Shown here piece by piece: positions 1 through 53,301 of a DNA stretch of 53,301 nucleotides. The stretch is from a virus. The stretch is taken from positions 1 through 53,301 of the IMG/VR virus record IMGVR_UViG_3300032297_000671. One strand, written 5' to 3'. Numbering within the stretch: the stretch's first letter is position 1; each line of letters begins with the position of its first letter. The position numbers and the translations under genes are program-made. The notes below the pieces were generated by a model. The model had not been told where the DNA came from. It saw nothing but the letters and a program-made list of their open reading frames with translations, and did no database searches.

Positions 1-438
1 ATCTCCCGTTTGAATTTAGGAAGAATTGAAGCAGCTGAAAAAAACTTAACCGAGGCTAAGGATAAGCTCTCGAGAAAAGTTTACGCAGTTCAATTTGAAA
101 GCATGGAAGATATCACTGGATTTGTATCTTTCATTGAGAATGAAGCACAATGGAAGGAAAAGGAATCTTTGGGTATTATCGAGATCTCTAAGATCATGAA
201 TAATATAATCAAGGAGGGTATTAAAGATAATATCGTTTATCTTCAATCATTACCTCTTGAAGCTAGTCACTATTTTCTTTCAAAACAAAGTGGATCTGGA
301 TTGGCTGCTGCAGAAAGATTTATCAAGATGTTAAAGCCTTTCGAAAGAGCGCTAGAGTCTGCTAAAAAAGATGCTATGGAAATTCAGGCACTTGAGAAAG
401 AACTTGCTGCTGCACAACAAGGACTTGATCTTGCTTAA
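1..438 (+). CDS. Unidentified alpha-helical protein, 5' end outside the window
   Basis: The reading frame is open from the first base of the window, so the gene very likely begins upstream; a TTG at base 10 is the only start-like codon near the edge and is a weak choice. The visible 145 residues are mostly helical, rich in Lys, Glu and Ala, and end in a probable coiled coil (AKKDAMEIQALEKELAAAQQ). I recognise no family or catalytic motif. A hairpin terminator follows 24 bases after the stop, so this gene ends a transcription unit. A structural or DNA-associated phage protein is possible, but this is a guess. Confidence 0.6.
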   Translation: MSRLNLGRIEAAEKNLTEAKDKLSRKVYAVQFESMEDITGFVSFIENEAQWKEKESLGIIEISKIMNNIIKEGIKDNIVYLQSLPLEASHYFLSKQSGSGLAAAERFIKMLKPFERALESAKKDAMEIQALEKELAAAQQGLDLA

Positions 439-461
439 TTAGCAGAAGATATAAATAACTT

Positions 462-487
462 AAAAGCACCTTAGGGTGCTTTTTTTG
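462..487 (+). terminator. Rho-independent terminator
   Basis: The stem AAAGCACC / GGTGCTTT with loop TTAG is followed by a run of seven T. It closes the transcription unit of the partial first gene and lies just before the late-promoter-like motif of the next unit. Confidence 0.85.
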
Positions 488-505
488 TGGTTAAAGTTTT
501 TTTAT

Positions 506-516
506 GGATATATAAA
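506..516 (+). promoter_or_regulatory. Putative late promoter (GGATATATAAA)
   Basis: This copy of the recurring motif NGATATATARA ends 14 bases before the ATG at 531 and follows a terminator. It resembles the T4 late promoter TATAAATA. Recognition by the gp55-like factor encoded at 5753 is inferred. Confidence 0.6.
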
Positions 517-530
517 GAAATCTAAAAATT

Positions 531-821
531 ATGAATAACATGTTACAAAAGATTAAGGACAATTTCAACATTATCCTTTTATGTTTTCTGGTAATTCTTT
601 TTTTCAGACAATGTAGCGTAAATAGCAATGTTGCTAAAATTAAAAAAGAGAACCTTGAAATTTCTGCTAAACTTGATTCTATCAATACTCTTACTAAAGA
701 GGAAATGAGAAAAGAGATGAACCAGGTTATGTTCGAATTTCTAATTTATGAAGATGATTTTGATAAAAAGAAAATCTCTCTATCTGACATTAAAAACAAA
801 ATAGAAGGTGAAGACAAATAA
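531..821 (+). CDS. Small membrane-anchored coiled-coil protein
   Basis: This 96-residue protein has one N-terminal membrane segment (about residues 13-27, IILLCFLVILFF) followed by a charged helical domain with coiled-coil character. The topology, one N-terminal anchor with a soluble helix, is like that of an inner-membrane spanin or a small phage membrane protein, but no lysozyme or holin gene lies next to it, so I do not assign lysis. It overlaps the next membrane protein gene by 14 bases, implying co-translation. A late-promoter-like motif lies just upstream. Confidence 0.7.
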   Translation: MNNMLQKIKDNFNIILLCFLVILFFRQCSVNSNVAKIKKENLEISAKLDSINTLTKEEMRKEMNQVMFEFLIYEDDFDKKKISLSDIKNKIEGEDK

Positions 822-1593
822 AAAATCAAAGTTAGTAGGTGGTTTTATTATAGGAACCTTTGTATCACTGTACCTAATGGTATCTGTGATCTCTACTATT
901 CACGTGATAGACTTTTTCAAACTTTCTAATCCGACTTGGCTGGCAGTTTCCCTTGCTATAGCTTTTGAAGTTGGTGCAGCGGCTTCTCTTGCTTCTTTGA
1001 TAGCTATGCATAAAATGAATAAGACTCTAGTTTGGATTCTATTCTTTTTACTTACTGGAATGCAAGCAATGGGTAATACTTACTATGCTTATGTAAATCT
1101 CCACGATTTTACTGCATGGAGTGAATTATTTGGATTGATCGAGGAAGATCTTATATTTCAAAAAAGAGTACTCTCGATAGTTAGTGGTGCTATATTACCT
1201 ATTGTAGCACTTGGATTTATTAAATCCCTAGTTGACTATATAAAACCTGAAGATGGTGATTTAGACGATGTGGTGAATAATAACGGTCCGGAAGAAGTAG
1301 AAAAAGGAGAGGACGATAAAGCATCTAAATATCCTGAATTTGATAACAATATACTCGATCTCCAGGATTCTAATGTTAATAAAATATATGAGCCATTAGA
1401 AACCACCAAATTTAATTACGAGACAGAGAACATATCTGAAGAAAAAGAAGTTCCTGCTAAAAGTGATGTAAGAGAGATCAAGATAGATGATAACTCAATT
1501 TCATCGGAGTTTGAAAATGCAAATTCAAACAAATCTTCCCACCAGAGGGTTACACTGCCTTCAGCTGGAGACTCAAATCCTACTAGATTATAA
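808..1593 (+). CDS. Multi-spanning membrane protein with acidic cytoplasmic tail
   Basis: The 261-residue product starts at a GTG inside the preceding gene. The N-terminal 150 residues carry about four hydrophobic helices (near residues 10-32, 43-66, 72-90 and 122-142). The C-terminal 110 residues are polar, acidic and low complexity (about GDLDDVVNNNGPEEVEKGED onward), so probably disordered. No transporter or enzyme motif is visible. The TAATG overlap with the next gene at 1593 indicates one operon from 531 to 2812. Function unknown; a host-membrane modifying role is possible. Confidence 0.75.
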   Translation: MKTNKKSKLVGGFIIGTFVSLYLMVSVISTIHVIDFFKLSNPTWLAVSLAIAFEVGAAASLASLIAMHKMNKTLVWILFFLLTGMQAMGNTYYAYVNLHDFTAWSELFGLIEEDLIFQKRVLSIVSGAILPIVALGFIKSLVDYIKPEDGDLDDVVNNNGPEEVEKGEDDKASKYPEFDNNILDLQDSNVNKIYEPLETTKFNYETENISEEKEVPAKSDVREIKIDDNSISSEFENANSNKSSHQRVTLPSAGDSNPTRL

Positions 1594-2267
1594 TGACAGC
1601 AAACATTGGTGATGATTTAGATATTTATGGTGGTGGAGCATCAAATGGTGCCACTGGTTCTAACGCATTTTTTGGGCTTGGTACTGCAAACCCAGGACTT
1701 AAGACAGGGCAGACTGGTCCATTTACCACCCAATATACTCTTATAGCTAATACTGAGGGATCTTTAAGAAGAGTGAACCTTACGTTCTCTAATTTTAATG
1801 ACCCACATGAAGTTAGATTATTCAATACATCACTTAATGTAGTTTACCAAGCAACAACAGACGATAAGCTTGAGCTGGTTGACTTCTTTCATCCTATACA
1901 ATCATTCTCAGGATACCAAAAACAGACTTTTGTTATTGCACCCGATACATCAGTAAACCTAGATCCAGGTGACTTTGACACTACGTACGGTGAGGTTAGC
2001 TTGGTTATGGCGAAAGCTGATTATTATGCTGATGCAACGGAAGACCAAAGGGTTCTTTATTGGCATTACAATAGCGTGGAGCGATACGTCATGAGTGATT
2101 TCATGGTCCTATCGGGTCAAGTTAAGCCTTATGCTTCTTGGAAGGGATGGGAGGTTTATCCTGACCCTAATAACCAAGCAGGATACACAGGTGCTGCTAC
2201 TGGAGGATTTATCTTTTCGAATCCGACTGAGTATTCTGTAAAATTAACAATATTGACAGCGAGCTAA
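1593..2267 (+). CDS. Beta-rich protein, paralogue of the next gene
   Basis: The 224-residue protein is rich in Gly, Thr, Asn and aromatic residues in an alternating pattern typical of beta-sandwich or fibre-type virion proteins, with no signal peptide or membrane segment. Its last 20 residues (FSNPTEYSVKLTILTAS) match the end of the downstream protein (FTNPHTDFSVKLEILVAR), and both share an upstream [DQ]xMxLSG segment, so the two are divergent paralogues. Start and stop codons overlap its neighbours (TAATG at both junctions). A virion decoration or fibre component is my inference; no family recognised. Confidence 0.7.
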   Translation: MTANIGDDLDIYGGGASNGATGSNAFFGLGTANPGLKTGQTGPFTTQYTLIANTEGSLRRVNLTFSNFNDPHEVRLFNTSLNVVYQATTDDKLELVDFFHPIQSFSGYQKQTFVIAPDTSVNLDPGDFDTTYGEVSLVMAKADYYADATEDQRVLYWHYNSVERYVMSDFMVLSGQVKPYASWKGWEVYPDPNNQAGYTGAATGGFIFSNPTEYSVKLTILTAS

Positions 2268-2812
2268 TGGCAACAAGACCTATAATTTGTCCACCAGTCC
2301 CTGCAAGCGGATTTATCTTCTTTAAGGATAAATTTGTCTTAGAGGAAGATTATAACATGACGACTTTTTTTGATTTTAAAAATATGATCGATGTCGTTTC
2401 TGCCTATTCTAGATTGAGAGTAACTCTAGATGCTGGAAAAAGTATAAAGATTAGTCAAACCGATCTTGCTGATGAATATGGATACGTCAAATGGATAGCA
2501 GTAAAGGTTAAATATCCTGCTCCCATAAATCCTATCCTATATGGATCTCAGGTTCCTATTATACCAGGAGTCCCTACACCAACTAACGGAACACCGCAAG
2601 TTCAAAAGTACATAACGTGGACATATCAAGGAAAGACATATAACATAGGACAATTAATGATACTTTCTGGTCCTAGGGTTGGGTCAACTGATGCTGATCA
2701 GACTGGATGGAATTTAAGTAAAGATACATTCCCGTACAATAATGGGGGTATAACTTTTACTAATCCACATACTGATTTTTCCGTAAAATTAGAGATATTG
2801 GTGGCTAGATAA
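2267..2812 (+). CDS. Beta-rich protein, paralogue of the preceding gene
   Basis: This 181-residue product shares the C-terminal module of the 1593 gene: GQLMILSG near residue 128 and the ending FSVKLEILVAR. The middle holds a Pro-rich linker (about residues 85-108). It lacks obvious membrane or catalytic features. It is the last gene of the 531-2812 operon. As with its neighbour, a surface-exposed virion protein is plausible but unproven. Confidence 0.7.
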   Translation: MATRPIICPPVPASGFIFFKDKFVLEEDYNMTTFFDFKNMIDVVSAYSRLRVTLDAGKSIKISQTDLADEYGYVKWIAVKVKYPAPINPILYGSQVPIIPGVPTPTNGTPQVQKYITWTYQGKTYNIGQLMILSGPRVGSTDADQTGWNLSKDTFPYNNGGITFTNPHTDFSVKLEILVAR

Positions 2813-2837
2813 GGTCTAATTTTTCTTATTATATGTT

Positions 2838-2848
2838 GAATATATAAG
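2838..2848 (+). promoter_or_regulatory. Secondary late-promoter-like motif (GAATATATAAG)
   Basis: This is a variant of the recurrent motif, 57 bases before the ATG at 2906 and upstream of a second, better placed copy at 2875. The same variant (AATATATAAGA) precedes the minus-strand gene ending at 36706. Confidence 0.4.
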
Positions 2849-2874
2849 AAAGAAGGTTTCAATCTCGCTAAAGA

Positions 2875-2885
2875 GATATATAGAA
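2875..2885 (+). promoter_or_regulatory. Putative late promoter (GATATATAGAA)
   Basis: This copy of the NGATATATARA motif ends 20 bases before the ATG at 2906, in a 93-base gap that otherwise holds nothing else recognisable. Confidence 0.6.
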
Positions 2886-2905
2886 AGCAAAAAAACTAAA
2901 GTAAA

Positions 2906-5518
2906 ATGGATTTACTAAATCAATTGAAAACTCTAAGAGATAATACTAATTCTCCTGAAGTGAGAACACTGTGTGAATCTCACATAAAAAACATCCAAGA
3001 AGGAACTGTTACTTTGAATGAATCTGAAATTATTGAATCGGTTAACGAGGCAAATAATTCTGCTTCGAATGAAGTAAATCCAATGGAAATGCTAAGAAAG
3101 CAAGAACTTGAAAAATCTAAATCAATGGCTTCTAGACTTATGGAGTCTTGGGGTGGTTTAGGATCTTCTTTTTCTAAAACTTCTGGTTCTTACGTTGACG
3201 GAAAAACTGAGGAGAAAAAAGACTTAGCTTCTAATATTTCTGAGAGCCTATCTCAATTTGCTGATAATGATCCTGCAGCTAAAGCATTTGTTCAGTCACA
3301 AGGAGTTAATAACTTAGGAGTTTATGAATCTATACTTTCTATAAAAGGACAAGGAATATATGAGCATCCTAATGTTAAGGTTCTTTGTGAGAAATACACA
3401 CACCTTATTAAGTCTCAAAATTTACCAGAGTTTCTTGTAGCTGAATCGTTTGCTTCAGAAATACAAAACTTTACATGGGACAATAAAGTAAAATCCATTT
3501 ACGAAAAAATTTCAGAGAGCTTAAATTCTCTTAAACCTGAGATTGAGGTTTCTAAAGCTTTATATTCGATCGAAAGAAATGCTGGATCTGATTTCTATTC
3601 TCCTGTTACAGAGTCATTGAACAAATGGCTAGTTTCTGAGAATAAATCGGTTGCTTTGTTATCAAAAGAATTGTCTAGATGGTCTTTCAATCCAGCTGTA
3701 AGAAATCTTGTTAATAGTCTTTCATTAATGGAAAGCTCTAATGAAAAATTAAGCATTCCTGTTAATAGTGGAAATTCTTCAGTAAGTAGATTATTCTCTC
3801 CAGTTTTAGTTGGTAGCGGTAAAACAACATTTACTATCGGAAGTAACGTTTTTGAAGGTAATGCAGAAGGTATCAGAAAGTTATCTAACAAGGAGATTTC
3901 AGAATTACCTAAAAACTTTATGAGCTTATTGGAGTCTTTCTATTCTCCGATGGTTAAGGTTAACGAGAGCGGTATCTCATACTTTATTGGCGATAAAGCT
4001 TACAAATTGGTAGGGGAAAACGATTCAGTTAACATTTACTCAAAGGGTAATAAAATTAAATTCGCTGATAATACACAATTGGCAAAACAGATCGCTCTTG
4101 AGATTTCTGGAACTTTTGGTATTAACGAATCAAAAGCAATTTCTGATTTGATCAACATCTACGAAAATTTTGATCAAATCGTAGAATTGGACTTTGCAAA
4201 AAGATTAGATTCTAAGGTTTATGAGGGAGCATCAGTTAATCTTATTAAATGGGAGAATAAGCTCTATTTGAACAAGATCAATTCTGCAATGAATGAGAAT
4301 TCTTTGTACGTTGTAAACGGAACTCAGGCTTCTTCTATGATTAAGGAGTTTTTAAAGTATGACATATCAGAAGGTCTTACCGAGTTTTTAGACGGAGAAA
4401 ATAGAATCAAATCTATCATGATTAACGATAGAGCTCAGATTATTGAAAACATCACTATCGTGGAAAAAGAGATTCAGAAAATCGAAGCTACGATGTCTCA
4501 AAATCCTGTATTTACTAACTCTAAAGAATTACAAAGAGCTAAATCTCTCTTAGAGCAGGAGCTTAATACATTGAGACAAAAATGGTCTGCTGTTAACGAA
4601 GAAATTGAGAAAATCGATTCAGGAGTTTCAGAAGTTCAAAATGTTAACGAGGATGAAAAATTTAATGTTGGAGACTACATTAAAGTTAAAGAGTCTGGAA
4701 ACACAGGAAAAATTATTTCTGTAGATTCTACTTCAGGATCATACACTGTATTGATGGATAATGGCAAAACAGGCGATTATAGAGTAGATGAAATCGTTGA
4801 TATCGAAGAAGCTTTAGCTGATGCAGGTAAAGAGAACGACGAAAAAAGCAAACCACAGGAAGATGAGGAGGAAATAAAGGAGAATGAAATGGCTTCTGCT
4901 CCAACAAAAGCCACTGCCGGTTCTAAAGATATGACTCCTGCTGCTACTATGAAAGCAAATACAACTGCTGCTCCATCTTCGAAAGAGCAAGAAGTTACTA
5001 GCAAAAAAGATGTAGAAAATCTAGATCACGCTAACCTTGAAGAAGCACCTGAGGGTAAAGAAAAAGAAACTAAGTTCGAGGTTAAATTGAAAGATTCGTT
5101 AGTTGATAAGATTGGATACAATGTTAATGAATCAGATCTTGAAAAAACAAATCCTGAACTTGCTGAAGCACCAGGAGGAAAAAGCGATGCTGATTATAAA
5201 GTAGAGATTTCTATCCCTAAAGCTAATAACCCAGAAGCTAGTGATAAAGATCAAGATTTAGCTGATGCACCTGAATCTGGTGTATCTAAGGTAAAGGCTA
5301 ATACAGATCAGAATTTAGCTACCGCTCCAGGTGGAGAATCTGAAGCTGATTATAAAGTTGAAGTTACTATTCCTAAGGCAAATAAGCCAGAAGCTAATGA
5401 TGAAGATCAAAACTTAGCTGATGCACCTGCAGCTGGAACTGAAGCTCAGACTAACGTTGAGGTTAATTCTGAAATGGGATATAACATTGACGAGAGCGAA
5501 GAGTCAAAAAAAAACTAA
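2906..5518 (+). CDS. Large acidic virion-type protein with leader and C-terminal repeats
   Basis: The 870-residue product begins with a leader holding several [L/I]xE sites that fit a T4-type prohead protease: IQE|G (30-32), LNE|S (37-39) and IIE|S (42-44). The middle is helical, with a coiled coil near residues 515-565 and a KOW/SH3-like stretch near 592-622 (KVKESGNTGKIISVDSTSG). From about residue 695 it is acidic with imperfect repeats of the type DLADAP / APGGxSxADYKVExxIPKAN. It ends in the in-frame heptamer A AAA AAC followed directly by TAA, with an open -1 frame beyond. A head-internal or head-associated role is inferred from the leader; no family recognised. Confidence 0.75.
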   Translation: MDLLNQLKTLRDNTNSPEVRTLCESHIKNIQEGTVTLNESEIIESVNEANNSASNEVNPMEMLRKQELEKSKSMASRLMESWGGLGSSFSKTSGSYVDGKTEEKKDLASNISESLSQFADNDPAAKAFVQSQGVNNLGVYESILSIKGQGIYEHPNVKVLCEKYTHLIKSQNLPEFLVAESFASEIQNFTWDNKVKSIYEKISESLNSLKPEIEVSKALYSIERNAGSDFYSPVTESLNKWLVSENKSVALLSKELSRWSFNPAVRNLVNSLSLMESSNEKLSIPVNSGNSSVSRLFSPVLVGSGKTTFTIGSNVFEGNAEGIRKLSNKEISELPKNFMSLLESFYSPMVKVNESGISYFIGDKAYKLVGENDSVNIYSKGNKIKFADNTQLAKQIALEISGTFGINESKAISDLINIYENFDQIVELDFAKRLDSKVYEGASVNLIKWENKLYLNKINSAMNENSLYVVNGTQASSMIKEFLKYDISEGLTEFLDGENRIKSIMINDRAQIIENITIVEKEIQKIEATMSQNPVFTNSKELQRAKSLLEQELNTLRQKWSAVNEEIEKIDSGVSEVQNVNEDEKFNVGDYIKVKESGNTGKIISVDSTSGSYTVLMDNGKTGDYRVDEIVDIEEALADAGKENDEKSKPQEDEEEIKENEMASAPTKATAGSKDMTPAATMKANTTAAPSSKEQEVTSKKDVENLDHANLEEAPEGKEKETKFEVKLKDSLVDKIGYNVNESDLEKTNPELAEAPGGKSDADYKVEISIPKANNPEASDKDQDLADAPESGVSKVKANTDQNLATAPGGESEADYKVEVTIPKANKPEANDEDQNLADAPAAGTEAQTNVEVNSEMGYNIDESEESKKN
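5509..5515 (+). promoter_or_regulatory. Probable -1 ribosomal frameshift site (A AAA AAC)
   Basis: The heptamer is in the correct phase for a tandem slip (zero-frame codons AAA AAC) and the zero-frame stop TAA is the very next codon. Slippage by -1 reads CTA AAA AAA ATA into a 58-codon open frame. A AAA AAC and A AAA AAG are classical slippery sequences. No stable structure is obvious at the usual 5-9 base spacing. Confidence 0.6.
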
Positions 5519-5691
5519 AAAAAATACTTAGTAGAGTTTGGTCGTTTGCACCATCAAGCTCTGATCAAAACGAAAGTCCAAAGCCTTTCGTTGATGATTT
5601 AAAAGATCGAATGAGCGTTGCACCTGATGGTAAAGAACCAGAGGACGCAACGCTCATTTCTTCTGATGAGGATTCTGAAGATCGTAAATAG
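5515..5691 (+). CDS. -1 frame extension of the 870-residue protein
   Basis: An open frame of 58 codons ends at TAG 5689-5691 and has no convincing start of its own: the frame is closed upstream by TGA at 5488 and its only ATG (5611) would leave 26 residues. Its sequence has the same character as the protein it would extend: acidic, Ser-rich, and containing SVAPDGKEPE, close to the EEAPEGKEKE found in the upstream repeats. It is best read as the C-terminus of a 928-residue frameshift product; a sequencing error or a true indel in the A9 run would give the same picture. Confidence 0.6.
   Translation, partial: LKKILSRVWSFAPSSSDQNESPKPFVDDLKDRMSVAPDGKEPEDATLISSDEDSEDRK
5610..5658 (+). repeat. 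12-bp inverted repeat inside the frameshift extension
   Basis: AATGAGCGTTGC (5610-5621) pairs perfectly with GCAACGCTCATT (5647-5658) around a 25-base loop. No T run follows, so it is not a standard terminator. It lies about 95 bases after the slippery site, too far for a classical stimulatory stem. Confidence 0.6.
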
Positions 5692-5752
5692 ACTAGACCG
5701 AAACTATCCTCGAGGTTTGGGGTAAGAATACTAAGAAATATTTCTATAAACT

Positions 5753-6112
5753 ATGGCAAAAGAATATGTTAGAAATGCGGATTTAATGGCCGCTATCCTT
5801 GAATGTAAGGAAAAGGGCGAATTAACTCCGCGTACTATAAAGATGTTCACGCTTATGATAAACGGAATCTCTAAAAAAATGGCTTATAGAGATCCTGAAG
5901 ATAAGGAAGATTGCATGGCTTTTGCTATGGAGGACTTAGTAAAATATTGGAATAGATTTGATCCAACAAAATCTAATAACCCATTCTCGTACTATACACA
6001 AATTGCAAAGAATGGATTTGCGAAAGGATGGAAAAAAATACATCCACCAAAAGCACCAAAAACAATACCTTTTTCTTACATCACTGGTGAGGATAATTCG
6101 TACAACGTTTAA
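5753..6112 (+). CDS. gp55: Late transcription sigma factor, T4 gp55-like
   Basis: The 119-residue protein aligns by eye along most of T4 gp55: VRNADLMAAILECK matches the gp55 start (NNKELLQAI), and residues 75-95 (NPFSYYTQIAKNGFAKGWKK) match gp55 [20 protein letters not shown]. In T4, gp55 replaces sigma70 on core RNA polymerase and reads the simple late promoter TATAAATA with help from gp33 and the clamp gp45. This version is shorter (T4 has 185 residues), mostly at the termini. It precedes head genes gp4 and gp20 and is the natural candidate to read the repeated GATATATARA motif of this genome. Confidence 0.85.
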   Translation: MAKEYVRNADLMAAILECKEKGELTPRTIKMFTLMINGISKKMAYRDPEDKEDCMAFAMEDLVKYWNRFDPTKSNNPFSYYTQIAKNGFAKGWKKIHPPKAPKTIPFSYITGEDNSYNV

Positions 6113-6114
6113 GT

Positions 6115-6600
6115 ATGACAGATATCAAGAAAATAAAACCCAATGGGGATTATAAATCTGGACTCTATGTACCAAAAAACCCTGAAAAGTATATTGGTGA
6201 CGTCCATAATATAATTTGTAGATCCTCGTGGGAATTTAGATTCTGTAGATATTGTGATTCGAACGAGAGAATACTCAAATGGAGTTCAGAACCTTTAAAA
6301 ATTCCTTATTATAATCCGCTCGATAAGAAGGAGCATGTTTATAACGTTGATTTTTATATACAGGTTTTACAGGATGATGATAATAAGCAAGACTGGATAA
6401 TAGAGATAAAACCAGAATCACAATTTAAAAGACCCATCCTGGAAGGTAATGCTACTTTACAAAAGCTAAAATCATACAACCATAAAATGCAAGTCTGGAT
6501 TACTAACCAGGCAAAATTCAAATATGCTAAAGAATGGGCATCTGCGAGAGGATACAAATTTGGTGTGGTTGATGAAAATTTTCTATTTAAAAGCAAGTGA
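6115..6600 (+). CDS. gp4: Head completion protein, T4 gp4-like
   Basis: The 161-residue protein follows T4 gp4 (gp50/65) closely: YVPKNPEKYIGD at residues 19-30 (T4 WVPKNISKYRGD), CRSSWEFRFCRYCD (T4 YRSNWEKFFFEWLD), ILKWSSEPLKIPYY, then DFYIQV and IIEIKPESQ. The conserved E..D..IEIKP pattern is that of a restriction-endonuclease-like fold. In T4 it is needed to finish filled heads before tail joining. It starts 3 bases after the gp55 gene, and its stop overlaps the GTG of the next gene. Confidence 0.88.
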   Translation: MTDIKKIKPNGDYKSGLYVPKNPEKYIGDVHNIICRSSWEFRFCRYCDSNERILKWSSEPLKIPYYNPLDKKEHVYNVDFYIQVLQDDDNKQDWIIEIKPESQFKRPILEGNATLQKLKSYNHKMQVWITNQAKFKYAKEWASARGYKFGVVDENFLFKSK

Positions 6601-7199
6601 AAAACTTTGCTGAGCAAATAAAGGATTATCAGAACGGAGCTCAATCAATTAGTTCCCTGATACAGAAAACAAATTCTCTTTTTGAAGAAAAATATTTTTC
6701 ACCAAACGGAAAGGGTGAACCTTTAAGTGGTAATTATATACCAGGAAAAATATACACTGGAGAATATCTAACCAAGACAGATCTTTCCGATCGTATTAAA
6801 TTCATAGACAGAAGACCTGTATTTCTTTTTATTTCTGAGGAGAAAGTTAATGGTGAAAATATATTAAAAGGTCTTGATCTTAATATAGTTCCTAATGAAT
6901 ATAGAGCTAAAATTTTGGGATCCTATTTTGATAATTTTATAGGTAAGATTTCAGCGAATTTAAAAAATCCACCATCTTTACAGGAGCCTATATTGATAAA
7001 ATCGGTTTACCTTTCGTCCATCTTTGGTAATGATGGATATAAATTTGCTATGAATGGATTTAAAAAATCATATATGAAGTCTGTTAAAATCATATCTTAT
7101 GATGATTGGTCTAAAATACCTTTCTTAACAGATACACAAATACAAGGACTGACTGTTTCGGCGATATATAATCAATATAAGACGAAATTAAATGCTTGA
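6597..7199 (+). CDS. Unidentified protein between gp4 and portal
   Basis: The 200-residue product starts at a GTG overlapping the TGA of gp4. I do not recognise it firmly. A central segment reads PGKIYTGEYLTKTD, RPVFLFI, then LNIVPNEYRAKIL (residues 42-110), an arrangement that in other T4-like phages occurs in small virion proteins near the head-tail genes. No membrane segment or catalytic motif is visible. Position between head completion and portal genes argues for a head, neck or DNA-end-protecting role, but this is context only. Confidence 0.6.
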   Translation: MKNFAEQIKDYQNGAQSISSLIQKTNSLFEEKYFSPNGKGEPLSGNYIPGKIYTGEYLTKTDLSDRIKFIDRRPVFLFISEEKVNGENILKGLDLNIVPNEYRAKILGSYFDNFIGKISANLKNPPSLQEPILIKSVYLSSIFGNDGYKFAMNGFKKSYMKSVKIISYDDWSKIPFLTDTQIQGLTVSAIYNQYKTKLNA

Positions 7200-7233
7200 T
7201 TTGGTCTAAAGAAAGATATTGATGTATTAATAG

Positions 7234-8862
7234 ATGGCAGGATTCACAGATAACCCACAAGGAAATCCCATATTTCAAAGAATTAAGGATTCAGTAAAAT
7301 CCCTGAGTAATTTTGGATTAAGGTACGGTGATATGGTCATTAGGAACTCCCAGGCTATCGGTCAGACCGAAGCTGAGTTCATGAAGAAAGGTCCTATCGA
7401 AGATGATACAATGTTGTATTCACTAGGTAGACAAGATACAACAACAAAGCAATTTATTGGTTATTTTGATAAGGATTACGCAGGTAAGAGAGATTACCTT
7501 AGAAAGTTTTCACTAAATCCTGAAATCGAATATATTCTGGATACTGTTTGTGACGAGTCCATAACTTACGATTCCTATAATTTTTTTGCATACCCAGCTT
7601 TTCTTAATCTAACCAATATAAAAGAAAAGGTTATAAATAGAATTGACTCAAACTACAAGAAATTGTATGATATGTTTGGGTTTAGCGACGATAGCACTGC
7701 TTGGCAATATTTCAGGCAGCTTCTTGTTGACGGATTTATCGCATTTGAGATTATTTACGATGACAAGGGTAAAAATATCATAGGATTTAAAGAACTTGAT
7801 GCAACGACATTAATGCCATCTGTAGAAAAACAGAAGGATGGATCTTTTCTTAATGTTTGGTATCAATATCCTAAGGACATTAATAAGAAGAGAATGCTCT
7901 ATGATTCTCAGATAGTCTATATCTCATATGCTAAGGGAAATACAGTTTCCAGGGTTTCTTATGCTGAAAGATTGATTAGACCTTATAACATATTAAGAAT
8001 CATAGAGTATACCCGTGTTATATGGTCGGTAATGAACGCTTCATTCAGGATGAAGATGACAGTTCCTATCGGATCAAGATCACCTCAGAAGTCAATGCAA
8101 ACCTTAGGTGAATTGATGAGTATCTATAAAGAGGATATAAGATTTAATGACGATAGTGGAGAACTTACTGTAGACGGTAGACCGAAAATACAGTTCTACA
8201 AAAATTATCTTATGCCTTCAGGTGTAAATGGTACACCAACTATCGAGCCTTTAAACACTGCGGGTCCTAATCTTAATGATCCCGCTCCATTAGCATATTT
8301 CTTTGACAAATTAGCACAGGAATCAAAAATTCCTTTTTCTAGATTCCAAGGACCGGATGGAGGATCTATAGGTCAATATTCAAATTCTGCAGAAGGACTT
8401 GACAAGGAAGAAATCAGATTTGCAAAATTTGTAACGAGATTGAGATCTATATTTCAGGATATCCTTGTTAAGCCACTATGGATCCAGATGTGTAAGGATT
8501 TTCCGGAGCTTGAAAAGGATTATCTTTTTAAAAGTCAACTTGGATTAACTTTTGTTTCTGATAACCCATTTAGGGTAAATCAAGAAATAGAGACCATGAC
8601 AAAAAAGAAAGAGTCTATTGATAGTCTTTATGGGTTAACTGATGAAGATGGTAAGCCATTCTTTTCTTTAGCTTATCTTATAGAGAGCTATTTGGGTATG
8701 ACTGCTGATGATATTAAGGCTAATGAGGAGGCAAAGAAAAAAAGAAAAGAAGAATTAAAGAAGGAAGGTAAAAGTGAAGAAGCTGCTGCACCTGCTGAGG
8801 GATCTGCAGAACCTGCGGAACCTGCAGAAACACCCGAAACAGAAACACCTCCAGCTGAATAA
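7234..8862 (+). CDS. gp20: Portal protein, T4 gp20-like, copy A
   Basis: The 542-residue protein has the gp20 pattern: DKDYAGKRDYLRKFS with EIEYILDTVCDESI near residues 75-105 (nucleating domain), WQYFRQLLVDGFIAFEI, the core ELTVDGRPKIQFYKNYL near 310-328, and the stretch SRFQGPDGG...EIRFAKFVTRLR leading to the crown helix. Length equals T4 gp20 (524) plus an acidic Ala/Pro/Glu-rich tail of about 50 residues. Gp20 forms the dodecameric DNA gate at one capsid vertex and starts head assembly. It is followed 11 bases later by a full second portal gene. Confidence 0.92.
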   Translation: MAGFTDNPQGNPIFQRIKDSVKSLSNFGLRYGDMVIRNSQAIGQTEAEFMKKGPIEDDTMLYSLGRQDTTTKQFIGYFDKDYAGKRDYLRKFSLNPEIEYILDTVCDESITYDSYNFFAYPAFLNLTNIKEKVINRIDSNYKKLYDMFGFSDDSTAWQYFRQLLVDGFIAFEIIYDDKGKNIIGFKELDATTLMPSVEKQKDGSFLNVWYQYPKDINKKRMLYDSQIVYISYAKGNTVSRVSYAERLIRPYNILRIIEYTRVIWSVMNASFRMKMTVPIGSRSPQKSMQTLGELMSIYKEDIRFNDDSGELTVDGRPKIQFYKNYLMPSGVNGTPTIEPLNTAGPNLNDPAPLAYFFDKLAQESKIPFSRFQGPDGGSIGQYSNSAEGLDKEEIRFAKFVTRLRSIFQDILVKPLWIQMCKDFPELEKDYLFKSQLGLTFVSDNPFRVNQEIETMTKKKESIDSLYGLTDEDGKPFFSLAYLIESYLGMTADDIKANEEAKKKRKEELKKEGKSEEAAAPAEGSAEPAEPAETPETETPPAE

Positions 8863-8873
8863 AATAAAACGAT

Positions 8874-10478
8874 ATGGCCGGATTTCTAGATAACGTAGCG
8901 GAAAGAACATTCTTAGGTAACCTGTACAAAAACCTATCCAGAATAGGTAAGTTTGGTATGGAGTACCAAGATATGGTTATTAAAAATTCACAGGCAATTG
9001 GTTCGACAGAATCTAATTTTTTTAATGAGCAAGGGAGCGGATTTACTGAGAATGATGCTTTTAGATGGACTCTTGGATATCAAGATACCCAAATTAGAAA
9101 ATACATTGCTTATTTTGATAAGGATTATGTAGGTAAGAGGGATTTTCTTCGAAAATTTTCCTTGAATGGTGAGATTGATTTTATTCTTGATACAATTACC
9201 GATGATTCTGTAAATTACGATGATAAGAATTTCTTTTCTTATCCATCACTAGCAAACATAGATCTTAAGAATAATGTTGTAGATAAGTTGGACGAAACGT
9301 ACAGGAATCTCTATATGCTTTTCGGTTTCCAGCAGAGTATTCTTGCCTGGCAATATTTTAGACAATTCCTGATAGACGGTTTTCTTGCATTTGAGATTGT
9401 ATATTCTACCGATGGTAAAAAAATTGTAGGTTTTAAAGAGCTCGATGCTACTTCACTTCAGCCAGCAACAGAAAAACAACCTAACGGTGAATTCCAGCAA
9501 ATTTGGATTCAATACCCGAATGATAATAAGATGACCAGAAGGTTAAAAGCTGAACAGATTATTTATATTTCTTATGCTAAGGGTAACACAGTCTCTAGAG
9601 TTAGCTATGTAGAAAGATTAATAAGATCATACAATATCCTACGTATAATGGAAAATACTAGGGTTATTTGGAATGTTATGAATGCCTCTTATCGTTTGAA
9701 ATTTGTCATCCCTGTTGGTAGTCAATCACAGCAGAAAGCAATGCAAACCCTTGGGCAGTTAATGTCTATCTACAAGGAGGAAATAGATCTGAATGATTTT
9801 TCCGGAGAATTAACAGTAAACGGTAGACCAAAGGTTCAATTTTATAAGAATTATTTGTTTCCTGAGAAAGATGGACAATCTCCAGATATTTCGACCCTGG
9901 ATCCTAATGGTCCGGATTTTAATGTGATGGAGAACGTTGTTTATTTCTATAATAAACTTAAACTAGATTCAAAAATACCTTATGCTAGATTTGCTTTTAG
10001 AGGGGGTACACCAGCAAATTATCAGATAGCCATAGATCAGCTTGAAAGGGATGAAATAAGATATGAGAAATTCTTAACTAGACTTAGATCAATCTTCCAA
10101 GAAATACTCGTTAAACCTCTTTATATTCAGATGTGTTTGGATTTTCCTGAATTATCAAAGGATAGATCATTTAAGGCTAATTTAGGTCTGGATTTTGTAA
10201 GAGAGAATTTGTTTGAAGAATTAATACAGCTTCAGAATTATACCAAGAGAAGCGATTTTATTACTGCTCTTGGAGGAATGAACCAGAAAATAGGAGAAGC
10301 TGAAACCCCTTACTTTGATAAAGAATTTCTAATAAAAAGATTCCTTGGTATTACTATGGATGAGTTTAGGAAGAATGAAAAGTATAAGGAAAACGAAGCT
10401 AAGGAAGCTAAAAAGGCTGAAAAAGAAGGTGGTGCTACTGAAGAAGGTGGCGGTGGTGGAGAAAGCTTTACTCTTTAA
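8874..10478 (+). CDS. gp20: Portal protein, T4 gp20-like, copy B
   Basis: The 534-residue protein matches copy A throughout and in the same order: DKDYVGKRDFLRKFS, AWQYFRQFLIDGFLAFEIVY, YISYAKGNTVSRVSYVERLI, ELTVNGRPKVQFYKNYL and EILVKPLYIQMCLDFPELS. Roughly half of the positions look identical by eye. Differences cluster at the N-terminus, in the loop after GRPKxQFYKNYL and in the tail, which here is Lys/Glu then Gly-rich. Both copies retain every core block, so neither looks decayed. They could form mixed rings or two types of portal, or one may have a separate role. Confidence 0.9.
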   Translation: MAGFLDNVAERTFLGNLYKNLSRIGKFGMEYQDMVIKNSQAIGSTESNFFNEQGSGFTENDAFRWTLGYQDTQIRKYIAYFDKDYVGKRDFLRKFSLNGEIDFILDTITDDSVNYDDKNFFSYPSLANIDLKNNVVDKLDETYRNLYMLFGFQQSILAWQYFRQFLIDGFLAFEIVYSTDGKKIVGFKELDATSLQPATEKQPNGEFQQIWIQYPNDNKMTRRLKAEQIIYISYAKGNTVSRVSYVERLIRSYNILRIMENTRVIWNVMNASYRLKFVIPVGSQSQQKAMQTLGQLMSIYKEEIDLNDFSGELTVNGRPKVQFYKNYLFPEKDGQSPDISTLDPNGPDFNVMENVVYFYNKLKLDSKIPYARFAFRGGTPANYQIAIDQLERDEIRYEKFLTRLRSIFQEILVKPLYIQMCLDFPELSKDRSFKANLGLDFVRENLFEELIQLQNYTKRSDFITALGGMNQKIGEAETPYFDKEFLIKRFLGITMDEFRKNEKYKENEAKEAKKAEKEGGATEEGGGGGESFTL

Positions 10479-10490
10479 AACTAATATTCT

Positions 10491-11453
10491 TTGGATCTAG
10501 CCAATCTTATTTCAAAGAAAAGAATTCTCGTAGTAGGAGATTCTATACTCGACGAATACATTTACGGGAAAGTATACAGGATATCACCAGAAGCTCCAGT
10601 TCCTGTTGTGCTGAAATCTAATAGATCTTATTGTTTAGGTGGTGCCTCAAATGTAGCACAGAATATTATCTCTATGGGAGCTAGTTGTGATCTAATATCG
10701 ATTATAGGAAAAGATCATGCTGGTGATAAATTGTCATCCCTTTGTAAAGATATCGGAATAAATCTAATAGGATTAGATGACGGAAGATCAACTACTGTTA
10801 AATCTAGGGTTATTGGAAATGGCCATCAGATAGTAAGAATCGATGAGGAATCAACTTTTCCTATATCAGAGCATATTGAAAATTGTTTAATTGAGCTTGT
10901 GAATTCTGCTTCACATCTTGTAGATGGAGTTATCATACAGGATTACGGAAAGGGGTTGGTAACAAAAAGAGTTGTTGATCATATCAACTCGTTATTTTCT
11001 AAAAAATTAGTACCAGTTCTAGTCGATCCTAAGGATAATGATATTTCAAAATATTCGGGATCACACATAATAAAGCCAAATCTTTCTGAATTCAAGAATT
11101 TTTTAGGCGTAGATCAAAATATCAAGTTATCTGGGAATGATATAAAAAATAGAGCCATGGATCTAATGCTCAATAACAGCGTAGGATCGCTTTTAATAAC
11201 ACTTTCAGAAAAAGGTATGGTTTATGTTAAAGATGATCTTTTTGTTACCGACAGGGGTGTAAAAATCGATATAACTGATGTTTCTGGTGCGGGTGATACT
11301 GTTAGTGCAGTCTTTATGCTATTTTACCTTGCAGGAATGCCTATCAGTGATTGCTTAAGAGCCTCAAATCTAGCTGGATCACAAGTTTGTAAGATTTCCG
11401 GGGCAGTTCCAGTTAATCTAAATTTGCTTATAGCAGACTTTAATGCCGGATAA
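10491..11453 (+). CDS. rfaE1: Heptose-7-phosphate kinase (RfaE1/HldE kinase domain), PfkB family
   Basis: The 320-residue protein starts at a TTG. GDSILDEYIYGKVYRISPEA at residues 16-35, followed by PVPVV, is the signature of the RfaE/HldE kinase domain, followed by LGGASNVAQN (49-58) and the catalytic anion-hole motif VSGAGDT (about 264-270). This family phosphorylates D-glycero-D-manno-heptose 7-phosphate at C1 on the route to ADP-heptose for LPS core. There is no attached nucleotidyltransferase domain, so this is the kinase half only. It follows the second portal gene by 12 bases. Carriage with glycosyltransferase-like genes later in the window suggests sugar or surface chemistry; substrate unproven. 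Confidence 0.85.
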   Translation: MDLANLISKKRILVVGDSILDEYIYGKVYRISPEAPVPVVLKSNRSYCLGGASNVAQNIISMGASCDLISIIGKDHAGDKLSSLCKDIGINLIGLDDGRSTTVKSRVIGNGHQIVRIDEESTFPISEHIENCLIELVNSASHLVDGVIIQDYGKGLVTKRVVDHINSLFSKKLVPVLVDPKDNDISKYSGSHIIKPNLSEFKNFLGVDQNIKLSGNDIKNRAMDLMLNNSVGSLLITLSEKGMVYVKDDLFVTDRGVKIDITDVSGAGDTVSAVFMLFYLAGMPISDCLRASNLAGSQVCKISGAVPVNLNLLIADFNAG

Positions 11454-11501
11454 TTTTTTTATTAACGAAAATACTTTTTAATATTACGAAAAATAATAGA
11501 T

Positions 11502-12848
11502 ATGACGAAAGAACTTTGGGTATTAGCTGAAATTGAACTTCTGACTGGAAACGGCTCACAAAAGGAGAAGCAGAGAATGATTTCGGAGAATCTTAGCGAT
11601 GAGATGCTTTATATTTTGGATGTTTGTTTTAATCCATTTGTAACTACTAAATTACATAAACTTGAGATTGAGAAATCTAGAGGTATATTGCCTCCTTCTG
11701 AATTTCCTGGATTTTCTGTTTTTAAGTCTCTTGTGGAGGATTTAAAAAAAGCACCAGCTGCAAACGATGTTTTAAGACAGAGAGCAAATACTTTAATTAA
11801 CACCAGGATTTCATCCGACCCTAAGGAGGATTTAATTTTAAGGGATATTCTGATGAAGATCCTGACCAAGAGAATGAATATTGGGATTGGTGCAAAGCTA
11901 ATCAATAAAGCAGTTGGAAGAGAATTAATACCTGATCCTTCACTAATGTTAGCTTCAGATGACCAGAAAGAAGTTCCAAATTGGGGTAAAATATACTGTG
12001 AGGAAAAGTATGACGGTGTTCGTGTAATAGCGGTCGGGAATCGAGAAAATGGATTTCGTTTTTACACAAGAGCTTTTAATGAATTAGACAAAACTAAGCT
12101 TTCTAGAATAGAATTATCATTGTGTAATCTTTTGGATAAAGCAAATACTCCAGGTGAGGTATTTTTCGACGGGGAGCTTACTGACATAAATAGAAAATCA
12201 GTATCAGGTAAGGTAACCCAAATATTAAAAGGAACCGCATCAAACGACATTGATAAAGATTTCCTCTTCAATGTGTTTGATGTTGAAAAAGCTGAAGTGC
12301 TTAAAACAGGAAAGGGTACAACACCTTTTATAAAAAGGAGAGAGAAGTTAGAATTCTTGCTTGGGTTTCTCGAGTCTGGTTCTCCTGTAACTTTAGCACG
12401 TCAATGGGTAGTAGATTCTATTGAGGAAACTCAGAAAATATACGGATTGATAGTTTCGATGGGAGGAGAAGGGGTTATTTTAAAACCAGAAGACCATATC
12501 TATGAATGTAAAAGGAGTAAGAATTGGGTTAAGCTTAAACAAATTCAAGACTGTGATCTAGAAATTGTTGGCTGGTATCCAGGTGAAGGTAAAAGGGAAG
12601 GATTTATTGGTGGATTTATATGCACGGATCTTAGCAAAACCCTGAATGTTAAGGTTGGATCCGGATTTACAGATTCAGATCTACAATCGCTTAGCATCGA
12701 CCCGGATTCTTTGATAGGAAAGATCGCAGCAGTTCAATATAACGAGCCGATCACGGATAAACATGGTAATAGAAGCCTATTTCTTCCCCGATTTATCGAA
12801 TTGAGAAATGATAAGGATCTACCTGATGATATGTCTAAATCATTTTAA
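11502..12848 (+). CDS. gp30: ATP-dependent DNA ligase, T4 gp30-like
   Basis: The 448-residue enzyme carries nucleotidyltransferase motif I as EEKYDGVRV with the adenylated lysine at residue 169, motif III-like FFDGEL (about 222-227), motif IV GGEGVILKPE (about 323-332) and motif V KLKQ with the OB-fold following (DCDLEIVGWYPGEGK). Length is close to T4 gp30 (487). It seals nicks in phage DNA during replication and repair. It opens its own unit after a 48-base AT-rich gap, next to clamp loader and nuclease genes. Confidence 0.93.
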   Translation: MTKELWVLAEIELLTGNGSQKEKQRMISENLSDEMLYILDVCFNPFVTTKLHKLEIEKSRGILPPSEFPGFSVFKSLVEDLKKAPAANDVLRQRANTLINTRISSDPKEDLILRDILMKILTKRMNIGIGAKLINKAVGRELIPDPSLMLASDDQKEVPNWGKIYCEEKYDGVRVIAVGNRENGFRFYTRAFNELDKTKLSRIELSLCNLLDKANTPGEVFFDGELTDINRKSVSGKVTQILKGTASNDIDKDFLFNVFDVEKAEVLKTGKGTTPFIKRREKLEFLLGFLESGSPVTLARQWVVDSIEETQKIYGLIVSMGGEGVILKPEDHIYECKRSKNWVKLKQIQDCDLEIVGWYPGEGKREGFIGGFICTDLSKTLNVKVGSGFTDSDLQSLSIDPDSLIGKIAAVQYNEPITDKHGNRSLFLPRFIELRNDKDLPDDMSKSF

Positions 12849-12898
12849 ATGGGAAACTTCATGATTATTGTTCTCTAAAAAGATAAAGAGCATATATT

Positions 12899-13846
12899 AT
12901 GATTGATCAACTTCTAACTGAGAAGCTTCGCCCGAAAGAAATAAGGCACATGATTTTACCGAATAGAATTAGGGCTCTATTCGAAGATAAAGGACTAAAC
13001 CACAATGTACTTTTAGCTGGATCTCCTGGGTGTGGTAAAACCACATTAGCGAAGATCCTATCAAAAGGAATGCCCCACATATTTATAAACGTGTCTGATG
13101 AAAGTTCTGTAGAGACAATCCGTACTAAGATTAATGACTTCTGCTCAACTATTAGCATAATGGACGGTAAATCTTCTAAAAAGGTGGTCGTCCTGGATGA
13201 GTTCGATGGTGCATCGGATCAGTTTTATAAAGCACTCAGAGGAACTATTGAAAAATTTGCTGCAAATACAAGATTTGTAGCTACTTGTAACTGGCTTAAT
13301 AAAGTTCCGGAAGCAATTCAAAGTAGATTTGAGGTTATTAATTTCGATCCAGTAAATCAGGAAGAAGAGGATCAATTAAAAAACGAGTGGAAAGATCGGA
13401 TAAGATTGATACTAGGTAAACTTGGAATTTCCATAGACGATGAATCACTTAATGAATTTGAGAAGGAGTATTTCCCAGATTTGAGATCTTCTCTTAATAG
13501 AATACAATCATGGGTTATAGAGGGAACTAAAAGTATAGATGTTTCCAGAATAAAAGACTCTGCTTGGTCTTACGAAGAACTTTATAATCTGATTTTTGAT
13601 TCTAAGGATCCTGCTAAAAATTATCAAATTATAGTTGGTCAGTATTCATCCAAAGTAGATGATGTAATGGTAGCTATGGGAGAGGAATTTATTAATTGGG
13701 TTATCAAGAACAAATCAACATATGCTAAGATTATACCAGCGGTAGCTGTTTTGGTTGCTCAGCATCAGGCCCAGAGACAGGTTGTCATCGATCCGGTGGT
13801 AAGCTTGCTCTCCCTGATTTTCAGCATCCAGAAACTAATCGATTAG
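12899..13846 (+). CDS. gp44: Sliding-clamp loader large subunit, T4 gp44-like AAA+ ATPase
   Basis: The 315-residue protein has Walker A GSPGCGKTT at residues 41-49, Walker B VVLDEFD around residues 97-103, sensor 1 ATCNW at 128-132 and the arginine-finger SRFE at 142-145. Size equals T4 gp44 (319). With gp62 it loads the gp45 clamp on primer junctions for DNA polymerase and, in T4, also supports late transcription. The gp62-like partner is not adjacent but four genes further on (15839). The next gene begins one base after the stop. Confidence 0.92.
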   Translation: MIDQLLTEKLRPKEIRHMILPNRIRALFEDKGLNHNVLLAGSPGCGKTTLAKILSKGMPHIFINVSDESSVETIRTKINDFCSTISIMDGKSSKKVVVLDEFDGASDQFYKALRGTIEKFAANTRFVATCNWLNKVPEAIQSRFEVINFDPVNQEEEDQLKNEWKDRIRLILGKLGISIDDESLNEFEKEYFPDLRSSLNRIQSWVIEGTKSIDVSRIKDSAWSYEELYNLIFDSKDPAKNYQIIVGQYSSKVDDVMVAMGEEFINWVIKNKSTYAKIIPAVAVLVAQHQAQRQVVIDPVVSLLSLIFSIQKLID

Positions 13847-13847
13847 C

Positions 13848-14192
13848 ATGAATAAGAATTTTATAGTTTTTTTGATTATAATAGCATTGTCCCAAGCTGG
13901 ATCGTGGATTCAGCAATTTGCTTTTATAAAATGGGACTGGTTTAAAAATAACATGATACTCTCTACTGTAATATTCGGTAGTTTGATATCTATTGGGTTC
14001 GTAATGGGAGCTAGAGTTGGATATGATATATGGGGAAATACTTGGAGTATTAGGTTAGTTCAGTTTTCAATTGGTATATTTGTTCTTACATTATGTTCTT
14101 GGTTATTTTTAGGTGAATCTATAGACTTGAAGAATGGAATATCACTTTCGCTTGCTTTTGCTATAGTTCTGTTACAGGTATTTTGGAAATGA
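13848..14192 (+). CDS. Four-helix small membrane protein, SMR/DMT-like
   Basis: The 114-residue protein consists of four hydrophobic helices (about residues 5-22, 34-56, 67-87 and 93-112), the plan of small multidrug resistance or EamA half-transporters. LFLGESIDLKNGISLSLAF near residues 86-104 resembles the loop between helices 3 and 4 of that superfamily. The essential helix-1 Glu of EmrE is not evident, so drug efflux should not be assumed. The gene sits inside the replication block and its stop overlaps the start of the kinase gene (ATGA). Confidence 0.75.
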   Translation: MNKNFIVFLIIIALSQAGSWIQQFAFIKWDWFKNNMILSTVIFGSLISIGFVMGARVGYDIWGNTWSIRLVQFSIGIFVLTLCSWLFLGESIDLKNGISLSLAFAIVLLQVFWK

Positions 14193-14713
14193 TGAAAAGA
14201 ATAATTATAGTAGGTAAAGGTGGATCAGGTAAGGATCACCTTAGAAAAGAATTAGAAAAGTTAGGATTTAGATATTGTATCTCACATACAACACGTCCTC
14301 CTAGAGATGGTGAAATTAATGGTGTTGATTATCACTTTATATCTAGAGAATCAGCTGCATTTGAATTTGCTGCAAAGGGTAAATTCTACGAATATGTCAT
14401 ATTCAATGAATGGCTATACGGAACATCAGTTGAAGAATTCGAAAAAAGCAATCTCTTTATAATGACACCTTCGGGTCTTTCTAAAATGAAAGAATCAGAT
14501 AGAAAAGAATCGATTGTGATCTACCTTGATATAGATGAGAATGTGAGGAGGGATAGAATTTCTAAAAGAAATGATGCTGATAAAATAGAGAGAAGACTGG
14601 AGGCAGACAAGAATGATTTCTTGTCATTCACTGACTTTGATTATGTTATAACGGATCCTTTTTTCTCAGTAGGCGATCCGATTTTTGATTTAAATAGATA
14701 CACTCATGATTAA
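14189..14713 (+). CDS. gmk: Guanylate kinase-like nucleoside monophosphate kinase
   Basis: I take the ATG at 14189, which overlaps the preceding stop as ATGA, giving 174 residues. The P-loop is VGKGGSGKD (8-16), with Asp where Ser/Thr is usual; T4 dNMP kinase has the same GKD ending. HTTRPPRDGEINGVDYHF (about 33-50) is the GMP-binding signature of guanylate kinases, and RRLEAD matches the lid region. The expected reaction is ATP-dependent phosphorylation of GMP/dGMP to feed dNTP synthesis. It overlaps the next gene by 8 bases. Confidence 0.88.
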   Translation: MMKRIIIVGKGGSGKDHLRKELEKLGFRYCISHTTRPPRDGEINGVDYHFISRESAAFEFAAKGKFYEYVIFNEWLYGTSVEEFEKSNLFIMTPSGLSKMKESDRKESIVIYLDIDENVRRDRISKRNDADKIERRLEADKNDFLSFTDFDYVITDPFFSVGDPIFDLNRYTHD

Positions 14714-15839
14714 CGTTTTAATAGACGGAAACTATATTTTCCACAAAACTTTTGGTGTTTTTGGTGGATATGGATCTAAAGATCCTGGAGAGATCCTAAA
14801 AACTGCGGGAGAGCAGTCAATGTTTATAAGAAAAATAACTACAGATCTTTGCTCTGCTTTAAGGTCTCTTCCTATTGGAGGAAGATTAATTTTTACTGTT
14901 GATAGCAGAAGTTGGAGGAAGGATGTTGAAATTGAAGGTGGAGGATATAAATCAAATAGGGTTAAAGACGAGAATGTTGATTGGAGCGTATTTTTCGATT
15001 TATTGCAAGCTTACGGTGAGCATTTAGAAAACATGGGATTTGTGTTTTCTAAAGTTGATGGTGCAGAGGGTGATGATCTTCTTTATTTTTGGTCAGATTA
15101 TTTCAATACGAAGGGAGAGGATTGTATAATAATATCTGGTGATAAAGACATGTACCAGCTTGCTAGATGGAAGGGACCAAATTGGACTGTTGTTTGGAAT
15201 AGTAATTCTAAGAATAATATTCTTTCTGTTCCTCAATCTTGGGAATCTGATTGGTTGAACAAATCGGGGGAGGCAACTATTTTTAACATATCAGAATCGA
15301 TGGATCCTGACAAGGATAGATTTAAAGATTTCGTTAAAAAGATAGACGTCCAGGAAATAAATCCAAGGGATTTTGTTTTTGTTAAGATGTTGATAGGTGA
15401 TAAAGGAGATGCCGTTCCCGGTATTTGGGAAATGAAGGTCGGGGAAAAAACAAATAATTTAACTCCAAAAAAAGCTGAAAATATCCTTGCATCTCTACAA
15501 GAATCTAAATGGAAAGATTCAGAATTCAAAGATTTGATATCTGATTCTGAATTTTTAGATTGGATATCAGGAATGACCCTTAGAATAATGAAGGATGTTG
15601 ATAGCCAAGAAAACAGAGAGAAGGTTTCTTCCAATCTGCTGAGAAATTATAAGTTAATGTGGCTTGATAAGTATGTCATACCAAGGGAAGTTATAGAAAA
15701 GACTATATTGGAATTAAAAAGAGGAATATCTTTGCCTAGAAAATCTATAACACTTGATAGAGTAAAAATCCTTGACGGAACTAACTGGATTGTAACTCAG
15801 TCAGCACCTAAAAGCTTTGACCCATTTAACAACTTCTGA
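14706..15839 (+). CDS. rnh: 5'-3' exonuclease, T4 RNase H/FEN-1 family
   Basis: The 377-residue protein has the metal-binding acid clusters of the family: LIDGNYIFHKTF at residues 5-16 (Asp7), YKSNR near 80-84, DGAEGDDLLYF near 118-128 and SGDKDMYQL near 144-152, with a helix-hairpin-helix-like GDKGDAVPGIWEMKVG near residue 235. T4 RNase H (305 residues) removes RNA primers and flaps behind the fork together with ligase and clamp, both encoded or implied nearby. The extra length lies mainly between residues 155 and 225 and at the C-terminus. Confidence 0.87.
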   Translation: MINVLIDGNYIFHKTFGVFGGYGSKDPGEILKTAGEQSMFIRKITTDLCSALRSLPIGGRLIFTVDSRSWRKDVEIEGGGYKSNRVKDENVDWSVFFDLLQAYGEHLENMGFVFSKVDGAEGDDLLYFWSDYFNTKGEDCIIISGDKDMYQLARWKGPNWTVVWNSNSKNNILSVPQSWESDWLNKSGEATIFNISESMDPDKDRFKDFVKKIDVQEINPRDFVFVKMLIGDKGDAVPGIWEMKVGEKTNNLTPKKAENILASLQESKWKDSEFKDLISDSEFLDWISGMTLRIMKDVDSQENREKVSSNLLRNYKLMWLDKYVIPREVIEKTILELKRGISLPRKSITLDRVKILDGTNWIVTQSAPKSFDPFNNF

Positions 15840-16264
15840 TGGAATTATTTGATATAGTAAAATCGATATTTAAAAACGATAAAGAATGGAGCGTTGTAAG
15901 TCGTAACGACAAGGTTAAGAACTTCTTTATGATCAATAGGATTATGTCTATAGAATTTCCTATACAGGCTAATCAATTCAATCATACTAAGATATCTCCT
16001 AGGCCTGTTGTTGACTGGTGGCATGGAACTTTATCCAAGCATTATACAAGACCTCCTAAATGGATCTTTACTAAAACAAAAAAGAGTGAAGTCAAAGAAA
16101 GTAAAGTTTCTGATCCCCAAATAGACGATGATACTGAAAAATTTATTATGAACAAATTTGAGGTATCTAAAAGAGAATTAGCTGAATTGAAAAAATTCTA
16201 TCCTGAGAAATACAAGGAATGGGCTAGATCTATACAGGATCAATTGAAATCAATTTCTAAATGA
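15839..16264 (+). CDS. gp62: Probable clamp-loader small subunit, gp62-like
   Basis: The 141-residue protein has the layout of cyanophage-type gp62: LFDIVKSIFKNDKEW at the start, then FFMINRIMSIEFPIQANQFN (30-49), a basic W-rich middle (WWHGTLSKHYTRPPKWIFTK) and a helical end in which FEVSKRELAELKKFYPEKY matches the family's tail. In T4 gp62 joins four gp44 subunits in the clamp loader. The assignment rests on pattern memory, not alignment. TGATG overlap with the nuclease gene supports one replication operon. Confidence 0.6.
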   Translation: MELFDIVKSIFKNDKEWSVVSRNDKVKNFFMINRIMSIEFPIQANQFNHTKISPRPVVDWWHGTLSKHYTRPPKWIFTKTKKSEVKESKVSDPQIDDDTEKFIMNKFEVSKRELAELKKFYPEKYKEWARSIQDQLKSISK

Positions 16265-16267
16265 TCC

Positions 16268-16278
16268 GATATATAAAA
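16268..16278 (+). promoter_or_regulatory. Putative late promoter (GATATATAAAA)
   Basis: This copy of the recurrent motif ends 10 bases before the ATG at 16289, between the gp62-like and UVR-motif genes. Confidence 0.55.
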
Positions 16279-16288
16279 TAATTATCTG

Positions 16289-16837
16289 ATGTATATGAGA
16301 AAGGATTTTCAAAAATTAGTAGAAAAAGTGGTTCAGAGCTTAGATTGGGATACGATCTTTGAAGTCCATAAGGTTTTTCATTTTGGTGTTGGAGAAGGAA
16401 GCGAGGTAATACCTGGACTAAAGAGAAAAGTATTCAGCGACAATTTAACAAAGAATGACGTAAAGAATGAGTTAAAGTTCTTGCTTAGATTCGTTGTAAA
16501 TAATGATATACATAGATTTAGCTACGGGCAATGGATGATAATATGGTTTAATCAGGATTGGGAAATGCCTAACGAAGATGAAGAATTAGACGAGGAGTTC
16601 GAAGATGATATAGAAGAATTTATTCCTGAATCTAGACTTGAGGTATTTTATGCTCCCCAAAGGATTGCTTTAACCTTGAGAGCAGCACCTATAGTAATAT
16701 CCCCAGCCGAAGAAATAGAGAATGCAACTCTCAAACAAATGCTAGACAGTGCTTTATCTAAGGAGGACTACGAATTAGCAAGAAAAGTTCAAGATCTTAT
16801 AGATCACACAAAAACTGATATCAAAACGGATAAATAG
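16289..16837 (+). CDS. UVR-motif protein of unknown function
   Basis: The 182-residue protein ends with a clear UvrB/UvrC (UVR) motif: LKQMLDSALSKEDYELARKV, followed by QDLIDH, at about residues 148-173. The first 95 residues are an unassigned alpha/beta region with aromatic patches (FSYGQWMIIWFNQDWE), followed by a very acidic linker near residues 97-115. UVR motifs mediate UvrA-UvrB-UvrC contacts and occur in other bacterial adaptor proteins. Nearby repair genes suit a repair or protein-adaptor role, but the N-terminal part is unrecognised. Confidence 0.7.
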   Translation: MYMRKDFQKLVEKVVQSLDWDTIFEVHKVFHFGVGEGSEVIPGLKRKVFSDNLTKNDVKNELKFLLRFVVNNDIHRFSYGQWMIIWFNQDWEMPNEDEELDEEFEDDIEEFIPESRLEVFYAPQRIALTLRAAPIVISPAEEIENATLKQMLDSALSKEDYELARKVQDLIDHTKTDIKTDK

Positions 16838-16855
16838 AGAAAATAAAAATCTATT

Positions 16856-17338
16856 TTGCGTCACATAAAATCTATAAATGAATTCTTCGACGTTGGTGTA
16901 TTTGGAGACACCTACGGATACGGTGGTGCAAATGGTGTTTTTAAAGTACAATATAAGCCTTATAAGGATCTTTCTGTTACTGTAGGTCCTGATCCTAATG
17001 TTGCAAGAACTATTCCAGGTGCAGAATTTCAGATCGGAGATACCGTTATCGGTTTACCTATAAACTCAAAAAAGAAAGTAGCTGGAATGATCGTGAAGGT
17101 CGATAAGGCTCCCGATGGTAAATCGTATAGATACTTTGCTCAGGTCTCTTCGAAAGGAAAGAAGAAGGAAGATGTGCTAGAGCTGGTTCCTAGTACAGTT
17201 GTTTTTGCCGATTCTGGAGACAAAGGACATAAGGAAATAATTTCTAAGTTTAAATTTAATAATCTCCCTTCCGAGGTATACAATTCACCTACTGTTTACA
17301 ATAACACCTCTCTTGGTATAGAGGCAATGGGTAGTTAA
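16856..17338 (+). CDS. Small protein with capsid-targeting-like N-terminus
   Basis: I use the TTG at 16856, giving MRHIKSINEFFDVG at the start. This resembles the short targeting leaders of T4 internal head proteins (of the type MKTYQEFIAE). INE at residues 7-9 fits the [L/I]xE rule, but a Phe at P1' is poor. Residues 55-105 look like a small beta barrel (FQIGDTVIGLPINSKKKVAG...). The rest is Gly/Tyr-rich. I recognise no family. Candidate internal head protein. Confidence 0.6.
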   Translation: MRHIKSINEFFDVGVFGDTYGYGGANGVFKVQYKPYKDLSVTVGPDPNVARTIPGAEFQIGDTVIGLPINSKKKVAGMIVKVDKAPDGKSYRYFAQVSSKGKKKEDVLELVPSTVVFADSGDKGHKEIISKFKFNNLPSEVYNSPTVYNNTSLGIEAMGS

Positions 17339-17372
17339 GAAACTTTAATCTTTTTTTACTGTAAAAGAACTG

Positions 17373-18251
17373 ATGATCTTAAGTAAGAACACAGGTAATC
17401 TTGGTTGCGTAAATAAAAATTTTGGCAGGTCTATAACTTCCTGTTATGATTTCGTGCAGATGGTTTTGAATGAATCTATTGACGCTAATTCTAAATCAAT
17501 AAAATTGTCTTGTTTTGAGATTGGACAGGATTTTAATTTTCCTGACTTTTCTTCCATCGAGGAAGAAGATAAAGTGATGGATCTGATATGGGATCTTTCT
17601 AATTTAATTAGAACTAATTCACATAGGATATTTTTCTTTCTCCCTGGATATTATTTTTTGGGAAGTCAAATGCCAGATGTTGTTGAAAAAACTAGGGAAA
17701 CTGTTCTATCAATTTCTGTTTTTCTTGAAATGATAGGAGTTAGATCAACGTCGATTATATTAAGAGTTGGATCTGCTTATGGTGCTAGAAAAGCAACAAT
17801 GGAAAGATTTAACTCTGAGATTAATTCATTTTTACCTGGAGTTAAAAAATTAATCGCGGTTACGAACGACGAAAAACCTAGTCTTTTTTCGGTAACAGAT
17901 CTTTTGTCCGGTGTTTATTATCAAACCAAAATTCCTATATGTTTTAGATTCCTAGCTCATACCTTCAATAACGGTGGGCTTACATATAAGGAAGCACTAT
18001 TTCTTTCCTGCTCAACGTGGAAAGAAGGTGAAGTTCCAATTTTCATATATTCTGAATCTGACGAAATAGATGAGTTCGGGGCTTTTGTATCGCCAAAGAC
18101 AGCATTAAAGCTAAATCATAGAATCCCAACATTCGGCCTAGAGACAGACGTAATTATAGACTCTGAAAGATCTAAAGAAACCTGTATTAAGTATATGACT
18201 GAAAGAAGCTCATTGAGACCTATAGTCATCAACAAAATGTCTAAGAAATAA
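17373..18251 (+). CDS. UvdE-like TIM-barrel protein with altered active site
   Basis: The 292-residue protein follows the order of UV-damage endonuclease UvdE/UvsE: an N-terminal NLGCVNKNF, a YGARKATMERF block where UvdE has the GDK..A..RF stretch, the segment LIAVTNDEKPSLFSVTDLLS (UvdE VLENDD..SVEDVL) and TKIPICFRFLAHTFNN (UvdE GIPMVFDVHHH). Several metal-ligand positions appear changed (Glu of LEND is Thr, first His of HH is Ala), so activity is doubtful. It sits before an Fpg/Nei glycosylase gene. Alternatively it is another xylose-isomerase-like barrel. Confidence 0.55.
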   Translation: MILSKNTGNLGCVNKNFGRSITSCYDFVQMVLNESIDANSKSIKLSCFEIGQDFNFPDFSSIEEEDKVMDLIWDLSNLIRTNSHRIFFFLPGYYFLGSQMPDVVEKTRETVLSISVFLEMIGVRSTSIILRVGSAYGARKATMERFNSEINSFLPGVKKLIAVTNDEKPSLFSVTDLLSGVYYQTKIPICFRFLAHTFNNGGLTYKEALFLSCSTWKEGEVPIFIYSESDEIDEFGAFVSPKTALKLNHRIPTFGLETDVIIDSERSKETCIKYMTERSSLRPIVINKMSKK

Positions 18252-18298
18252 TTTTTTTATAGCGTTCTTTTTGGGTATTTTTGTAAAAAAAGAAAGAT

Positions 18299-19108
18299 AT
18301 GCCAGAATTAGCTGAGCTTAAGCTCACTGCAGATTATGTAAATAAACAATCGAGGGATCGTATATTTCATCTTGTAAAAAAACAGGAATATCATAAGGGA
18401 GAGGATATTTTCTCTTGTTTAGATTTTCCTTTTATCATAGAAGCAAGCAGTAGAGGAAAGGAATTAATGTTAACTATTTCAACTGCCCCTGAGTTTGCAA
18501 CTGAGGACAATATGCAGGTTAAGCATCTGATGATGACGATGGGAATGGGAGGATGTTTTAAATGGGTTCCTAAGAACGAAGAGCAAAAGCATGCACATAT
18601 CCATTTTATTTCAGATGATGGTTACCTTGCATTTGTTGATATTAGAAGATTTGGGAAATGGAAATGGGGACATTGGAACATTGATAGAGGACCTGATCCT
18701 ACGTTGGACTACACCGCTTTTGTCAATAACATAACGGAAAATTTGGATCATAGGGATTTTAGTAAGCCAATTTATGAAGTCCTTATGAATCAGAGATGGT
18801 TCAATGGAATAGGTAATTATTTACGTGCAGAAATACTTTATCGAATAGAAGGCGCAGACCCTTTCTCGAGTGCAAAGGATTATATTAATTCATATGGACC
18901 TGAATTATTTTCTTTGTGCCGTGACATTCCCATGCTAGTATATAAACTCGGAGGTGGTACATTAAGAGATTGGGAAAACCCATTCGGTGAAGTATCATCG
19001 ATCGGGTCTGTAATGAAATGCTATTACAATCCTACTATGAATAAGATGAAAGATAAAAACGGTCGTACTTTTTGGTATGACCCAAAATGGGAAAAATATG
19101 ATAAATAA
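18299..19108 (+). CDS. fpg: Fpg/Nei-type DNA glycosylase
   Basis: The 269-residue protein starts MPELAE, giving the catalytic N-terminal Pro and Glu after Met removal. It has DIRRFGKWKWG near residues 118-128 and a helix-two-turn-helix, NQRWFNGIGNYLRAEILYR (about 164-182). At the C-terminus the usual Cys4 zinc finger is replaced by MKCYYNPTMNKMKDKNGRTF with just one Cys, while the GRTFWYDPKW end keeps the finger Arg. This is like the zincless finger of NEIL1 and giant-virus Nei. It removes oxidised bases and cuts the strand at the site. It overlaps the exonuclease gene by 11 bases. Confidence 0.9.
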   Translation: MPELAELKLTADYVNKQSRDRIFHLVKKQEYHKGEDIFSCLDFPFIIEASSRGKELMLTISTAPEFATEDNMQVKHLMMTMGMGGCFKWVPKNEEQKHAHIHFISDDGYLAFVDIRRFGKWKWGHWNIDRGPDPTLDYTAFVNNITENLDHRDFSKPIYEVLMNQRWFNGIGNYLRAEILYRIEGADPFSSAKDYINSYGPELFSLCRDIPMLVYKLGGGTLRDWENPFGEVSSIGSVMKCYYNPTMNKMKDKNGRTFWYDPKWEKYDK

Positions 19109-19808
19109 AGGTACACTTAAGAACTGTCTTTTCTTTGATGTTGAGACAGCAACAGGATTCAAAGATTTTTCTTCACTCAAAGAAAGCAACGAAAGACTTT
19201 CTAAGCTCTGGGAGAAAAGATGTGAATATTACAGGAAAGCATATCCAGAGTTATCAGACAAGTCTGTTGACGAGATATATCTTGAAAAAGCTTCATTGGA
19301 GCCTGAATTTTCTAGAATTGTTTGTGTTTCTTTTGGCACACTTGATAGCTCATCCAATCTAAGAATAGTTTCTTTCTGGGGCGATGATGAGATTCATATA
19401 CTCGAAAAAAGCTGTAAAGTATTTAGAAATGCATATGCTAAAGGTATGAAATTAGCTGGGCATAATATAAAGGGATTTGACGTTGCTTGTCTGGGCAAAA
19501 GAATAGTTTACACTGGTGTTGAAAATGGAACTGTTCCACCTAATCTTAATATATGGGATAAGAAGCCTTGGGATTTGCCATTTCTTGATTCATCCGAGAT
19601 ATTTTCTTTTGGTAACTGGGTACAACAAAAATATCTAAGCCTTGATCTTTTAGCATGCTCTTTAGGGGTAGAATCACCTAAAGAAAATCTTGATGGCTCG
19701 ATGGTCTCACATTTTTTCTGGGAATTGAAAGAATATGATTCAATTAAAGATTATTGCGAGCTTGATGTCAAAACCGTTTTTGAGGTCATGAATAAGGTGA
19801 GTATCTAG
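19098..19808 (+). CDS. DEDDy 3'-5' exonuclease
   Basis: With the ATG at 19098, which overlaps the glycosylase stop, the product has 236 residues. Exo I is LFFDVETATGF (D14, E16), Exo II is LAGHNIKGFDVACL (about 123-136) and Exo III is YCELDVKTV (about 220-228, YxxxD). These match the stand-alone exonucleases related to PolB proofreading domains. It may serve repair or proofread on behalf of a polymerase lacking such a domain. The gene ends a unit: a hairpin followed by T residues starts 30 bases downstream. Confidence 0.85.
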   Translation: MINKGTLKNCLFFDVETATGFKDFSSLKESNERLSKLWEKRCEYYRKAYPELSDKSVDEIYLEKASLEPEFSRIVCVSFGTLDSSSNLRIVSFWGDDEIHILEKSCKVFRNAYAKGMKLAGHNIKGFDVACLGKRIVYTGVENGTVPPNLNIWDKKPWDLPFLDSSEIFSFGNWVQQKYLSLDLLACSLGVESPKENLDGSMVSHFFWELKEYDSIKDYCELDVKTVFEVMNKVSI

Positions 19809-19837
19809 GTCTTAATCGGTTTTTTAAATTCTATCTA

Positions 19838-19874
19838 GGATTATTTGGATATATAAACCAAATAATCCTTTTTT
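19838..19874 (+). terminator. Terminator hairpin whose loop is a late-promoter motif
   Basis: GGATTATTTGG (19838-19848) and CCAAATAATCC (19858-19868) form a perfect 11-bp stem with loop ATATATAAA, followed by six T that run into the GTG at 19875. It would end the repair operon. The promoter motif GGATATATAAA overlaps the last stem bases and fills the loop. Confidence 0.8.
19847..19857 (+). promoter_or_regulatory. Putative late promoter (GGATATATAAA)
   Basis: This copy of the recurrent motif ends 17 bases before the GTG at 19875 and is embedded in the loop of a terminator-like hairpin. Confidence 0.6.
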
Positions 19875-20666
19875 GTGAATACTGTTTTAGATTTTTCGTC
19901 ATATTTTCTTACTGAAGCAAAGATAGGCTCATTTTATAATGATGAGCTAAATCCTAAATTTTGGGATAAGTATACATCAAAAGACGGTAAGGTAAAATGG
20001 GTATTCGATCCTTTGGTTCGAAAGAAGCTTCTTAAAATAGCTGACGATTTCTATTCTAAGTTCGGGGATCTACTTGGAGATCTTCCTATATCTGATATCC
20101 AATTAACAGGATCTCTTGCTAACTACAATTATACGGATCAATCTGATTTGGATGTCCACGTTTTGGTTGATTTCAGCAAGATAAGTAACGATAAAAAAAC
20201 TTTAAAGGCTGCTATAGATGGTATCAGATTCATGTGGAATCTGAGACATGATGTTATAATAAGAGGCCATGATGTTGAGCTATATCTGCAGGATATCAAA
20301 GAACCTCACACAGCATCTGGATTATATTCACTTCAAGATAATAAATGGATCAGAGTTCCTAAATTCGATCCACCAGAAATTGATGAGCAAGATGTGAAGA
20401 AAAAATTCGAATCTATAGTTTCCGAAATCTCGAATTTAGAATCAAAGCTTGTACTTGTTCCAGAATTACCATCGGAAGCGAAAGATCTTTATAAGAGATT
20501 AAATAGGATCAAGGAAAAGGCTCAAAAAATGAGGAAAGAAGATCTAGGATCAAAGGGTGAATTCTCTGTTGGTAATCTCGTCTTTAAAAAGCTCAGAAAC
20601 GAGGGATATATAGCTAAACTGATAGATCTCATATCTAAGTCTTACTCAAGGATTTATTCAGAATAA
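19875..20666 (+). CDS. Nucleotidyltransferase with capsid-targeting leader
   Basis: The 263-residue protein starts at GTG with MNTVLDFSSYFLTE|AKIGSF. The leader ends in LTE|A at residue 14, an ideal prohead-protease site and similar to T4 internal proteins and to T4 gp23 (FLTE|A). Residues 77-100 carry the polymerase-beta/MNT signature: LTGSLANYNYTDQSDLDVHV with GS at 79-80 and acidic residues D91 and D93. This fold moves nucleotides onto RNA, protein or small molecules. The C-terminal third is helical. An enzyme packed in the head and ejected, as T4 Alt is, would fit; the target is unknown. Confidence 0.75.
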   Translation: MNTVLDFSSYFLTEAKIGSFYNDELNPKFWDKYTSKDGKVKWVFDPLVRKKLLKIADDFYSKFGDLLGDLPISDIQLTGSLANYNYTDQSDLDVHVLVDFSKISNDKKTLKAAIDGIRFMWNLRHDVIIRGHDVELYLQDIKEPHTASGLYSLQDNKWIRVPKFDPPEIDEQDVKKKFESIVSEISNLESKLVLVPELPSEAKDLYKRLNRIKEKAQKMRKEDLGSKGEFSVGNLVFKKLRNEGYIAKLIDLISKSYSRIYSE

Positions 20667-20679
20667 AAAATTTAAAAAG

Positions 20680-23316
20680 ATGATTCTAGTTTTTAGAAAA
20701 GGCGCTGTCTATAAGGCTACACCAGCCTCAGCAAAAAGAGATACAGTAAAGCCGGAGAATATTTTTCCATTAATGTCATTGCCTCTAAATGCTAAGGGTG
20801 TTGCAACAGATCTTAATGATTTTCAATGGTGGGCATATTCTGATAGATGGGATAAATGGTTAAAAGCTAATCCTAGAGAATGGACAGCTGAATCAATAGA
20901 TCCTGCTAAGTATGATTACAATACATTAAAGGAGGAGCTTGATAATAGAGTTAGACCTCTTACAAATTACATTTCTGATCAGGCATCTAGTCTAATCACT
21001 GGTGAAAAAGCAGTTAGCTTTACCGAGTATATGAAGATCCTCGAATCTAATGAAGAGGAAGCGTCTGGATCTAAAGATGCATTGAAAAAGTATATTAAAC
21101 TTGGATATGCAGTAGATTCCTTGAGAAAATCAGGAAAGCTAAAAACCACAATGGCGGTTTCTTCTCTCGAAGCAGGAAAACCTTATGCAGTGGTGGTTGA
21201 TTTCATGGACGAAACCCAAAAACCGATAGCTGAATCTAGGCAGGCTTTGAGAATGACTAAGATAAAGGAAACTCCGAAACTTGTTCTTGCAAAAGTTGAT
21301 TATAGTATCCCTACCGGAAAAATAGAGGATGAAGTTGATAGCTTTTTGGATAAGGTTATAGACGTTACAAAAAGCGTAGCAATTGCAGGAGTATCTTTAG
21401 CTGCTATCTACGGTGTTGTTCAAGTAGCCGGATCGATATGGGGTGGATGGCAACTATTCAAAACCGGAAATAAAATTTACAATTGGGCTACTAAAAAACC
21501 TGCTATAGAAGCTGCAGCAAAAAGCGGTGGTGGAGCATGGAATGCTATTAAGAATTTTGCAACAACTGCATGGAGTGGAAAAAATGCAGCATCTGTTGTT
21601 AATGCAGCAAGAACTACACTTCCTTCTGGAGCATTTGTTGAAGGCGGACTTGCCTATTCTGCTGAAGGTGTTCTCCTTAGAGGTGCAGCAGCAAACTCTG
21701 TTAAAGCAGCAGCAGGAAGACTAATTGCACAGAACGGTGGTGCAGCAGTTGCAGCAGCAGGAGCCGAAGCAGCAGGAGTATCTGGTATAGTTGCAGCAGA
21801 AGCATCTAACCCGATAGGATGGATAATAGCAGCGGCTTCGATCATAGGATCCGGTGTTAATCAGATATGGAACTGGATGAGTGATAAGCAAGCCCCAAGA
21901 TATTCTGATATCGATAGCTTTGCTTATGGAAGCTTCTCCCCTGGTGATATTCCTGTAGGAAAACCAATTACTGTTTGTTGGACTAGCGACGGTGGAGGTG
22001 GTGGATGGGGATTCGTTGCGGATCTTCTAACATTTTCTAAAGACGATACAAGAACTACAATGGAACTTGTTAAAATTGGAAGCTTTAAAGATAGATCTAT
22101 CTTCCTATTAACTCAGGTTAATTCTAAGGGTCTTCAGAAAATGATGAAGGATAACGATTTAATACTTCTTTCATTTGATAACGGTGATAAGTTCGAAAGA
22201 GGTACATTCGATAATGATGATCTTGAATTTGAAACTATCGCAATACAGGATATAACTAAGCTAACTATTGGAACTTCTTTTGTTGGATACAGCGGATGGG
22301 AAGATATGCAAAGTGCATATAACGAAGCACCCGATTCTGCATTTTATGTACCTGGTGGAGCTAGACAAGAATACCCATTCCACTATGAAAATGCGGAGGG
22401 TAAAAAAGTCAATGTAACAGGAACCCTTGTATCTAAGGATGAGCTTGAAAATATGGACATCGCTAGATTGGTTCCGATCCCGGGTGAGGGTGTTCTAGCC
22501 GAATCTAAATCTATTGTTTATGTAAATTCTTTAAATGAGAATAAATCAGTTCTTTCTTTTGACGAATTCTTTAGCGACAGAAAAGCAATTATGGAAGATG
22601 ATAAATCTGAGGATAATGAGACAGAGGATCAAGCTGAAATGAGTAATTGGTCTAGAGAATTCACCGAAAGAAAATCTTCATCCAACTATAGATCTTCATC
22701 TAGCTACGGACAAATTCCTATGGCTGTATACAAAGTTGATAATCTACAATATGTTGATCCGAATGAGAGTGGAAAAGCAGGAGACTTTTCTTACTATATA
22801 GTAGATCCGGATAGCTTGGATGCTCAACCTGGACAAGCTATTGGTGTTGAATCTGCATCTACTGAAGATGCTATCAACGATCCTAGATTTGGACTTGATA
22901 CTTACGTTAAACCTGAGGTTGAGCAACAGGAAGAGACACCTGAGGAGGAAGAAGTTATCATAGAGCCTGTAGAGGAAGAGCCGGGAGAAGTTATATCAAC
23001 ATCTAAGGGAGATGTTAATATCAGGAAAGGTAAAAATTCAGTAACTATAAAAGACAAGGAAGTTAGTGGAGGTGTTAATATACTTGATGAATTCGGTACA
23101 GATGAACTTAAGAAAGACCTTGCTATCAATAATTGGGATGGAGTTACTTCAGTTAAGCTAAGATACGATCGACTTGGCGAACCCCTTAATGTTATTATTA
23201 AAAATAGAGGAGCTTCTGCTGGAGATAAAAGAAGAGTTATCCGAAGAGGAGAGCTTGGATTTGATGATGCTGTAAAATTTGCAAAGGACGTTGAATCTGG
23301 AATAAAAACGATTTGA
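20680..23316 (+). CDS. Large virion-type protein with Ala/Gly-rich membrane-like core
   Basis: The 878-residue protein is unrecognised. Residues 230-255 and 375-395 are hydrophobic enough to cross a membrane (SVAIAGVSLAAIYGVVQVAG; NPIGWIIAAASIIGSGV), and the region between is a low-complexity Ala/Gly helix-forming tract, as seen in pore-forming and DNA-ejection proteins. Candidate [L/I]xE sites occur internally (ILE|S near 120, SLNE|N near 615). A Ser-rich and then very acidic linker near 660-780 precedes a folded C-terminal domain. It lies between the head-targeted nucleotidyltransferase and the prohead protease, so a head-internal, ejected protein is likely but inferred. Confidence 0.7.
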   Translation: MILVFRKGAVYKATPASAKRDTVKPENIFPLMSLPLNAKGVATDLNDFQWWAYSDRWDKWLKANPREWTAESIDPAKYDYNTLKEELDNRVRPLTNYISDQASSLITGEKAVSFTEYMKILESNEEEASGSKDALKKYIKLGYAVDSLRKSGKLKTTMAVSSLEAGKPYAVVVDFMDETQKPIAESRQALRMTKIKETPKLVLAKVDYSIPTGKIEDEVDSFLDKVIDVTKSVAIAGVSLAAIYGVVQVAGSIWGGWQLFKTGNKIYNWATKKPAIEAAAKSGGGAWNAIKNFATTAWSGKNAASVVNAARTTLPSGAFVEGGLAYSAEGVLLRGAAANSVKAAAGRLIAQNGGAAVAAAGAEAAGVSGIVAAEASNPIGWIIAAASIIGSGVNQIWNWMSDKQAPRYSDIDSFAYGSFSPGDIPVGKPITVCWTSDGGGGGWGFVADLLTFSKDDTRTTMELVKIGSFKDRSIFLLTQVNSKGLQKMMKDNDLILLSFDNGDKFERGTFDNDDLEFETIAIQDITKLTIGTSFVGYSGWEDMQSAYNEAPDSAFYVPGGARQEYPFHYENAEGKKVNVTGTLVSKDELENMDIARLVPIPGEGVLAESKSIVYVNSLNENKSVLSFDEFFSDRKAIMEDDKSEDNETEDQAEMSNWSREFTERKSSSNYRSSSSYGQIPMAVYKVDNLQYVDPNESGKAGDFSYYIVDPDSLDAQPGQAIGVESASTEDAINDPRFGLDTYVKPEVEQQEETPEEEEVIIEPVEEEPGEVISTSKGDVNIRKGKNSVTIKDKEVSGGVNILDEFGTDELKKDLAINNWDGVTSVKLRYDRLGEPLNVIIKNRGASAGDKRRVIRRGELGFDDAVKFAKDVESGIKTI

Positions 23317-23349
23317 TAAAAAAACGTCAAATTTTCCGTAAAAGTAAAA

Positions 23350-23360
23350 AGATATATAAA
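23350..23360 (+). promoter_or_regulatory. Putative late promoter (AGATATATAAA)
   Basis: This copy of the recurrent motif ends 23 bases before the ATG of the protease-scaffold gene. It probably also serves the capsid gene, which has no motif of its own. Confidence 0.6.
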
Positions 23361-23383
23361 CTTAAATAAACGATAGTCAACCA

Positions 23384-25396
23384 ATGGGAAATAATCCAAA
23401 TTCATTGAACGAGAATCTATTCTTTATATTAGAAAAGCAAAATGACAATCTTGCCGTTTCTAAAGTAGATTCCGATTCAGGTAAAGAATACATTCTTCAG
23501 GGAATAGCTGCTCAGTTTGGCAAGGAAAACAATAACAATAGAATCTATGAGGAAGGTGAATATCTTCCGCATCTTGACTATTTAAAGGACAAGATCAAAC
23601 AAAAAAGACTCCTAGGAGAATTGGATCACCCAGAAAAGTTTGATGTTTCTTTAAAAAATATTTCTCACGTTATCGACGATTTAGAATACGATAAAGACGG
23701 GAGAGTTCTTAAGATCAAGGTAAAATTGTTAGATACACCTGCTGGTCAGATAGCTAAAAAATTAGTTGATGCTGGAATTCCTTTAAGTATTAGTTCTAGA
23801 GCCGCTGGTCAAGTTGGACCAGATAAAAAGGTTCAAATCAAGAAGATTTTTACGTATGATTTAGTTGCTGATCCTGGTTTTCAAGATGCTCAGCTAGAGA
23901 GAGTTTATGAGTCTGCAGACTTTGTTACGTTCGTTGATCACCAAAAAAATTCAATAATAAACAGTCTTGAATGCGTAAATGAATCATTTGGATTAGAAAA
24001 TGAAAATTCATTGAAGATATATAAAGTTGAAAATAACGAGGAATTCGAAAAACTCTTTAAGTCAGAAGAAAAAAATAAATCCGCTACTATGGAGCAAAAA
24101 GAATATGTGACTGCTGATGAACTCAATAAATATTCTATCTTTTTAAAGAAGAAAATGGATGAGCTTGAGGCACAAATAAATGAAATGAAAAACGATGCTT
24201 CAGTATCTGAAGCTTCAACTGTTACAACTACTGACACTTCTGCTTTAGAAGAAAGGGTAGCTAAGCTTGAGAAATATTCAGAGTATCTTGCTGAAAATCT
24301 AGACGGTGCAATTAAATATGGTGAATATCTTGCTGAGAATCTAGACAACAGCATCACTTACTCTAAGTATCTTGCTGAAAATCTTGATAAGAACATCTCT
24401 TATGCTAAGTATCTAGCTGAGAATGTTGATAAGTCTATTTCATATTCAGAGTATGTTGCTGAGAATGTTGATAAGGCTATCGACTATTCTAAATATTTAG
24501 CTGAGAAAGTTGATGATGGTATTCAATACACAGAATATGTTGCTGAGAACCTTGATAAAAATATCGCTTATTCTGAGTATCTTGCAGAAAACCTAGATAA
24601 AGGTATCGCTTATTCTGAGTATCTTGCAGAAAACCTAGATAAAGGTATTGCTTATTCAGAATACATCGCAGAAAAATTAGATCAAGGAATTCACTTCACT
24701 GAATACCTTGCTGAAAACGTAAACAAGTCGGTATCTTATTCTGAATACATCGCAGAAAACTTAAATAAGGGTATCGCTTATTCAGACTATCTAGCTGAAA
24801 AGCTAAATGGTAACATCGCAGAAACTGAGTCTATCTCAGAGAGCGTAAAAAATGGTAAATCTGTTAACTTGAACGAAAGTGCAAGAGAAAATGCAGAAAT
24901 TATCGCTAACACAGAATTGGTAGAGTCTGGTTTTGCTGGAGATTATAATTCAATCTCAGGCAAAATTGACGCTCTAATTGAATCAGTCAAGACGCAAAAG
25001 ACTGAGGAGAATATAAACGAGGCAAGAACGAAAGTTCAGCCAACTGCTCAAACACAAAAAGCAGATGAGGCATTGAATGAAGGAATTGAATCTAATGTTA
25101 AGTCATCAGGTTACAAGTTTATCGATCAGATGCCAGAGGAATATGCTCAGGTTTGGGAATCCTTAAATGAAAACCATAAGCAATCTATTGTTGCTCAGGC
25201 TTCTTTCTACAATTTGGAAACTCAATATCAGATCAATAACTTCTGGTCTACTAGACAACTTGATACAAAAACAATTGGACTTCAAAAACTTCAAGAAAGC
25301 CAAGAAACACCAGAACCAACAAAAGAAAGCTTATCACCTGCATATTCTAACGACTATGTACAGTGGGTAGCTAAGTCTCTTGAAGGTAAGTTTTAA
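23384..25396 (+). CDS. gp21: Prohead protease (gp21-like) fused to a repetitive scaffold
   Basis: Residues 36-180 form a T4 gp21-type serine protease: QFGKENNNNRIYEE, LLGELDHPE with His82, ISHVI, LDTPAG, and GIPLSISSRAAG with the nucleophile at Ser137 or Ser138. The next 470 residues are scaffold-like: charged helix, then thirteen 14-residue repeats of EYLAENLDKGIAYS type (24281-24826), then a polar tail with several LNE sites. In T4, protease (gp21) and core scaffold (gp22) are separate genes. A LNE|N at residues 8-10 may be the self-processing site. It lies 23 bases before the capsid gene. Confidence 0.88.
   Translation: MGNNPNSLNENLFFILEKQNDNLAVSKVDSDSGKEYILQGIAAQFGKENNNNRIYEEGEYLPHLDYLKDKIKQKRLLGELDHPEKFDVSLKNISHVIDDLEYDKDGRVLKIKVKLLDTPAGQIAKKLVDAGIPLSISSRAAGQVGPDKKVQIKKIFTYDLVADPGFQDAQLERVYESADFVTFVDHQKNSIINSLECVNESFGLENENSLKIYKVENNEEFEKLFKSEEKNKSATMEQKEYVTADELNKYSIFLKKKMDELEAQINEMKNDASVSEASTVTTTDTSALEERVAKLEKYSEYLAENLDGAIKYGEYLAENLDNSITYSKYLAENLDKNISYAKYLAENVDKSISYSEYVAENVDKAIDYSKYLAEKVDDGIQYTEYVAENLDKNIAYSEYLAENLDKGIAYSEYLAENLDKGIAYSEYIAEKLDQGIHFTEYLAENVNKSVSYSEYIAENLNKGIAYSDYLAEKLNGNIAETESISESVKNGKSVNLNESARENAEIIANTELVESGFAGDYNSISGKIDALIESVKTQKTEENINEARTKVQPTAQTQKADEALNEGIESNVKSSGYKFIDQMPEEYAQVWESLNENHKQSIVAQASFYNLETQYQINNFWSTRQLDTKTIGLQKLQESQETPEPTKESLSPAYSNDYVQWVAKSLEGKF
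24281..24826 (+). repeat. Thirteen 42-bp in-frame repeats (14 residues each)
   Basis: The consensus is [E/K]Y[L/V/I]AE[N/K][L/V][D/N]KxIxYS, with two adjacent copies identical (EYLAENLDKGIAYS). Each unit carries LAE or a close variant (VAE, IAE) before Asn or Lys. The period of 14 suits a long amphipathic helix or coiled coil. Confidence 0.95.
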
Positions 25397-25419
25397 AAAA
25401 CAAAAAAAATAAAAAAACA

Positions 25420-27114
25420 ATGAAACTAATTAACGAAGCAGAAATCTTCGAAACCTGGTCTCCTATCATCGAGCAGAAGGCTGGAATCGCAGATACTGAA
25501 AAGAAACAGTGGCTTTCTAAATATTGTCACTACCACTCATTGAACGAATCAGCTGGTGCTTATTCTTCTTTGAACGTTGTTAACGGTATGGGTGCAGTTA
25601 CACCTCCTACCTTCCCAACTAACACCAACGCTAACGCTGGTTTTTATAACTCATCTTGGCAAGGATCTGGCGATAAATTCCCTTCACTTCTTCCATTGGC
25701 TATTCAGGTAGCTGCGAAGACTGTAGGTTTTGACATCGTTCCAGTTATCCCTATGTCAGGTCCTACTGGCGTATTGTCATACCTTGACTACGTTTACGCT
25801 GGTGGTAAAATCAGCCCAACTTCTGTTGGTGACACAGCTGCTGATGCTTTAGCTGCTGCTCCTGCAATGATCAAATTGCAAATCACTTCACTTGCTTCAG
25901 GATATCCTGCATCATTTGCGGTTGGTACTACTTACTACATCACTAACGCTTCTTCAGCTGGTGCATACATCACTACTAAATTCGTAGGTCTATCAAGAAT
26001 TGATGGTTACCCTATCTTTAGAGTAGAAGGTGTTACTGCTGGTGAGTCTATCGCAGCTGTTATCGACGGTGGTGCTACTAAAGTTGGTACTTCAATCAAC
26101 GGATCTCAAGCTGGTACTACTACTGCTTCTGCAGCATTAGTTAAAGCTTTAGAAGACCACATCCAAGGTTTCTCTGGTGCTGGTTTCCAAAACAGCGATA
26201 ACTGGCAAGGTCCATTCGTTGACGGTACTAAAACTTACAACCCAATGCTTAGAGCATACGGTGAGAGTAACTACTACCAGTCAATGGGTCTTTCGACTTT
26301 CACTAAGTTCGTTGAGGCTGACACTTTCCAAGTAGCTGCTTCTGTAACTACGGAGCAAATCCAAGACCTTAACAAACAATTCGGTATCGACGTTATCTCA
26401 ATGATCGAGAACGCATTGGTTAATGAGGTTTCACAAGCTATCAACAAGCACATCCTTTCTAGAGGATTCGCTCTTGGATGGTCTAACCACTACGACTTCT
26501 ACACTACAGAAGGACAAAACTTGAACCTTAACCTTGTAATTGGTGGTACTGCAGGTTCATACACTATCCCTTCATACGTAGGTAAAGATGACACTGGTTT
26601 AACTCTTGCTGGAACTGCTGGTCCTGCAACAGGAACTTACGAGAACTTGTCAACTCTTCAGAGAAGATTATTCTCAAGAATTCTTGCTGCTGCTAACGTA
26701 GTTGCTAACAGAGGTAGAAGAGGTCCTGCTAACTTCATCGTTACTAACGCTAACGTTGCAAGTGCATTGCAAGATATCTCTCAGTTCACTTTCGCTCCTT
26801 TCTCTAACACGTTGACTCAGAACAACGGTACATTATACCCTGTAGGTTCACTTGCTGGTATGACTGTTTACGTTGATCAGAACATGACGTTCTCTGATAC
26901 GAGAGTATTGGTAGGTAGAAAAGGTGGTGATGACGAACCAGGACTTAAGTTCATGCCTTACATGATGGCTGAGTCTATTCAGACAATCTCTGAAGGTACT
27001 ATGTCACCTAAGATCGCAGTTAAATCTCGTTACGCTTTAGTAGAAGCTGGTTTCCACCCAGAAACTATGTATTTCTGCTTCAACGTTAACTTGCCTGCTG
27101 GAGGTATCTCCTAA
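25420..27114 (+). CDS. gp23: Major capsid protein, T4 gp23-like
   Basis: The 564-residue protein has the gp23 plan: leader MKLINEAEIFETWSPIIE (T4 MTIKTKAELLNKWKPLLE) ending at LNE|S (residues 41-43), then the mature part. Later blocks include EQIQDLNKQFGIDVISMIEN (residues 315-334), RRGPANFIVTNANVASALQD (430-449), and near the end KSRYALVEAGFHPETMYF. It should form the hexamers of the head after removal of the leader by the adjacent protease. Codon choice differs from neighbours (AAC, TAC, TTC, ATC preferred), as for a very highly expressed gene. A strong terminator follows. Confidence 0.95.
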   Translation: MKLINEAEIFETWSPIIEQKAGIADTEKKQWLSKYCHYHSLNESAGAYSSLNVVNGMGAVTPPTFPTNTNANAGFYNSSWQGSGDKFPSLLPLAIQVAAKTVGFDIVPVIPMSGPTGVLSYLDYVYAGGKISPTSVGDTAADALAAAPAMIKLQITSLASGYPASFAVGTTYYITNASSAGAYITTKFVGLSRIDGYPIFRVEGVTAGESIAAVIDGGATKVGTSINGSQAGTTTASAALVKALEDHIQGFSGAGFQNSDNWQGPFVDGTKTYNPMLRAYGESNYYQSMGLSTFTKFVEADTFQVAASVTTEQIQDLNKQFGIDVISMIENALVNEVSQAINKHILSRGFALGWSNHYDFYTTEGQNLNLNLVIGGTAGSYTIPSYVGKDDTGLTLAGTAGPATGTYENLSTLQRRLFSRILAAANVVANRGRRGPANFIVTNANVASALQDISQFTFAPFSNTLTQNNGTLYPVGSLAGMTVYVDQNMTFSDTRVLVGRKGGDDEPGLKFMPYMMAESIQTISEGTMSPKIAVKSRYALVEAGFHPETMYFCFNVNLPAGGIS

Positions 27115-27137
27115 TCTTAGTTAACTAGGAATATATT

Positions 27138-27167
27138 AAACCCCAGGTTTCGGCCTGGGGTTTTTTT
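27138..27167 (+). terminator. Strong rho-independent terminator after the capsid gene
   Basis: AAACCCCAGG and CCTGGGGTTT form a 10-bp GC-rich stem with a 6-base loop, followed by a run of seven T. It is the strongest terminator in the window. Confidence 0.95.
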
Positions 27168-27175
27168 GTTTGTAT

Positions 27176-27186
27176 GGATATATAGA
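27176..27186 (+). promoter_or_regulatory. Putative late promoter (GGATATATAGA)
   Basis: This copy of the recurrent motif lies directly after the capsid terminator and ends 20 bases before the ATG at 27207. Confidence 0.65.
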
Positions 27187-27206
27187 ATAAATCCATTTAC
27201 TGTGTA

Positions 27207-28316
27207 ATGAAGAGAATATTAAAACATCAGGAATTTTTAAAGAGAAGAGACCTTTATGAACCGATTGACGAGTCCATAATGATGGACCTAATGAACATAT
27301 CGTTAAATGAGGGATCTGTTTTAGATTCTCTTAAAAATTCATTAGATAAAACTATTTTCGGTAAACTTTCTAGACTTTCCATAATTGATAGAATAAGAAA
27401 GAGTAATCTTGAAATTCAGAAGGAGATCATAAACAAAGAATATGACGTAAAGGAGGATATTGCTGCTTTGGAAGTTAAAATGGATACCCTAAGAAAAAGA
27501 GGGGCCGATAAGAAAGATTTTTTGCAGATTGAACAGGAGATAGAAAGGAAAAAGAAAGAATTTTCTTCTTATATAAAAATGCAAAAAGCAAAGATGGATC
27601 AGGGTAGAAATCTCCTTGATAAAACCATCTCTAATAACGAAAGAAGAAGAGAGTATTATGAAGCTGGAGCAGCTGATGATAGATTCGAGATCGCAAAATT
27701 TGAATATGAATTAGCTAAGAATAAGACATCAGATAAAGATGAAGTTGATAAGCTAAAAGTTAAATTTGAGGAAGCTGCTAAAAAGGCAGAGGAGATGATT
27801 AAAAGCTCTATGGATTCTTCAAAGAAATCTTCAAAGAAATCTTTGAATGATAATGATCTCTCCGATCTCTCAGCTTTAAGAAAAACTATCGGCGAAAATG
27901 ATGCTGATACTATCATAGAGTTAAAACAAAAAACTGCTGATAGATCTGATGAATTAAAGAATAAGCTTAAAGATGGTCTTAAAGATTTGACTGATTTTAT
28001 CAAAAAAATGCACATTAAGAAAGTTCCTGTTTCTGATCGAGTTATAGAGAAAAAGCTAGATCCACTAGTTAAGCTTTCCAATGAGATCGATGCCTGTGAT
28101 AATCTATATAAGCTATATAGCAGAATGGGTAAAAGCAGATCTCAGATAGCAAAGAGCATCTCAACGACATCTGCTTTAAGTGATCTTTTCACTAAGATTA
28201 ATAGCGCTATCTTAGATGGTAAAGATGCAGGGTCTGGTTTAACTAGTATGCTTTTGGTTCTTGAGGCTGACCCAACCGCGGATAATATTCAGAAAGTAAT
28301 AAAAAAAATATCTTAA
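27207..28316 (+). CDS. Lys-rich coiled-coil protein with head-targeting leader
   Basis: The 369-residue protein begins with a basic leader and has IDE|S (20-22) and LNE|G (33-35), both fitting the prohead protease rule. Residues 60-220 are long charged coiled coils, rich in Lys and Glu. Its order of segments (leader, coil, short globular patch with Tyr, second coil) parallels the next gene, so the two may be distant paralogues. Position directly behind the capsid gene and the leader suggest an internal core protein. Family unknown. Confidence 0.7.
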   Translation: MKRILKHQEFLKRRDLYEPIDESIMMDLMNISLNEGSVLDSLKNSLDKTIFGKLSRLSIIDRIRKSNLEIQKEIINKEYDVKEDIAALEVKMDTLRKRGADKKDFLQIEQEIERKKKEFSSYIKMQKAKMDQGRNLLDKTISNNERRREYYEAGAADDRFEIAKFEYELAKNKTSDKDEVDKLKVKFEEAAKKAEEMIKSSMDSSKKSSKKSLNDNDLSDLSALRKTIGENDADTIIELKQKTADRSDELKNKLKDGLKDLTDFIKKMHIKKVPVSDRVIEKKLDPLVKLSNEIDACDNLYKLYSRMGKSRSQIAKSISTTSALSDLFTKINSAILDGKDAGSGLTSMLLVLEADPTADNIQKVIKKIS

Positions 28317-28317
28317 G

Positions 28318-29208
28318 ATGCTTTTGAAATTTAAAGAATGGGATAACTCAAACCCAGCAATAAACGAATCTGCTCCATTAGAAAAAATAATGAATTGGCT
28401 TAGCTCCAATTTTGGTGGAACAGTTTCTGAAATTGACGGATTACTTTCTAAGGTGTCTTCAATAGAAGCCCAATATGTAGAAGACTGGAATGATATCCAA
28501 ACCGATATAGATTCACTCGAGGTTAGAAAGGCACAAACAAAATCTGATGCTGCTGAGCTTAAAAAGCTAGAGAGGATGATCGATAGAAATCGTAAGTTAC
28601 TAACTGCTTTACAGAGAAAAAAGAAAGCAGATTTAGAAAAGATTGATGCCAAAGCTGAAAAAATAATCGGTGGCAAATCAAGACTGATTTCATATTGGAA
28701 TCTTAAGAAGGCAGAACTTGAATCAGATATAGCTGAAAAGTTATTTGGTTTATCTAAAGAACTTACAGACGAAAGCATTGCGGATGAACTTTATAATAAG
28801 TATAAGGATGCTGCTTTGGATGCTAAGAAAAAGGATGAAGCTTTTAGAGAAAAATTCGGAAAGCTTGATCTAGCCAAATCTTCTACCATAGAAAAAGAAA
28901 CAGAGTCTATATCTAAATCAAACTTTTCTTTAGACCCTATTCTAGCCATGAATGCTGTCCAGTTTACTAAATATGTTCAGGGGCTAGAAAAATCTCAGGT
29001 TAAGGATCTGATAAAGTTTATAACAAGAGAAAGAAACGAGAAGTATGCAACTCTTGATACAGAGAAAGATAGATTAAAAGACCAGGCTAAGAAAAAAGGT
29101 TTGAGTGATGAGTCTGTTTCTTCTAGCATAAGTGATCTCAGAGAAACCTTGATGGAGCAAATTAGGGATCTAAGAACTAAAATAACTATTGCAAGAAGAT
29201 ATGCGTAA
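28318..29208 (+). CDS. Coiled-coil protein with head-targeting leader
   Basis: The 296-residue protein starts one base after the previous stop. INE|S at residues 15-17 fits a protease site after a short leader (MLLKFKEWDNSNPA). Residues 55-115 and 240-290 are charged coiled coils. Like its neighbours it is Lys/Glu-rich and without membrane segments. It overlaps the next small gene by 8 bases, implying coupled translation. Probably an internal head or core protein; not recognised. Confidence 0.7.
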   Translation: MLLKFKEWDNSNPAINESAPLEKIMNWLSSNFGGTVSEIDGLLSKVSSIEAQYVEDWNDIQTDIDSLEVRKAQTKSDAAELKKLERMIDRNRKLLTALQRKKKADLEKIDAKAEKIIGGKSRLISYWNLKKAELESDIAEKLFGLSKELTDESIADELYNKYKDAALDAKKKDEAFREKFGKLDLAKSSTIEKETESISKSNFSLDPILAMNAVQFTKYVQGLEKSQVKDLIKFITRERNEKYATLDTEKDRLKDQAKKKGLSDESVSSSISDLRETLMEQIRDLRTKITIARRYA

Positions 29209-29470
29209 GTACATTAAGCCCCTTAGTTCCGAACCACTACTAGAAGGAGTAAATGAGGATCTAGTAAAATCAAAAGCTGATGTTAACGCAAAGTTGGCAG
29301 AGATAGCTGCTGAGATAGCAGTTCAAAAAGAAGCTGAAACTACTTTAAATAAAATCGCTTCTATAAAAAAACAGGCTACTCTTTATTCACAACTACCAGC
29401 TTTATTAAATAAGCTCGCTTCTTCAATGGAGGCCAAAGAAAAATCTGGTGACACAACAACTATTTACTAA
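29201..29470 (+). CDS. Small helical protein with head-targeting leader
   Basis: With the ATG at 29201, inside the end of the preceding gene, the product has 89 residues. LLE|G at residues 13-15 follows a leader MRKYIKPLSSEP. The remainder is a single long Ala/Lys/Glu-rich helix. It begins 8 bases before the previous stop and ends 2 bases before the next ATG. It resembles small T4 internal proteins in size and leader only. Confidence 0.65.
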   Translation: MRKYIKPLSSEPLLEGVNEDLVKSKADVNAKLAEIAAEIAVQKEAETTLNKIASIKKQATLYSQLPALLNKLASSMEAKEKSGDTTTIY

Positions 29471-29472
29471 AG

Positions 29473-31881
29473 ATGAATAATAATTATTTTAACCAAAATC
29501 CCATAGCTAGACAAATATCAATTAGTACATTAAGACTATTTGAGAATGAGAATGTTGATTCACTTATTCAAAAGATAAGTGATATTACATTGGATACCTT
29601 CAAGAAGGTTGTTTTTGATATAGCATCTACTAAGAATAGAAATCCTGATGTTTTAAGAGCTAAGATTGCTGATATATCGGGAACTACAACATTGAAGAAT
29701 CTTTCTGCAAAGATTAAGGATTATGCTCAAGATGCTGAACTTGTTGATCCTGCTTATGCTGAGGTTAAGAAAATGTACATTGATGGTTTAAATATGATAA
29801 CAGATGCTCTTAAAAGAGCTGTTGAGGTTGATCCTTCTTTGGAAGCTAAGATTATAGACAGATTTGTCAATTCGTCTGATAAACTTCAAAAAGTGGTTGA
29901 TTATATTGCTTCTGAGATGCAAAAATCAGGTAGGTTGAATGAATCATTGGTAATTGGATTTCAAGGCCGTATAGACAAGTTATTGAAGGTTCTTGTTAAT
30001 CTTATAACTGATTCTAAAGGAAAGGATGCAAAATCCGGATACGGTAGGGATTGGCACAGATTATTTCAAACCCTTGAGCAAAAGGCTTATGCTATCCAAC
30101 AATCTAAATCTTTAGCTGGTGAAAAGGATAGAAAAACATTAGCAGAGCTTGAAAAGAAAGTTGATACACTTTCACAGGAGTACTATCAATATAAGATTAA
30201 AGCTTCTGAGATGGCAATGAAGAAGATTAGCGACGACGATGAACTAATTACTAAATTTGGAGACGTTAATGACCTTTTTACTTCTGCTCTTGATCTTATA
30301 GCTAAGGCTAATACTCAGGAAGGAATAGTTGAAGTTAAAATTAGAGAGGATCTTGAGGAAAGAGAATCTAAGATGAATGATAAGGTTTTCCCAATTAAAA
30401 AAGGAGATAAGGACACTGACCCTAAATTCAAAGGATCTAATATAATCGCTTCTATACAGAAAGCCTTAATGAATGGATTTGTTCCTATTAAGAATATACT
30501 TACACCTAGAGGTGGAGTTGATGGTAAATATGGTACGGGAACAACCTCTGTAATCAAATCAATCCAAACAATATTTGGCAACAAGAACGTTGATGGAAAT
30601 TTGGATAAATCTTTGATTGATTCGATATTAAAACTTGATCAGATATCAAGTGAAGATAAGGAGGATATTAGAGAAAGCCTATCTAAACTCAGAAAATCCT
30701 ATTCTACTGTTAGCGAATCTGGTAAGGCATTAAATGCTTCTGATTTCTTTGCATTAATGGAAGCAATGAGCTATATAGATCCTCAAGAATTAGAAGGGGT
30801 TTTAAATAAATTCAATGACGAGCTTGAGAATGATCCGGAGGATAAAAAAATCTCTATGATTAGCGACGAGGTTCTAGCAGAGAAACTAGCTAAATTACTT
30901 AGAACTAAGGGATATAATAAAAATGCAGAAGCTGACGATTTTTTACGAGAGGATGGATCACTAAAAGGATCTTATCCAAGGGAATTTGTAGAATCGTGGG
31001 GAATTGCTATAGATAATGCTGACGATGCTGCTTATTTTGTAGAAGATAAAGACGATGATATTGAAGGTATCTACACTACTAAGAGATTGTCTTCGACTGT
31101 AAATAAACCAAGTAACTGGCCTAAATATTCGGAGATATCAGGAAATGATGATTCTGATATTAATGATTTCGGTAAATGGTACACGTCATATTGGAAAAAT
31201 TTTGCAGGGGTGAATTCGGATTCAAAGGCTTCATCAATAACTTCTCTGCTTCAAAAAAATTCCGATCTTAAGAAAGATGAGGATAAGGATATAGCAGCTT
31301 CTTATTATGATTCTCTTTCAGATCTTATAGCTAGTAAAAAAGCTGAGATCTCGTCAGGTTATCTAGATTTCAGAACTGCTGAAAGAATTAAGGAAATGAT
31401 TAGTTCTAATCTTGGAGACATCAGCGATATTGATGGTCTAAAGCCTTCTGAGATGAGATTCATTTATAATCTTATTGCAATTTTAGCAGGTACAATAACT
31501 TATGACAAGAAGGAAGAAAAATGGGTAGATAGTATTAGTTACGTCACTTCTTTCAACGATTCTAAGGATTTTTATGATTTACTTAAAAATATAGCTAAGA
31601 CAAAGGCATTCTTCGAGGTTGGAGCTGACGATGAGTTATTTGCTTATTTAAATATTCCTGAATCTGGACCAGCAGAATTGGTTGTTGCAAAAACAACTGG
31701 ACCTGAATTTACACAAAAAACTAATCAGGGATCTCCTTTGCAAATTAAAGCAATATCAATATTAGCTGATATGTCGGAAAAAGCTAAGAAGCATGCTAAG
31801 AGGGCATCTCTTTCCAATTCTAAGGAAGCAGCAGATTCTCAGTTCTCAGACATCTATGTAATTAAAAAACAAGAGGAATAA
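29473..31881 (+). CDS. Large head-targeted protein with peptidoglycan-binding-like segment
   Basis: The 802-residue protein begins with a 24-residue leader ending LFE|N (22-24), a possible prohead protease site. The N-terminal half is helical. Around residues 345-385, GGVDGKYGTGTTSVIKSIQ followed by NVDGNLDKSLIDSIL has the DGxYGxxTxxxVKxxQ...DGxxxxxxxxxL rhythm of the PG_binding_1 fold. The C-terminal half is mixed helical and acidic. No catalytic domain is obvious. It is the last gene of the block behind the capsid gene. A packed protein that meets the cell wall during DNA entry is one reading. Confidence 0.65.
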   Translation: MNNNYFNQNPIARQISISTLRLFENENVDSLIQKISDITLDTFKKVVFDIASTKNRNPDVLRAKIADISGTTTLKNLSAKIKDYAQDAELVDPAYAEVKKMYIDGLNMITDALKRAVEVDPSLEAKIIDRFVNSSDKLQKVVDYIASEMQKSGRLNESLVIGFQGRIDKLLKVLVNLITDSKGKDAKSGYGRDWHRLFQTLEQKAYAIQQSKSLAGEKDRKTLAELEKKVDTLSQEYYQYKIKASEMAMKKISDDDELITKFGDVNDLFTSALDLIAKANTQEGIVEVKIREDLEERESKMNDKVFPIKKGDKDTDPKFKGSNIIASIQKALMNGFVPIKNILTPRGGVDGKYGTGTTSVIKSIQTIFGNKNVDGNLDKSLIDSILKLDQISSEDKEDIRESLSKLRKSYSTVSESGKALNASDFFALMEAMSYIDPQELEGVLNKFNDELENDPEDKKISMISDEVLAEKLAKLLRTKGYNKNAEADDFLREDGSLKGSYPREFVESWGIAIDNADDAAYFVEDKDDDIEGIYTTKRLSSTVNKPSNWPKYSEISGNDDSDINDFGKWYTSYWKNFAGVNSDSKASSITSLLQKNSDLKKDEDKDIAASYYDSLSDLIASKKAEISSGYLDFRTAERIKEMISSNLGDISDIDGLKPSEMRFIYNLIAILAGTITYDKKEEKWVDSISYVTSFNDSKDFYDLLKNIAKTKAFFEVGADDELFAYLNIPESGPAELVVAKTTGPEFTQKTNQGSPLQIKAISILADMSEKAKKHAKRASLSNSKEAADSQFSDIYVIKKQEE

Positions 31882-31920
31882 TACCGAAACCTGATTAAAT
31901 GTTTTCAATAGAATCCATGG

Positions 31921-32844
31921 ATGAATAATTCTGGATTATATCTTTTGAGTTTTTGTAGTAAAGGAAGTCCATGGGATTTGGGAAGGGACCTTTCTGCTAA
32001 TTCTGAAATGATCAGATTGATCCTGTCTCCCTATTTTAATGAAATTTACATATACTCTCCTGAGGATATAAAAACAATGGGAGGGACAGATTTTTGTAAT
32101 CAACGTCCCGGCGAATTTCCTCTTAATCCTGGAATAAATGATCTAGGATGTGGTGACTTCAAACCATTCCTGATAGATCATACACTTAAGATGATTCCAG
32201 AGGGATCTATTTTAATATACCATGATTGTAATTTTTCTAAGTATCCACAATATTGGCAAACAGATTGGAAAAATCTATATGAGACTTGTTCAAGTTTACT
32301 TGAGATAAACAAGTCCGATATTTTTATGCCATTTGAAACCCCAATTAGGCCAACTAAAGGTATTCAGCCAAAAGTAAGAATGCACGGAAAGAGGCACACC
32401 ACACTTTCTATAATAAAAGATCCGATAGAGGCAGAGATAGTTTCTGAATGTTATGAGATCGCTTCTGGAAGAATGGTAATAAGGAATTCGAATTTCTCCA
32501 GAGACTTCTTTTCTGAGTACCTTCGGCTTTGTTCAATTCCAGAATTAATAGAAAAATATCCAAATCCAAATCCATATCCACAATTTACTCATCACTGTCC
32601 AGAACAACATATATTAAATTGTTTAATTTATAAGTATATTTTGGATGGAAAATTAGATCCCCTTTTTCCAAGATTTATGTTTCCTATGAGAAGACTGTTG
32701 ATTGATGACGATGTAAAATCTTTCGTAAATCACAAATTGACGAAATATCTTTCTGAAAAATCAATACAAATATTACAAAAAGAGGATTATGATAACGATT
32801 TTCGAGGGACAAAGGAATTCGGGGAAGACATTTTTAGCACATAA
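31921..32844 (+). CDS. Glycosyltransferase-like protein
   Basis: The 307-residue protein contains the arrangement CGDFKPFLIDHTLKMIPEGS, then ILIYHDCNFSKYP (about residues 78-112). This corresponds to the WKPxxIxxxLxxxxxGDxLxYxDxG stretch of a group of uncharacterised GT-A-type glycosyltransferases, with His-Asp in place of the usual D-x-D/G. Conserved-looking HHCPEQHILN near residue 223 may be part of the acceptor site. It overlaps the next gene by 56 bases. A role in modifying surface or DNA-linked sugars is inferred. Confidence 0.5.
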   Translation: MNNSGLYLLSFCSKGSPWDLGRDLSANSEMIRLILSPYFNEIYIYSPEDIKTMGGTDFCNQRPGEFPLNPGINDLGCGDFKPFLIDHTLKMIPEGSILIYHDCNFSKYPQYWQTDWKNLYETCSSLLEINKSDIFMPFETPIRPTKGIQPKVRMHGKRHTTLSIIKDPIEAEIVSECYEIASGRMVIRNSNFSRDFFSEYLRLCSIPELIEKYPNPNPYPQFTHHCPEQHILNCLIYKYILDGKLDPLFPRFMFPMRRLLIDDDVKSFVNHKLTKYLSEKSIQILQKEDYDNDFRGTKEFGEDIFST

Positions 32845-33331
32845 GTTTGCTTCAATCTCAGATTTACCTATATTTAAATTTGAATTTGTCGATTGGTTCA
32901 AAAATTTAGAATTAGTAGATTCCCAAGAATCTACCCATTTATTTGCATTAGGAAAAGAGTCTATGCTAATGCAATTGAATAGAGATGGTCTTTTACCTGA
33001 TTTCATTCTCGATAGAGGTATTTTAACAGTTATGACCTGGGGAATACTTTCAGGAAGAATAACTGAATCCAAGGCACATGAGCAACTTTCCATGATTTGT
33101 GAAGCAGGTCTTTTCGATAACATTAGGATATTCTATGTGGTTGGTGAAAATCCAGACCGGTCTAGTAGGAATAAGGATGTTTGGGACTTTAGAGAATCCG
33201 ATAATAGAGAATCTGAGATCATGGAAAATCTAAGAGATCATATTTCTAATAATCCATATAACGTGCAGGTTGAGTACATTTTTAATGAATTCAACGAAGA
33301 TTCTGTACGATCTCTACATAAATTTATATAA
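32789..33331 (+). CDS. P-loop kinase-like protein
   Basis: The 180-residue protein opens with FEGQRNSGKTFLA, a Walker A motif (GxxxSGKT at 7-14) that fixes the start at 32789 despite the 56-base overlap with the previous gene. FILDRGIL (about 71-78) resembles the DR motif of thymidylate and deoxynucleoside kinases, and a Arg/Asp-rich lid-like stretch (RSSRNKDVWDFRESDNR) follows. Likely a small nucleotide or nucleoside kinase; substrate unknown. The next start is 2 bases after its stop. Confidence 0.6.
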   Translation: MITIFEGQRNSGKTFLAHKFASISDLPIFKFEFVDWFKNLELVDSQESTHLFALGKESMLMQLNRDGLLPDFILDRGILTVMTWGILSGRITESKAHEQLSMICEAGLFDNIRIFYVVGENPDRSSRNKDVWDFRESDNRESEIMENLRDHISNNPYNVQVEYIFNEFNEDSVRSLHKFI

Positions 33332-33332
33332 A

Positions 33333-34730
33333 ATGTGCGGTATACTAATAACTAAAGAAATCTCGGACAGAGTAATCGATTCGATTAAACATAGAGGAAT
33401 TGAAAAAACAATTGTTAGTAAGGGATTGTTTAATCTTTGTCATCACAGACTTCCTATCCAAACCTCAGATGGCGATGATTGGAACCAGCCAAAGGAGATA
33501 AGTCCTGGGATCTTCCTCTTGTTCAATGGAGAGATATTTAATTACGATAGAAATAGGTATTCATCAGACATCGAGTATCTCTGTAGTTTATTTTCTAACT
33601 ATCGTGGTGGAAACTTCGATTTATTTTGTGCTTTCTATCTTTCTCAGATACAAACATGGGATGGATTTTGGGCTATAGTTTTATATGATGCTAATCTTAA
33701 TGAGGCTATTGCTTTTACAGATCCTTTAGGAAAGAAGTCTTTGTATTTCAATAATATTGGTGAGATCTGTTCTGAGATAAAGGGAGTAGTTAGTGATAAT
33801 TCCCCGATTGATGAAATCTTTATGAGCTCAGTTAGAAAATGGGGATATAATACAGACGAGAGAACTCCATATACGGATGTCAAGAGAATTTTACCAAATG
33901 ACATCTACCATTTGAATCTAGATAACGTAGAAATTAGAAAGATCTATAAAGAATATTACAAGGGATTCGATTCCCCAATAACTGAATTAATAGGTGCTTC
34001 CTACGAGGATCACATGGAGTGGTTATGGAGCAAAATGTTTGAGTCAGTTAAGAATAGACTTGTATCAAAAAACTACCCAATTTCTTTGCTAATTTCTGGT
34101 GGACTTGATTCCTCTATCATAGCTTCTATATTAAAAGAAATTGGTGCTGACGTCAGGTGGTTTAGTATAGAGAATGGTGAAAGGGAATATGTTGAATTGC
34201 TTTCTGAGTACTTATCAACTAACGTAACATTCCTTGACTATTCGATGGAGGATGATAAGAATGACGAGATATACAAAAAATGGAACGAGTCCCCAATTGA
34301 TCTCGGATCAGCTATTCCTCAGTATTACTTATTTGAAGCTATTAAAAAATTCGGAGGATATCGTATAGTTTTAAGTGGTGATGGATCTGACGAACTCTTT
34401 GGAGGATACAGAAGGATCCACGAATACGATTCACAGAAATCTGATATCTTCGAGGAGCTTTCTTATTATCACTTGCCTAGACTTGATAAGATGTCAATGG
34501 CACATACTTTAGAATTGAGAAGCCCATTCCTTAATCTTGATCTTGTTAGATTTGCTCTACATTTACCTAAGGAATGGAGAACAGATAAAAAAATTCTAAA
34601 GGACACCTTTGCACCGATATTACCCGAGGAAATAGTCAATAGAAAAAAAGAAGCTCTAAAGAATCCTCAGATAAAAGAAGATAAAATAAAGTATCGATAT
34701 AAGGTAATTGACAGATTTATTAAGCAGTAG
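33333..34730 (+). CDS. asnB: Class II glutamine-dependent asparagine synthetase-like
   Basis: The start is set at MCGILI, giving the N-terminal Cys nucleophile of the Ntn glutaminase domain, for a product of 465 residues. Further glutaminase signs are HRLPIQT and FNGEIFN. The synthetase domain has the PP-loop SLLISGGLDSSII (about 250-262) and LSGDGSDELFGGY (about 347-359). Shorter than AsnB (about 550) but with both active sites. It converts Asp to Asn or amidates a related carboxylate; WbpS-type relatives amidate sugars. Neighbouring glycosyltransferase-like genes favour a surface-glycan role, though Asn supply is equally possible. Confidence 0.85.
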   Translation: MCGILITKEISDRVIDSIKHRGIEKTIVSKGLFNLCHHRLPIQTSDGDDWNQPKEISPGIFLLFNGEIFNYDRNRYSSDIEYLCSLFSNYRGGNFDLFCAFYLSQIQTWDGFWAIVLYDANLNEAIAFTDPLGKKSLYFNNIGEICSEIKGVVSDNSPIDEIFMSSVRKWGYNTDERTPYTDVKRILPNDIYHLNLDNVEIRKIYKEYYKGFDSPITELIGASYEDHMEWLWSKMFESVKNRLVSKNYPISLLISGGLDSSIIASILKEIGADVRWFSIENGEREYVELLSEYLSTNVTFLDYSMEDDKNDEIYKKWNESPIDLGSAIPQYYLFEAIKKFGGYRIVLSGDGSDELFGGYRRIHEYDSQKSDIFEELSYYHLPRLDKMSMAHTLELRSPFLNLDLVRFALHLPKEWRTDKKILKDTFAPILPEEIVNRKKEALKNPQIKEDKIKYRYKVIDRFIKQ

Positions 34731-34748
34731 CAATTTACTTATTGGAAA

Positions 34749-34759
34749 GGATATATAGA
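34749..34759 (+). promoter_or_regulatory. Putative late promoter (GGATATATAGA)
   Basis: This copy ends 16 bases before the ATG at 34776. It is flanked by TGGAAAG (34743-34749) and CTTTCCA (34766-34772), a 7-bp inverted repeat that places the motif in a hairpin loop, as at 19838. Confidence 0.6.
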
Positions 34760-34775
34760 AAAAAACTTTCCATCA

Positions 34776-35480
34776 ATGAGTAGTTCAATTAAGAGCTTTA
34801 ACGAATTTAGAAATCAATCCTCAGCTAATGAAGCTGAAGGCTGGGAAAACTATATAGGTGATGTTTTTTCTTCCGCAGTAGGAGGATTCAGCGATGTGAT
34901 AAAAGGTAAGGTTACAAATTACCTTCTTGAATTTTTCGGCATCAACGAGCAATCTATATTTAGTAAATTAATCCAGAATTTCGTAGAGCAATTCCCTGTT
35001 TCAGATCTTTTCTCTATAATATTCAACGGAAAAGCAAATGCATCATATTTAGCTCCAAAGGCAGCCGATGCAACTATAGAGTTCCTACAAGAGAAAGGAC
35101 TTGATGGTATAGCAAAGGATTTAAAGATCGATCCAAATGGGTGGATTTATAGAACGATATCAGAAATGCTTTCGAATCAGACTAAGAGGGAAGATTTTAG
35201 AAAGGGATTAGAAGGATTCTATCTAGAAGCTTTCAATGGATTTGAAAGTCTTAATCAGGATGAATTTGCATCATCACTTTCCCCATCAGAAAGAAGTAAA
35301 ATGACTTCTTCATTAGAAGCATCTGCAAGAAGACAAGGTCAAACTATATCTGGTGGAAATCAAAGCAACTCTAACGAGCCTGGTATTCTGGATAGATTTT
35401 TAGGAACCGTTGCTAATTCTTCTCAGCAGGGTGCATCACAAGGAACAACAACCGGATCTATTCTGGGAAACATTAGATAA
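34776..35480 (+). CDS. Helical protein with head-targeting-like leader
   Basis: The 234-residue protein begins MSSSIKSFNEFRNQSSANEA, similar in style to T4 internal-protein leaders, with ANE|A at 17-19 as a possible cut (P3 is Ala rather than Leu/Ile). The middle is helical with amphipathic stretches (GKVTNYLLEFFG, FVEQFPVSDLFSIIF). The C-terminal 50 residues are Ser/Gly/Gln-rich and probably disordered. No family recognised; likely head-associated. Confidence 0.6.
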   Translation: MSSSIKSFNEFRNQSSANEAEGWENYIGDVFSSAVGGFSDVIKGKVTNYLLEFFGINEQSIFSKLIQNFVEQFPVSDLFSIIFNGKANASYLAPKAADATIEFLQEKGLDGIAKDLKIDPNGWIYRTISEMLSNQTKREDFRKGLEGFYLEAFNGFESLNQDEFASSLSPSERSKMTSSLEASARRQGQTISGGNQSNSNEPGILDRFLGTVANSSQQGASQGTTTGSILGNIR

Positions 35481-35491
35481 AAAACAAAATT

Positions 35492-35857
35492 ATGAATATT
35501 AACGACGTTTCAAAGAGAGATATACTAGATTTCGATCAGTTTAGAAAAATGGTTCATGACGACACGTACAAACCATTTGCTCCAGAAAATCAAGAGGATA
35601 GCTCAGATAAAACTGGATTGCATAAAATTAAGAGAGAACCTGCTTACGATTGGGTTGGCTACGCTGATGCTGTATTTAGTCCTGATAAAGCTGGAATTGA
35701 GGTTCCTGGATATAATGCTTCTGGAGACAGACAATATGTAAATGCTATAGGTGGACCTGGTATTAAACAAATAGGTGACGGAATTAGATCTATAATGGAT
35801 ACTAGTGAAAGTCACGTACAGGAATCACTTATCATTAAATATAAGGATTTTGAATAA
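35492..35857 (+). CDS. Unidentified small protein
   Basis: The 121-residue protein is polar, with no membrane segment or catalytic motif; a Gly-rich stretch (YVNAIGGPGIKQIGDGI) lies at residues 80-96. It ends HVQESLIIKYKDFE, which contains a VQE|S resembling the protease motif but at the C-terminus. It starts 11 bases after the previous gene and is probably co-transcribed. Function unknown. Confidence 0.6.
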   Translation: MNINDVSKRDILDFDQFRKMVHDDTYKPFAPENQEDSSDKTGLHKIKREPAYDWVGYADAVFSPDKAGIEVPGYNASGDRQYVNAIGGPGIKQIGDGIRSIMDTSESHVQESLIIKYKDFE

Positions 35858-35858
35858 T

Positions 35859-35993
35859 ATGGCAAAAGCTAGAAAAGAGGGTAAGCCAAAGAGAAATAGG
35901 ACAAACCTACTAAAGAATATAAAGAGGATGAGAAAGAATAACATCTTTCTATCTAGAATAAAAGAAGAAATGAAAAAGGAAGGACAAGTTTGA
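35859..35993 (+). CDS. Small very basic protein (44 residues)
   Basis: I start at ATG 35859, one base after the preceding stop; an in-frame extension upstream would overlap the previous gene and is less likely. The product is almost half Lys/Arg (MAKARKEGKPKRNRTNLLKN...), typical of a nucleic-acid-binding peptide. Its TGA stop forms the three-base loop of the terminator that follows. Function unknown. Confidence 0.65.
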   Translation: MAKARKEGKPKRNRTNLLKNIKRMRKNNIFLSRIKEEMKKEGQV

Positions 35994-36008
35994 AACTTGT
36001 CCTTTTTT
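35980..36008 (+). terminator. Terminator built into the end of the 44-residue gene
   Basis: AAGGACAAGTT and AACTTGTCCTT form a perfect 11-bp stem around loop TGA, which is the stop codon of the gene at 35859, followed by a T run. It ends the unit that begins at 34776. Confidence 0.9.
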
Positions 36009-36036
36009 GTGCTGTAAGAATAGTAAACGCCTTAGT

Positions 36037-36705
36037 ATGAAGATAAGACTTGTCCACATTTTAACTGAGCCTGATACGGAGAGAGAATTAAAATCAATTG
36101 CTTCATTATCTCCCTTGGGTGATATGGGGATAGAGTATATTCAGCAGGTCAACCAAAGGTATGTTGGTGACGATTGGAAAATTATACCTGCAGCAACACA
36201 GAGTGAGTACACGAACCACGGTCCAGGTCATTATGGTGCTTTTAATTCTTTTAAGAAAGCAATGGTTGATAATTTTGATGAAGATCTTGACGCTCTTGTT
36301 TTATGTGAGTGTGATTGTATATTAACTGTCGAGCCGGATATCTTCTTAGATAAGCTTGTTGATGGGATTAATTTCTGTAACTCTAAAGAAATTTCTTATC
36401 TTTCTCTCGGATCTAGATTTGTTAATGGTCATTTACAATCTCCTATATTAGATTCATACTCAGATTTTCCAGACTATTATAAAACTAATAAGATAATTTT
36501 AGCTCATTGTGTAGTCTTACCATCTAGTTCTAGAGAATCAATACTCGGAGCTTTAGAAAATGTGCCATGGGATAGCCCTGATATATGGTTCAATGAAGCC
36601 TTATGGAGAATGGGTAAGAGTAATTTTGGTATAATAAGGGATAGGCTCGCTAGACAACACGAGGGGGTTTCACTTATAGATAACGTTTGGAAGGAATCTC
36701 AGTAG
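36037..36705 (+). CDS. Glycosyltransferase-like protein
   Basis: With the ATG at 36037 the product has 222 residues, beginning MKIRLVHILTEPDTEREL. The segment DALVLCECDCILTVEPD (about 87-103) has the D-x-D-like patch after a hydrophobic strand that is typical of GT-A sugar transferases, followed by conserved-looking ISYLSLGSRFVNG. There is no signal peptide. Its stop abuts the stop of the minus-strand gene with no spacer. Substrate unknown. Confidence 0.5.
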   Translation: MKIRLVHILTEPDTERELKSIASLSPLGDMGIEYIQQVNQRYVGDDWKIIPAATQSEYTNHGPGHYGAFNSFKKAMVDNFDEDLDALVLCECDCILTVEPDIFLDKLVDGINFCNSKEISYLSLGSRFVNGHLQSPILDSYSDFPDYYKTNKIILAHCVVLPSSSRESILGALENVPWDSPDIWFNEALWRMGKSNFGIIRDRLARQHEGVSLIDNVWKESQ

Positions 36706-37431
36706 CTATTCATTTTCAGTAGCACCTTGACTCATCTCTCTCATAAACAATTCTTTCGCTATCTTGGTTATGACTGAATTATTGTTGAAATCCTCCGATA
36801 TTTCCATTACTGTTACCCTAGGCTGAGTTTTATTATCAATTTTAAGGTAATCTATGACTTCGTGGATAATAAACTCGTACGACAAAGAAAAATAGCAATT
36901 TAGCATCGGAACCTGCTTCATAATTATGCTTTTCTCTCCGACATTCGTTTTACCAGATTGCCACCAATATGGTATTATTTCATCAGTTGCCATATTTCTT
37001 AATATCAATATACCATAATCATTACTTCTAGAGTATTCACTTGTTACTTCGAAGGTTCTTATCCTATTTTCGATATTTTTCCATAGATCCATTCCAAGAT
37101 CGGCATATTTATATAGTATATCTAGAGATGAATCCAGTATGGACAATGCCTCGTTCGATTCGTCTTCAGATAGATTACATTCTTTTATTATATCTAGCAA
37201 CTCTCTTGTCGATTGTGTTAGATATTTAGATGGGATAATATCTTTTTCCTCTAGAAGACATTTTACGTGGGATAGCTCTTTAATCATTGAAAATATTTTT
37301 TTAACCGGATAGTAAATATTTTCTTTCTCAATTTCTTTATTAACACTTTTTAAAAAGTCCAATAGGATATACTGCTTATGCTCCAGGTCTATTGGATGCT
37401 GTATAAACCATGTTTTCTTGAGATTTTTCAT
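36706..37431 (-). CDS. Unidentified protein, the only minus-strand gene
   Basis: I start at the ATG at 37431 (MKNLKKTWFIQHPIDLEHKQ), 241 residues, rather than at an upstream ATG, because the promoter-like motif 37453-37464 would fall inside the longer frame. The N-terminal 140 residues are helical; the C-terminal part is alpha/beta. No motif recognised. It points against all its neighbours and is convergent with the 36037 gene without any gap, so antisense effects between the two transcripts are possible. Confidence 0.7.
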   Translation of the reverse strand: MKNLKKTWFIQHPIDLEHKQYILLDFLKSVNKEIEKENIYYPVKKIFSMIKELSHVKCLLEEKDIIPSKYLTQSTRELLDIIKECNLSEDESNEALSILDSSLDILYKYADLGMDLWKNIENRIRTFEVTSEYSRSNDYGILILRNMATDEIIPYWWQSGKTNVGEKSIIMKQVPMLNCYFSLSYEFIIHEVIDYLKIDNKTQPRVTVMEISEDFNNNSVITKIAKELFMREMSQGATENE

Positions 37432-37452
37432 GGTGTTGAATTTTTTTATATG

Positions 37453-37464
37453 TCTTATATATTG
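37453..37464 (-). promoter_or_regulatory. Putative late promoter on the minus strand (CAATATATAAGA)
   Basis: Read on the minus strand the motif ends 21 bases before the ATG at 37431. The same AATATATAAGA variant occurs at 2839. With the copy at 37514 it forms a divergent pair. Confidence 0.55.
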
Positions 37465-37513
37465 AACTAATATTTTTTCATTCGAGACTAAAAAAGAAGC
37501 TGATCTTAGTTTT

Positions 37514-37524
37514 GATATATAATA
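37514..37524 (+). promoter_or_regulatory. Putative late promoter (GATATATAATA)
   Basis: This copy ends 23 bases before the ATG at 37548, back to back with the minus-strand motif at 37453-37464. Confidence 0.55.
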
Positions 37525-37547
37525 CATAAAAATAGTGTACAAGAAAA

Positions 37548-37985
37548 ATGCCAAGAATATCCGATTATTCTAGTTTCAATTCACAAAAATCAAAGAAGAT
37601 CTCTAGCGAGCATATATTTACTCAGAATTTAGATTTTCTTGACATAGAATTAGTAAATAGACCCCCTGAATTAGCAGACGTTGACTCTGCTGAATGTGAA
37701 ATAGAATATGAGGTTGGAATAGACAGAGTTAAATCAGGTATCGTTGATTTGGCTTTTTCTGTTTCTAATATAGAAATTGATCTTGGTGTAGATGACTACC
37801 CAAATGAACAGAAGGATTTCGAATTTGATATAGTCCCTGGTGAGAATATAGACCACACCTCGGTTTTTTGTAGAAAGATGGAAAGATTAATTCCTTGTGC
37901 ACCTTCTAAGATTAGGATCGATATGAAAAAATCGATGAATACTCAGGATTTTAAAATTGAAGTATTTTTTGGAGATGGCGAATAA
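37548..37985 (+). CDS. Unidentified acidic protein
   Basis: The 145-residue protein is acidic with an alternating hydrophobic pattern (VKSGIVDLAFSVSNIEIDLG) suggesting a beta sandwich. The start MPRISDYSSFNSQKSKK resembles other leaders of this genome (SSFN) but has no clear [L/I]xE cut. It overlaps the next gene by 11 bases. No family recognised. Confidence 0.6.
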   Translation: MPRISDYSSFNSQKSKKISSEHIFTQNLDFLDIELVNRPPELADVDSAECEIEYEVGIDRVKSGIVDLAFSVSNIEIDLGVDDYPNEQKDFEFDIVPGENIDHTSVFCRKMERLIPCAPSKIRIDMKKSMNTQDFKIEVFFGDGE

Positions 37986-38889
37986 TAGGGCTTTAAATTT
38001 TTCTTCTTTTAATAAAATAAATGAATCTAGCACATTCTCTAAAAAAAATCTGGGTATTTTAGGACCCTTTGAGGATGGTGAAATGAAAATCAGGATAAAT
38101 CCTGATAATGGGTTTTCCGTTAAGGATTCAGTGGATAACATTACTCTATCCTTCGGAGATCATTCTATTGATATTCCTTCAAGATGCTGCAAGATTGATG
38201 ACGATAGAATTATTCTTAAAACCAAGATGAATTGGTTTGATGATAATGAGAATATGGAGAATTTATATTCTATGGTAGAGGATTACATTTCACAGAAAAA
38301 TGATTATTCTGTTTCAGATGACGATAAAATCATGGACGACGTTGCTATGCTATGTGATATACTTGGCATTGATGTTATAGATCCTAGTATTAGTAAAACC
38401 TCTAAGAATGATTACGAGTGCTCGATAGGAAATGATCGTGAGGTTGAAATATCTAAATCTGACTCTAATGATTTATTTAAAAATTTTAGAATGTATAAGA
38501 ATCAGGAGTCTATACATCCGGATCTTCATATAAAGAAAAAATCTGGTGATTTTTCTTGCAAATATCGAACAGATAAGGGGGTTTTCGATACATCACACGA
38601 TAATTTTAAAGATATACTTAGAAGTCCTATAGATGCTTATCTTATAAACGTTTGCTTAGAAAAAGATGACAACAAGGATAGTGAAAGGGTACTTGTTGAT
38701 CATTTAATGAAGATCCTTAAGTATCACGATTGGAAATTGCCAGAATCAGAAACATCCTCACCTGAAAAACACAAGAAGGAATCTGCTGAGATCAAAAAGA
38801 TAATGAATATTCTTTCTAATACTATCCCAGAAGAACACATTGAAGAGATGTATACTGATGCAAGACAGAGATTTCTGAAGACGCAGTAA
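37975..38889 (+). CDS. Unidentified protein with head-targeting leader
   Basis: From the ATG at 37975, inside the previous gene, the product has 304 residues. MANNRALNFSSFNKINE|S places INE|S at residues 15-17, exactly the same position as in the 28318 protein, and fits the prohead protease rule. The rest is acidic, Asp/Ser/Lys-rich, with no recognisable domain. The next 106 bases (38890-38995) contain only a TATA-rich hairpin. Confidence 0.6.
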   Translation: MANNRALNFSSFNKINESSTFSKKNLGILGPFEDGEMKIRINPDNGFSVKDSVDNITLSFGDHSIDIPSRCCKIDDDRIILKTKMNWFDDNENMENLYSMVEDYISQKNDYSVSDDDKIMDDVAMLCDILGIDVIDPSISKTSKNDYECSIGNDREVEISKSDSNDLFKNFRMYKNQESIHPDLHIKKKSGDFSCKYRTDKGVFDTSHDNFKDILRSPIDAYLINVCLEKDDNKDSERVLVDHLMKILKYHDWKLPESETSSPEKHKKESAEIKKIMNILSNTIPEEHIEEMYTDARQRFLKTQ

Positions 38890-38915
38890 TTTTTTGGAAC
38901 ATAAACCCATATTTT

Positions 38916-38938
38916 CAGTATAAATAAAAAATATACTG
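38916..38938. repeat. Inverted repeat CAGTATA/TATACTG with TATAAATA
   Basis: A perfect 7-bp inverted repeat (38916-38922 and 38932-38938) with a 9-base A-rich loop contains TATAAATA at 38919-38926, identical to the T4 late promoter core. No T run follows, and the next start is 58 bases on. It may be an operator or promoter for the gene at 38996. Confidence 0.4.
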
Positions 38939-38995
38939 GATGTTATTCTCAATACCGCTCATATATGCTTTTTTTATCGCTTAAGTGTATGACTT

Positions 38996-39646
38996 ATGGA
39001 ATGGCTGAAAAAGATTTTTTCAAAGAAGAAAAAAATGGACTTTAAAGATAAAACACTGCCTGAGCTTCAGGAAGAACTCTCACAATTTGACTTTACTTGG
39101 ATTAAAGGCGATCAGATGGGAAATATTGAAAGATATGACGATGTCGTATCTGACGAAACCACAGGCATGACATTCGTTTGCTTTAAAAGTGGAGGAAGAA
39201 TTAACATAGAACTACTTAGTGAATATCTAGATCCATTCCCAGCTACTAAAGTAAACTATGGAAATGTTACAGAATCTGCTCCAATCCAAGCCCCTCAACT
39301 AGATCGAATCCATCAAGATTCCCCGCAGAAGTCTCAGCGATCAGGAAGCAATCAGGTTTCTTCTGTTGAGGTTGAGGATTCCCCGATATATACATTGCTT
39401 AAAAAACAGAAGACAAATTGGGTTAATGTAAACATAAGCCTGAAGTTGAATCTACCTTCTAAGAGTCTTTATGGTATCCTAATAAATTCTTTTGATGAAG
39501 CAGAAAGCGAAATTATAGACTATGTAACAGAGGGTATTGACATAGAAGATATTAGAAACGCTCTTGGAGATTCTATTTCTGCTTATTATGATAAGAAAAA
39601 GTCCTCCAGTGTAGTAAGTGAAAAAAACAATTCCGAAGATGAATAA
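38996..39646 (+). CDS. Unidentified protein
   Basis: The 216-residue protein starts with a basic amphipathic helix (MEWLKKIFSKKKK), followed by an SH3-like stretch near residues 30-75 (IERYDDVVSDETTGMTFVCF), a polar linker and a second domain from about 130 (KTNWVNVNISLKLNLPSKSL). The linker holds many Gln and Ser. No enzyme motif. It overlaps the Nudix gene by 8 bases. Function unknown; location suggests a small tail or chaperone role. Confidence 0.6.
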   Translation: MEWLKKIFSKKKKMDFKDKTLPELQEELSQFDFTWIKGDQMGNIERYDDVVSDETTGMTFVCFKSGGRINIELLSEYLDPFPATKVNYGNVTESAPIQAPQLDRIHQDSPQKSQRSGSNQVSSVEVEDSPIYTLLKKQKTNWVNVNISLKLNLPSKSLYGILINSFDEAESEIIDYVTEGIDIEDIRNALGDSISAYYDKKKSSSVVSEKNNSEDE

Positions 39647-40214
39647 TAAAATTCTTTATGAAACCGATAAGATCAATTTGATCGAAAGAGATGGTGTTAT
39701 TGGGGTATTACCTCTTTTCATGAATGTCGTAATAATGCCCTTTGTATCAGATGAACAAGGTTTGCCATTATCAATCGGTGTACTTATGGAGCCAAATCCA
39801 TTTAGAGAAGGTGGTCAAAGCATGACTTTGATTACTGGGACTAGTGAAGATGAAGATCCAGATCTACTTTCTACTGCTAAAAGAGAACTTAAGGAAGAGA
39901 GCGGATTTGATGCTCAGGAGAATAACAGATGGTATTATTTAGGGTCTGTTACATCATCTAAATTCGTAGATCACGAGCAACCTTGCTTTGCTGTCGACGT
40001 AACTGGATTACAAAAAGGTGAGGCAGAGACTGACGGTACGGATAAAGAAAAAAATATGGAATTCAAATTCATCCCTGCTAATGATGTTGTAAAAGCAAAG
40101 GACATTTTCATTCCAGGGCTTTTCCTTAAATTATTTAAATATGTACTTGGTATCGAAATCCAAGGAACAGAGAAAGGAAAGGAACAAAATAAAGGTTACA
40201 ATTTTTCAATCTAA
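39639..40214 (+). CDS. Nudix-fold hydrolase-like protein
   Basis: From the ATG at 39639 the product has 191 residues. LLSTAKRELKEESGFD carries the REUxEExGU core of the Nudix box at about residues 84-92. The upstream G-x5-E half is shifted by an insertion (GTSEDEDPD), so the motif is slightly irregular. Nudix enzymes cleave nucleoside diphosphates linked to X, such as ADP-ribose, NADH, dNTPs or capped RNA. In T4, NudE is a comparable phage enzyme. Metal-binding Glu residues are kept, so activity is likely. Confidence 0.75.
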   Translation: MNNKILYETDKINLIERDGVIGVLPLFMNVVIMPFVSDEQGLPLSIGVLMEPNPFREGGQSMTLITGTSEDEDPDLLSTAKRELKEESGFDAQENNRWYYLGSVTSSKFVDHEQPCFAVDVTGLQKGEAETDGTDKEKNMEFKFIPANDVVKAKDIFIPGLFLKLFKYVLGIEIQGTEKGKEQNKGYNFSI

Positions 40215-40219
40215 ATAAG

Positions 40220-40543
40220 ATGAGTTTATCAAGAAGACAAAGAAGAGATATTGCCAAGCGTTTGGGATACCTAGGAAAATCATCAAGTTTGGATGATATG
40301 AGGGATCGTTTTAAAAGATCTAACGAGATGGGAAAACACTTCCATTTAATGCATCTAGAAAACGTAAAGAATTCTCAAATTGAAGCGGAGAGATCTAAGG
40401 AGCTAGAAAGAGAAGATGCACTAATATCTTCTTTACAAGCAAGTAATCCTGAATTTAGCAGTTCCGATTCTTTTAATTTCTTAAAAGTTGAAGATTCTCT
40501 ACCAGAATCATCGGATCAAATGGAAGAAAATCTGGATGGATAA
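40220..40543 (+). CDS. Unidentified small helical protein
   Basis: The 107-residue protein has a basic N-terminal half (MSLSRRQRRDIAKRLGYLGK) and an acidic C-terminal half. It is predicted helical with no membrane segment. It begins 5 bases after the Nudix gene and overlaps the next by 8 bases. The position before the baseplate operon could suit a tail assembly chaperone, but nothing in the sequence proves it. Confidence 0.6.
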   Translation: MSLSRRQRRDIAKRLGYLGKSSSLDDMRDRFKRSNEMGKHFHLMHLENVKNSQIEAERSKELEREDALISSLQASNPEFSSSDSFNFLKVEDSLPESSDQMEENLDG

Positions 40544-40871
40544 AGAGATAAGCCAAGTAAGATTTATTTTAACTAAATGCTCTTTAAAAGAAGCTAAGAG
40601 GAAGTATTGTAGTGATACCTCTTTCTTTGTCGTTGACATCGGAAAAATAATAAGAGATCTTGGATATGACATCCAGGCTCTAACCAAAGAATCTGAATTT
40701 GTAATTAATTACGCCGTTCAGAAGAAAATAACGCAGGGAATATATAGTACAAGAAGTCAAGATATCCTAGTGGTGTATAAGAACATATCAAACAATTTCG
40801 TAGAAAATCTAGAGCATTTTCTAAATTATGAGATTGACGAGACTGTTACTTACACCATAGAGCTTGTCTAA
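40536..40871 (+). CDS. Unidentified small protein
   Basis: From the ATG at 40536, overlapping the previous stop, the product has 111 residues. It alternates strands and helices (QVRFILTKC, SFFVVDIGKIIRDLGYDIQ, DILVVYKNISNNFVENLEHF), a compact alpha/beta fold. No known motif. It is the last gene before the large baseplate operon, 17 bases upstream of it. Confidence 0.6.
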   Translation: MDKEISQVRFILTKCSLKEAKRKYCSDTSFFVVDIGKIIRDLGYDIQALTKESEFVINYAVQKKITQGIYSTRSQDILVVYKNISNNFVENLEHFLNYEIDETVTYTIELV

Positions 40872-40888
40872 AAAAGTACTTGTATTAA

Positions 40889-42820
40889 ATGCCATCATCA
40901 TTTATCCCATCTGGACTCCCGACTCCTGGAACATCAGTTTCACAAATTCTAAGTAGCAGGAATAGGATAAGTTCGAATCTAATTTACGGATCTAACACTG
41001 CATTACTAAATCAATCATCTGCTGATCTAACCGGTAGGACCTCTAACCTTGGTAGCTCTAATCCTCTTAAAGGACCAACTGCTAGAACTCTATTTTATAA
41101 TGGTGGTTTCTATTCAGGAGAGGACGCTAAATATGGCCAATTCCTCTTCTATTCTTTTGGTAGTCAATCAAATGATTTTGTACAGGAATACTATAGATCC
41201 GAAAATGCGGCTTACAACTCTAGCGTATCTTCAGTAAATCCTATAAGTGGTGCTTCAAAAAATCCATCTGCTGGATCCTTGGTTAAGGAAACTGCTGCTG
41301 CTATCGAAAAAGCTGGGGCAAATCCTAGACAACAGCTGCCTGGATCTAATAGCGATGCACAATCTACTGGAGGATTTATTATAGGCGGTCTTTCAGCCCC
41401 TTATTTCTGGAAGGACTTCCTTTATTGCAAGTACTATGGATCGATTCCAAACAACTATATGATAACTCTTAGGAGATTTCCTGCTCCGATGAGGGACAAT
41501 CTAAGCTTACCTGACCAACTTGTACAAACCACCCTTTATAAGCAGCAGGGTGCAGGTAGACCTGTCGCACAAGCTGTTACCTGGTGGGGAGGAGGAACCG
41601 GAAACACCTTAAATGATGTTATTGGTTTTACTACAGGGTTAAAATGGACTCCAAGAACCCAAGAAGAACTTAAGGAGCAAGAAGGATTTGACCAAGGATT
41701 CTTCAAATCTGTATTAGGAAGAGCTTTTGCTGGCGCTGGCTCTCAAGCTGGTGCCGCTGATATAATATCTAAGCTTGGGGATGGTGCTAATATTGCTCTA
41801 TCTGCTACACAGGGTGCTAATGATGAAGTGACAATACCTAAGATAAATTACGCACTTAGAGATAAAATGACCCAACCAGGAGGTCCTTTATCTGATTTTA
41901 TATTTAATTCAGTTGATACTGTTGATGGTGTTCAGGTAAGAGAAAGAGGTTTGACGTTTAACCAAAATGCTGAAATCTCGATAAATTTCCATTATGAGCT
42001 AACTTCAGTAGGTGAGGTTAACACTAAAGCAGCTATGTTTGATATCATCGGAAATCTGCTTGCTATTGGTACCAACTATGGTCAGTTTTTAACGCCGGAG
42101 ATAAGATACAATAATAAATTCCCGGTAATTGGATTTCCTGGAGGTGATCCTGGATTACTTTCTTTTTATAGTGATCCTATAGCATGGACAAAAACCGCTA
42201 TAAAATATTTGGCTGATCCTGATGCAACAACAATGAATAATCCTGATGCTCAAAGATTCAAAGAATCTGCTGATCAAGTTGATCAAAGTGTTGCACAATT
42301 ACAAAGTGTAATCAAGCAGATGGCCTCTACAGATCTTAAATCCCTAGCTGCTGAGATTGACAAAGATTCAGCTATAGGAAATATAATAGCATTTTCATTA
42401 GCTGATGATTTCATATCGGAGATAAAGGTTCCTCTTGGTCTTCAAACAGGTGCACCTACAGGAGAATGGCATCTTGTTGTTGGTAACCCGATGAACCCTA
42501 TAGCTATGATAGGAAACCTAGTATGTACTGGATTGACTATAGAATTTGGAGAAGTATTAGGTCCGGATGATTTCCCTACTGAGATTAATGCAACATTTAC
42601 ATTAAAACACGGTAGGGATAGGGAAAGAGGAGAAATTGAGAGTATGTTCAATCGAGGTGATGGAAGATTATATCAAAGTTCTGTTCCGACATATGCTAAT
42701 GGACAGTCTATTTACAATCAAGGAACTGTTAACGGCGATATAATAACTACAAATCCTACTGATCCAACTAATGTAAATCCTAGAGAAAATTTATCTTTTA
42801 ATAGAACACAGCAACAATAA
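40889..42820 (+). CDS. Baseplate or tail-tube-cap protein, possibly gp48-like
   Basis: The 643-residue protein is Ser/Gly/Asn-rich at the start. The last 150 residues read as GAPTGEWHLVVGNPMNPIAM, LVCTGLTIEFGEVLGPDDFP, TEINATFTLKHGRDRERGEI, ESMFNRGDGRLY, a pattern I associate with T4-superfamily tail-tube initiation/baseplate proteins. There is also a tube-like beta motif, ISINFHYELTSVGEVNTKAA. No leader with a protease site. It opens a run of six tail genes with gaps of 2-23 bases. The gp48 suggestion is tentative. Confidence 0.65.
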   Translation: MPSSFIPSGLPTPGTSVSQILSSRNRISSNLIYGSNTALLNQSSADLTGRTSNLGSSNPLKGPTARTLFYNGGFYSGEDAKYGQFLFYSFGSQSNDFVQEYYRSENAAYNSSVSSVNPISGASKNPSAGSLVKETAAAIEKAGANPRQQLPGSNSDAQSTGGFIIGGLSAPYFWKDFLYCKYYGSIPNNYMITLRRFPAPMRDNLSLPDQLVQTTLYKQQGAGRPVAQAVTWWGGGTGNTLNDVIGFTTGLKWTPRTQEELKEQEGFDQGFFKSVLGRAFAGAGSQAGAADIISKLGDGANIALSATQGANDEVTIPKINYALRDKMTQPGGPLSDFIFNSVDTVDGVQVRERGLTFNQNAEISINFHYELTSVGEVNTKAAMFDIIGNLLAIGTNYGQFLTPEIRYNNKFPVIGFPGGDPGLLSFYSDPIAWTKTAIKYLADPDATTMNNPDAQRFKESADQVDQSVAQLQSVIKQMASTDLKSLAAEIDKDSAIGNIIAFSLADDFISEIKVPLGLQTGAPTGEWHLVVGNPMNPIAMIGNLVCTGLTIEFGEVLGPDDFPTEINATFTLKHGRDRERGEIESMFNRGDGRLYQSSVPTYANGQSIYNQGTVNGDIITTNPTDPTNVNPRENLSFNRTQQQ

Positions 42821-42833
42821 TTAAAACAGGGTT

Positions 42834-43400
42834 ATGCTTAATATAGACACGTTATCTAAAAATAAGGATATTTTCAATCCAAATTCTGTTGACCAGGAAA
42901 ATAACTATGGTATATGGGATCTCACTAGATCCAGTATGACTTTTAAAAACATAGATCTTTCATACAAGAGATATATGGTGGTCACACAGGATTTCCAGAT
43001 GAGACCAGATCAACTTGCATTTCAGGCATATTCTTCTGAGGAGTATGTTGGATCTTTAATGAAAATAAACGGAATATCAAATCCCTTTGCTTTGGAGGAG
43101 GGTGATGTTGTCGTTGCACCAACTAAGGAGAGCATAGATGCTTCGTTTAATGCTAGGGAAGCAACAATTAAAAGTAACGAGGGTGGAAATAATCCAAACC
43201 AGAAATTTAGGGATTCCCAAGAGCAGAAGAAATTTAAGATGTCTGATTCTAGGCAGAAGTTTCTTGAGCAAAGAAATAGAGCTAAAAATGCTCCGAGTCA
43301 AGTTTTACCTCCTAATGTGATGCAGGAGGGAGAACGTCAAACAGTTAGAACAAATAGTGTTATTGGATTAGCTCCAGATGTAAGTAACAGAAATTCTTAA
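42834..43400 (+). CDS. gp53: Baseplate wedge protein, gp53/LysM-like
   Basis: The 188-residue protein has, at residues 42-95, YMVVTQDFQMRPDQLAFQAY, SSEEYVGSLMKINGISNPFA, LEEGDVVVAPT. This is the gp53 pattern: a strand, RPDxxxxxxY, a Y-W-like helix over the xNGIxNPFxLxxG turn and a final strand. T4 gp53 belongs to the baseplate wedge. The C-terminal half is polar and disordered. It lies between tail-tube and hub genes, consistent with baseplate assembly. Confidence 0.75.
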   Translation: MLNIDTLSKNKDIFNPNSVDQENNYGIWDLTRSSMTFKNIDLSYKRYMVVTQDFQMRPDQLAFQAYSSEEYVGSLMKINGISNPFALEEGDVVVAPTKESIDASFNAREATIKSNEGGNNPNQKFRDSQEQKKFKMSDSRQKFLEQRNRAKNAPSQVLPPNVMQEGERQTVRTNSVIGLAPDVSNRNS

Positions 43401-43404
43401 TTAT

Positions 43405-44913
43405 ATGGCATCTCCAGAGATCATAATAAATAACATAGCTAGAACATCGATTAAATTGGATGAGCTTGTTGTTCCGAATAGGACAGGAAATACTGATCCT
43501 AATAGTACGTCAGATGCTTTAGCACAGGACACCGACGATAAATCGTTTGGAGCTTATAGACCAGTTGTTTTTATTAATGGATATTACGTAGAAAAATTCC
43601 TAGACTACTTTGAAATGGATATGAATGGATTTCTACCTGTTCTAAGATTTCAATTTAGAATGGGTGATCCTCTTTTCATATCTGTGAATTATCCTAAGGA
43701 TGGTGATATAGTTTCTCTTTATATAAGATCCTGGATTGATGTTTATAAACCAATCAGAATGGATTTTAATATACTATCGGTTAGATCTACACAATCAAGT
43801 GGACCTGAAGGTGAAGCTATGGTATTCAATATACTGGCTGAGACTAGGATACCTGGATTATATAGTGAAGTATCTAAAGCTTTTCCTAACAAAACCTCTT
43901 ACGACACACTTTTTGACGTCTCTCAGGATCTGGATCTTGGTTTTTCTGCTAATGAGACTGATATGGACGATCTCATGACGTGGATCTGTCCAAATCTATC
44001 TTACTATGATTTCATTAAGGAGGTAGTTAGTAGATCTTATAAGGACGACAGAAGTTTCTTTAGAGTATGGGTTGATCCATATTATAATCTGACGTTTGTT
44101 AATTTAGAAAATCAGCTTTCCGCTACCGATTATATACAGAATGTAAAAGTCATCAGGGGTCTTGGTACACGTAGTGCAGACGATACAGCATTTGTTGGTA
44201 CCGATCTCCCTTTACAGGAAATGCCTTTAGCTCTAACCAACCAGAAGGGATCGGGGGATTTGTCAACCTTTATCCAGAATTATACCCTCGTTTCTTCTGC
44301 AGGTAATATCACAAACTACAGAGGTTACGTACAGGAAGTTCAATTCTATGATGAGGGATTAGTAACAGATAACCCAATTGAAAAGTATATACATTATACG
44401 ATAGAGTCAGTAACTGCAGAAAATGTTGGAACTAATGAGATCCTACAAAAAGGTAGAGCCGTTGAGAATGAATATAAAATAGAGGTTAGAAAAAATTGGT
44501 ACGGTGTACTAAACAACTTCGAATCAGGGGGTGTCCATGAAAATTTTATACAGGCTTTAATACAGAATGAATTTAACTCTGACGATCTCTCCAAATTCAC
44601 ATTAAGAGTTGAAACAGCTGGTTATTTTGGGGGAATATACAAGGGACAAGCAATACCTGTTGCTATTTATGTAAATAGTCAGGGTAAAAGAAAAGAGAAT
44701 GTCGGTGCTAATGACGACCAGAGAGCTCAAGAAAGCATAAATCCTGTAATGGATATGTTCCTATCTGGTATATACATTCTCACAGGGGTAACTATTAAAT
44801 ATGATCCGTTGGGTGGTATAACACAAGTGCTTAATTTAAGCAAAAGAGAATGGACCCTCAATAGTGCAGGAGAATTCCCTAAGTTTTTCCCTGTTAATTT
44901 TAACGTCAGATAA
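43405..44913 (+). CDS. gp27: Baseplate hub protein, gp27-like
   Basis: The 502-residue protein matches the phage hub/late-control-D architecture: a first beta domain with the ISVNYPKDGDIVSLYIRSW loop, then TLFDVSQDLDLGFSANETDM, DDLMTWICPNLSYYDFIKEV and FRVWVDPYYNLTFVNL (about residues 172-235), which is the conserved gp27 module. Gp27 forms the trimeric hub that carries the spike. It precedes a spike gene by one gene, as expected. Residue-level identity could not be checked. Confidence 0.65.
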   Translation: MASPEIIINNIARTSIKLDELVVPNRTGNTDPNSTSDALAQDTDDKSFGAYRPVVFINGYYVEKFLDYFEMDMNGFLPVLRFQFRMGDPLFISVNYPKDGDIVSLYIRSWIDVYKPIRMDFNILSVRSTQSSGPEGEAMVFNILAETRIPGLYSEVSKAFPNKTSYDTLFDVSQDLDLGFSANETDMDDLMTWICPNLSYYDFIKEVVSRSYKDDRSFFRVWVDPYYNLTFVNLENQLSATDYIQNVKVIRGLGTRSADDTAFVGTDLPLQEMPLALTNQKGSGDLSTFIQNYTLVSSAGNITNYRGYVQEVQFYDEGLVTDNPIEKYIHYTIESVTAENVGTNEILQKGRAVENEYKIEVRKNWYGVLNNFESGGVHENFIQALIQNEFNSDDLSKFTLRVETAGYFGGIYKGQAIPVAIYVNSQGKRKENVGANDDQRAQESINPVMDMFLSGIYILTGVTIKYDPLGGITQVLNLSKREWTLNSAGEFPKFFPVNFNVR

Positions 44914-44922
44914 ATATATAAA
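44912..44922 (+). promoter_or_regulatory. Possible late promoter (AAATATATAAA)
   Basis: This weaker copy of the motif ends 14 bases before the ATG at 44937, inside the tail operon. Confidence 0.4.
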
Positions 44923-44936
44923 TATTTTTTAGACCG

Positions 44937-47258
44937 ATGGGTATTAAAGCTACAGATAAGAATAGGAATTTATTCCTGAAGGGTTTCAGATTATCCCAGT
45001 CTGGGATGAATGAGGATCCTACTTACCTCGGCTTTAAGGTTATATTTGATTTCGGAAACCTTCCTGTTAATCCTGATACTGGACTTCCCCCGAGTCCTCT
45101 TTTAAGAAGAGCCAATTACACTCTTGATAATGGTGCATCCATGATGACAAATAATCCATTTGGTCAACCACAATATGATTTGAGAGAAGGAGATGTAACT
45201 TTCTATTCAGCATATAATTTTTTAAAACAAAGGGAGGCTAATTTCGGTAGAAACAACACGGAGAAAAGAGCAAACGCTATTTTACAATTCCAAAAACTTC
45301 TACAAGAAATTAATACAAATTCTCCTTGGTTTTTTCAGTCCATAGAAGGACTTGATGAATTGGGAAAGATTTCTAGGGGTGGCTTCCAGAATTCTTCAGA
45401 ACTTGACACGTTCGATCCACAGAGAACCATCGATAAAACACTTACCTTCAATTGTTTGGAATCGATAAATCTTAGAATGAATGCTCTAGCTGATCTATAC
45501 CATCAGGCAGTTTTTGATGCTGATAATATGAGATGGTTGGTTCCAAGAAACTTAAGAAAATTCACTATGTGGATTTTCGTGACTGAGATTAGAAATTTCT
45601 TTAAAACAAGCCGTCTTGCAGCATCAAGCACTGCTCTTGCAGCTTTAGATGATCTTTCATCAACACTAACTAATAATAGAAACCCTGGTTCTAGTATAGT
45701 TACTAACACGGAAACCGGAAATTATTCGGTTGATGGATTTAATCTTGGTGGAAGCTACGGAGCAGATTCTAATAGTGGAAACGGAAGTTCCTTTACTAGC
45801 TTTGTCAGCAACGTATTTGATTCCTCAGGATTGCAAAACGAAGCACAAGCATTTAGAAACCAACAGGATCAAACTGGTATAAAACCAGTATTGATATACG
45901 AGTGCAGCCAATGTGAATTTGATTTTAGTGATAGTAGTTCAATAAAGAGCTCTATTGACAATGGATCAGGTAATGCTGACCCCGAAACTCAGTCTTTTAA
46001 AATCTATGTTGGTAAGGTTAGAACTAAGAACCAGTATCCAAATATTAGACAAGACGGTAAACCATTAATACTTGCTGATGGTTGGGATCAAGATAGATCA
46101 AGTGTTCAGAATCTTGATAGCGTCCTTGATATTGAAAGTGTACTTGGTGCAGGATCACAACTCCTTACTAACTTTGTTTCTTCTGCTGTTAGTGATCTTG
46201 TTAACGAGGGTATAAATCAATTCGTGAATCCATTGTTATCTGGAGTAAATCAGAGTCTTCTTGGAAACATATACAGTTTCAATCCGGTTCAATTAGGAAG
46301 AATGACAAACGAGAGAGGTAACTTCGGGTTTAATAACGCAGAAAACTTTCTCAATGGAGCAGCAGAAACCGGTATAGATAACATATTTAAAGGAAATCTA
46401 CCAACCCCGCAGAAAACTGGTCAAGGTGGTCCACCAGAAAGGGTTTATCCAGTGATACAAACTGATCCTGATGTTTATAAGAATGTTCCAGGATCTGATC
46501 TTGGTGTTCCCGGAAGGGTTTACCCAGCTCCATCCGGTGATGCCTACACAAATGTTCCAGGATCTGATCTAGGAGTTCCTAATAGAGTTTATTCAAACCC
46601 TTCGGGTGATGCATATTCTGATGTACCTGGTGCTGATCTTGGTGTACCTGACAGGGTTTATCCTGCTCCGGGTGGTGACGCTTATGCGGGTGTTCCTGGT
46701 GCGGATCTCGGTGTACCTGATAGGGCTTATCCTGCCCCAGGAGGCGATGTTTATGATAATGTTCCAGGATCTGATCTTGGTGTACCTGACAGGGTCTATC
46801 CCGTACCGGGAGGTGATGTATATGCTAATGTACCTGGATCAGATCTCGGAGTACCTGATCGAAACTACACACCAAATTTAAATGATGATGTCTATTCTGG
46901 TGTACCTGGACAAGATCTTGGTGTTCCTAACAGATCATATAGAACTATAGATGATGATGTTTATACTGATCAAATAATACCTGAAAAATTAGGTAGGGAG
47001 GATGTTTACAAAGATACATCACTAGTTTCATCAAATGGAGAGCTTAGATCTCCTGAAAATACTTTTACACAGCCTCCAGGAAGTGTATACGATCCGATCC
47101 AAAATCAACAACAAAGAGGAATACTAGGAAAGGTTTATCCACAAACCTCCGGAGATTTTATCATTGATGCACCAATAAATTTAGGCAACGCAAAACCGGC
47201 TGATAAATATAACATAAGTCTTGGAGATTTTAATCCTGAAGACTATCCAGAACAATAA
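44937..47258 (+). CDS. Baseplate/tail protein with seven 23-residue repeats
   Basis: The 773-residue protein has an N-terminal 230 residues that look like a tail-tube or hub module (YLGFKVIFDFGNLP, then WLVPRNLRKFTMWIFVTEIR) with a CSQCEFDF segment near 322. From residue 502 there are seven repeats of about 23 residues (RVYPAPSGDAYTNVPGSDLG then VPN) and a degenerate eighth, followed by a unique end. The repeat region is Pro/Gly/Asp/Tyr-rich, so probably an extended fibrous stretch. Gp54-like position in the operon; function inferred from context. Confidence 0.6.
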   Translation: MGIKATDKNRNLFLKGFRLSQSGMNEDPTYLGFKVIFDFGNLPVNPDTGLPPSPLLRRANYTLDNGASMMTNNPFGQPQYDLREGDVTFYSAYNFLKQREANFGRNNTEKRANAILQFQKLLQEINTNSPWFFQSIEGLDELGKISRGGFQNSSELDTFDPQRTIDKTLTFNCLESINLRMNALADLYHQAVFDADNMRWLVPRNLRKFTMWIFVTEIRNFFKTSRLAASSTALAALDDLSSTLTNNRNPGSSIVTNTETGNYSVDGFNLGGSYGADSNSGNGSSFTSFVSNVFDSSGLQNEAQAFRNQQDQTGIKPVLIYECSQCEFDFSDSSSIKSSIDNGSGNADPETQSFKIYVGKVRTKNQYPNIRQDGKPLILADGWDQDRSSVQNLDSVLDIESVLGAGSQLLTNFVSSAVSDLVNEGINQFVNPLLSGVNQSLLGNIYSFNPVQLGRMTNERGNFGFNNAENFLNGAAETGIDNIFKGNLPTPQKTGQGGPPERVYPVIQTDPDVYKNVPGSDLGVPGRVYPAPSGDAYTNVPGSDLGVPNRVYSNPSGDAYSDVPGADLGVPDRVYPAPGGDAYAGVPGADLGVPDRAYPAPGGDVYDNVPGSDLGVPDRVYPVPGGDVYANVPGSDLGVPDRNYTPNLNDDVYSGVPGQDLGVPNRSYRTIDDDVYTDQIIPEKLGREDVYKDTSLVSSNGELRSPENTFTQPPGSVYDPIQNQQQRGILGKVYPQTSGDFIIDAPINLGNAKPADKYNISLGDFNPEDYPEQ
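46440..46931 (+). repeat. Seven tandem 69-bp in-frame repeats
   Basis: The unit encodes R[V/A/N]YPxPxGD[A/V]YxxVPGxDLGVPx. Units differ at synonymous and non-synonymous sites, so the array is not recent; one unit is a residue longer. A partial copy follows to about 47000. Confidence 0.9.
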
Positions 47259-47263
47259 ACATT

Positions 47264-47932
47264 ATGTCATCACCAAGATTATACCTCGGAGAAATTGTAG
47301 ATATTAATGATCCTCTAAAACAAGGAAGGGCTAAGGTAAGGGTATTTGGTCTATTTGATACTATTGAACCTGAACACATTCCATGGGCTGATCAAATTAG
47401 CGGATTGTCTTTTGGTAAAAATGGTAGTGGTGGAATAACCGTACCTAGATTGGGAGCTGTTGTAGCTGTTGAATTTGATGGACAGAATTACTATAAAATG
47501 TCATACCACTATGAGAAAGAAAGTGCTCCTGATCTAATCGAGGAAATCACTGATTCTTATGAGGGAGCTCACTCATTAATATATGATGGTGATGCAGATC
47601 CGGGTCCTTTAAAATTATTTTATACTAAAAAGAAGGGATTTGTTTTTTCTCTAGGAGATGCCAAAGTACAACTCGATACACAGGATGGAGGACAACTAAG
47701 AGTTGTTATAGAAATGGGTGAGGATCAGATTAGAATGGAAAATAACAAGGTTATTATAAATTCTAACAACATAGAGCTTGGAGAAGCAGCAATAGAATCT
47801 GTAATAAAGGGGAATACATTCCAGACGTATTTTAATACACACACACATATAGGTAATTTAGGTGCTCCTACGAGTCCTCCTGTAATACCATCGGATCCAA
47901 CCCATTTGTCTAACGTATCAAAAACTAGGTAA
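47264..47932 (+). CDS. gp5: Baseplate spike protein with OB fold, gp5/gpV-like
   Basis: The 222-residue protein begins with a gp5-type OB domain: LYLGEIVDINDPLKQGRAKV, RVFGLFD, then HIPWADQISG and PRLGAVVAVEF (residues 6-85). The end has the short repetitive strands of a beta-helix (IRMENNKVIINSNNIELGEA) and THTHIGNLGAPTSPP, characteristic of spikes. Gp5 forms the trimeric needle on the hub. No lysozyme domain is present, unlike T4 gp5 (575 residues), so cell-wall digestion must come from another protein. Confidence 0.85.
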   Translation: MSSPRLYLGEIVDINDPLKQGRAKVRVFGLFDTIEPEHIPWADQISGLSFGKNGSGGITVPRLGAVVAVEFDGQNYYKMSYHYEKESAPDLIEEITDSYEGAHSLIYDGDADPGPLKLFYTKKKGFVFSLGDAKVQLDTQDGGQLRVVIEMGEDQIRMENNKVIINSNNIELGEAAIESVIKGNTFQTYFNTHTHIGNLGAPTSPPVIPSDPTHLSNVSKTR

Positions 47933-47934
47933 GC

Positions 47935-50667
47935 ATGGCATCAATATTACCTGATAAAATATTATCGGATGCCCAGATTTCTAAGTTTGTCGACCGTGTT
48001 AATACGGGATCAAAAGAAATTATTAGCGACTCCAAATTCGAAATACCTGATCCAGCACTCCCTGGTATTGGTATGCTTATAAAACTACTCATAAGATCAT
48101 TCGAAAAAAGTATAGCATCATCTTTAGCCCCGATACTTATCGGTAAGAAAACACTCGAGGAGGGTGTAAGCGCTCTGGATGATTTTTTTGAGACTGTAAA
48201 AAAGATATTTACAAATCCTATACAGTTTGTTATTGATGAGGGAATAAATAGTGTTTTAAGAGAATTCCCATTTCCTATAGCTTTTAAAATTGGTTCTGTT
48301 GGTGGTGATGTTAATAAGCTTAAAGAACTAGTTGACAAGGCGGGGGATCCCAGATTGGGAGGTGAATTCCAATCTAGCTCTTTGACCTTTTATAATTACG
48401 ATTTGGTTTTTTCAGCCAGCGAGCCTCCTAAATCTGGAGAGATCACAACAGTTTCAGATTCTCTTTCTTCTATAAAGGAAGTTACAGTTAGCTACACTAC
48501 TAAAACGAATGAGCAAAACAAATCCCTAACAAATCTTAAAATCCAGGATAGAATTACTATATCTGATGGGAATGATTCTGCTGTATTCGTGATTACAGAA
48601 TTGTCTGATGGTATTGGTGAGAGAAAACTAATTTTAACAAAAGAATTTGATCAAAATGAATCACAAAAGGATATCTTCGTTCCTGGATTTTCTGGGATTG
48701 GTAACAGCTCATCCTTTTTATTAAGAGATTTTATAACTGAGGACGGGTCCATATTAATACCCTTATCTGTTTTAGGTATCAATTTACCCTTAATTTCATC
48801 ACTTAATCTCAGTCTAGGGAACTTTAATGTACTTCCTGATGATTCACCGACCAAAAAATATTTGGCTCAGCTAGGACAAGATTCTGGCCTTGATTTCAAC
48901 CAGGTTTTTTCTGGTATGATAACTGGAAAATTCCCAGCGGTTGATTTTTCTAAATTACAGAATGATCCTTCGGATGCCAAGGAGAAAGCTAAGGAGGATA
49001 TGATATCCTTTGCTAGACTCATGCAAATATCTATAGAAAATCCTTTTTTCCTTATAAAGATTGTTGGTAATTATTTTAGGCTTTTGCTTTTACCTATAAA
49101 CGTGCTTGTTGGTGTATTAAAAGGACTCGCTGAAAAAATAACTAGCCCGATAAAATTAATTAAAGCAATTATACAGGGAATAACAAATCCAATAAAACTG
49201 ATATGTGATCTTGTTTCTGAAGCATTCCTACAGTTTCTTGATCCTTACATTAGACCTGTAATAGAACCGATAATGCCTTATCAGGAAGCACTTGTCGATC
49301 CTAATGATAAAAACAGAGGAATAAAGCCGTTGTTTTCTGATTTGATTTGTGGTAAATTCAAAAAGGGACTTGCATCGTACGAACCTAACCAGGATTTTTT
49401 CAAAGAGCAGTCCAGATTGATAAGCTCTTCGTCCAGTGGTAAAAATACAGTTGATCTGCCATACTATATAATTACCGATGGTGCGATACCTGATGTTGGC
49501 CAAATATCTGTTGATAACGAGGATCTATCCCAGATTAGATCTATAAAAATATCGAATCTTACAAACACCGTTGAAAATTCTACCGGTGTGATAGCTGCAT
49601 CTCCTGTAAATTCAACAATATCACTTTCAGTTAATGAGTCATATTACACATACCGAATAAATTATAAATCCTTAATACAGAAAGAGAACACATCATATTT
49701 TGAACTCCTAGTTTCACCTACTGTAACTCTGGTACAGTCAAACAACGACTTGGTTAAATCGGGCAGTAATTCAGATGCTCTTAAAGCAGTTTTAACTGCA
49801 GATAACCCTAACAAGACACTTCTTTATATAATTGAAAAATATCTTCCAGTTAAGCTTGTCTCTGTCTGGGAATCTTTGAAGGGTATTATAGCAATCACTG
49901 CTTCTCTTGCCGCTGAAATACCTTCGCTTGTTCCTAGTGTCATAAAAAGCGTTTTGAGTGGAAATTCAAACGATAGCGAGATTGCCGAATCTGGTGCTAA
50001 TATTTCCGATGTATCGTTAGGTACAGAAAATTTACTTAGAATAATGTTTGAAGGTCAGAAGTCACTGTTGTATCTAGCTTCAAAGCCACCAGAATTATCT
50101 CCAATAACAAGTGAACAGCTGACTAGTTATAGAAACGAGGTAGCCGATATAATACAAAATAGTTCGACAAGCACCGAAGATGGTATAGAGACTCCATTCT
50201 TTGATATGTATGATATAAGCACATCCCAAGGAATTAACAACTATATCTCAAGAGATAATCTCTCCAATATAAGTGGTGGAATCACAGCGGATTCTACCCT
50301 TATTTTCAATCCGATTGATATTGTAGGTCCTTTGCTGGATAAAGAGGATTTCTACTACGGTCAATTGTCATTGAGAGACCTTGGTAAATCTGTAAAGGTT
50401 CTTTCTGTGATATCTGATTCATTAACTACATATTATTTTGATCAGATTGGTTCACCGAATGTGAGAGATAATAATATATCTGGAGTATACATAACTGAAA
50501 ATGGGCAGAGGGTCAATATATTTTCGGGTGATCTCGTAGAAGGAGTAGAGAGATTTAAGGTCAGTAAGGAATCCCTATCTGATATAAGGGAACCTAGAGA
50601 ATTCCGTGTATTTATAAATAGAGAGATTAATCTAATCTACAGATACCTTCTTCCTTCAGTAAAGTAG
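47935..50667 (+). CDS. Large tail/baseplate-associated protein
   Basis: The 910-residue protein starts 2 bases after the spike gene. The N-terminal 110 residues hold amphipathic helices (LPGIGMLIKLLIRSFEKSIA), the centre has hydrophobic stretches (FFLIKIVGNYFRLLLLPINV near 364-383), and the rest alternates beta-rich Ser/Asn sequence and helices. I recognise no family. Its length and place next to spike and hub suggest a baseplate structural or tape-related protein. It lacks the targeting leader seen in head genes. Confidence 0.65.
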   Translation: MASILPDKILSDAQISKFVDRVNTGSKEIISDSKFEIPDPALPGIGMLIKLLIRSFEKSIASSLAPILIGKKTLEEGVSALDDFFETVKKIFTNPIQFVIDEGINSVLREFPFPIAFKIGSVGGDVNKLKELVDKAGDPRLGGEFQSSSLTFYNYDLVFSASEPPKSGEITTVSDSLSSIKEVTVSYTTKTNEQNKSLTNLKIQDRITISDGNDSAVFVITELSDGIGERKLILTKEFDQNESQKDIFVPGFSGIGNSSSFLLRDFITEDGSILIPLSVLGINLPLISSLNLSLGNFNVLPDDSPTKKYLAQLGQDSGLDFNQVFSGMITGKFPAVDFSKLQNDPSDAKEKAKEDMISFARLMQISIENPFFLIKIVGNYFRLLLLPINVLVGVLKGLAEKITSPIKLIKAIIQGITNPIKLICDLVSEAFLQFLDPYIRPVIEPIMPYQEALVDPNDKNRGIKPLFSDLICGKFKKGLASYEPNQDFFKEQSRLISSSSSGKNTVDLPYYIITDGAIPDVGQISVDNEDLSQIRSIKISNLTNTVENSTGVIAASPVNSTISLSVNESYYTYRINYKSLIQKENTSYFELLVSPTVTLVQSNNDLVKSGSNSDALKAVLTADNPNKTLLYIIEKYLPVKLVSVWESLKGIIAITASLAAEIPSLVPSVIKSVLSGNSNDSEIAESGANISDVSLGTENLLRIMFEGQKSLLYLASKPPELSPITSEQLTSYRNEVADIIQNSSTSTEDGIETPFFDMYDISTSQGINNYISRDNLSNISGGITADSTLIFNPIDIVGPLLDKEDFYYGQLSLRDLGKSVKVLSVISDSLTTYYFDQIGSPNVRDNNISGVYITENGQRVNIFSGDLVEGVERFKVSKESLSDIREPREFRVFINREINLIYRYLLPSVK

Positions 50668-50673
50668 AATCAA

Positions 50674-50689
50674 GAAAGAAATTTCTTTC
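50674..50689. repeat. 16-bp perfect palindrome GAAAGAAATTTCTTTC
   Basis: The palindrome touches the promoter-like motif that follows it, and there is no T run suitable for termination. It could be an operator for the S1-domain gene. Confidence 0.5.
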
Positions 50690-50699
50690 GATATATACT
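50689..50699 (+). promoter_or_regulatory. Putative late promoter (CGATATATACT)
   Basis: This copy of the recurrent motif ends 29 bases before the ATG at 50729 and abuts a perfect palindrome. Confidence 0.5.
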
Positions 50700-50728
50700 A
50701 CAATTAACTTTTTTTAAACCAAAAATAA

Positions 50729-51895
50729 ATGAACAAGTCAGAAATTCCTACAGTAGGGTATGAAAACTTTGATTGGGATATTCCCAGTAAACTAACAGCG
50801 AACAAAAAAATTAAAACAATCGACGGATCTAAAGTTTTCTGTCACGAGCCTTATGCTGAGGAGCTTTATAGGCTAATGGCAGAATCTATCGAGAGTCTTA
50901 ATACTTCTAAAGATTTAAAAACAGGAATGGCTTACAATTGTAAGATCATTACACTTAATGATGATCATGCAATTGCTCAGACTGATTCTGGACAATCTGT
51001 TTATGTAGATCTTAACAAAGAAAGAAAGGATGCTAAGAGGCTAAATATCTCTGGTATCGAATTTAGAATTGGTGGTGAAATCCAGGCAATTGTAAGAAGC
51101 GTAATGGGAACATATTACGGATCTGTTGTTGAAGGATACATCGCAAACACTAAAGCAGAATTCTTTGAGCAAATCAAGAAAGAATCTTTAGCTTATGAGG
51201 CTAGAGTTGAGTCTATAAACAAGGGAGGATATTTGGTAGATGTTCAGGGGGTTAAATGCTTTTTACCTGGTTCTCTTGCTGCTGCCAATAAGATTACTGA
51301 TTTTGAATCATATATCGGTAAAAAATTCTATGTCATGATAGATGGATATGTTCAGCACAAGGATATATTCGTTGTTTCATACAAAAAATATCTTTCTAAG
51401 ATCATGGATCAGAAGATCCAAGAATTGGATCTAACGAAGAAATATACCGGCCACGTTACAGGTACTTCAAACTTCGGAGTATTCGTAGAATGGGAAGACA
51501 TCTACACTGGGCTTATTCACAAAACAGAGTTCGAAAATCAACAAATTACTGGATTTACAGCTGGTGATGAAATCGAATTCTACATCAAGGAAGTTAAGGA
51601 AGACAATAGATTAACTCTTACCCTTGGTGAACCAATCGAGAAAACTGTAAAAATCTATGATCTTAAAAAAGATGTAGATGAAGGTAATGCTCCTATTTTA
51701 AGAGCTACAGTCAAGCATAAGAGAAAAAATGGTGCATTGATCGAACTTCATGAGATTGGCCTGATGGCTATGATCCCACAAGGAAGATTGACACAAGCAC
51801 ATAAAAATCTTAAAACAGGTGATGTTATAGACGTTAAGGTCTATGAGGTTGATCCTGTGATGGGAAAAATTTTCGCACAACCTGAGAATGAATAA
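50729..51895 (+). CDS. Multi-domain S1 RNA-binding protein
   Basis: The 388-residue protein contains at least three and probably four S1/OB-like domains: about residues 65-145 (degenerate), 150-225 (YEARVESINKGGYLVDVQGV), 235-305 (YTGHVTGTSNFGVFVEWEDI, the best match, with GLIHKTEF) and 318-385 (LRATVKHKRKNGALIELHEI). Ribosomal protein S1 carries six such repeats and brings mRNA to the 30S subunit. A phage-made S1-like protein could steer host ribosomes or protect RNA. It has its own promoter-like motif and palindrome, and overlaps the next gene by 8 bases. Confidence 0.8.
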   Translation: MNKSEIPTVGYENFDWDIPSKLTANKKIKTIDGSKVFCHEPYAEELYRLMAESIESLNTSKDLKTGMAYNCKIITLNDDHAIAQTDSGQSVYVDLNKERKDAKRLNISGIEFRIGGEIQAIVRSVMGTYYGSVVEGYIANTKAEFFEQIKKESLAYEARVESINKGGYLVDVQGVKCFLPGSLAAANKITDFESYIGKKFYVMIDGYVQHKDIFVVSYKKYLSKIMDQKIQELDLTKKYTGHVTGTSNFGVFVEWEDIYTGLIHKTEFENQQITGFTAGDEIEFYIKEVKEDNRLTLTLGEPIEKTVKIYDLKKDVDEGNAPILRATVKHKRKNGALIELHEIGLMAMIPQGRLTQAHKNLKTGDVIDVKVYEVDPVMGKIFAQPENE

Positions 51896-53282
51896 TAGCT
51901 TTTTTAATAAATCCAACGCTCTTGCCTCTTCCGTAATCGGATTTGAGTTCGAATTCTTTTCTGATATGACGAGAGGCAGGATCGTGGATTCTCTTTCTAA
52001 GCTATTAAACAAAAAGATTGTTCTGAGTAATAAATATCACTCAGATGTACCTGTATCTGCAAATACATTTAAACTTGAACCTGATTATTCAGGGGGAAGT
52101 AAAATGAATGAGCTTATTACTGGACCTATGCCTTATGTCGAGGCAATTCCAATTCTTATTAAAGTTTTAAGATGGATCGATGCAAACGGATGGACCACTG
52201 ACGAATGTGCTTTCCAATTCTCGATTAGCTTTGATAAAATGAATAGGGATATAAACAGGATGGAAGAATTGGATAGACTAAAATTCGTTCTTGGTATAGA
52301 TGAGGGATTAATCTACTCTAAATTTGGGAATAGAACAAATTCTGTTTATGCTAAATCTATAAAAAGGGTAGTTCCTAGAAATAGATTCGCAATGATAGAA
52401 AATCTAACTACGATAGATCCTAAATTATTTAGAATTCCTGATGAAAAATACTTTGGTGCTAATTTTACCAAAGTACCTGATGGGTATATCGAAATTAGGT
52501 ATTTAGGTGGTAGGGACTACCAGAAGAAAATATCTTCGATAAGGGAGGTTATAGATTATGTTGTTCTTTTACTCCATGACATTCTTACCGGAAAAAAACC
52601 TTATGACAAGAAGGATCTCGAAAAATTGAAAGAGATGATGAAGGATTATTCTAAAGTCGTTAGAAGCTTCTCTGACCCTGATTCTTTCTTTTTAAATTTT
52701 CCTGATTTCCATCTTCTTGTAGATCTTAAGGGGTATGAGGAAAATATTAAAACTTACTTCCCAATGATAAGAGAGAAGATATTCGATCTTATTGTGGAAG
52801 GTAATGTTAGATCTGGATTTTTTAATTATGATACCACTACAGGTAGATTCCAATTGAAAGATGCTAAATGTAAGCACTCTATATTCTTAAAGGATCTTGA
52901 CCTTATTGACTGTAAAATAAGAAACGCTAAGGTTATTAACTGTAAACTTTATGGATGTGAGGTAAAGAATTCTGAACTTCATGAATGTCAAATAGAGAAT
53001 GGTAATAAGATCTTTTCTGGAAAGATTAAGGATACATCAGCTTCCTACGGTAATCTAATAGAGGGATGTTATATAGATTGTCCTCGCCATATGATAGATT
53101 GTGAAGTCAAAGGTGGCGTAATAAGAAAAGCTGATTTGGGTGGAAACGCTGAAGTTAGCGAAGAGACTGAAAAAGTTAAAGACTTTAATGAAATAAGACA
53201 ATCTAGATTTATAACAGATTCTAGACTAAAAGACTTGAATAATCCGATGAGAAGGATTATTTTCAAAAATCAGAATTACTAA
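51888..53282 (+). CDS. Amidoligase-family protein with beta-helix-like C-terminus
   Basis: The first 300 residues of this 464-residue protein fit the amidoligase (COOH-NH2 ligase) fold: IGFEFEFF near residue 17, KLEPDYSGGSKMNELITGPM near 62-81, TTDECAFQFSISF near 103-115 and YIEIRYLGG near 203. These ATP-grasp-like enzymes join carboxylates to amines. From about residue 322, LKDAKCKHSIFLKDLDLIDC then KIRNAKVINCKLYGCEVKN and more is a pentapeptide-like repeat that would form a right-handed helix. Such a fusion may direct the enzyme to a target. Activity is plausible, substrate unknown. Confidence 0.7.
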   Translation: MNNSFFNKSNALASSVIGFEFEFFSDMTRGRIVDSLSKLLNKKIVLSNKYHSDVPVSANTFKLEPDYSGGSKMNELITGPMPYVEAIPILIKVLRWIDANGWTTDECAFQFSISFDKMNRDINRMEELDRLKFVLGIDEGLIYSKFGNRTNSVYAKSIKRVVPRNRFAMIENLTTIDPKLFRIPDEKYFGANFTKVPDGYIEIRYLGGRDYQKKISSIREVIDYVVLLLHDILTGKKPYDKKDLEKLKEMMKDYSKVVRSFSDPDSFFLNFPDFHLLVDLKGYEENIKTYFPMIREKIFDLIVEGNVRSGFFNYDTTTGRFQLKDAKCKHSIFLKDLDLIDCKIRNAKVINCKLYGCEVKNSELHECQIENGNKIFSGKIKDTSASYGNLIEGCYIDCPRHMIDCEVKGGVIRKADLGGNAEVSEETEKVKDFNEIRQSRFITDSRLKDLNNPMRRIIFKNQNY

Positions 53283-53283
53283 T

Positions 53284-53301
53284 ATGACTCTAGAAGAATT
53301 A
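53284..53301 (+). CDS. Start of a further gene, cut by the window end
   Basis: An ATG one base after the previous stop opens a frame reading MTLEEL to the end of the window. Nothing more can be said. Confidence 0.45.

Follow-up and report, generated by a model that had tools for sequence, protein, structure and literature searches.

The poly-A run and its surroundings

The DNA examined here is a virus record in IMG/VR, and the window, meaning the whole stretch that was analysed, is 53 kb long (53,301 nucleotides). Genes for a gp55-type sigma factor, a gp4-type head closure protein, gp20-type portals, a gp21-type protease, a gp23-type capsid protein, a ligase and a clamp loader lie in the window, which identifies a T4-like phage. 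Because the closest annotated relatives of the sigma gene come from phages of Prevotella, Chryseobacterium and Tenacibaculum, the host probably belongs to the Bacteroidota. An Rfam scan of the window gave no match, and a tRNA scan of the window found none. The features around the site are as follows.

2906–5518, + strand: main open reading frame (ORF), 870 aa, with homologues conserved in relatives
4889–5428, + strand: tail repeats of the LAxAP/APGGK type (residues 662, 711, 752, 785, 804 and 837)
5506–5514, + strand: putative slippery run of nine A's (A9) in the phase xxA AAA AAA AAC, followed by the stop TAA at 5516–5518; a run of 9 or 10 in each of the 74 distinct contexts
5509–5515, + strand: A_AAA_AAC heptamer within the run, in the phase for a −1 frameshift; its last base is C, T, G or A among relatives
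5515–5691, + strand: −1 frame extension of 58 codons, from CTA at 5515 to the stop TAG at 5689–5691
5533–5658, + strand: three strong predicted hairpins in the window's RNA (5533–5562, 5569–5592 and about 5610–5658), not conserved in relatives
5753–6112, + strand: the next gene, a gp55-type late sigma factor, with synteny retained in relatives

The main ORF ends ...GAG TCA AAA AAA AAC TAA, of which positions 5504–5518 are TCA AAA AAA AAC TAA, so that the zero-frame product finishes with ...EESKKN. This A9 is the sole A/T run of at least nine in the 53 kb of the window, and such runs are also scarce in representative loci of relatives, with 43 off-site across 806 kb, of which many lie just 5′ of a start codon. 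A second A run, A8, lies at 5517–5524.

The main protein has a helical and mixed core (about residues 1–640) with an SH3/KOW/Tudor-like domain at about residues 588–632, followed by a tail with repeated [LMF]AxAP motifs that is probably disordered. We found no homology to known capsid, tail or other structural families by PHROG, Pfam or PDB sequence and fold searches: PHROG gave no match, Pfam matches were all below the cutoff, and the best PDB sequence match had an E value of 0.18. An AlphaFold2 model of residues 1–654 was of middling confidence (mean pLDDT 72, pTM 0.37); in the PDB fold search only small Tudor/KOW-type folds matched convincingly, to the SH3-like part, and in the BFVD fold search the core resembled a protein of Tenacibaculum phage PTm1 (E 2e-17, with low TM-scores). 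We also considered whether the AP motif is a prohead-protease site of the T4-consensus type and rejected this, as the Ala mostly follows a residue other than Glu and other proteins of the window lack the repeated motif. In relatives the gene always precedes the sigma, gp4-type and portal genes, and this constant position suggests that the protein may act in assembly or at a late stage.

Several other features of the neighbourhood were recorded. Two full-length gp20-type portal genes lie in tandem at 7234–8862 and 8874–10478 and share 53% identity; T4 has a single portal gene. Both orthologues were present in 30 of 30 IMG/VR relatives checked (65–88% identity between orthologues and 48–55% between paralogues), with the second copy in some relatives interrupted by the end of the locus, and a ring of mixed portal subunits is conceivable. 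The gp21-type prohead protease at 23384–25396 has a long, scaffold-like C-terminal part made of short repeats (YLAENLDKGIAYSEYLAEN...). The phage also carries a PfkB-type carbohydrate kinase gene (10491–11453) and an asparagine synthase gene (33270–34730). In L061 and L064 about 1.5–2 kb of extra DNA separates the extension from the gp55-type gene, compared with other relatives.

Conservation of the extension and of the run

An earlier note, made from the window's letters, had proposed a programmed −1 shift at an A AAA AAC placed just ahead of the zero-frame TAA, leading into a −1 frame open for 58 codons that had no credible start of its own and contained a repeat-like element. These observations hold. 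The heptamer stands in phase at 5509–5515, and the −1 frame stays open from 5515 to the TAG at 5689–5691, encoding LKKILSRVWSFAPSSSDQNESPKPFVDDLKDRMSVAPDGKE... Its first ATG, GTG or TTG codon is the ATG at 5611, located within the conserved part. The tail motif recurs twice in the extension (SFAP at 5542–5553 and VAPDGKE at 5617–5637), where the note had seen one copy, and the C-terminal part is acidic.

Relatives were drawn from IMG/VR by searches with the main protein, with the extension and later with the extension of a distant clade; a scan of genome contigs for relatives found none. Each of the 33 complete loci from the first round matches TCAAAAAAAAACTAA exactly and has its −1 frame open. 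In total, 288 fetched loci with the extension (213 in an earlier tally), many of them the same contig fetched repeatedly and amounting to about 120 contigs by a hand count before the last scan, reduced to 74 distinct contexts. The run is A9 in 69 of these and A10 in 5, and in none is it shorter or longer. Stop codons throughout the −1 frame of relatives, which the earlier note had named as the finding that would speak against it, were encountered in none.

The extension evolves as a protein, with purifying selection solely in its own frame. For clade 1 (extension LKKILSRVWAFAP...), pooled pN/pS was 0.32 in the −1 frame versus 1.14 and 1.87 in the other two frames; for clade 2 (extension LSRNFYFAPK...), it was 0.29 versus 1.36 and 1.73. 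In clade 1 the −1 frame is free of stops in every sequence, whereas the other two frames have stops in all, and 38 of 45 columns at codon position 3 are variable against 15 of 45 at position 2. Clade 2 likewise has stops in the other frames and none in the −1 frame. Conserved residues start right at the A run, and the extension is preserved at the protein level in relatives as distant as about 40% identity in the main protein.

We then considered the run itself on a tree of 58 core proteins with a length of 9.8 substitutions per site. At least 14 changes fell on the two bases 5′ of the run and at least 8 on the base 3′ of it, and the codon supplying the first A switched its amino acid no fewer than 10 times (among Ser, Leu, Val, Glu and Gln); one label in this tally, '*', is L183, whose run sits in a separate ORF. 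Over this entire tree the state of at least nine A's was constant, with zero losses. Conserved Lys columns of the core use AAA in 51–98% of sequences (mean 75%), and an invariant third base was seen in the core only in Met or Trp columns. The base after the run is C, T or G, or the run extends to A10. L165 retains nine A's in a shifted codon phase (GAA AAA AAA ACC), L172 has A10 with the stop one codon later, and the A10 relatives likewise have the extension in the −1 frame. Because A9 was never lost while flanks, codon and synonymous sites changed, selection has maintained the nine-A length rather than the heptamer. Of the earlier note's expectation that heptamer and extension would both be conserved, the part on the extension stood; the last base of the heptamer varies, and the conserved element is the nine-A run. 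In clade-2 relatives there is a second A9 about 8–16 bases 5′ of the start codon of the same gene (A10 in L078 and L183), located at 4985 in L153, L158, L159, L165, L172 and L180 and at 5985 in L072, L075, L076, L080 and L081, which is perhaps an A-rich leader.

Relative to the main ORF, the extension sits in the −1 frame everywhere but in a single sub-clade, which has it as an in-frame fusion (two contexts) or as a separate ORF (one). In L180, L181, L188, L321 and L332 the zero frame runs on through the same A9 into the extension, such that a −1 slip would shorten the protein. L183–L185 have a main ORF that stops earlier and, for the extension, a small separate ORF that has an ATG of its own; the A9 is retained. 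L180 and L183 are sisters on the tree, nested among phages with the −1 arrangement, which indicates that the fused and separate-ORF states are derived; the A9 in the in-frame sub-clade may be mere recent inheritance. A 617-aa homologue in LR756500.1 lacks the tail, the A9 and the extension. The cultured phages PTm1, MA9V-2 and PAU have, at the same place before a gp55-type sigma gene, a gene for 418–461 aa that also lacks all three; its homology is based on synteny, plus the fold match for PTm1, and not on sequence. A comparison of profiles with the genes at the syntenic position in cultured Tenacibaculum, Chryseobacterium and Sphingomonas phages gave a probability of 10.8%, which is not convincing. 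Because LR756500.1 and the cultured phages are without them, the tail, run and extension were apparently gained within the studied lineage. In L182 (2945–3709) the homologue has an in-frame TAG where relatives have Trp, which could be a nonsense mutation, an error or recoding.

Recoding and how the frame may change

Since the run is conserved and the extension is under selection in its own −1 frame, we regard recoding as such at the A9 site as close to certain. By default, decoding would stop at the TAA and give the protein of 870 aa; in a fraction of events, one A would be added, or one base re-read, at the run. The shift into the −1 frame would then add 58 residues, which include two further AP motifs and supply a new acidic C terminus. 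As phages with an in-frame fusion of the extension have still not lost the run, two isoforms that differ at the C terminus may be needed at a set ratio, and the extension might give minority copies of an assembly- or late-stage protein binding motifs together with the acidic end.

T4-like phages rely on host RNA polymerase, and slippage of this enzyme is probably the main route of the frame change, although we hold this with much less assurance than recoding itself. Its RNA–DNA hybrid of about 9 bp would realign on the run, so that A9 becomes A10 in the mRNA. Polymerase slippage ranks first because nine A's, the number kept here, is the length reported for efficient slippage by bacterial RNA polymerase, with a hybrid of 9–10 bp that is about as long as the run (PMC5009743, PMC1088944), while a ribosomal heptamer would need only six or seven (A6C). 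The site combines a run at or above the threshold of about nine, a length conserved despite free synonymous sites and flanks, and an alternative frame that encodes a conserved product. Against transcriptional slippage, reporter assays showed that E. coli RNA polymerase slips more readily on T runs than on A runs (PMC6260861). The unusually strong downstream structure of the window's own RNA also weighs against polymerase slippage, although the RNA of relatives is not structured in this way.

The main alternative is that ribosomes shift to the −1 frame, by tandem slippage on A_AAA_AAA and/or A_AAA_AAC or by sliding on AAA codons, and so make the extended form. We consider this possible, at roughly one chance in three. 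An A_AAA_AAA or A_AAA_AAN heptamer is in phase in the −1 cases, and nearly all sites have a stop codon directly 3′. Frameshifting on A_AAA_AAC is proven in a cluster of IS elements with no established stimulator (PMC4066793), and E. coli ribosomes are reported to slide along iterated AAA codons (PMC4363877); tandem heptamers or such sliding would likewise favour a longer run. Even so, nine A's are maintained although six plus C suffice, and the final slippery codon may end in C, T, G or A, the base that decides between Asn and Lys. The common stimulators of −1 frameshifting, a downstream structure and an upstream Shine–Dalgarno (SD)-like element, are not obligatory, and neither is conserved here. 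The window itself has strong downstream hairpins, which would suit a ribosomal shift, and its downstream RNA is unusually structured (z −5.3), but single-sequence z-scores for the downstream 60 nt of relatives averaged −0.7, and the RNAalifold consensus reached −2.2 and −0.2 kcal/mol in the two clades, respectively. We rejected a hairpin as a general stimulator, as the alignments contain almost no conserved pairs beyond invariant positions; in clade 1 the predicted pairs are nearly all invariant and are therefore uninformative for or against structure. A conserved SD-like element 5′ of the run was not found across relatives, with GARGAG present in the near clade only. Thus, the part of the earlier note's claim that concerned a conserved C-terminal extension reached by a −1 frame change is upheld, and for the ribosomal route the conserved nine-A length points instead to polymerase slippage.

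Phase variation, in which changes in the length of the DNA tract would leave a single phage making either the short or the long form, is very improbable. Homopolymer tracts slip readily in replication (PMC3711429) and runs of both 9 and 10 occur, but the A10 cases keep the extension in the −1 frame and no mixture of 8, 9 and 10 was seen among contigs. The length of the run, for which the earlier note had wanted raw reads, is uniformly A9 in near-identical contigs from different metagenomes (for example, 11 contigs of the L006 group). Least likely of all is that the extension stands apart from the main protein, as a small gene in its own right or as a remnant: L183–L185 have the small ORF with its own ATG and most clade-1 extensions contain an internal ATG, but the conserved codons start right at the run with no start codon ahead, sister phages (L180, L332) have in-frame fusions, and the repeat motif runs on across the junction.

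Taking polymerase slippage as the favoured route, we give an even chance to the fuller proposal that a T4-like, partly jumbo lineage fixed A9/A10 slippage to set the isoform ratio of a late-region protein, with the default isoform swapped in places while the tract was retained. The A run would be a deeply conserved recoding site across a large group of environmental phages. Ordinary gene calling misses the extension because it has no start codon. As the comparative data tell selection on run length apart from selection on the heptamer, the choice between ribosome and polymerase, usually hard to make, becomes directly testable. More speculatively, because site-bearing phages keep two portal paralogues, the isoform ratio might affect particle assembly.

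Comparison with known systems

In the literature searched, the coverage of which is incomplete, no tailed phage turned up in which programmed transcriptional slippage had been demonstrated; in Campylobacter phage CPt10, slippage has been suggested for a methyltransferase (PMC2853527). The dnaX gene of Thermus thermophilus likewise has a sense-strand A9, and this single gene yields two products (PMC1088944). In dnaX, which encodes a subunit of a cellular DNA polymerase, the longer product comes from the standard frame, whereas in the phage the shorter one does, and slippage was demonstrated in dnaX while we infer it for the phage site. Citrobacter rodentium tssM1 and Yersinia tssM3 resemble the phage gene in having a poly-A run near the stop and C-terminal length variants, and the slipped product is the long form in Citrobacter but the short one in Yersinia (PMC4256274). 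That polarity differs among relatives is a further likeness, as seen with the in-frame L180, L181, L188, L321 and L332. The tssM run differs in being an A11 in a bacterial secretion gene of two species, compared with A9 or A10 in 74 distinct contexts for the phage site. Phage coat and tail-shaft proteins are also known to have C-terminally extended forms, which arise when the frame changes close to the stop (PMC5009743). Those are ribosomal shifts, and our searches found no homology of the main protein to such proteins. The earlier note had suggested a minor virion form; for the main protein such a form, of the T7 10B type, is a candidate reading that draws only on the neighbouring genes. Finally, the A_AAA_AAC site of IS elements has the identical heptamer and, likewise, no established stimulator (PMC4066793), but what the phage site conserves is the nine-A run and not the heptamer alone.

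Follow-up and report, generated by a model that had tools for sequence, protein, structure and literature searches.

Models of genome packaging in tailed phages and herpesviruses assume a portal ring whose subunits are all alike, set against a capsid and a motor that are both five-fold. A virus fragment from IMG/VR (IMGVR_UViG_3300032297_000671), whose full 53,301 bases are referred to here as the window, raises the question of why a phage would keep two portal genes. Portal gene A (positions 7234 to 8862, 542 aa) and portal gene B (8874 to 10478, 534 aa) lie in tandem on the plus strand, separated by an 11-nt spacer (8863 to 8873) running from the TAA stop of A to the start of B. The initial annotation, made from the letters alone, had described them as two complete gp20-type portal genes, and profile searches bore this out. 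Against a cut-off of 22.9 bits for Pfam family PF07230 (Portal_T4), A scored 205 bits and B 200 bits, each a full-length family match covering essentially the entire model; both also matched PHROG 213 (E 1.4e-56 and 1.2e-56). Aligned over 505 aa, the two proteins share 53% identity and 71% similarity. AlphaFold2 models built from a 63-row alignment were of moderate quality (mean pLDDT 65 and 67), and at that level of confidence both have the portal fold, with T4 gp20 as the top Foldseek match in the PDB for each (E 2e-16 and 7e-20).

Across all related pairs the spacer between A and B measures between -1 and 23 nt. The 11 nt found in the window are too short for a promoter or terminator, which suggests that A and B are co-transcribed from a single message and are possibly coupled at the level of translation. 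Genome searches returned open frames of 1093-1096 aa extending over both portals in three records (G015, G018 and G020; loci L249, L278 and L226). An A-B fusion, or readthrough of the stop, was rejected because in the sequences A and B are separated by a TAA, and in many relatives the gap does not preserve the reading frame.

Both copies share family, full length and domain order with T4 gp20 (PDB 3JA7, 6UZC and 9MKB), and their surroundings are also those of T4: a late region, including sheath- and baseplate-related genes, with a head-morphogenesis cluster. On the plus strand, this cluster comprises a gp55-like late sigma factor (5753 to 6112; PHROG 234), a gp4-like protein of the head-closure/TnsA-like nuclease family (6115 to 6600; PHROG 218, E 2.9e-44; PF08722), a gp21-like prohead maturation protease (23384 to 25396; PHROG 207 and synteny) and a gp23-like major capsid protein (25420 to 27114; PHROG 138/28442). 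The A/B pair sits where relatives have their single portal gene, in that the sigma factor and gp4-like genes stand at the same place upstream in one-portal and two-portal phages alike. Downstream the two groups differ: most one-portal relatives compared have the protease and capsid genes directly after the portal, and the two-portal clade has a replication block (ligase, clamp loader and others) in between. A PfkB-family carbohydrate kinase gene directly follows the portal pair in the window (10491 to 11453), as it does in G002, and no homologue was detected at that site in the two subclade-2 loci compared. Elsewhere in the window, two adjoining genes whose products have no assigned function (1593 to 2264 and 2267 to 2809) encode distant paralogues (26% identity, E 6e-7); this pair, also found in G002, is possibly a third, older tandem duplication.

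How general the arrangement is was assessed from IMG/VR loci retrieved by similarity to A and B. A complete A followed by a complete B was present in 208 loci, which reduce to 124 different DNA sequences and, at 95% amino acid identity, to 70 clusters. Loss of one copy was not found in the 70 clusters, a set from which very divergent members that had lost a copy could escape because of how the loci were retrieved. All members with only one complete copy were truncated by a contig end, except for two with a broken frame in one copy, either of which may reflect sequencing error: L050 (7629-9247), with a frame break in B, and L228 (1527-3161), with a stop inside A. Beyond these two single-locus breaks, nothing speaks for an assembly artefact or a decaying recent duplicate. 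The 124 distinct versions, drawn from many metagenomes, rule out an artefact, and together with the 53% identity of the copies and a dN/dS near 0.02 in both they refute this explanation, to which we give practically no weight.

Longer contigs of the lineage tell the same story: all 18 records of 69-373 kb carried exactly two portals, although some of them (G002, G003 and G007) are near-identical and do not count as independent. The premise of the initial annotation that portals are normally single-copy holds for the relatives, which have one full-length copy each, and the two-portal lineage departs from it; a single copy is customary for the T4-type family but not definitional. In a public phage collection, 2,030 records had a T4-type portal match to B, at 2,032 places. 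Among the matches listed, a second place occurred only in the LR756501/LR756503 pair (735 kb), and there it was a fragment of 58 profile positions. In LR756501, which otherwise has one full portal, this is a 101-aa open reading frame (15166-15351) that aligns with the 58 positions at the C-terminal end of the family profile; it is either the relic of a portal gene or a domain put to another use. The sequenced bacterial and archaeal genomes searched gave zero matches, and the named phage records searched contained no isolated member of the two-portal lineage, which is known from metagenomic contigs. The one-portal relatives fall into two groups, LR756500/L189/L191/L295/L305 and L306-L313, of which the second is sister to the two-portal clade. 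The two-portal state is best described as a trait that has become fixed in a large lineage of giant phages of Bacteroidota type, with contigs of up to 373 kb.

The initial annotation had proposed that a gp20 phylogeny of related phages would date the duplication, and such a phylogeny places it before the lineage divided. In a tree of 76 portals, A and B were each monophyletic (SH-aLRT 99 and 98), and every one-portal lineage fell outside the two clades. The A and B subtrees mirror one another, with the same two subclades in each, and their stem branches are alike (0.21 and 0.24). Separate duplications in each subclade were considered by constraining subclade 1 A and B together; this topology was rejected (AU p 0.002), which implies one duplication before the two subclades split. 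(A first tree, in which Lak, PAU and PTm1 were included, suffered from very long branches and was superseded by the 76-portal and AU-test trees.) On the evidence of these phylogenies, A and B are the products of one old tandem duplication of a T4-type portal gene in the ancestor of the lineage. Similarity between A and B was 0.490 within the same genome versus 0.486 between different genomes; since partners in one genome are no more alike than strangers, there was no detectable signal of gene conversion.

A and B are both subject to very strong purifying selection. Median dN/dS among close relatives was 0.020 for A and 0.023 for B, and matched pairs never exceeded 0.064; relaxed selection on one copy, which the initial annotation had named as part of what would speak against its reading, was thus absent. 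Its broader contention, that two intact versions have been retained and that this is abnormal for portals, is strongly supported by the age of the duplication, the absence of loss in the 70 clusters and the low dN/dS of both copies. Always present and both under selection, the two genes behave in this respect as the subunits of a hetero-oligomeric ring should. They have also evolved at the same pace, with a ratio of total tree lengths (A/B) of 1.02. After the rates of four neighbouring genes were removed, the partial correlation of branch rates between A and B was 0.71, whereas no other pair with or among those four genes exceeded 0.33. Shared constraint on similar paralogues could contribute to this covariation, but the contrast with the neighbouring genes is large. 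Equal and covarying rates would fit partners in one complex.

Divergence between the two copies is distributed unevenly along the protein. Domain limits were assigned by alignment to T4 gp20 with the published limits (PMC4493910) and are approximate. Within the window, A and B are most alike in the first stem helix (identity 0.83), wing part 2 (0.73) and the clip (0.60), followed by wing part 1 (0.58) and the N-terminus (0.42); identity is lowest in the second stem helix (0.33), crown (0.31), tunnel loop (0.30) and C-terminal tail (0.13). The original placement of the divergence at the termini and one loop stands in broad terms but was incomplete. The most paralogue-specific stretch comprises the channel loop, second stem helix and tunnel loop, at 8254 to 8406 in A (approximately residues 341-391) and 9900 to 10049 in B (approximately residues 343-392), both on the plus strand. 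Paralogue-conserved change in this stretch was greater than at about 99% of circularly shifted positions (fraction 0.011). In T4 gp20, the DNA contacts are made by three loops, the inner clip loop, the channel loop and the tunnel loop (PMC4493910), so two of the three lie within the specialised stretch.

These channel residues bear on whether the second gene simply raises portal output, with interchangeable copies mixing at random in the ring. A tandem, co-transcribed layout would suit such a dosage effect. However, the channel residues are paralogue-specific and conserved, A and B have been distinct since before the subclades split without gene conversion, and just 12 portal copies are needed per virion; we consider this explanation very unlikely.

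The extreme C-terminus supplies a further difference. In one-portal relatives it usually ends in one or two hydrophobic residues. A hydrophobic tip, defined after inspection as F/V/I-T/K/N-L/I/F/M, is carried in the window by B (SFTL, 10464 to 10475, plus strand), as in most of subclade 1, and by A in subclade 2. With this motif, the tip is confined to B in 29 of the 70 clusters and to A in 26; ten clusters have it on both copies and five on neither copy. An independent-pairs test of the partition gave no significance, with few independent changes available; for that reason, and because the motif is post hoc, we claim none. A tip carried by one copy or the other is what one would predict for a shared complex to which either subunit can contribute it.

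The strong dissimilarity of crown and C-terminal tail also suits a different interpretation, in which one copy is the real portal and the other, while keeping the portal fold, has taken on another role, for example as an assembly initiator, a scaffold-side plug, or a neck or internal head protein. Taking on a new role tends to make rates unequal, yet the tree lengths are equal and the stem branches alike; moreover, the clip, stem and wing are conserved in both copies and the carrier of the tip switches between subclades. We therefore regard such a division into portal and non-portal as improbable.

The remaining components of the head and tail were then compared. In two-portal genomes the large terminase and the full-length capsid protein are each encoded once, implying one motor and one shell for two portals. 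Open reading frames of 149-162 aa, such as G002 134423-134869 and similar ones in other genomes of the lineage, lie far from the capsid gene and resemble a stretch of about 60 residues in the N-terminal part of the major capsid protein. The tail-tube gene, in contrast to the terminase and capsid genes, occurs as a tandem pair in all 17 two-portal records that are uncut at that place, and is single in the 11 one-portal records with a detectable tube; six fragmentary one-portal records, including the contigs of the nearest one-portal clade, gave no tube match. In G002 the pair lies at 22523-23074 and 23094-23666 (in L203, at 2523-3077 and 3094-3669), outside the window, and the G002 copies are 56-59% identical. 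The tube tree is consistent with a duplication before the split of the two subclades, the second copies grouping together (91/83).

This inventory weighs on the reading in which A and B each build a homododecameric portal of their own, the two serving alternative heads, different phases of infection or two vertices of the same head. Each copy retains every gp20 domain and could fold alone, and the tail-tube pair could mean two tail variants. With one motor and one shell, however, it is hard to see what two independent portals would be for, and a self-comparison of one genome showed no second sheath gene. In no pair are A and B more than 23 nt apart, which leaves no room to regulate them separately; their rates are equal and strongly covary, and in most genomes one copy is without the ancestral C-terminal tip, which would be odd for self-sufficient rings. 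Two independently used homo-portals are possible but unlikely, and fit the data less well than a mixed ring.

We consider it probable that the portal ring holds both A and B, most likely as twelve alternating subunits, (AB)6. Of the three options that the initial annotation had offered, the mixed ring is thus the one we favour, on account of the tight coupling, the symmetric and covarying evolution, the single terminase and capsid and the duplication of the tail tube alongside that of the portal; the alternative-portal and second-vertex options are less favoured. From one transcript, both proteins would be produced as what are now obligate partners and would co-assemble into one ring of two subunit types, for which (AB)6 is the simplest arrangement. 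The wing, first stem helix and clip would serve as interchangeable ring-building parts facing the capsid, the single terminase and the neck, and the channel loop, second stem helix, tunnel loop and crown would be the specialised segments lining the channel, so that the loops lining the path of the DNA would be of two kinds. The T4 neck consists of a gp13 dodecamer and a gp14 hexamer (PMC9958956); on such a plan, one A and one B would stand against each six-fold neck subunit, and six loops of each type would point toward the DNA. As the tail tube was duplicated by the same stage, the entire DNA conduit may be hetero-oligomeric from head to tail, an (AB)6 portal continued by a tube of two alternating subunits, with both duplications on about the same stem branch; we put this extension forward tentatively, as a serious possibility short of a probable one.

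T4 has one portal gene and a homododecamer, whereas here two diverged tandem genes are always present. The nearest named relatives of the A/B portals are LR756500 (462 kb) and LR745206/LR756501/502/504 (634-735 kb), along with the Lak phages, Sphingomonas phage PAU and Tenacibaculum phage PTm1. These huge phages have homologous capsid, tube and terminase proteins but one full-length portal and one tail tube per record tested. The Moraphages, aquatic jumbo phages of up to 307 kb with predicted Bacteroidota hosts (PMC12619734), are similar to the two-portal phages in size, habitat and predicted host and may be the same lineage, although no accessions are shared; that report counts portal and tail tube among the shared families and does not mention a duplication. 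The open-access literature searched contained no earlier report of a second, duplicated or heteromeric phage portal. The 'portal protein homologs' of PMC4870245 were considered as a precedent and set aside, as these are host-encoded portals.

A two-subunit portal, if true, would mean that neighbouring subunits are no longer identical and that the ring is C6, and would allow one to ask which features are needed once per pair and which in all twelve subunits. Homomeric rings have become fixed heteromeric rings through duplication, with functions partitioned among the subunits, in the V-ATPase membrane ring, the proteasome and the CCT chaperonin. Those are cellular machines; the A/B portal would be a viral case of the same transition, with the one-portal sister lineages as its natural control.

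Follow-up and report, generated by a model that had tools for sequence, protein, structure and literature searches.

A prohead protease fused to a regular array of candidate cleavage sites in a T4-type head module

The stretch of DNA described here, a virus record of 53,301 bases that is probably a fragment and that we call the window, has the gene order expected of a T4-type head module, with a prohead protease gene followed by the gene for a gp23-type major capsid protein (MCP; Table 1). No stop codon interrupts the protease gene at the end of the protease domain; instead, a gp21-type part comprising the first 200 residues continues in one frame into a long tail. The stop of this gene and the start of the MCP gene are separated by 23 nt, with no separate scaffold gene between them. 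A preliminary description of the locus had recognised both the gp21-like protease running into a scaffold-like tail and the departure from T4, where gp21 and gp22 are separate genes, and both observations are borne out. The 670-aa ORF is matched by the Pfam profile PF03420 (Peptidase_S77; E 3e-8, above the cut-off) and by the PHROG profile phrog_207 ('head maturation protease'; E 7e-40), and the best Foldseek match of its AF2 model, for which only IMG/VR loci were used, is T4 gp21 (5JBL, E 5.5e-9). The next, weak structural matches are herpesvirus proteases (assemblins; E 0.02 and above); the herpesvirus protease family S21 is not matched, and by profile the fusion protease belongs to S77. His82 in the motif GELDHP aligns with H85 of T4 gp21 (GELNHP), and Ser137/138 in SSRAAG with the T4 pair S139/S140 in SSRG. 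Both motifs are invariant across the family alignment. An NCBIfam search of the head proteins returned no matches.

Table 1. Features of the fusion locus, with one further candidate core protein from the window (↓, presumed cut)
Feature	Position	Strand	Basis
Candidate additional dissolvable core protein, 870 aa	2906..5518	+	motif enrichment; putative function
Protease-scaffold fusion gene, 670 aa	23384..25396	+	same fusion seen in relatives
N-terminal segment ending ILE17↓K (and SLNE10↓N), candidate self-cleavage propeptide	23384..23434	+	putative cleavage
S77 prohead protease domain	23435..23983	+	profile, alignment, Foldseek
VNE200↓S201, candidate release site immediately behind the protease domain	23975..23986	+	putative cleavage
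Met236 (internal ATG), where a scaffold-only product may start	24089..24091	+	conservation, start context
13 tandem 14-residue units, YSEY[LIV]AE↓[NK]LDKGIA type; helical rod, candidate cut-site ladder	24275..24820	+	repeat analysis, alignment, AF2
Linker with more [LIM]xE sites and small helical C-terminal domain	24839..25258	+	motif count, AF2, alignment
gp23-type MCP	25420..27114	+	PF07068, E 7e-41
Candidate MCP propeptide cleavage site LNE43↓S	25540..25551	+	position shared with relatives

The most regular part of the tail is an array of 182 residues (298-479; 546 nt) composed of 13 x 14-residue units in register, with a start-to-start spacing of exactly 42 nt in every copy; TRF supports the tandem repeat. 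The preliminary description had the number of units and the length right and placed the array at 24281-24826, which is off by two codons. Each of the 13 units contains [LIV]AE↓[NK], with nine LAE, two VAE and two IAE at P3-P1, and ten Asn and three Lys at P1'. The earlier statement that most units read LAE↓N or LAE↓K is thus accurate for nine, and the agreement that it drew with the T4-type P3 and P1 preference, L/I-x-E (PMC9026906), extends to all 13 if Val is allowed at P3 in two. The fusion ranks first among the 39 window proteins for enrichment of the cut motif (shuffle test, z 7.5), an excess over shuffles that is partly expected of amphipathic helices; the comparison of heptad twins described below does account for helical periodicity. 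The array has a hydrophobic period of 3.50 residues, as in coiled coils, and structure prediction, suggested earlier as a check, yielded one continuous helix spanning residues 284-488 in the AF2 model, at low confidence (pLDDT 38-67). Since the 14-residue unit equals two heptads, position 7 has its helical equivalent in position 14, and both lie 179 degrees from the hydrophobic face. Several Pfam and PHROG matches within the repeats (LTI65_PGEED, FERM_F2, PSCyt2 and several unknown phrogs) were rejected as chance matches to a repetitive helix, none having a self-sufficient stretch. A literature search limited to open-licence papers found no account of a 14-residue repeat array of this kind.

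Relatives of the fusion are encoded by at least 582 contigs in IMG/VR, and the nearest ones in the phage record collection belong to uncultured phages of 462-735 kb. Some Bacteroidota metagenome bins contain contigs with fusion relatives, and a Bacteroidota host is plausible. The array was recognised by a masked profile in 53 of 55 representatives, the two exceptions being a Lak phage, a group in which the fusion is present with an acidic tail and no repeats, and a contig from a Bacteroidales bin (L093:89-2503), in which an S77 fusion bears a Trp-type 14-residue helical repeat (HEWGTEKAKAINEM) without [LIV]xE. In PA5oct, S-SSM7 and PAU, protease and scaffold are encoded by separate genes. Comparison of repeat number across relatives, also proposed earlier, gave arrays of usually 12-15 units (by strict counts, 12-14 in most close members and fewer in divergent ones). 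Unit number showed no trend with genome size by eye, with 12 strict units at 735 kb and 13 in the window, and hence provides no evidence for a length ruler. Units are 61% identical within one phage and 76% between orthologous positions of different phages, and the Glu-7 codons are both GAA and GAG; together these observations indicate that the array is old and is kept by selection at the protein level. A tree of the protease domain, built without T4 gp21 and not used to date the fusion, groups the fused forms that possess repeats, with few supported branches.

The conservation of individual positions within the unit was assessed in a census of 687 units, taken from 53 array-bearing members after cluster reduction, with the register set while positions 7 and 8, the presumed P1 and P1', were masked. 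Glu-7 is present in 646 of the 687 units (94%) and in 237 of 238 within the clade of the window, and its entropy (0.50) is the lowest of all positions. Entropy is highest (3.19) at the heptad twin of Glu-7, position 14. Position 3, which is likewise Glu-rich and exposed, is Glu in just 60% of units. Among the 41 units that lack Glu-7, Asp occurs once and Gln twice. P3 is Leu, Ile, Val or Met in 645 of the 646 units with Glu-7, and Lys occupies P1' in 20% of sites; Tyr-1 and Tyr-4 are conserved in 88% and 87% of units. With its heptad equivalent the most variable position of all, Glu-7 is not explained by a coiled coil alone. To judge from these sequences, a coiled coil by itself would predict none of the pattern at Glu-7 and P3, and a protease site with Glu at P1 and an aliphatic residue at P3 would predict all of it; the census thus supports the view that P1 and P3 are conserved far beyond the needs of a coiled coil. 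Four divergent members (L003, L088, L137 and L140) keep the 14-residue period and have Glu-7 in just 58-67% of units. That up to about 40% of units can lack this Glu indicates that a complete ladder is not essential for function, and the period of the rod appears to be more basic than the complete ladder. Of the original proposal that the array is both a helical rod and a ladder of cut sites, the helix and the conservation of the site are supported, while completeness of the ladder is dispensable in divergent relatives.

Additional candidate sites of the same protease lie outside the array: conserved motifs for putative cleavage after L/I-x-E by the S77 domain occur at the N-terminus, at the putative release site and in the MCP. 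An [IV]xE motif lies close to the N-terminus in nearly all of the 55 representatives, most often with K, R or N as the next residue, in a placement like that of LIE-9 of T4 gp21, cleavage of which is thought to activate that protease (PMC9026906, PMC9958956). Directly behind the protease domain, [LIVM]NE↓[SAQ] occurs in 52 of 55 representatives, and N199 and E200 are invariant in the alignment. In the MCP propeptide, [LIM]xE was present in 45 of the 45 representatives where a site was found, with Ser at the putative P1' in 29, Asn in 12, Gly in 2, and Gln and Asp in 1 each. The putative site of one relative (L084), LAE↓Q, is identical to the P3-P1 of the repeat, and those of others include INE↓N, LYE↓N and MNE↓N. 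The claim that the protease would accept Asn or Lys at P1' therefore fares differently for the two residues: Asn has good indirect support from these putative MCP sites, and Lys is the weaker case, backed by the N-terminal ILE↓K/R site and by an IAE↓K candidate in T4 gp22.

Beyond the repeats, the linker contains ISE486↓S, LNE498↓S, LVE514↓S, LIE533↓S, INE546↓A and LNE566↓G, and the tail outside the array holds 9 [LIM]xE[NASG] motifs where 1.6 are expected. It ends in a small domain (approximately residues 575-625, AF2 pLDDT about 80) with conserved W591, F620, W621 and R624, which by analogy may be the coat-binding end. The tail outside the repeats had no match to phrog_237, a profile that does match the gp22 proteins of T4 and S-SSM7, and hhalign of the tail against gp22 gave a probability of 0.4%. 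Since neither comparison showed sequence homology with gp22, the label 'scaffold' rests on position, helicity and analogy. Within an otherwise variable linker, 36 residues past the putative release site, Met236 is nearly invariant and is kept through most of the family. Its A-rich upstream context resembles that of a start codon and ranks among the best 5% when 239 internal in-frame ATGs are scored by a model built from 33 window genes; Met236 may be the start of a scaffold that lacks the protease. Such a product, if made, would remove the difficulty that a fusion supplies protease and scaffold one to one; T4 has about 580 copies of gp22 and 55-100 of gp21 (PMC9958956, PMC5694885).

Similar motifs were surveyed in the rest of the window. 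The 870-aa protein of Table 1 has 22 [LIM]xE[NASGK] motifs against 6.4 expected and ranks second of the 39 proteins (z 6.8). Across all window proteins [LIM]xE[NASG] is not enriched at N-termini (5.7 vs 5.6 per 1000 aa), and the narrower LNE type leans towards them (7 in 3168 vs 9 in 12954 residues). Genes starting at 27207, 28318, 29473 and 37975 open with the propeptide-like sites LNE↓G, INE↓S, LFE↓N and INE↓S, respectively, which could possibly be capsid-targeting sequences by analogy with the internal proteins of T4. Two tandem gp20-type portal genes (7234-8862 and 8874-10478; PF07230, E 2e-60 and 8e-59) share 53% identity; as a T4-type head needs one portal, these paralogs could form a mixed ring or be specialised copies. 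A gene in the probable tail or baseplate region (44937-47258, 773 aa) contains 23-residue tandem repeats of the type VPGSDLGVPDRVYPAPGGDAY at 46482-46858, with a 69-nt unit. Also found among the head and tail genes are a UvdE-type endonuclease (17373-18251), an Fpg/Nei-type glycosylase (18299-19108), an asparagine synthase (33270-34730) and an S1-domain protein (50729-51895).

We consider it moderately probable that the fusion is a head-assembly polyprotein, in which an S77 protease is joined to a helical scaffold rod whose ladder of cut sites is used at least in part. The gene would encode the protease, a release site, a rod of about 200 residues made of 13 double heptads and, at the C-terminus, a small domain in probable contact with the coat or the core. 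We infer that the rod would serve as the internal scaffold, or as part of it, and would bring the protease into the prohead. Upon completion of the head, the protease would free itself at VNE200↓S, and the rod would be cut after Glu-7 of its units, at [LIV]AE↓[NK], as well as at LNE-type sites beyond the array. The scaffold would thereby be reduced to peptides some 14 residues long, or a few times that length, which would be able to leave the head before DNA packaging. Initiation at Met236 would probably supply extra scaffold free of protease, as in herpesvirus UL26/UL26.5. A stricter version, in which the gene is nested in the herpesvirus manner, the Glu of alternate heptads is kept solely for cutting and the rod is reduced to uniform 14-mers, we hold to be doubtful while giving it real weight.

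The tail might instead be a plain coiled-coil scaffold, in which Glu-7 makes a helix or core contact and cuts fall only at the release site and at a few LNE sites outside the array. The 14-residue helix period indeed survives partial loss of the motif (L003, L088 and L093), and the conserved Tyr-1 and Tyr-4 could pair with Glu-7 in a bundle, a specific contact of this kind being a possible alternative reason for its conservation. A structural role sits poorly, however, with a Glu whose conservation exceeds that of every hydrophobic position in the core, whose replacement is rarely Asp or Gln and whose twin at position 14 is free; the unit offers no equally conserved basic partner, and P3 is aliphatic in all intact sites except one. 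We regard this account as unlikely.

It also seems rather improbable that the tail is a targeting device by which a low-copy protease is carried into a core made of other proteins, such as the product of 2906-5518 or those of the helical genes at 27207, 28318 and 29473. The C-terminal propeptide of the SPN3US protease has been proposed as a targeting signal (PMC7411985), the protein of 2906-5518 is likewise strongly enriched in cut sites, and propeptide-like sites (LNE↓G, INE↓S or LFE↓N) open several genes nearby. Yet a tail of some 470 residues, comprising 13 units and conserving both its C-terminal domain and an internal Met, exceeds the needs of a signal, and the fusion lies just upstream of the MCP gene, the position of gp22 in T4. 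Finally, tandem repeats are often born of slippage, and the window does show a tandem array. A functionless product of slippage, or of assembly error, is refuted by the presence of the array in 53 of 55 representatives with a stable unit number, by orthologous units that are more alike than paralogous ones, and by mixed synonymous codons under strong purifying selection for Glu-7; we give it next to no probability.

If the polyprotein reading is correct, the fusion family provides a concrete scaffold candidate for phages of 462-735 kb, one whose repeat is defined and whose cut products can be predicted. The ladder predicts 14-mers beginning with Asn or Lys, of about 1,556-1,664 Da (for example NLDKGIAYSEYLAE, 1585.7 Da), and the internal start predicts a scaffold-only product beginning at Met236. 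Within a single molecule, the opposite conservation of heptad-equivalent positions distinguishes a constraint of cleavage from one of structure. A T4-type protease-scaffold in a herpesvirus-like layout would, if real, bear on the origin of such fusions in the HK97-fold lineage.

Among known systems, phiKZ gp175 and SPN3US gp245 are gp21-like proteases with Glu at P1 and a self-cleaved C-terminal extension (PMC5694885, PMC7411985), a part proposed in SPN3US to be a prohead-targeting signal (PMC7411985). They differ from the fusion in their short extension (64 residues in SPN3US), their A-x-E motif (SPN3US) and the absence of a scaffold rod; SPN3US gp22 was later put forward as a candidate scaffold (PMC7411985). 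Herpesvirus UL26 comprises a protease, a release site, a short linker, the in-frame UL26.5 start, a scaffold and a coat-binding C-terminus (PMC4498786). In the fusion, too, an N-terminal protease runs in frame into the tail, and a putative release site, a candidate internal start, a putative scaffold and a possible coat-binding end would follow in the same order. Its protease is of another family and specificity, and the herpesvirus scaffold is cut at few sites and has no periodic ladder. Lambda C/Nu3 and P2 gpO are nested or single-gene protease-scaffolds that share one reading frame; their proteases belong to unrelated families, and they lack 14-residue repeats.

Closer in kind is ORF140 of the Flavobacterium phage MaF61, a 'putative prohead scaffold' that joins a gp21-type protease to a long tail without the 14-residue array. 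In this 1404-aa fusion (L008:3890-8104) the tail has 27 [LIM]xE[NASG] motifs against 5.3 expected; since MaF61 has a named host, it may be a workable system for studying the dicing of a scaffold. The Prevotella Lak phage fusions share the gp21-type protease and long tail, with a tail that is acidic and not enriched in the motif. T4 itself, with gp21, gp22, gp67 and gp68, shares the S77 fold, the His and Ser motifs, the L/I-x-E sites and an MCP propeptide site with the fusion, and differs in employing two genes, in a gp22 without a regular repeat and in the lack of detectable kinship between gp22 and the tail. The tail nonetheless resembles a dissolvable T4-type scaffold in being helical (by a low-confidence prediction), rich in protease sites and encoded beside the MCP. 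T4 gp22 contains 16 [LI]xE-type sites against 5.8 expected and is degraded by gp21 to small peptides (PMC9958956, PMC9026906). The enrichment of both gp22 and the MaF61 tail points to a cut-site-rich scaffold as an old feature of the T4 lineage. Thus, the principle of a cut-site ladder is already known from T4 gp22, and what is new in the family represented by the window is that the ladder takes a regular 14-residue form and is fused to the protease.
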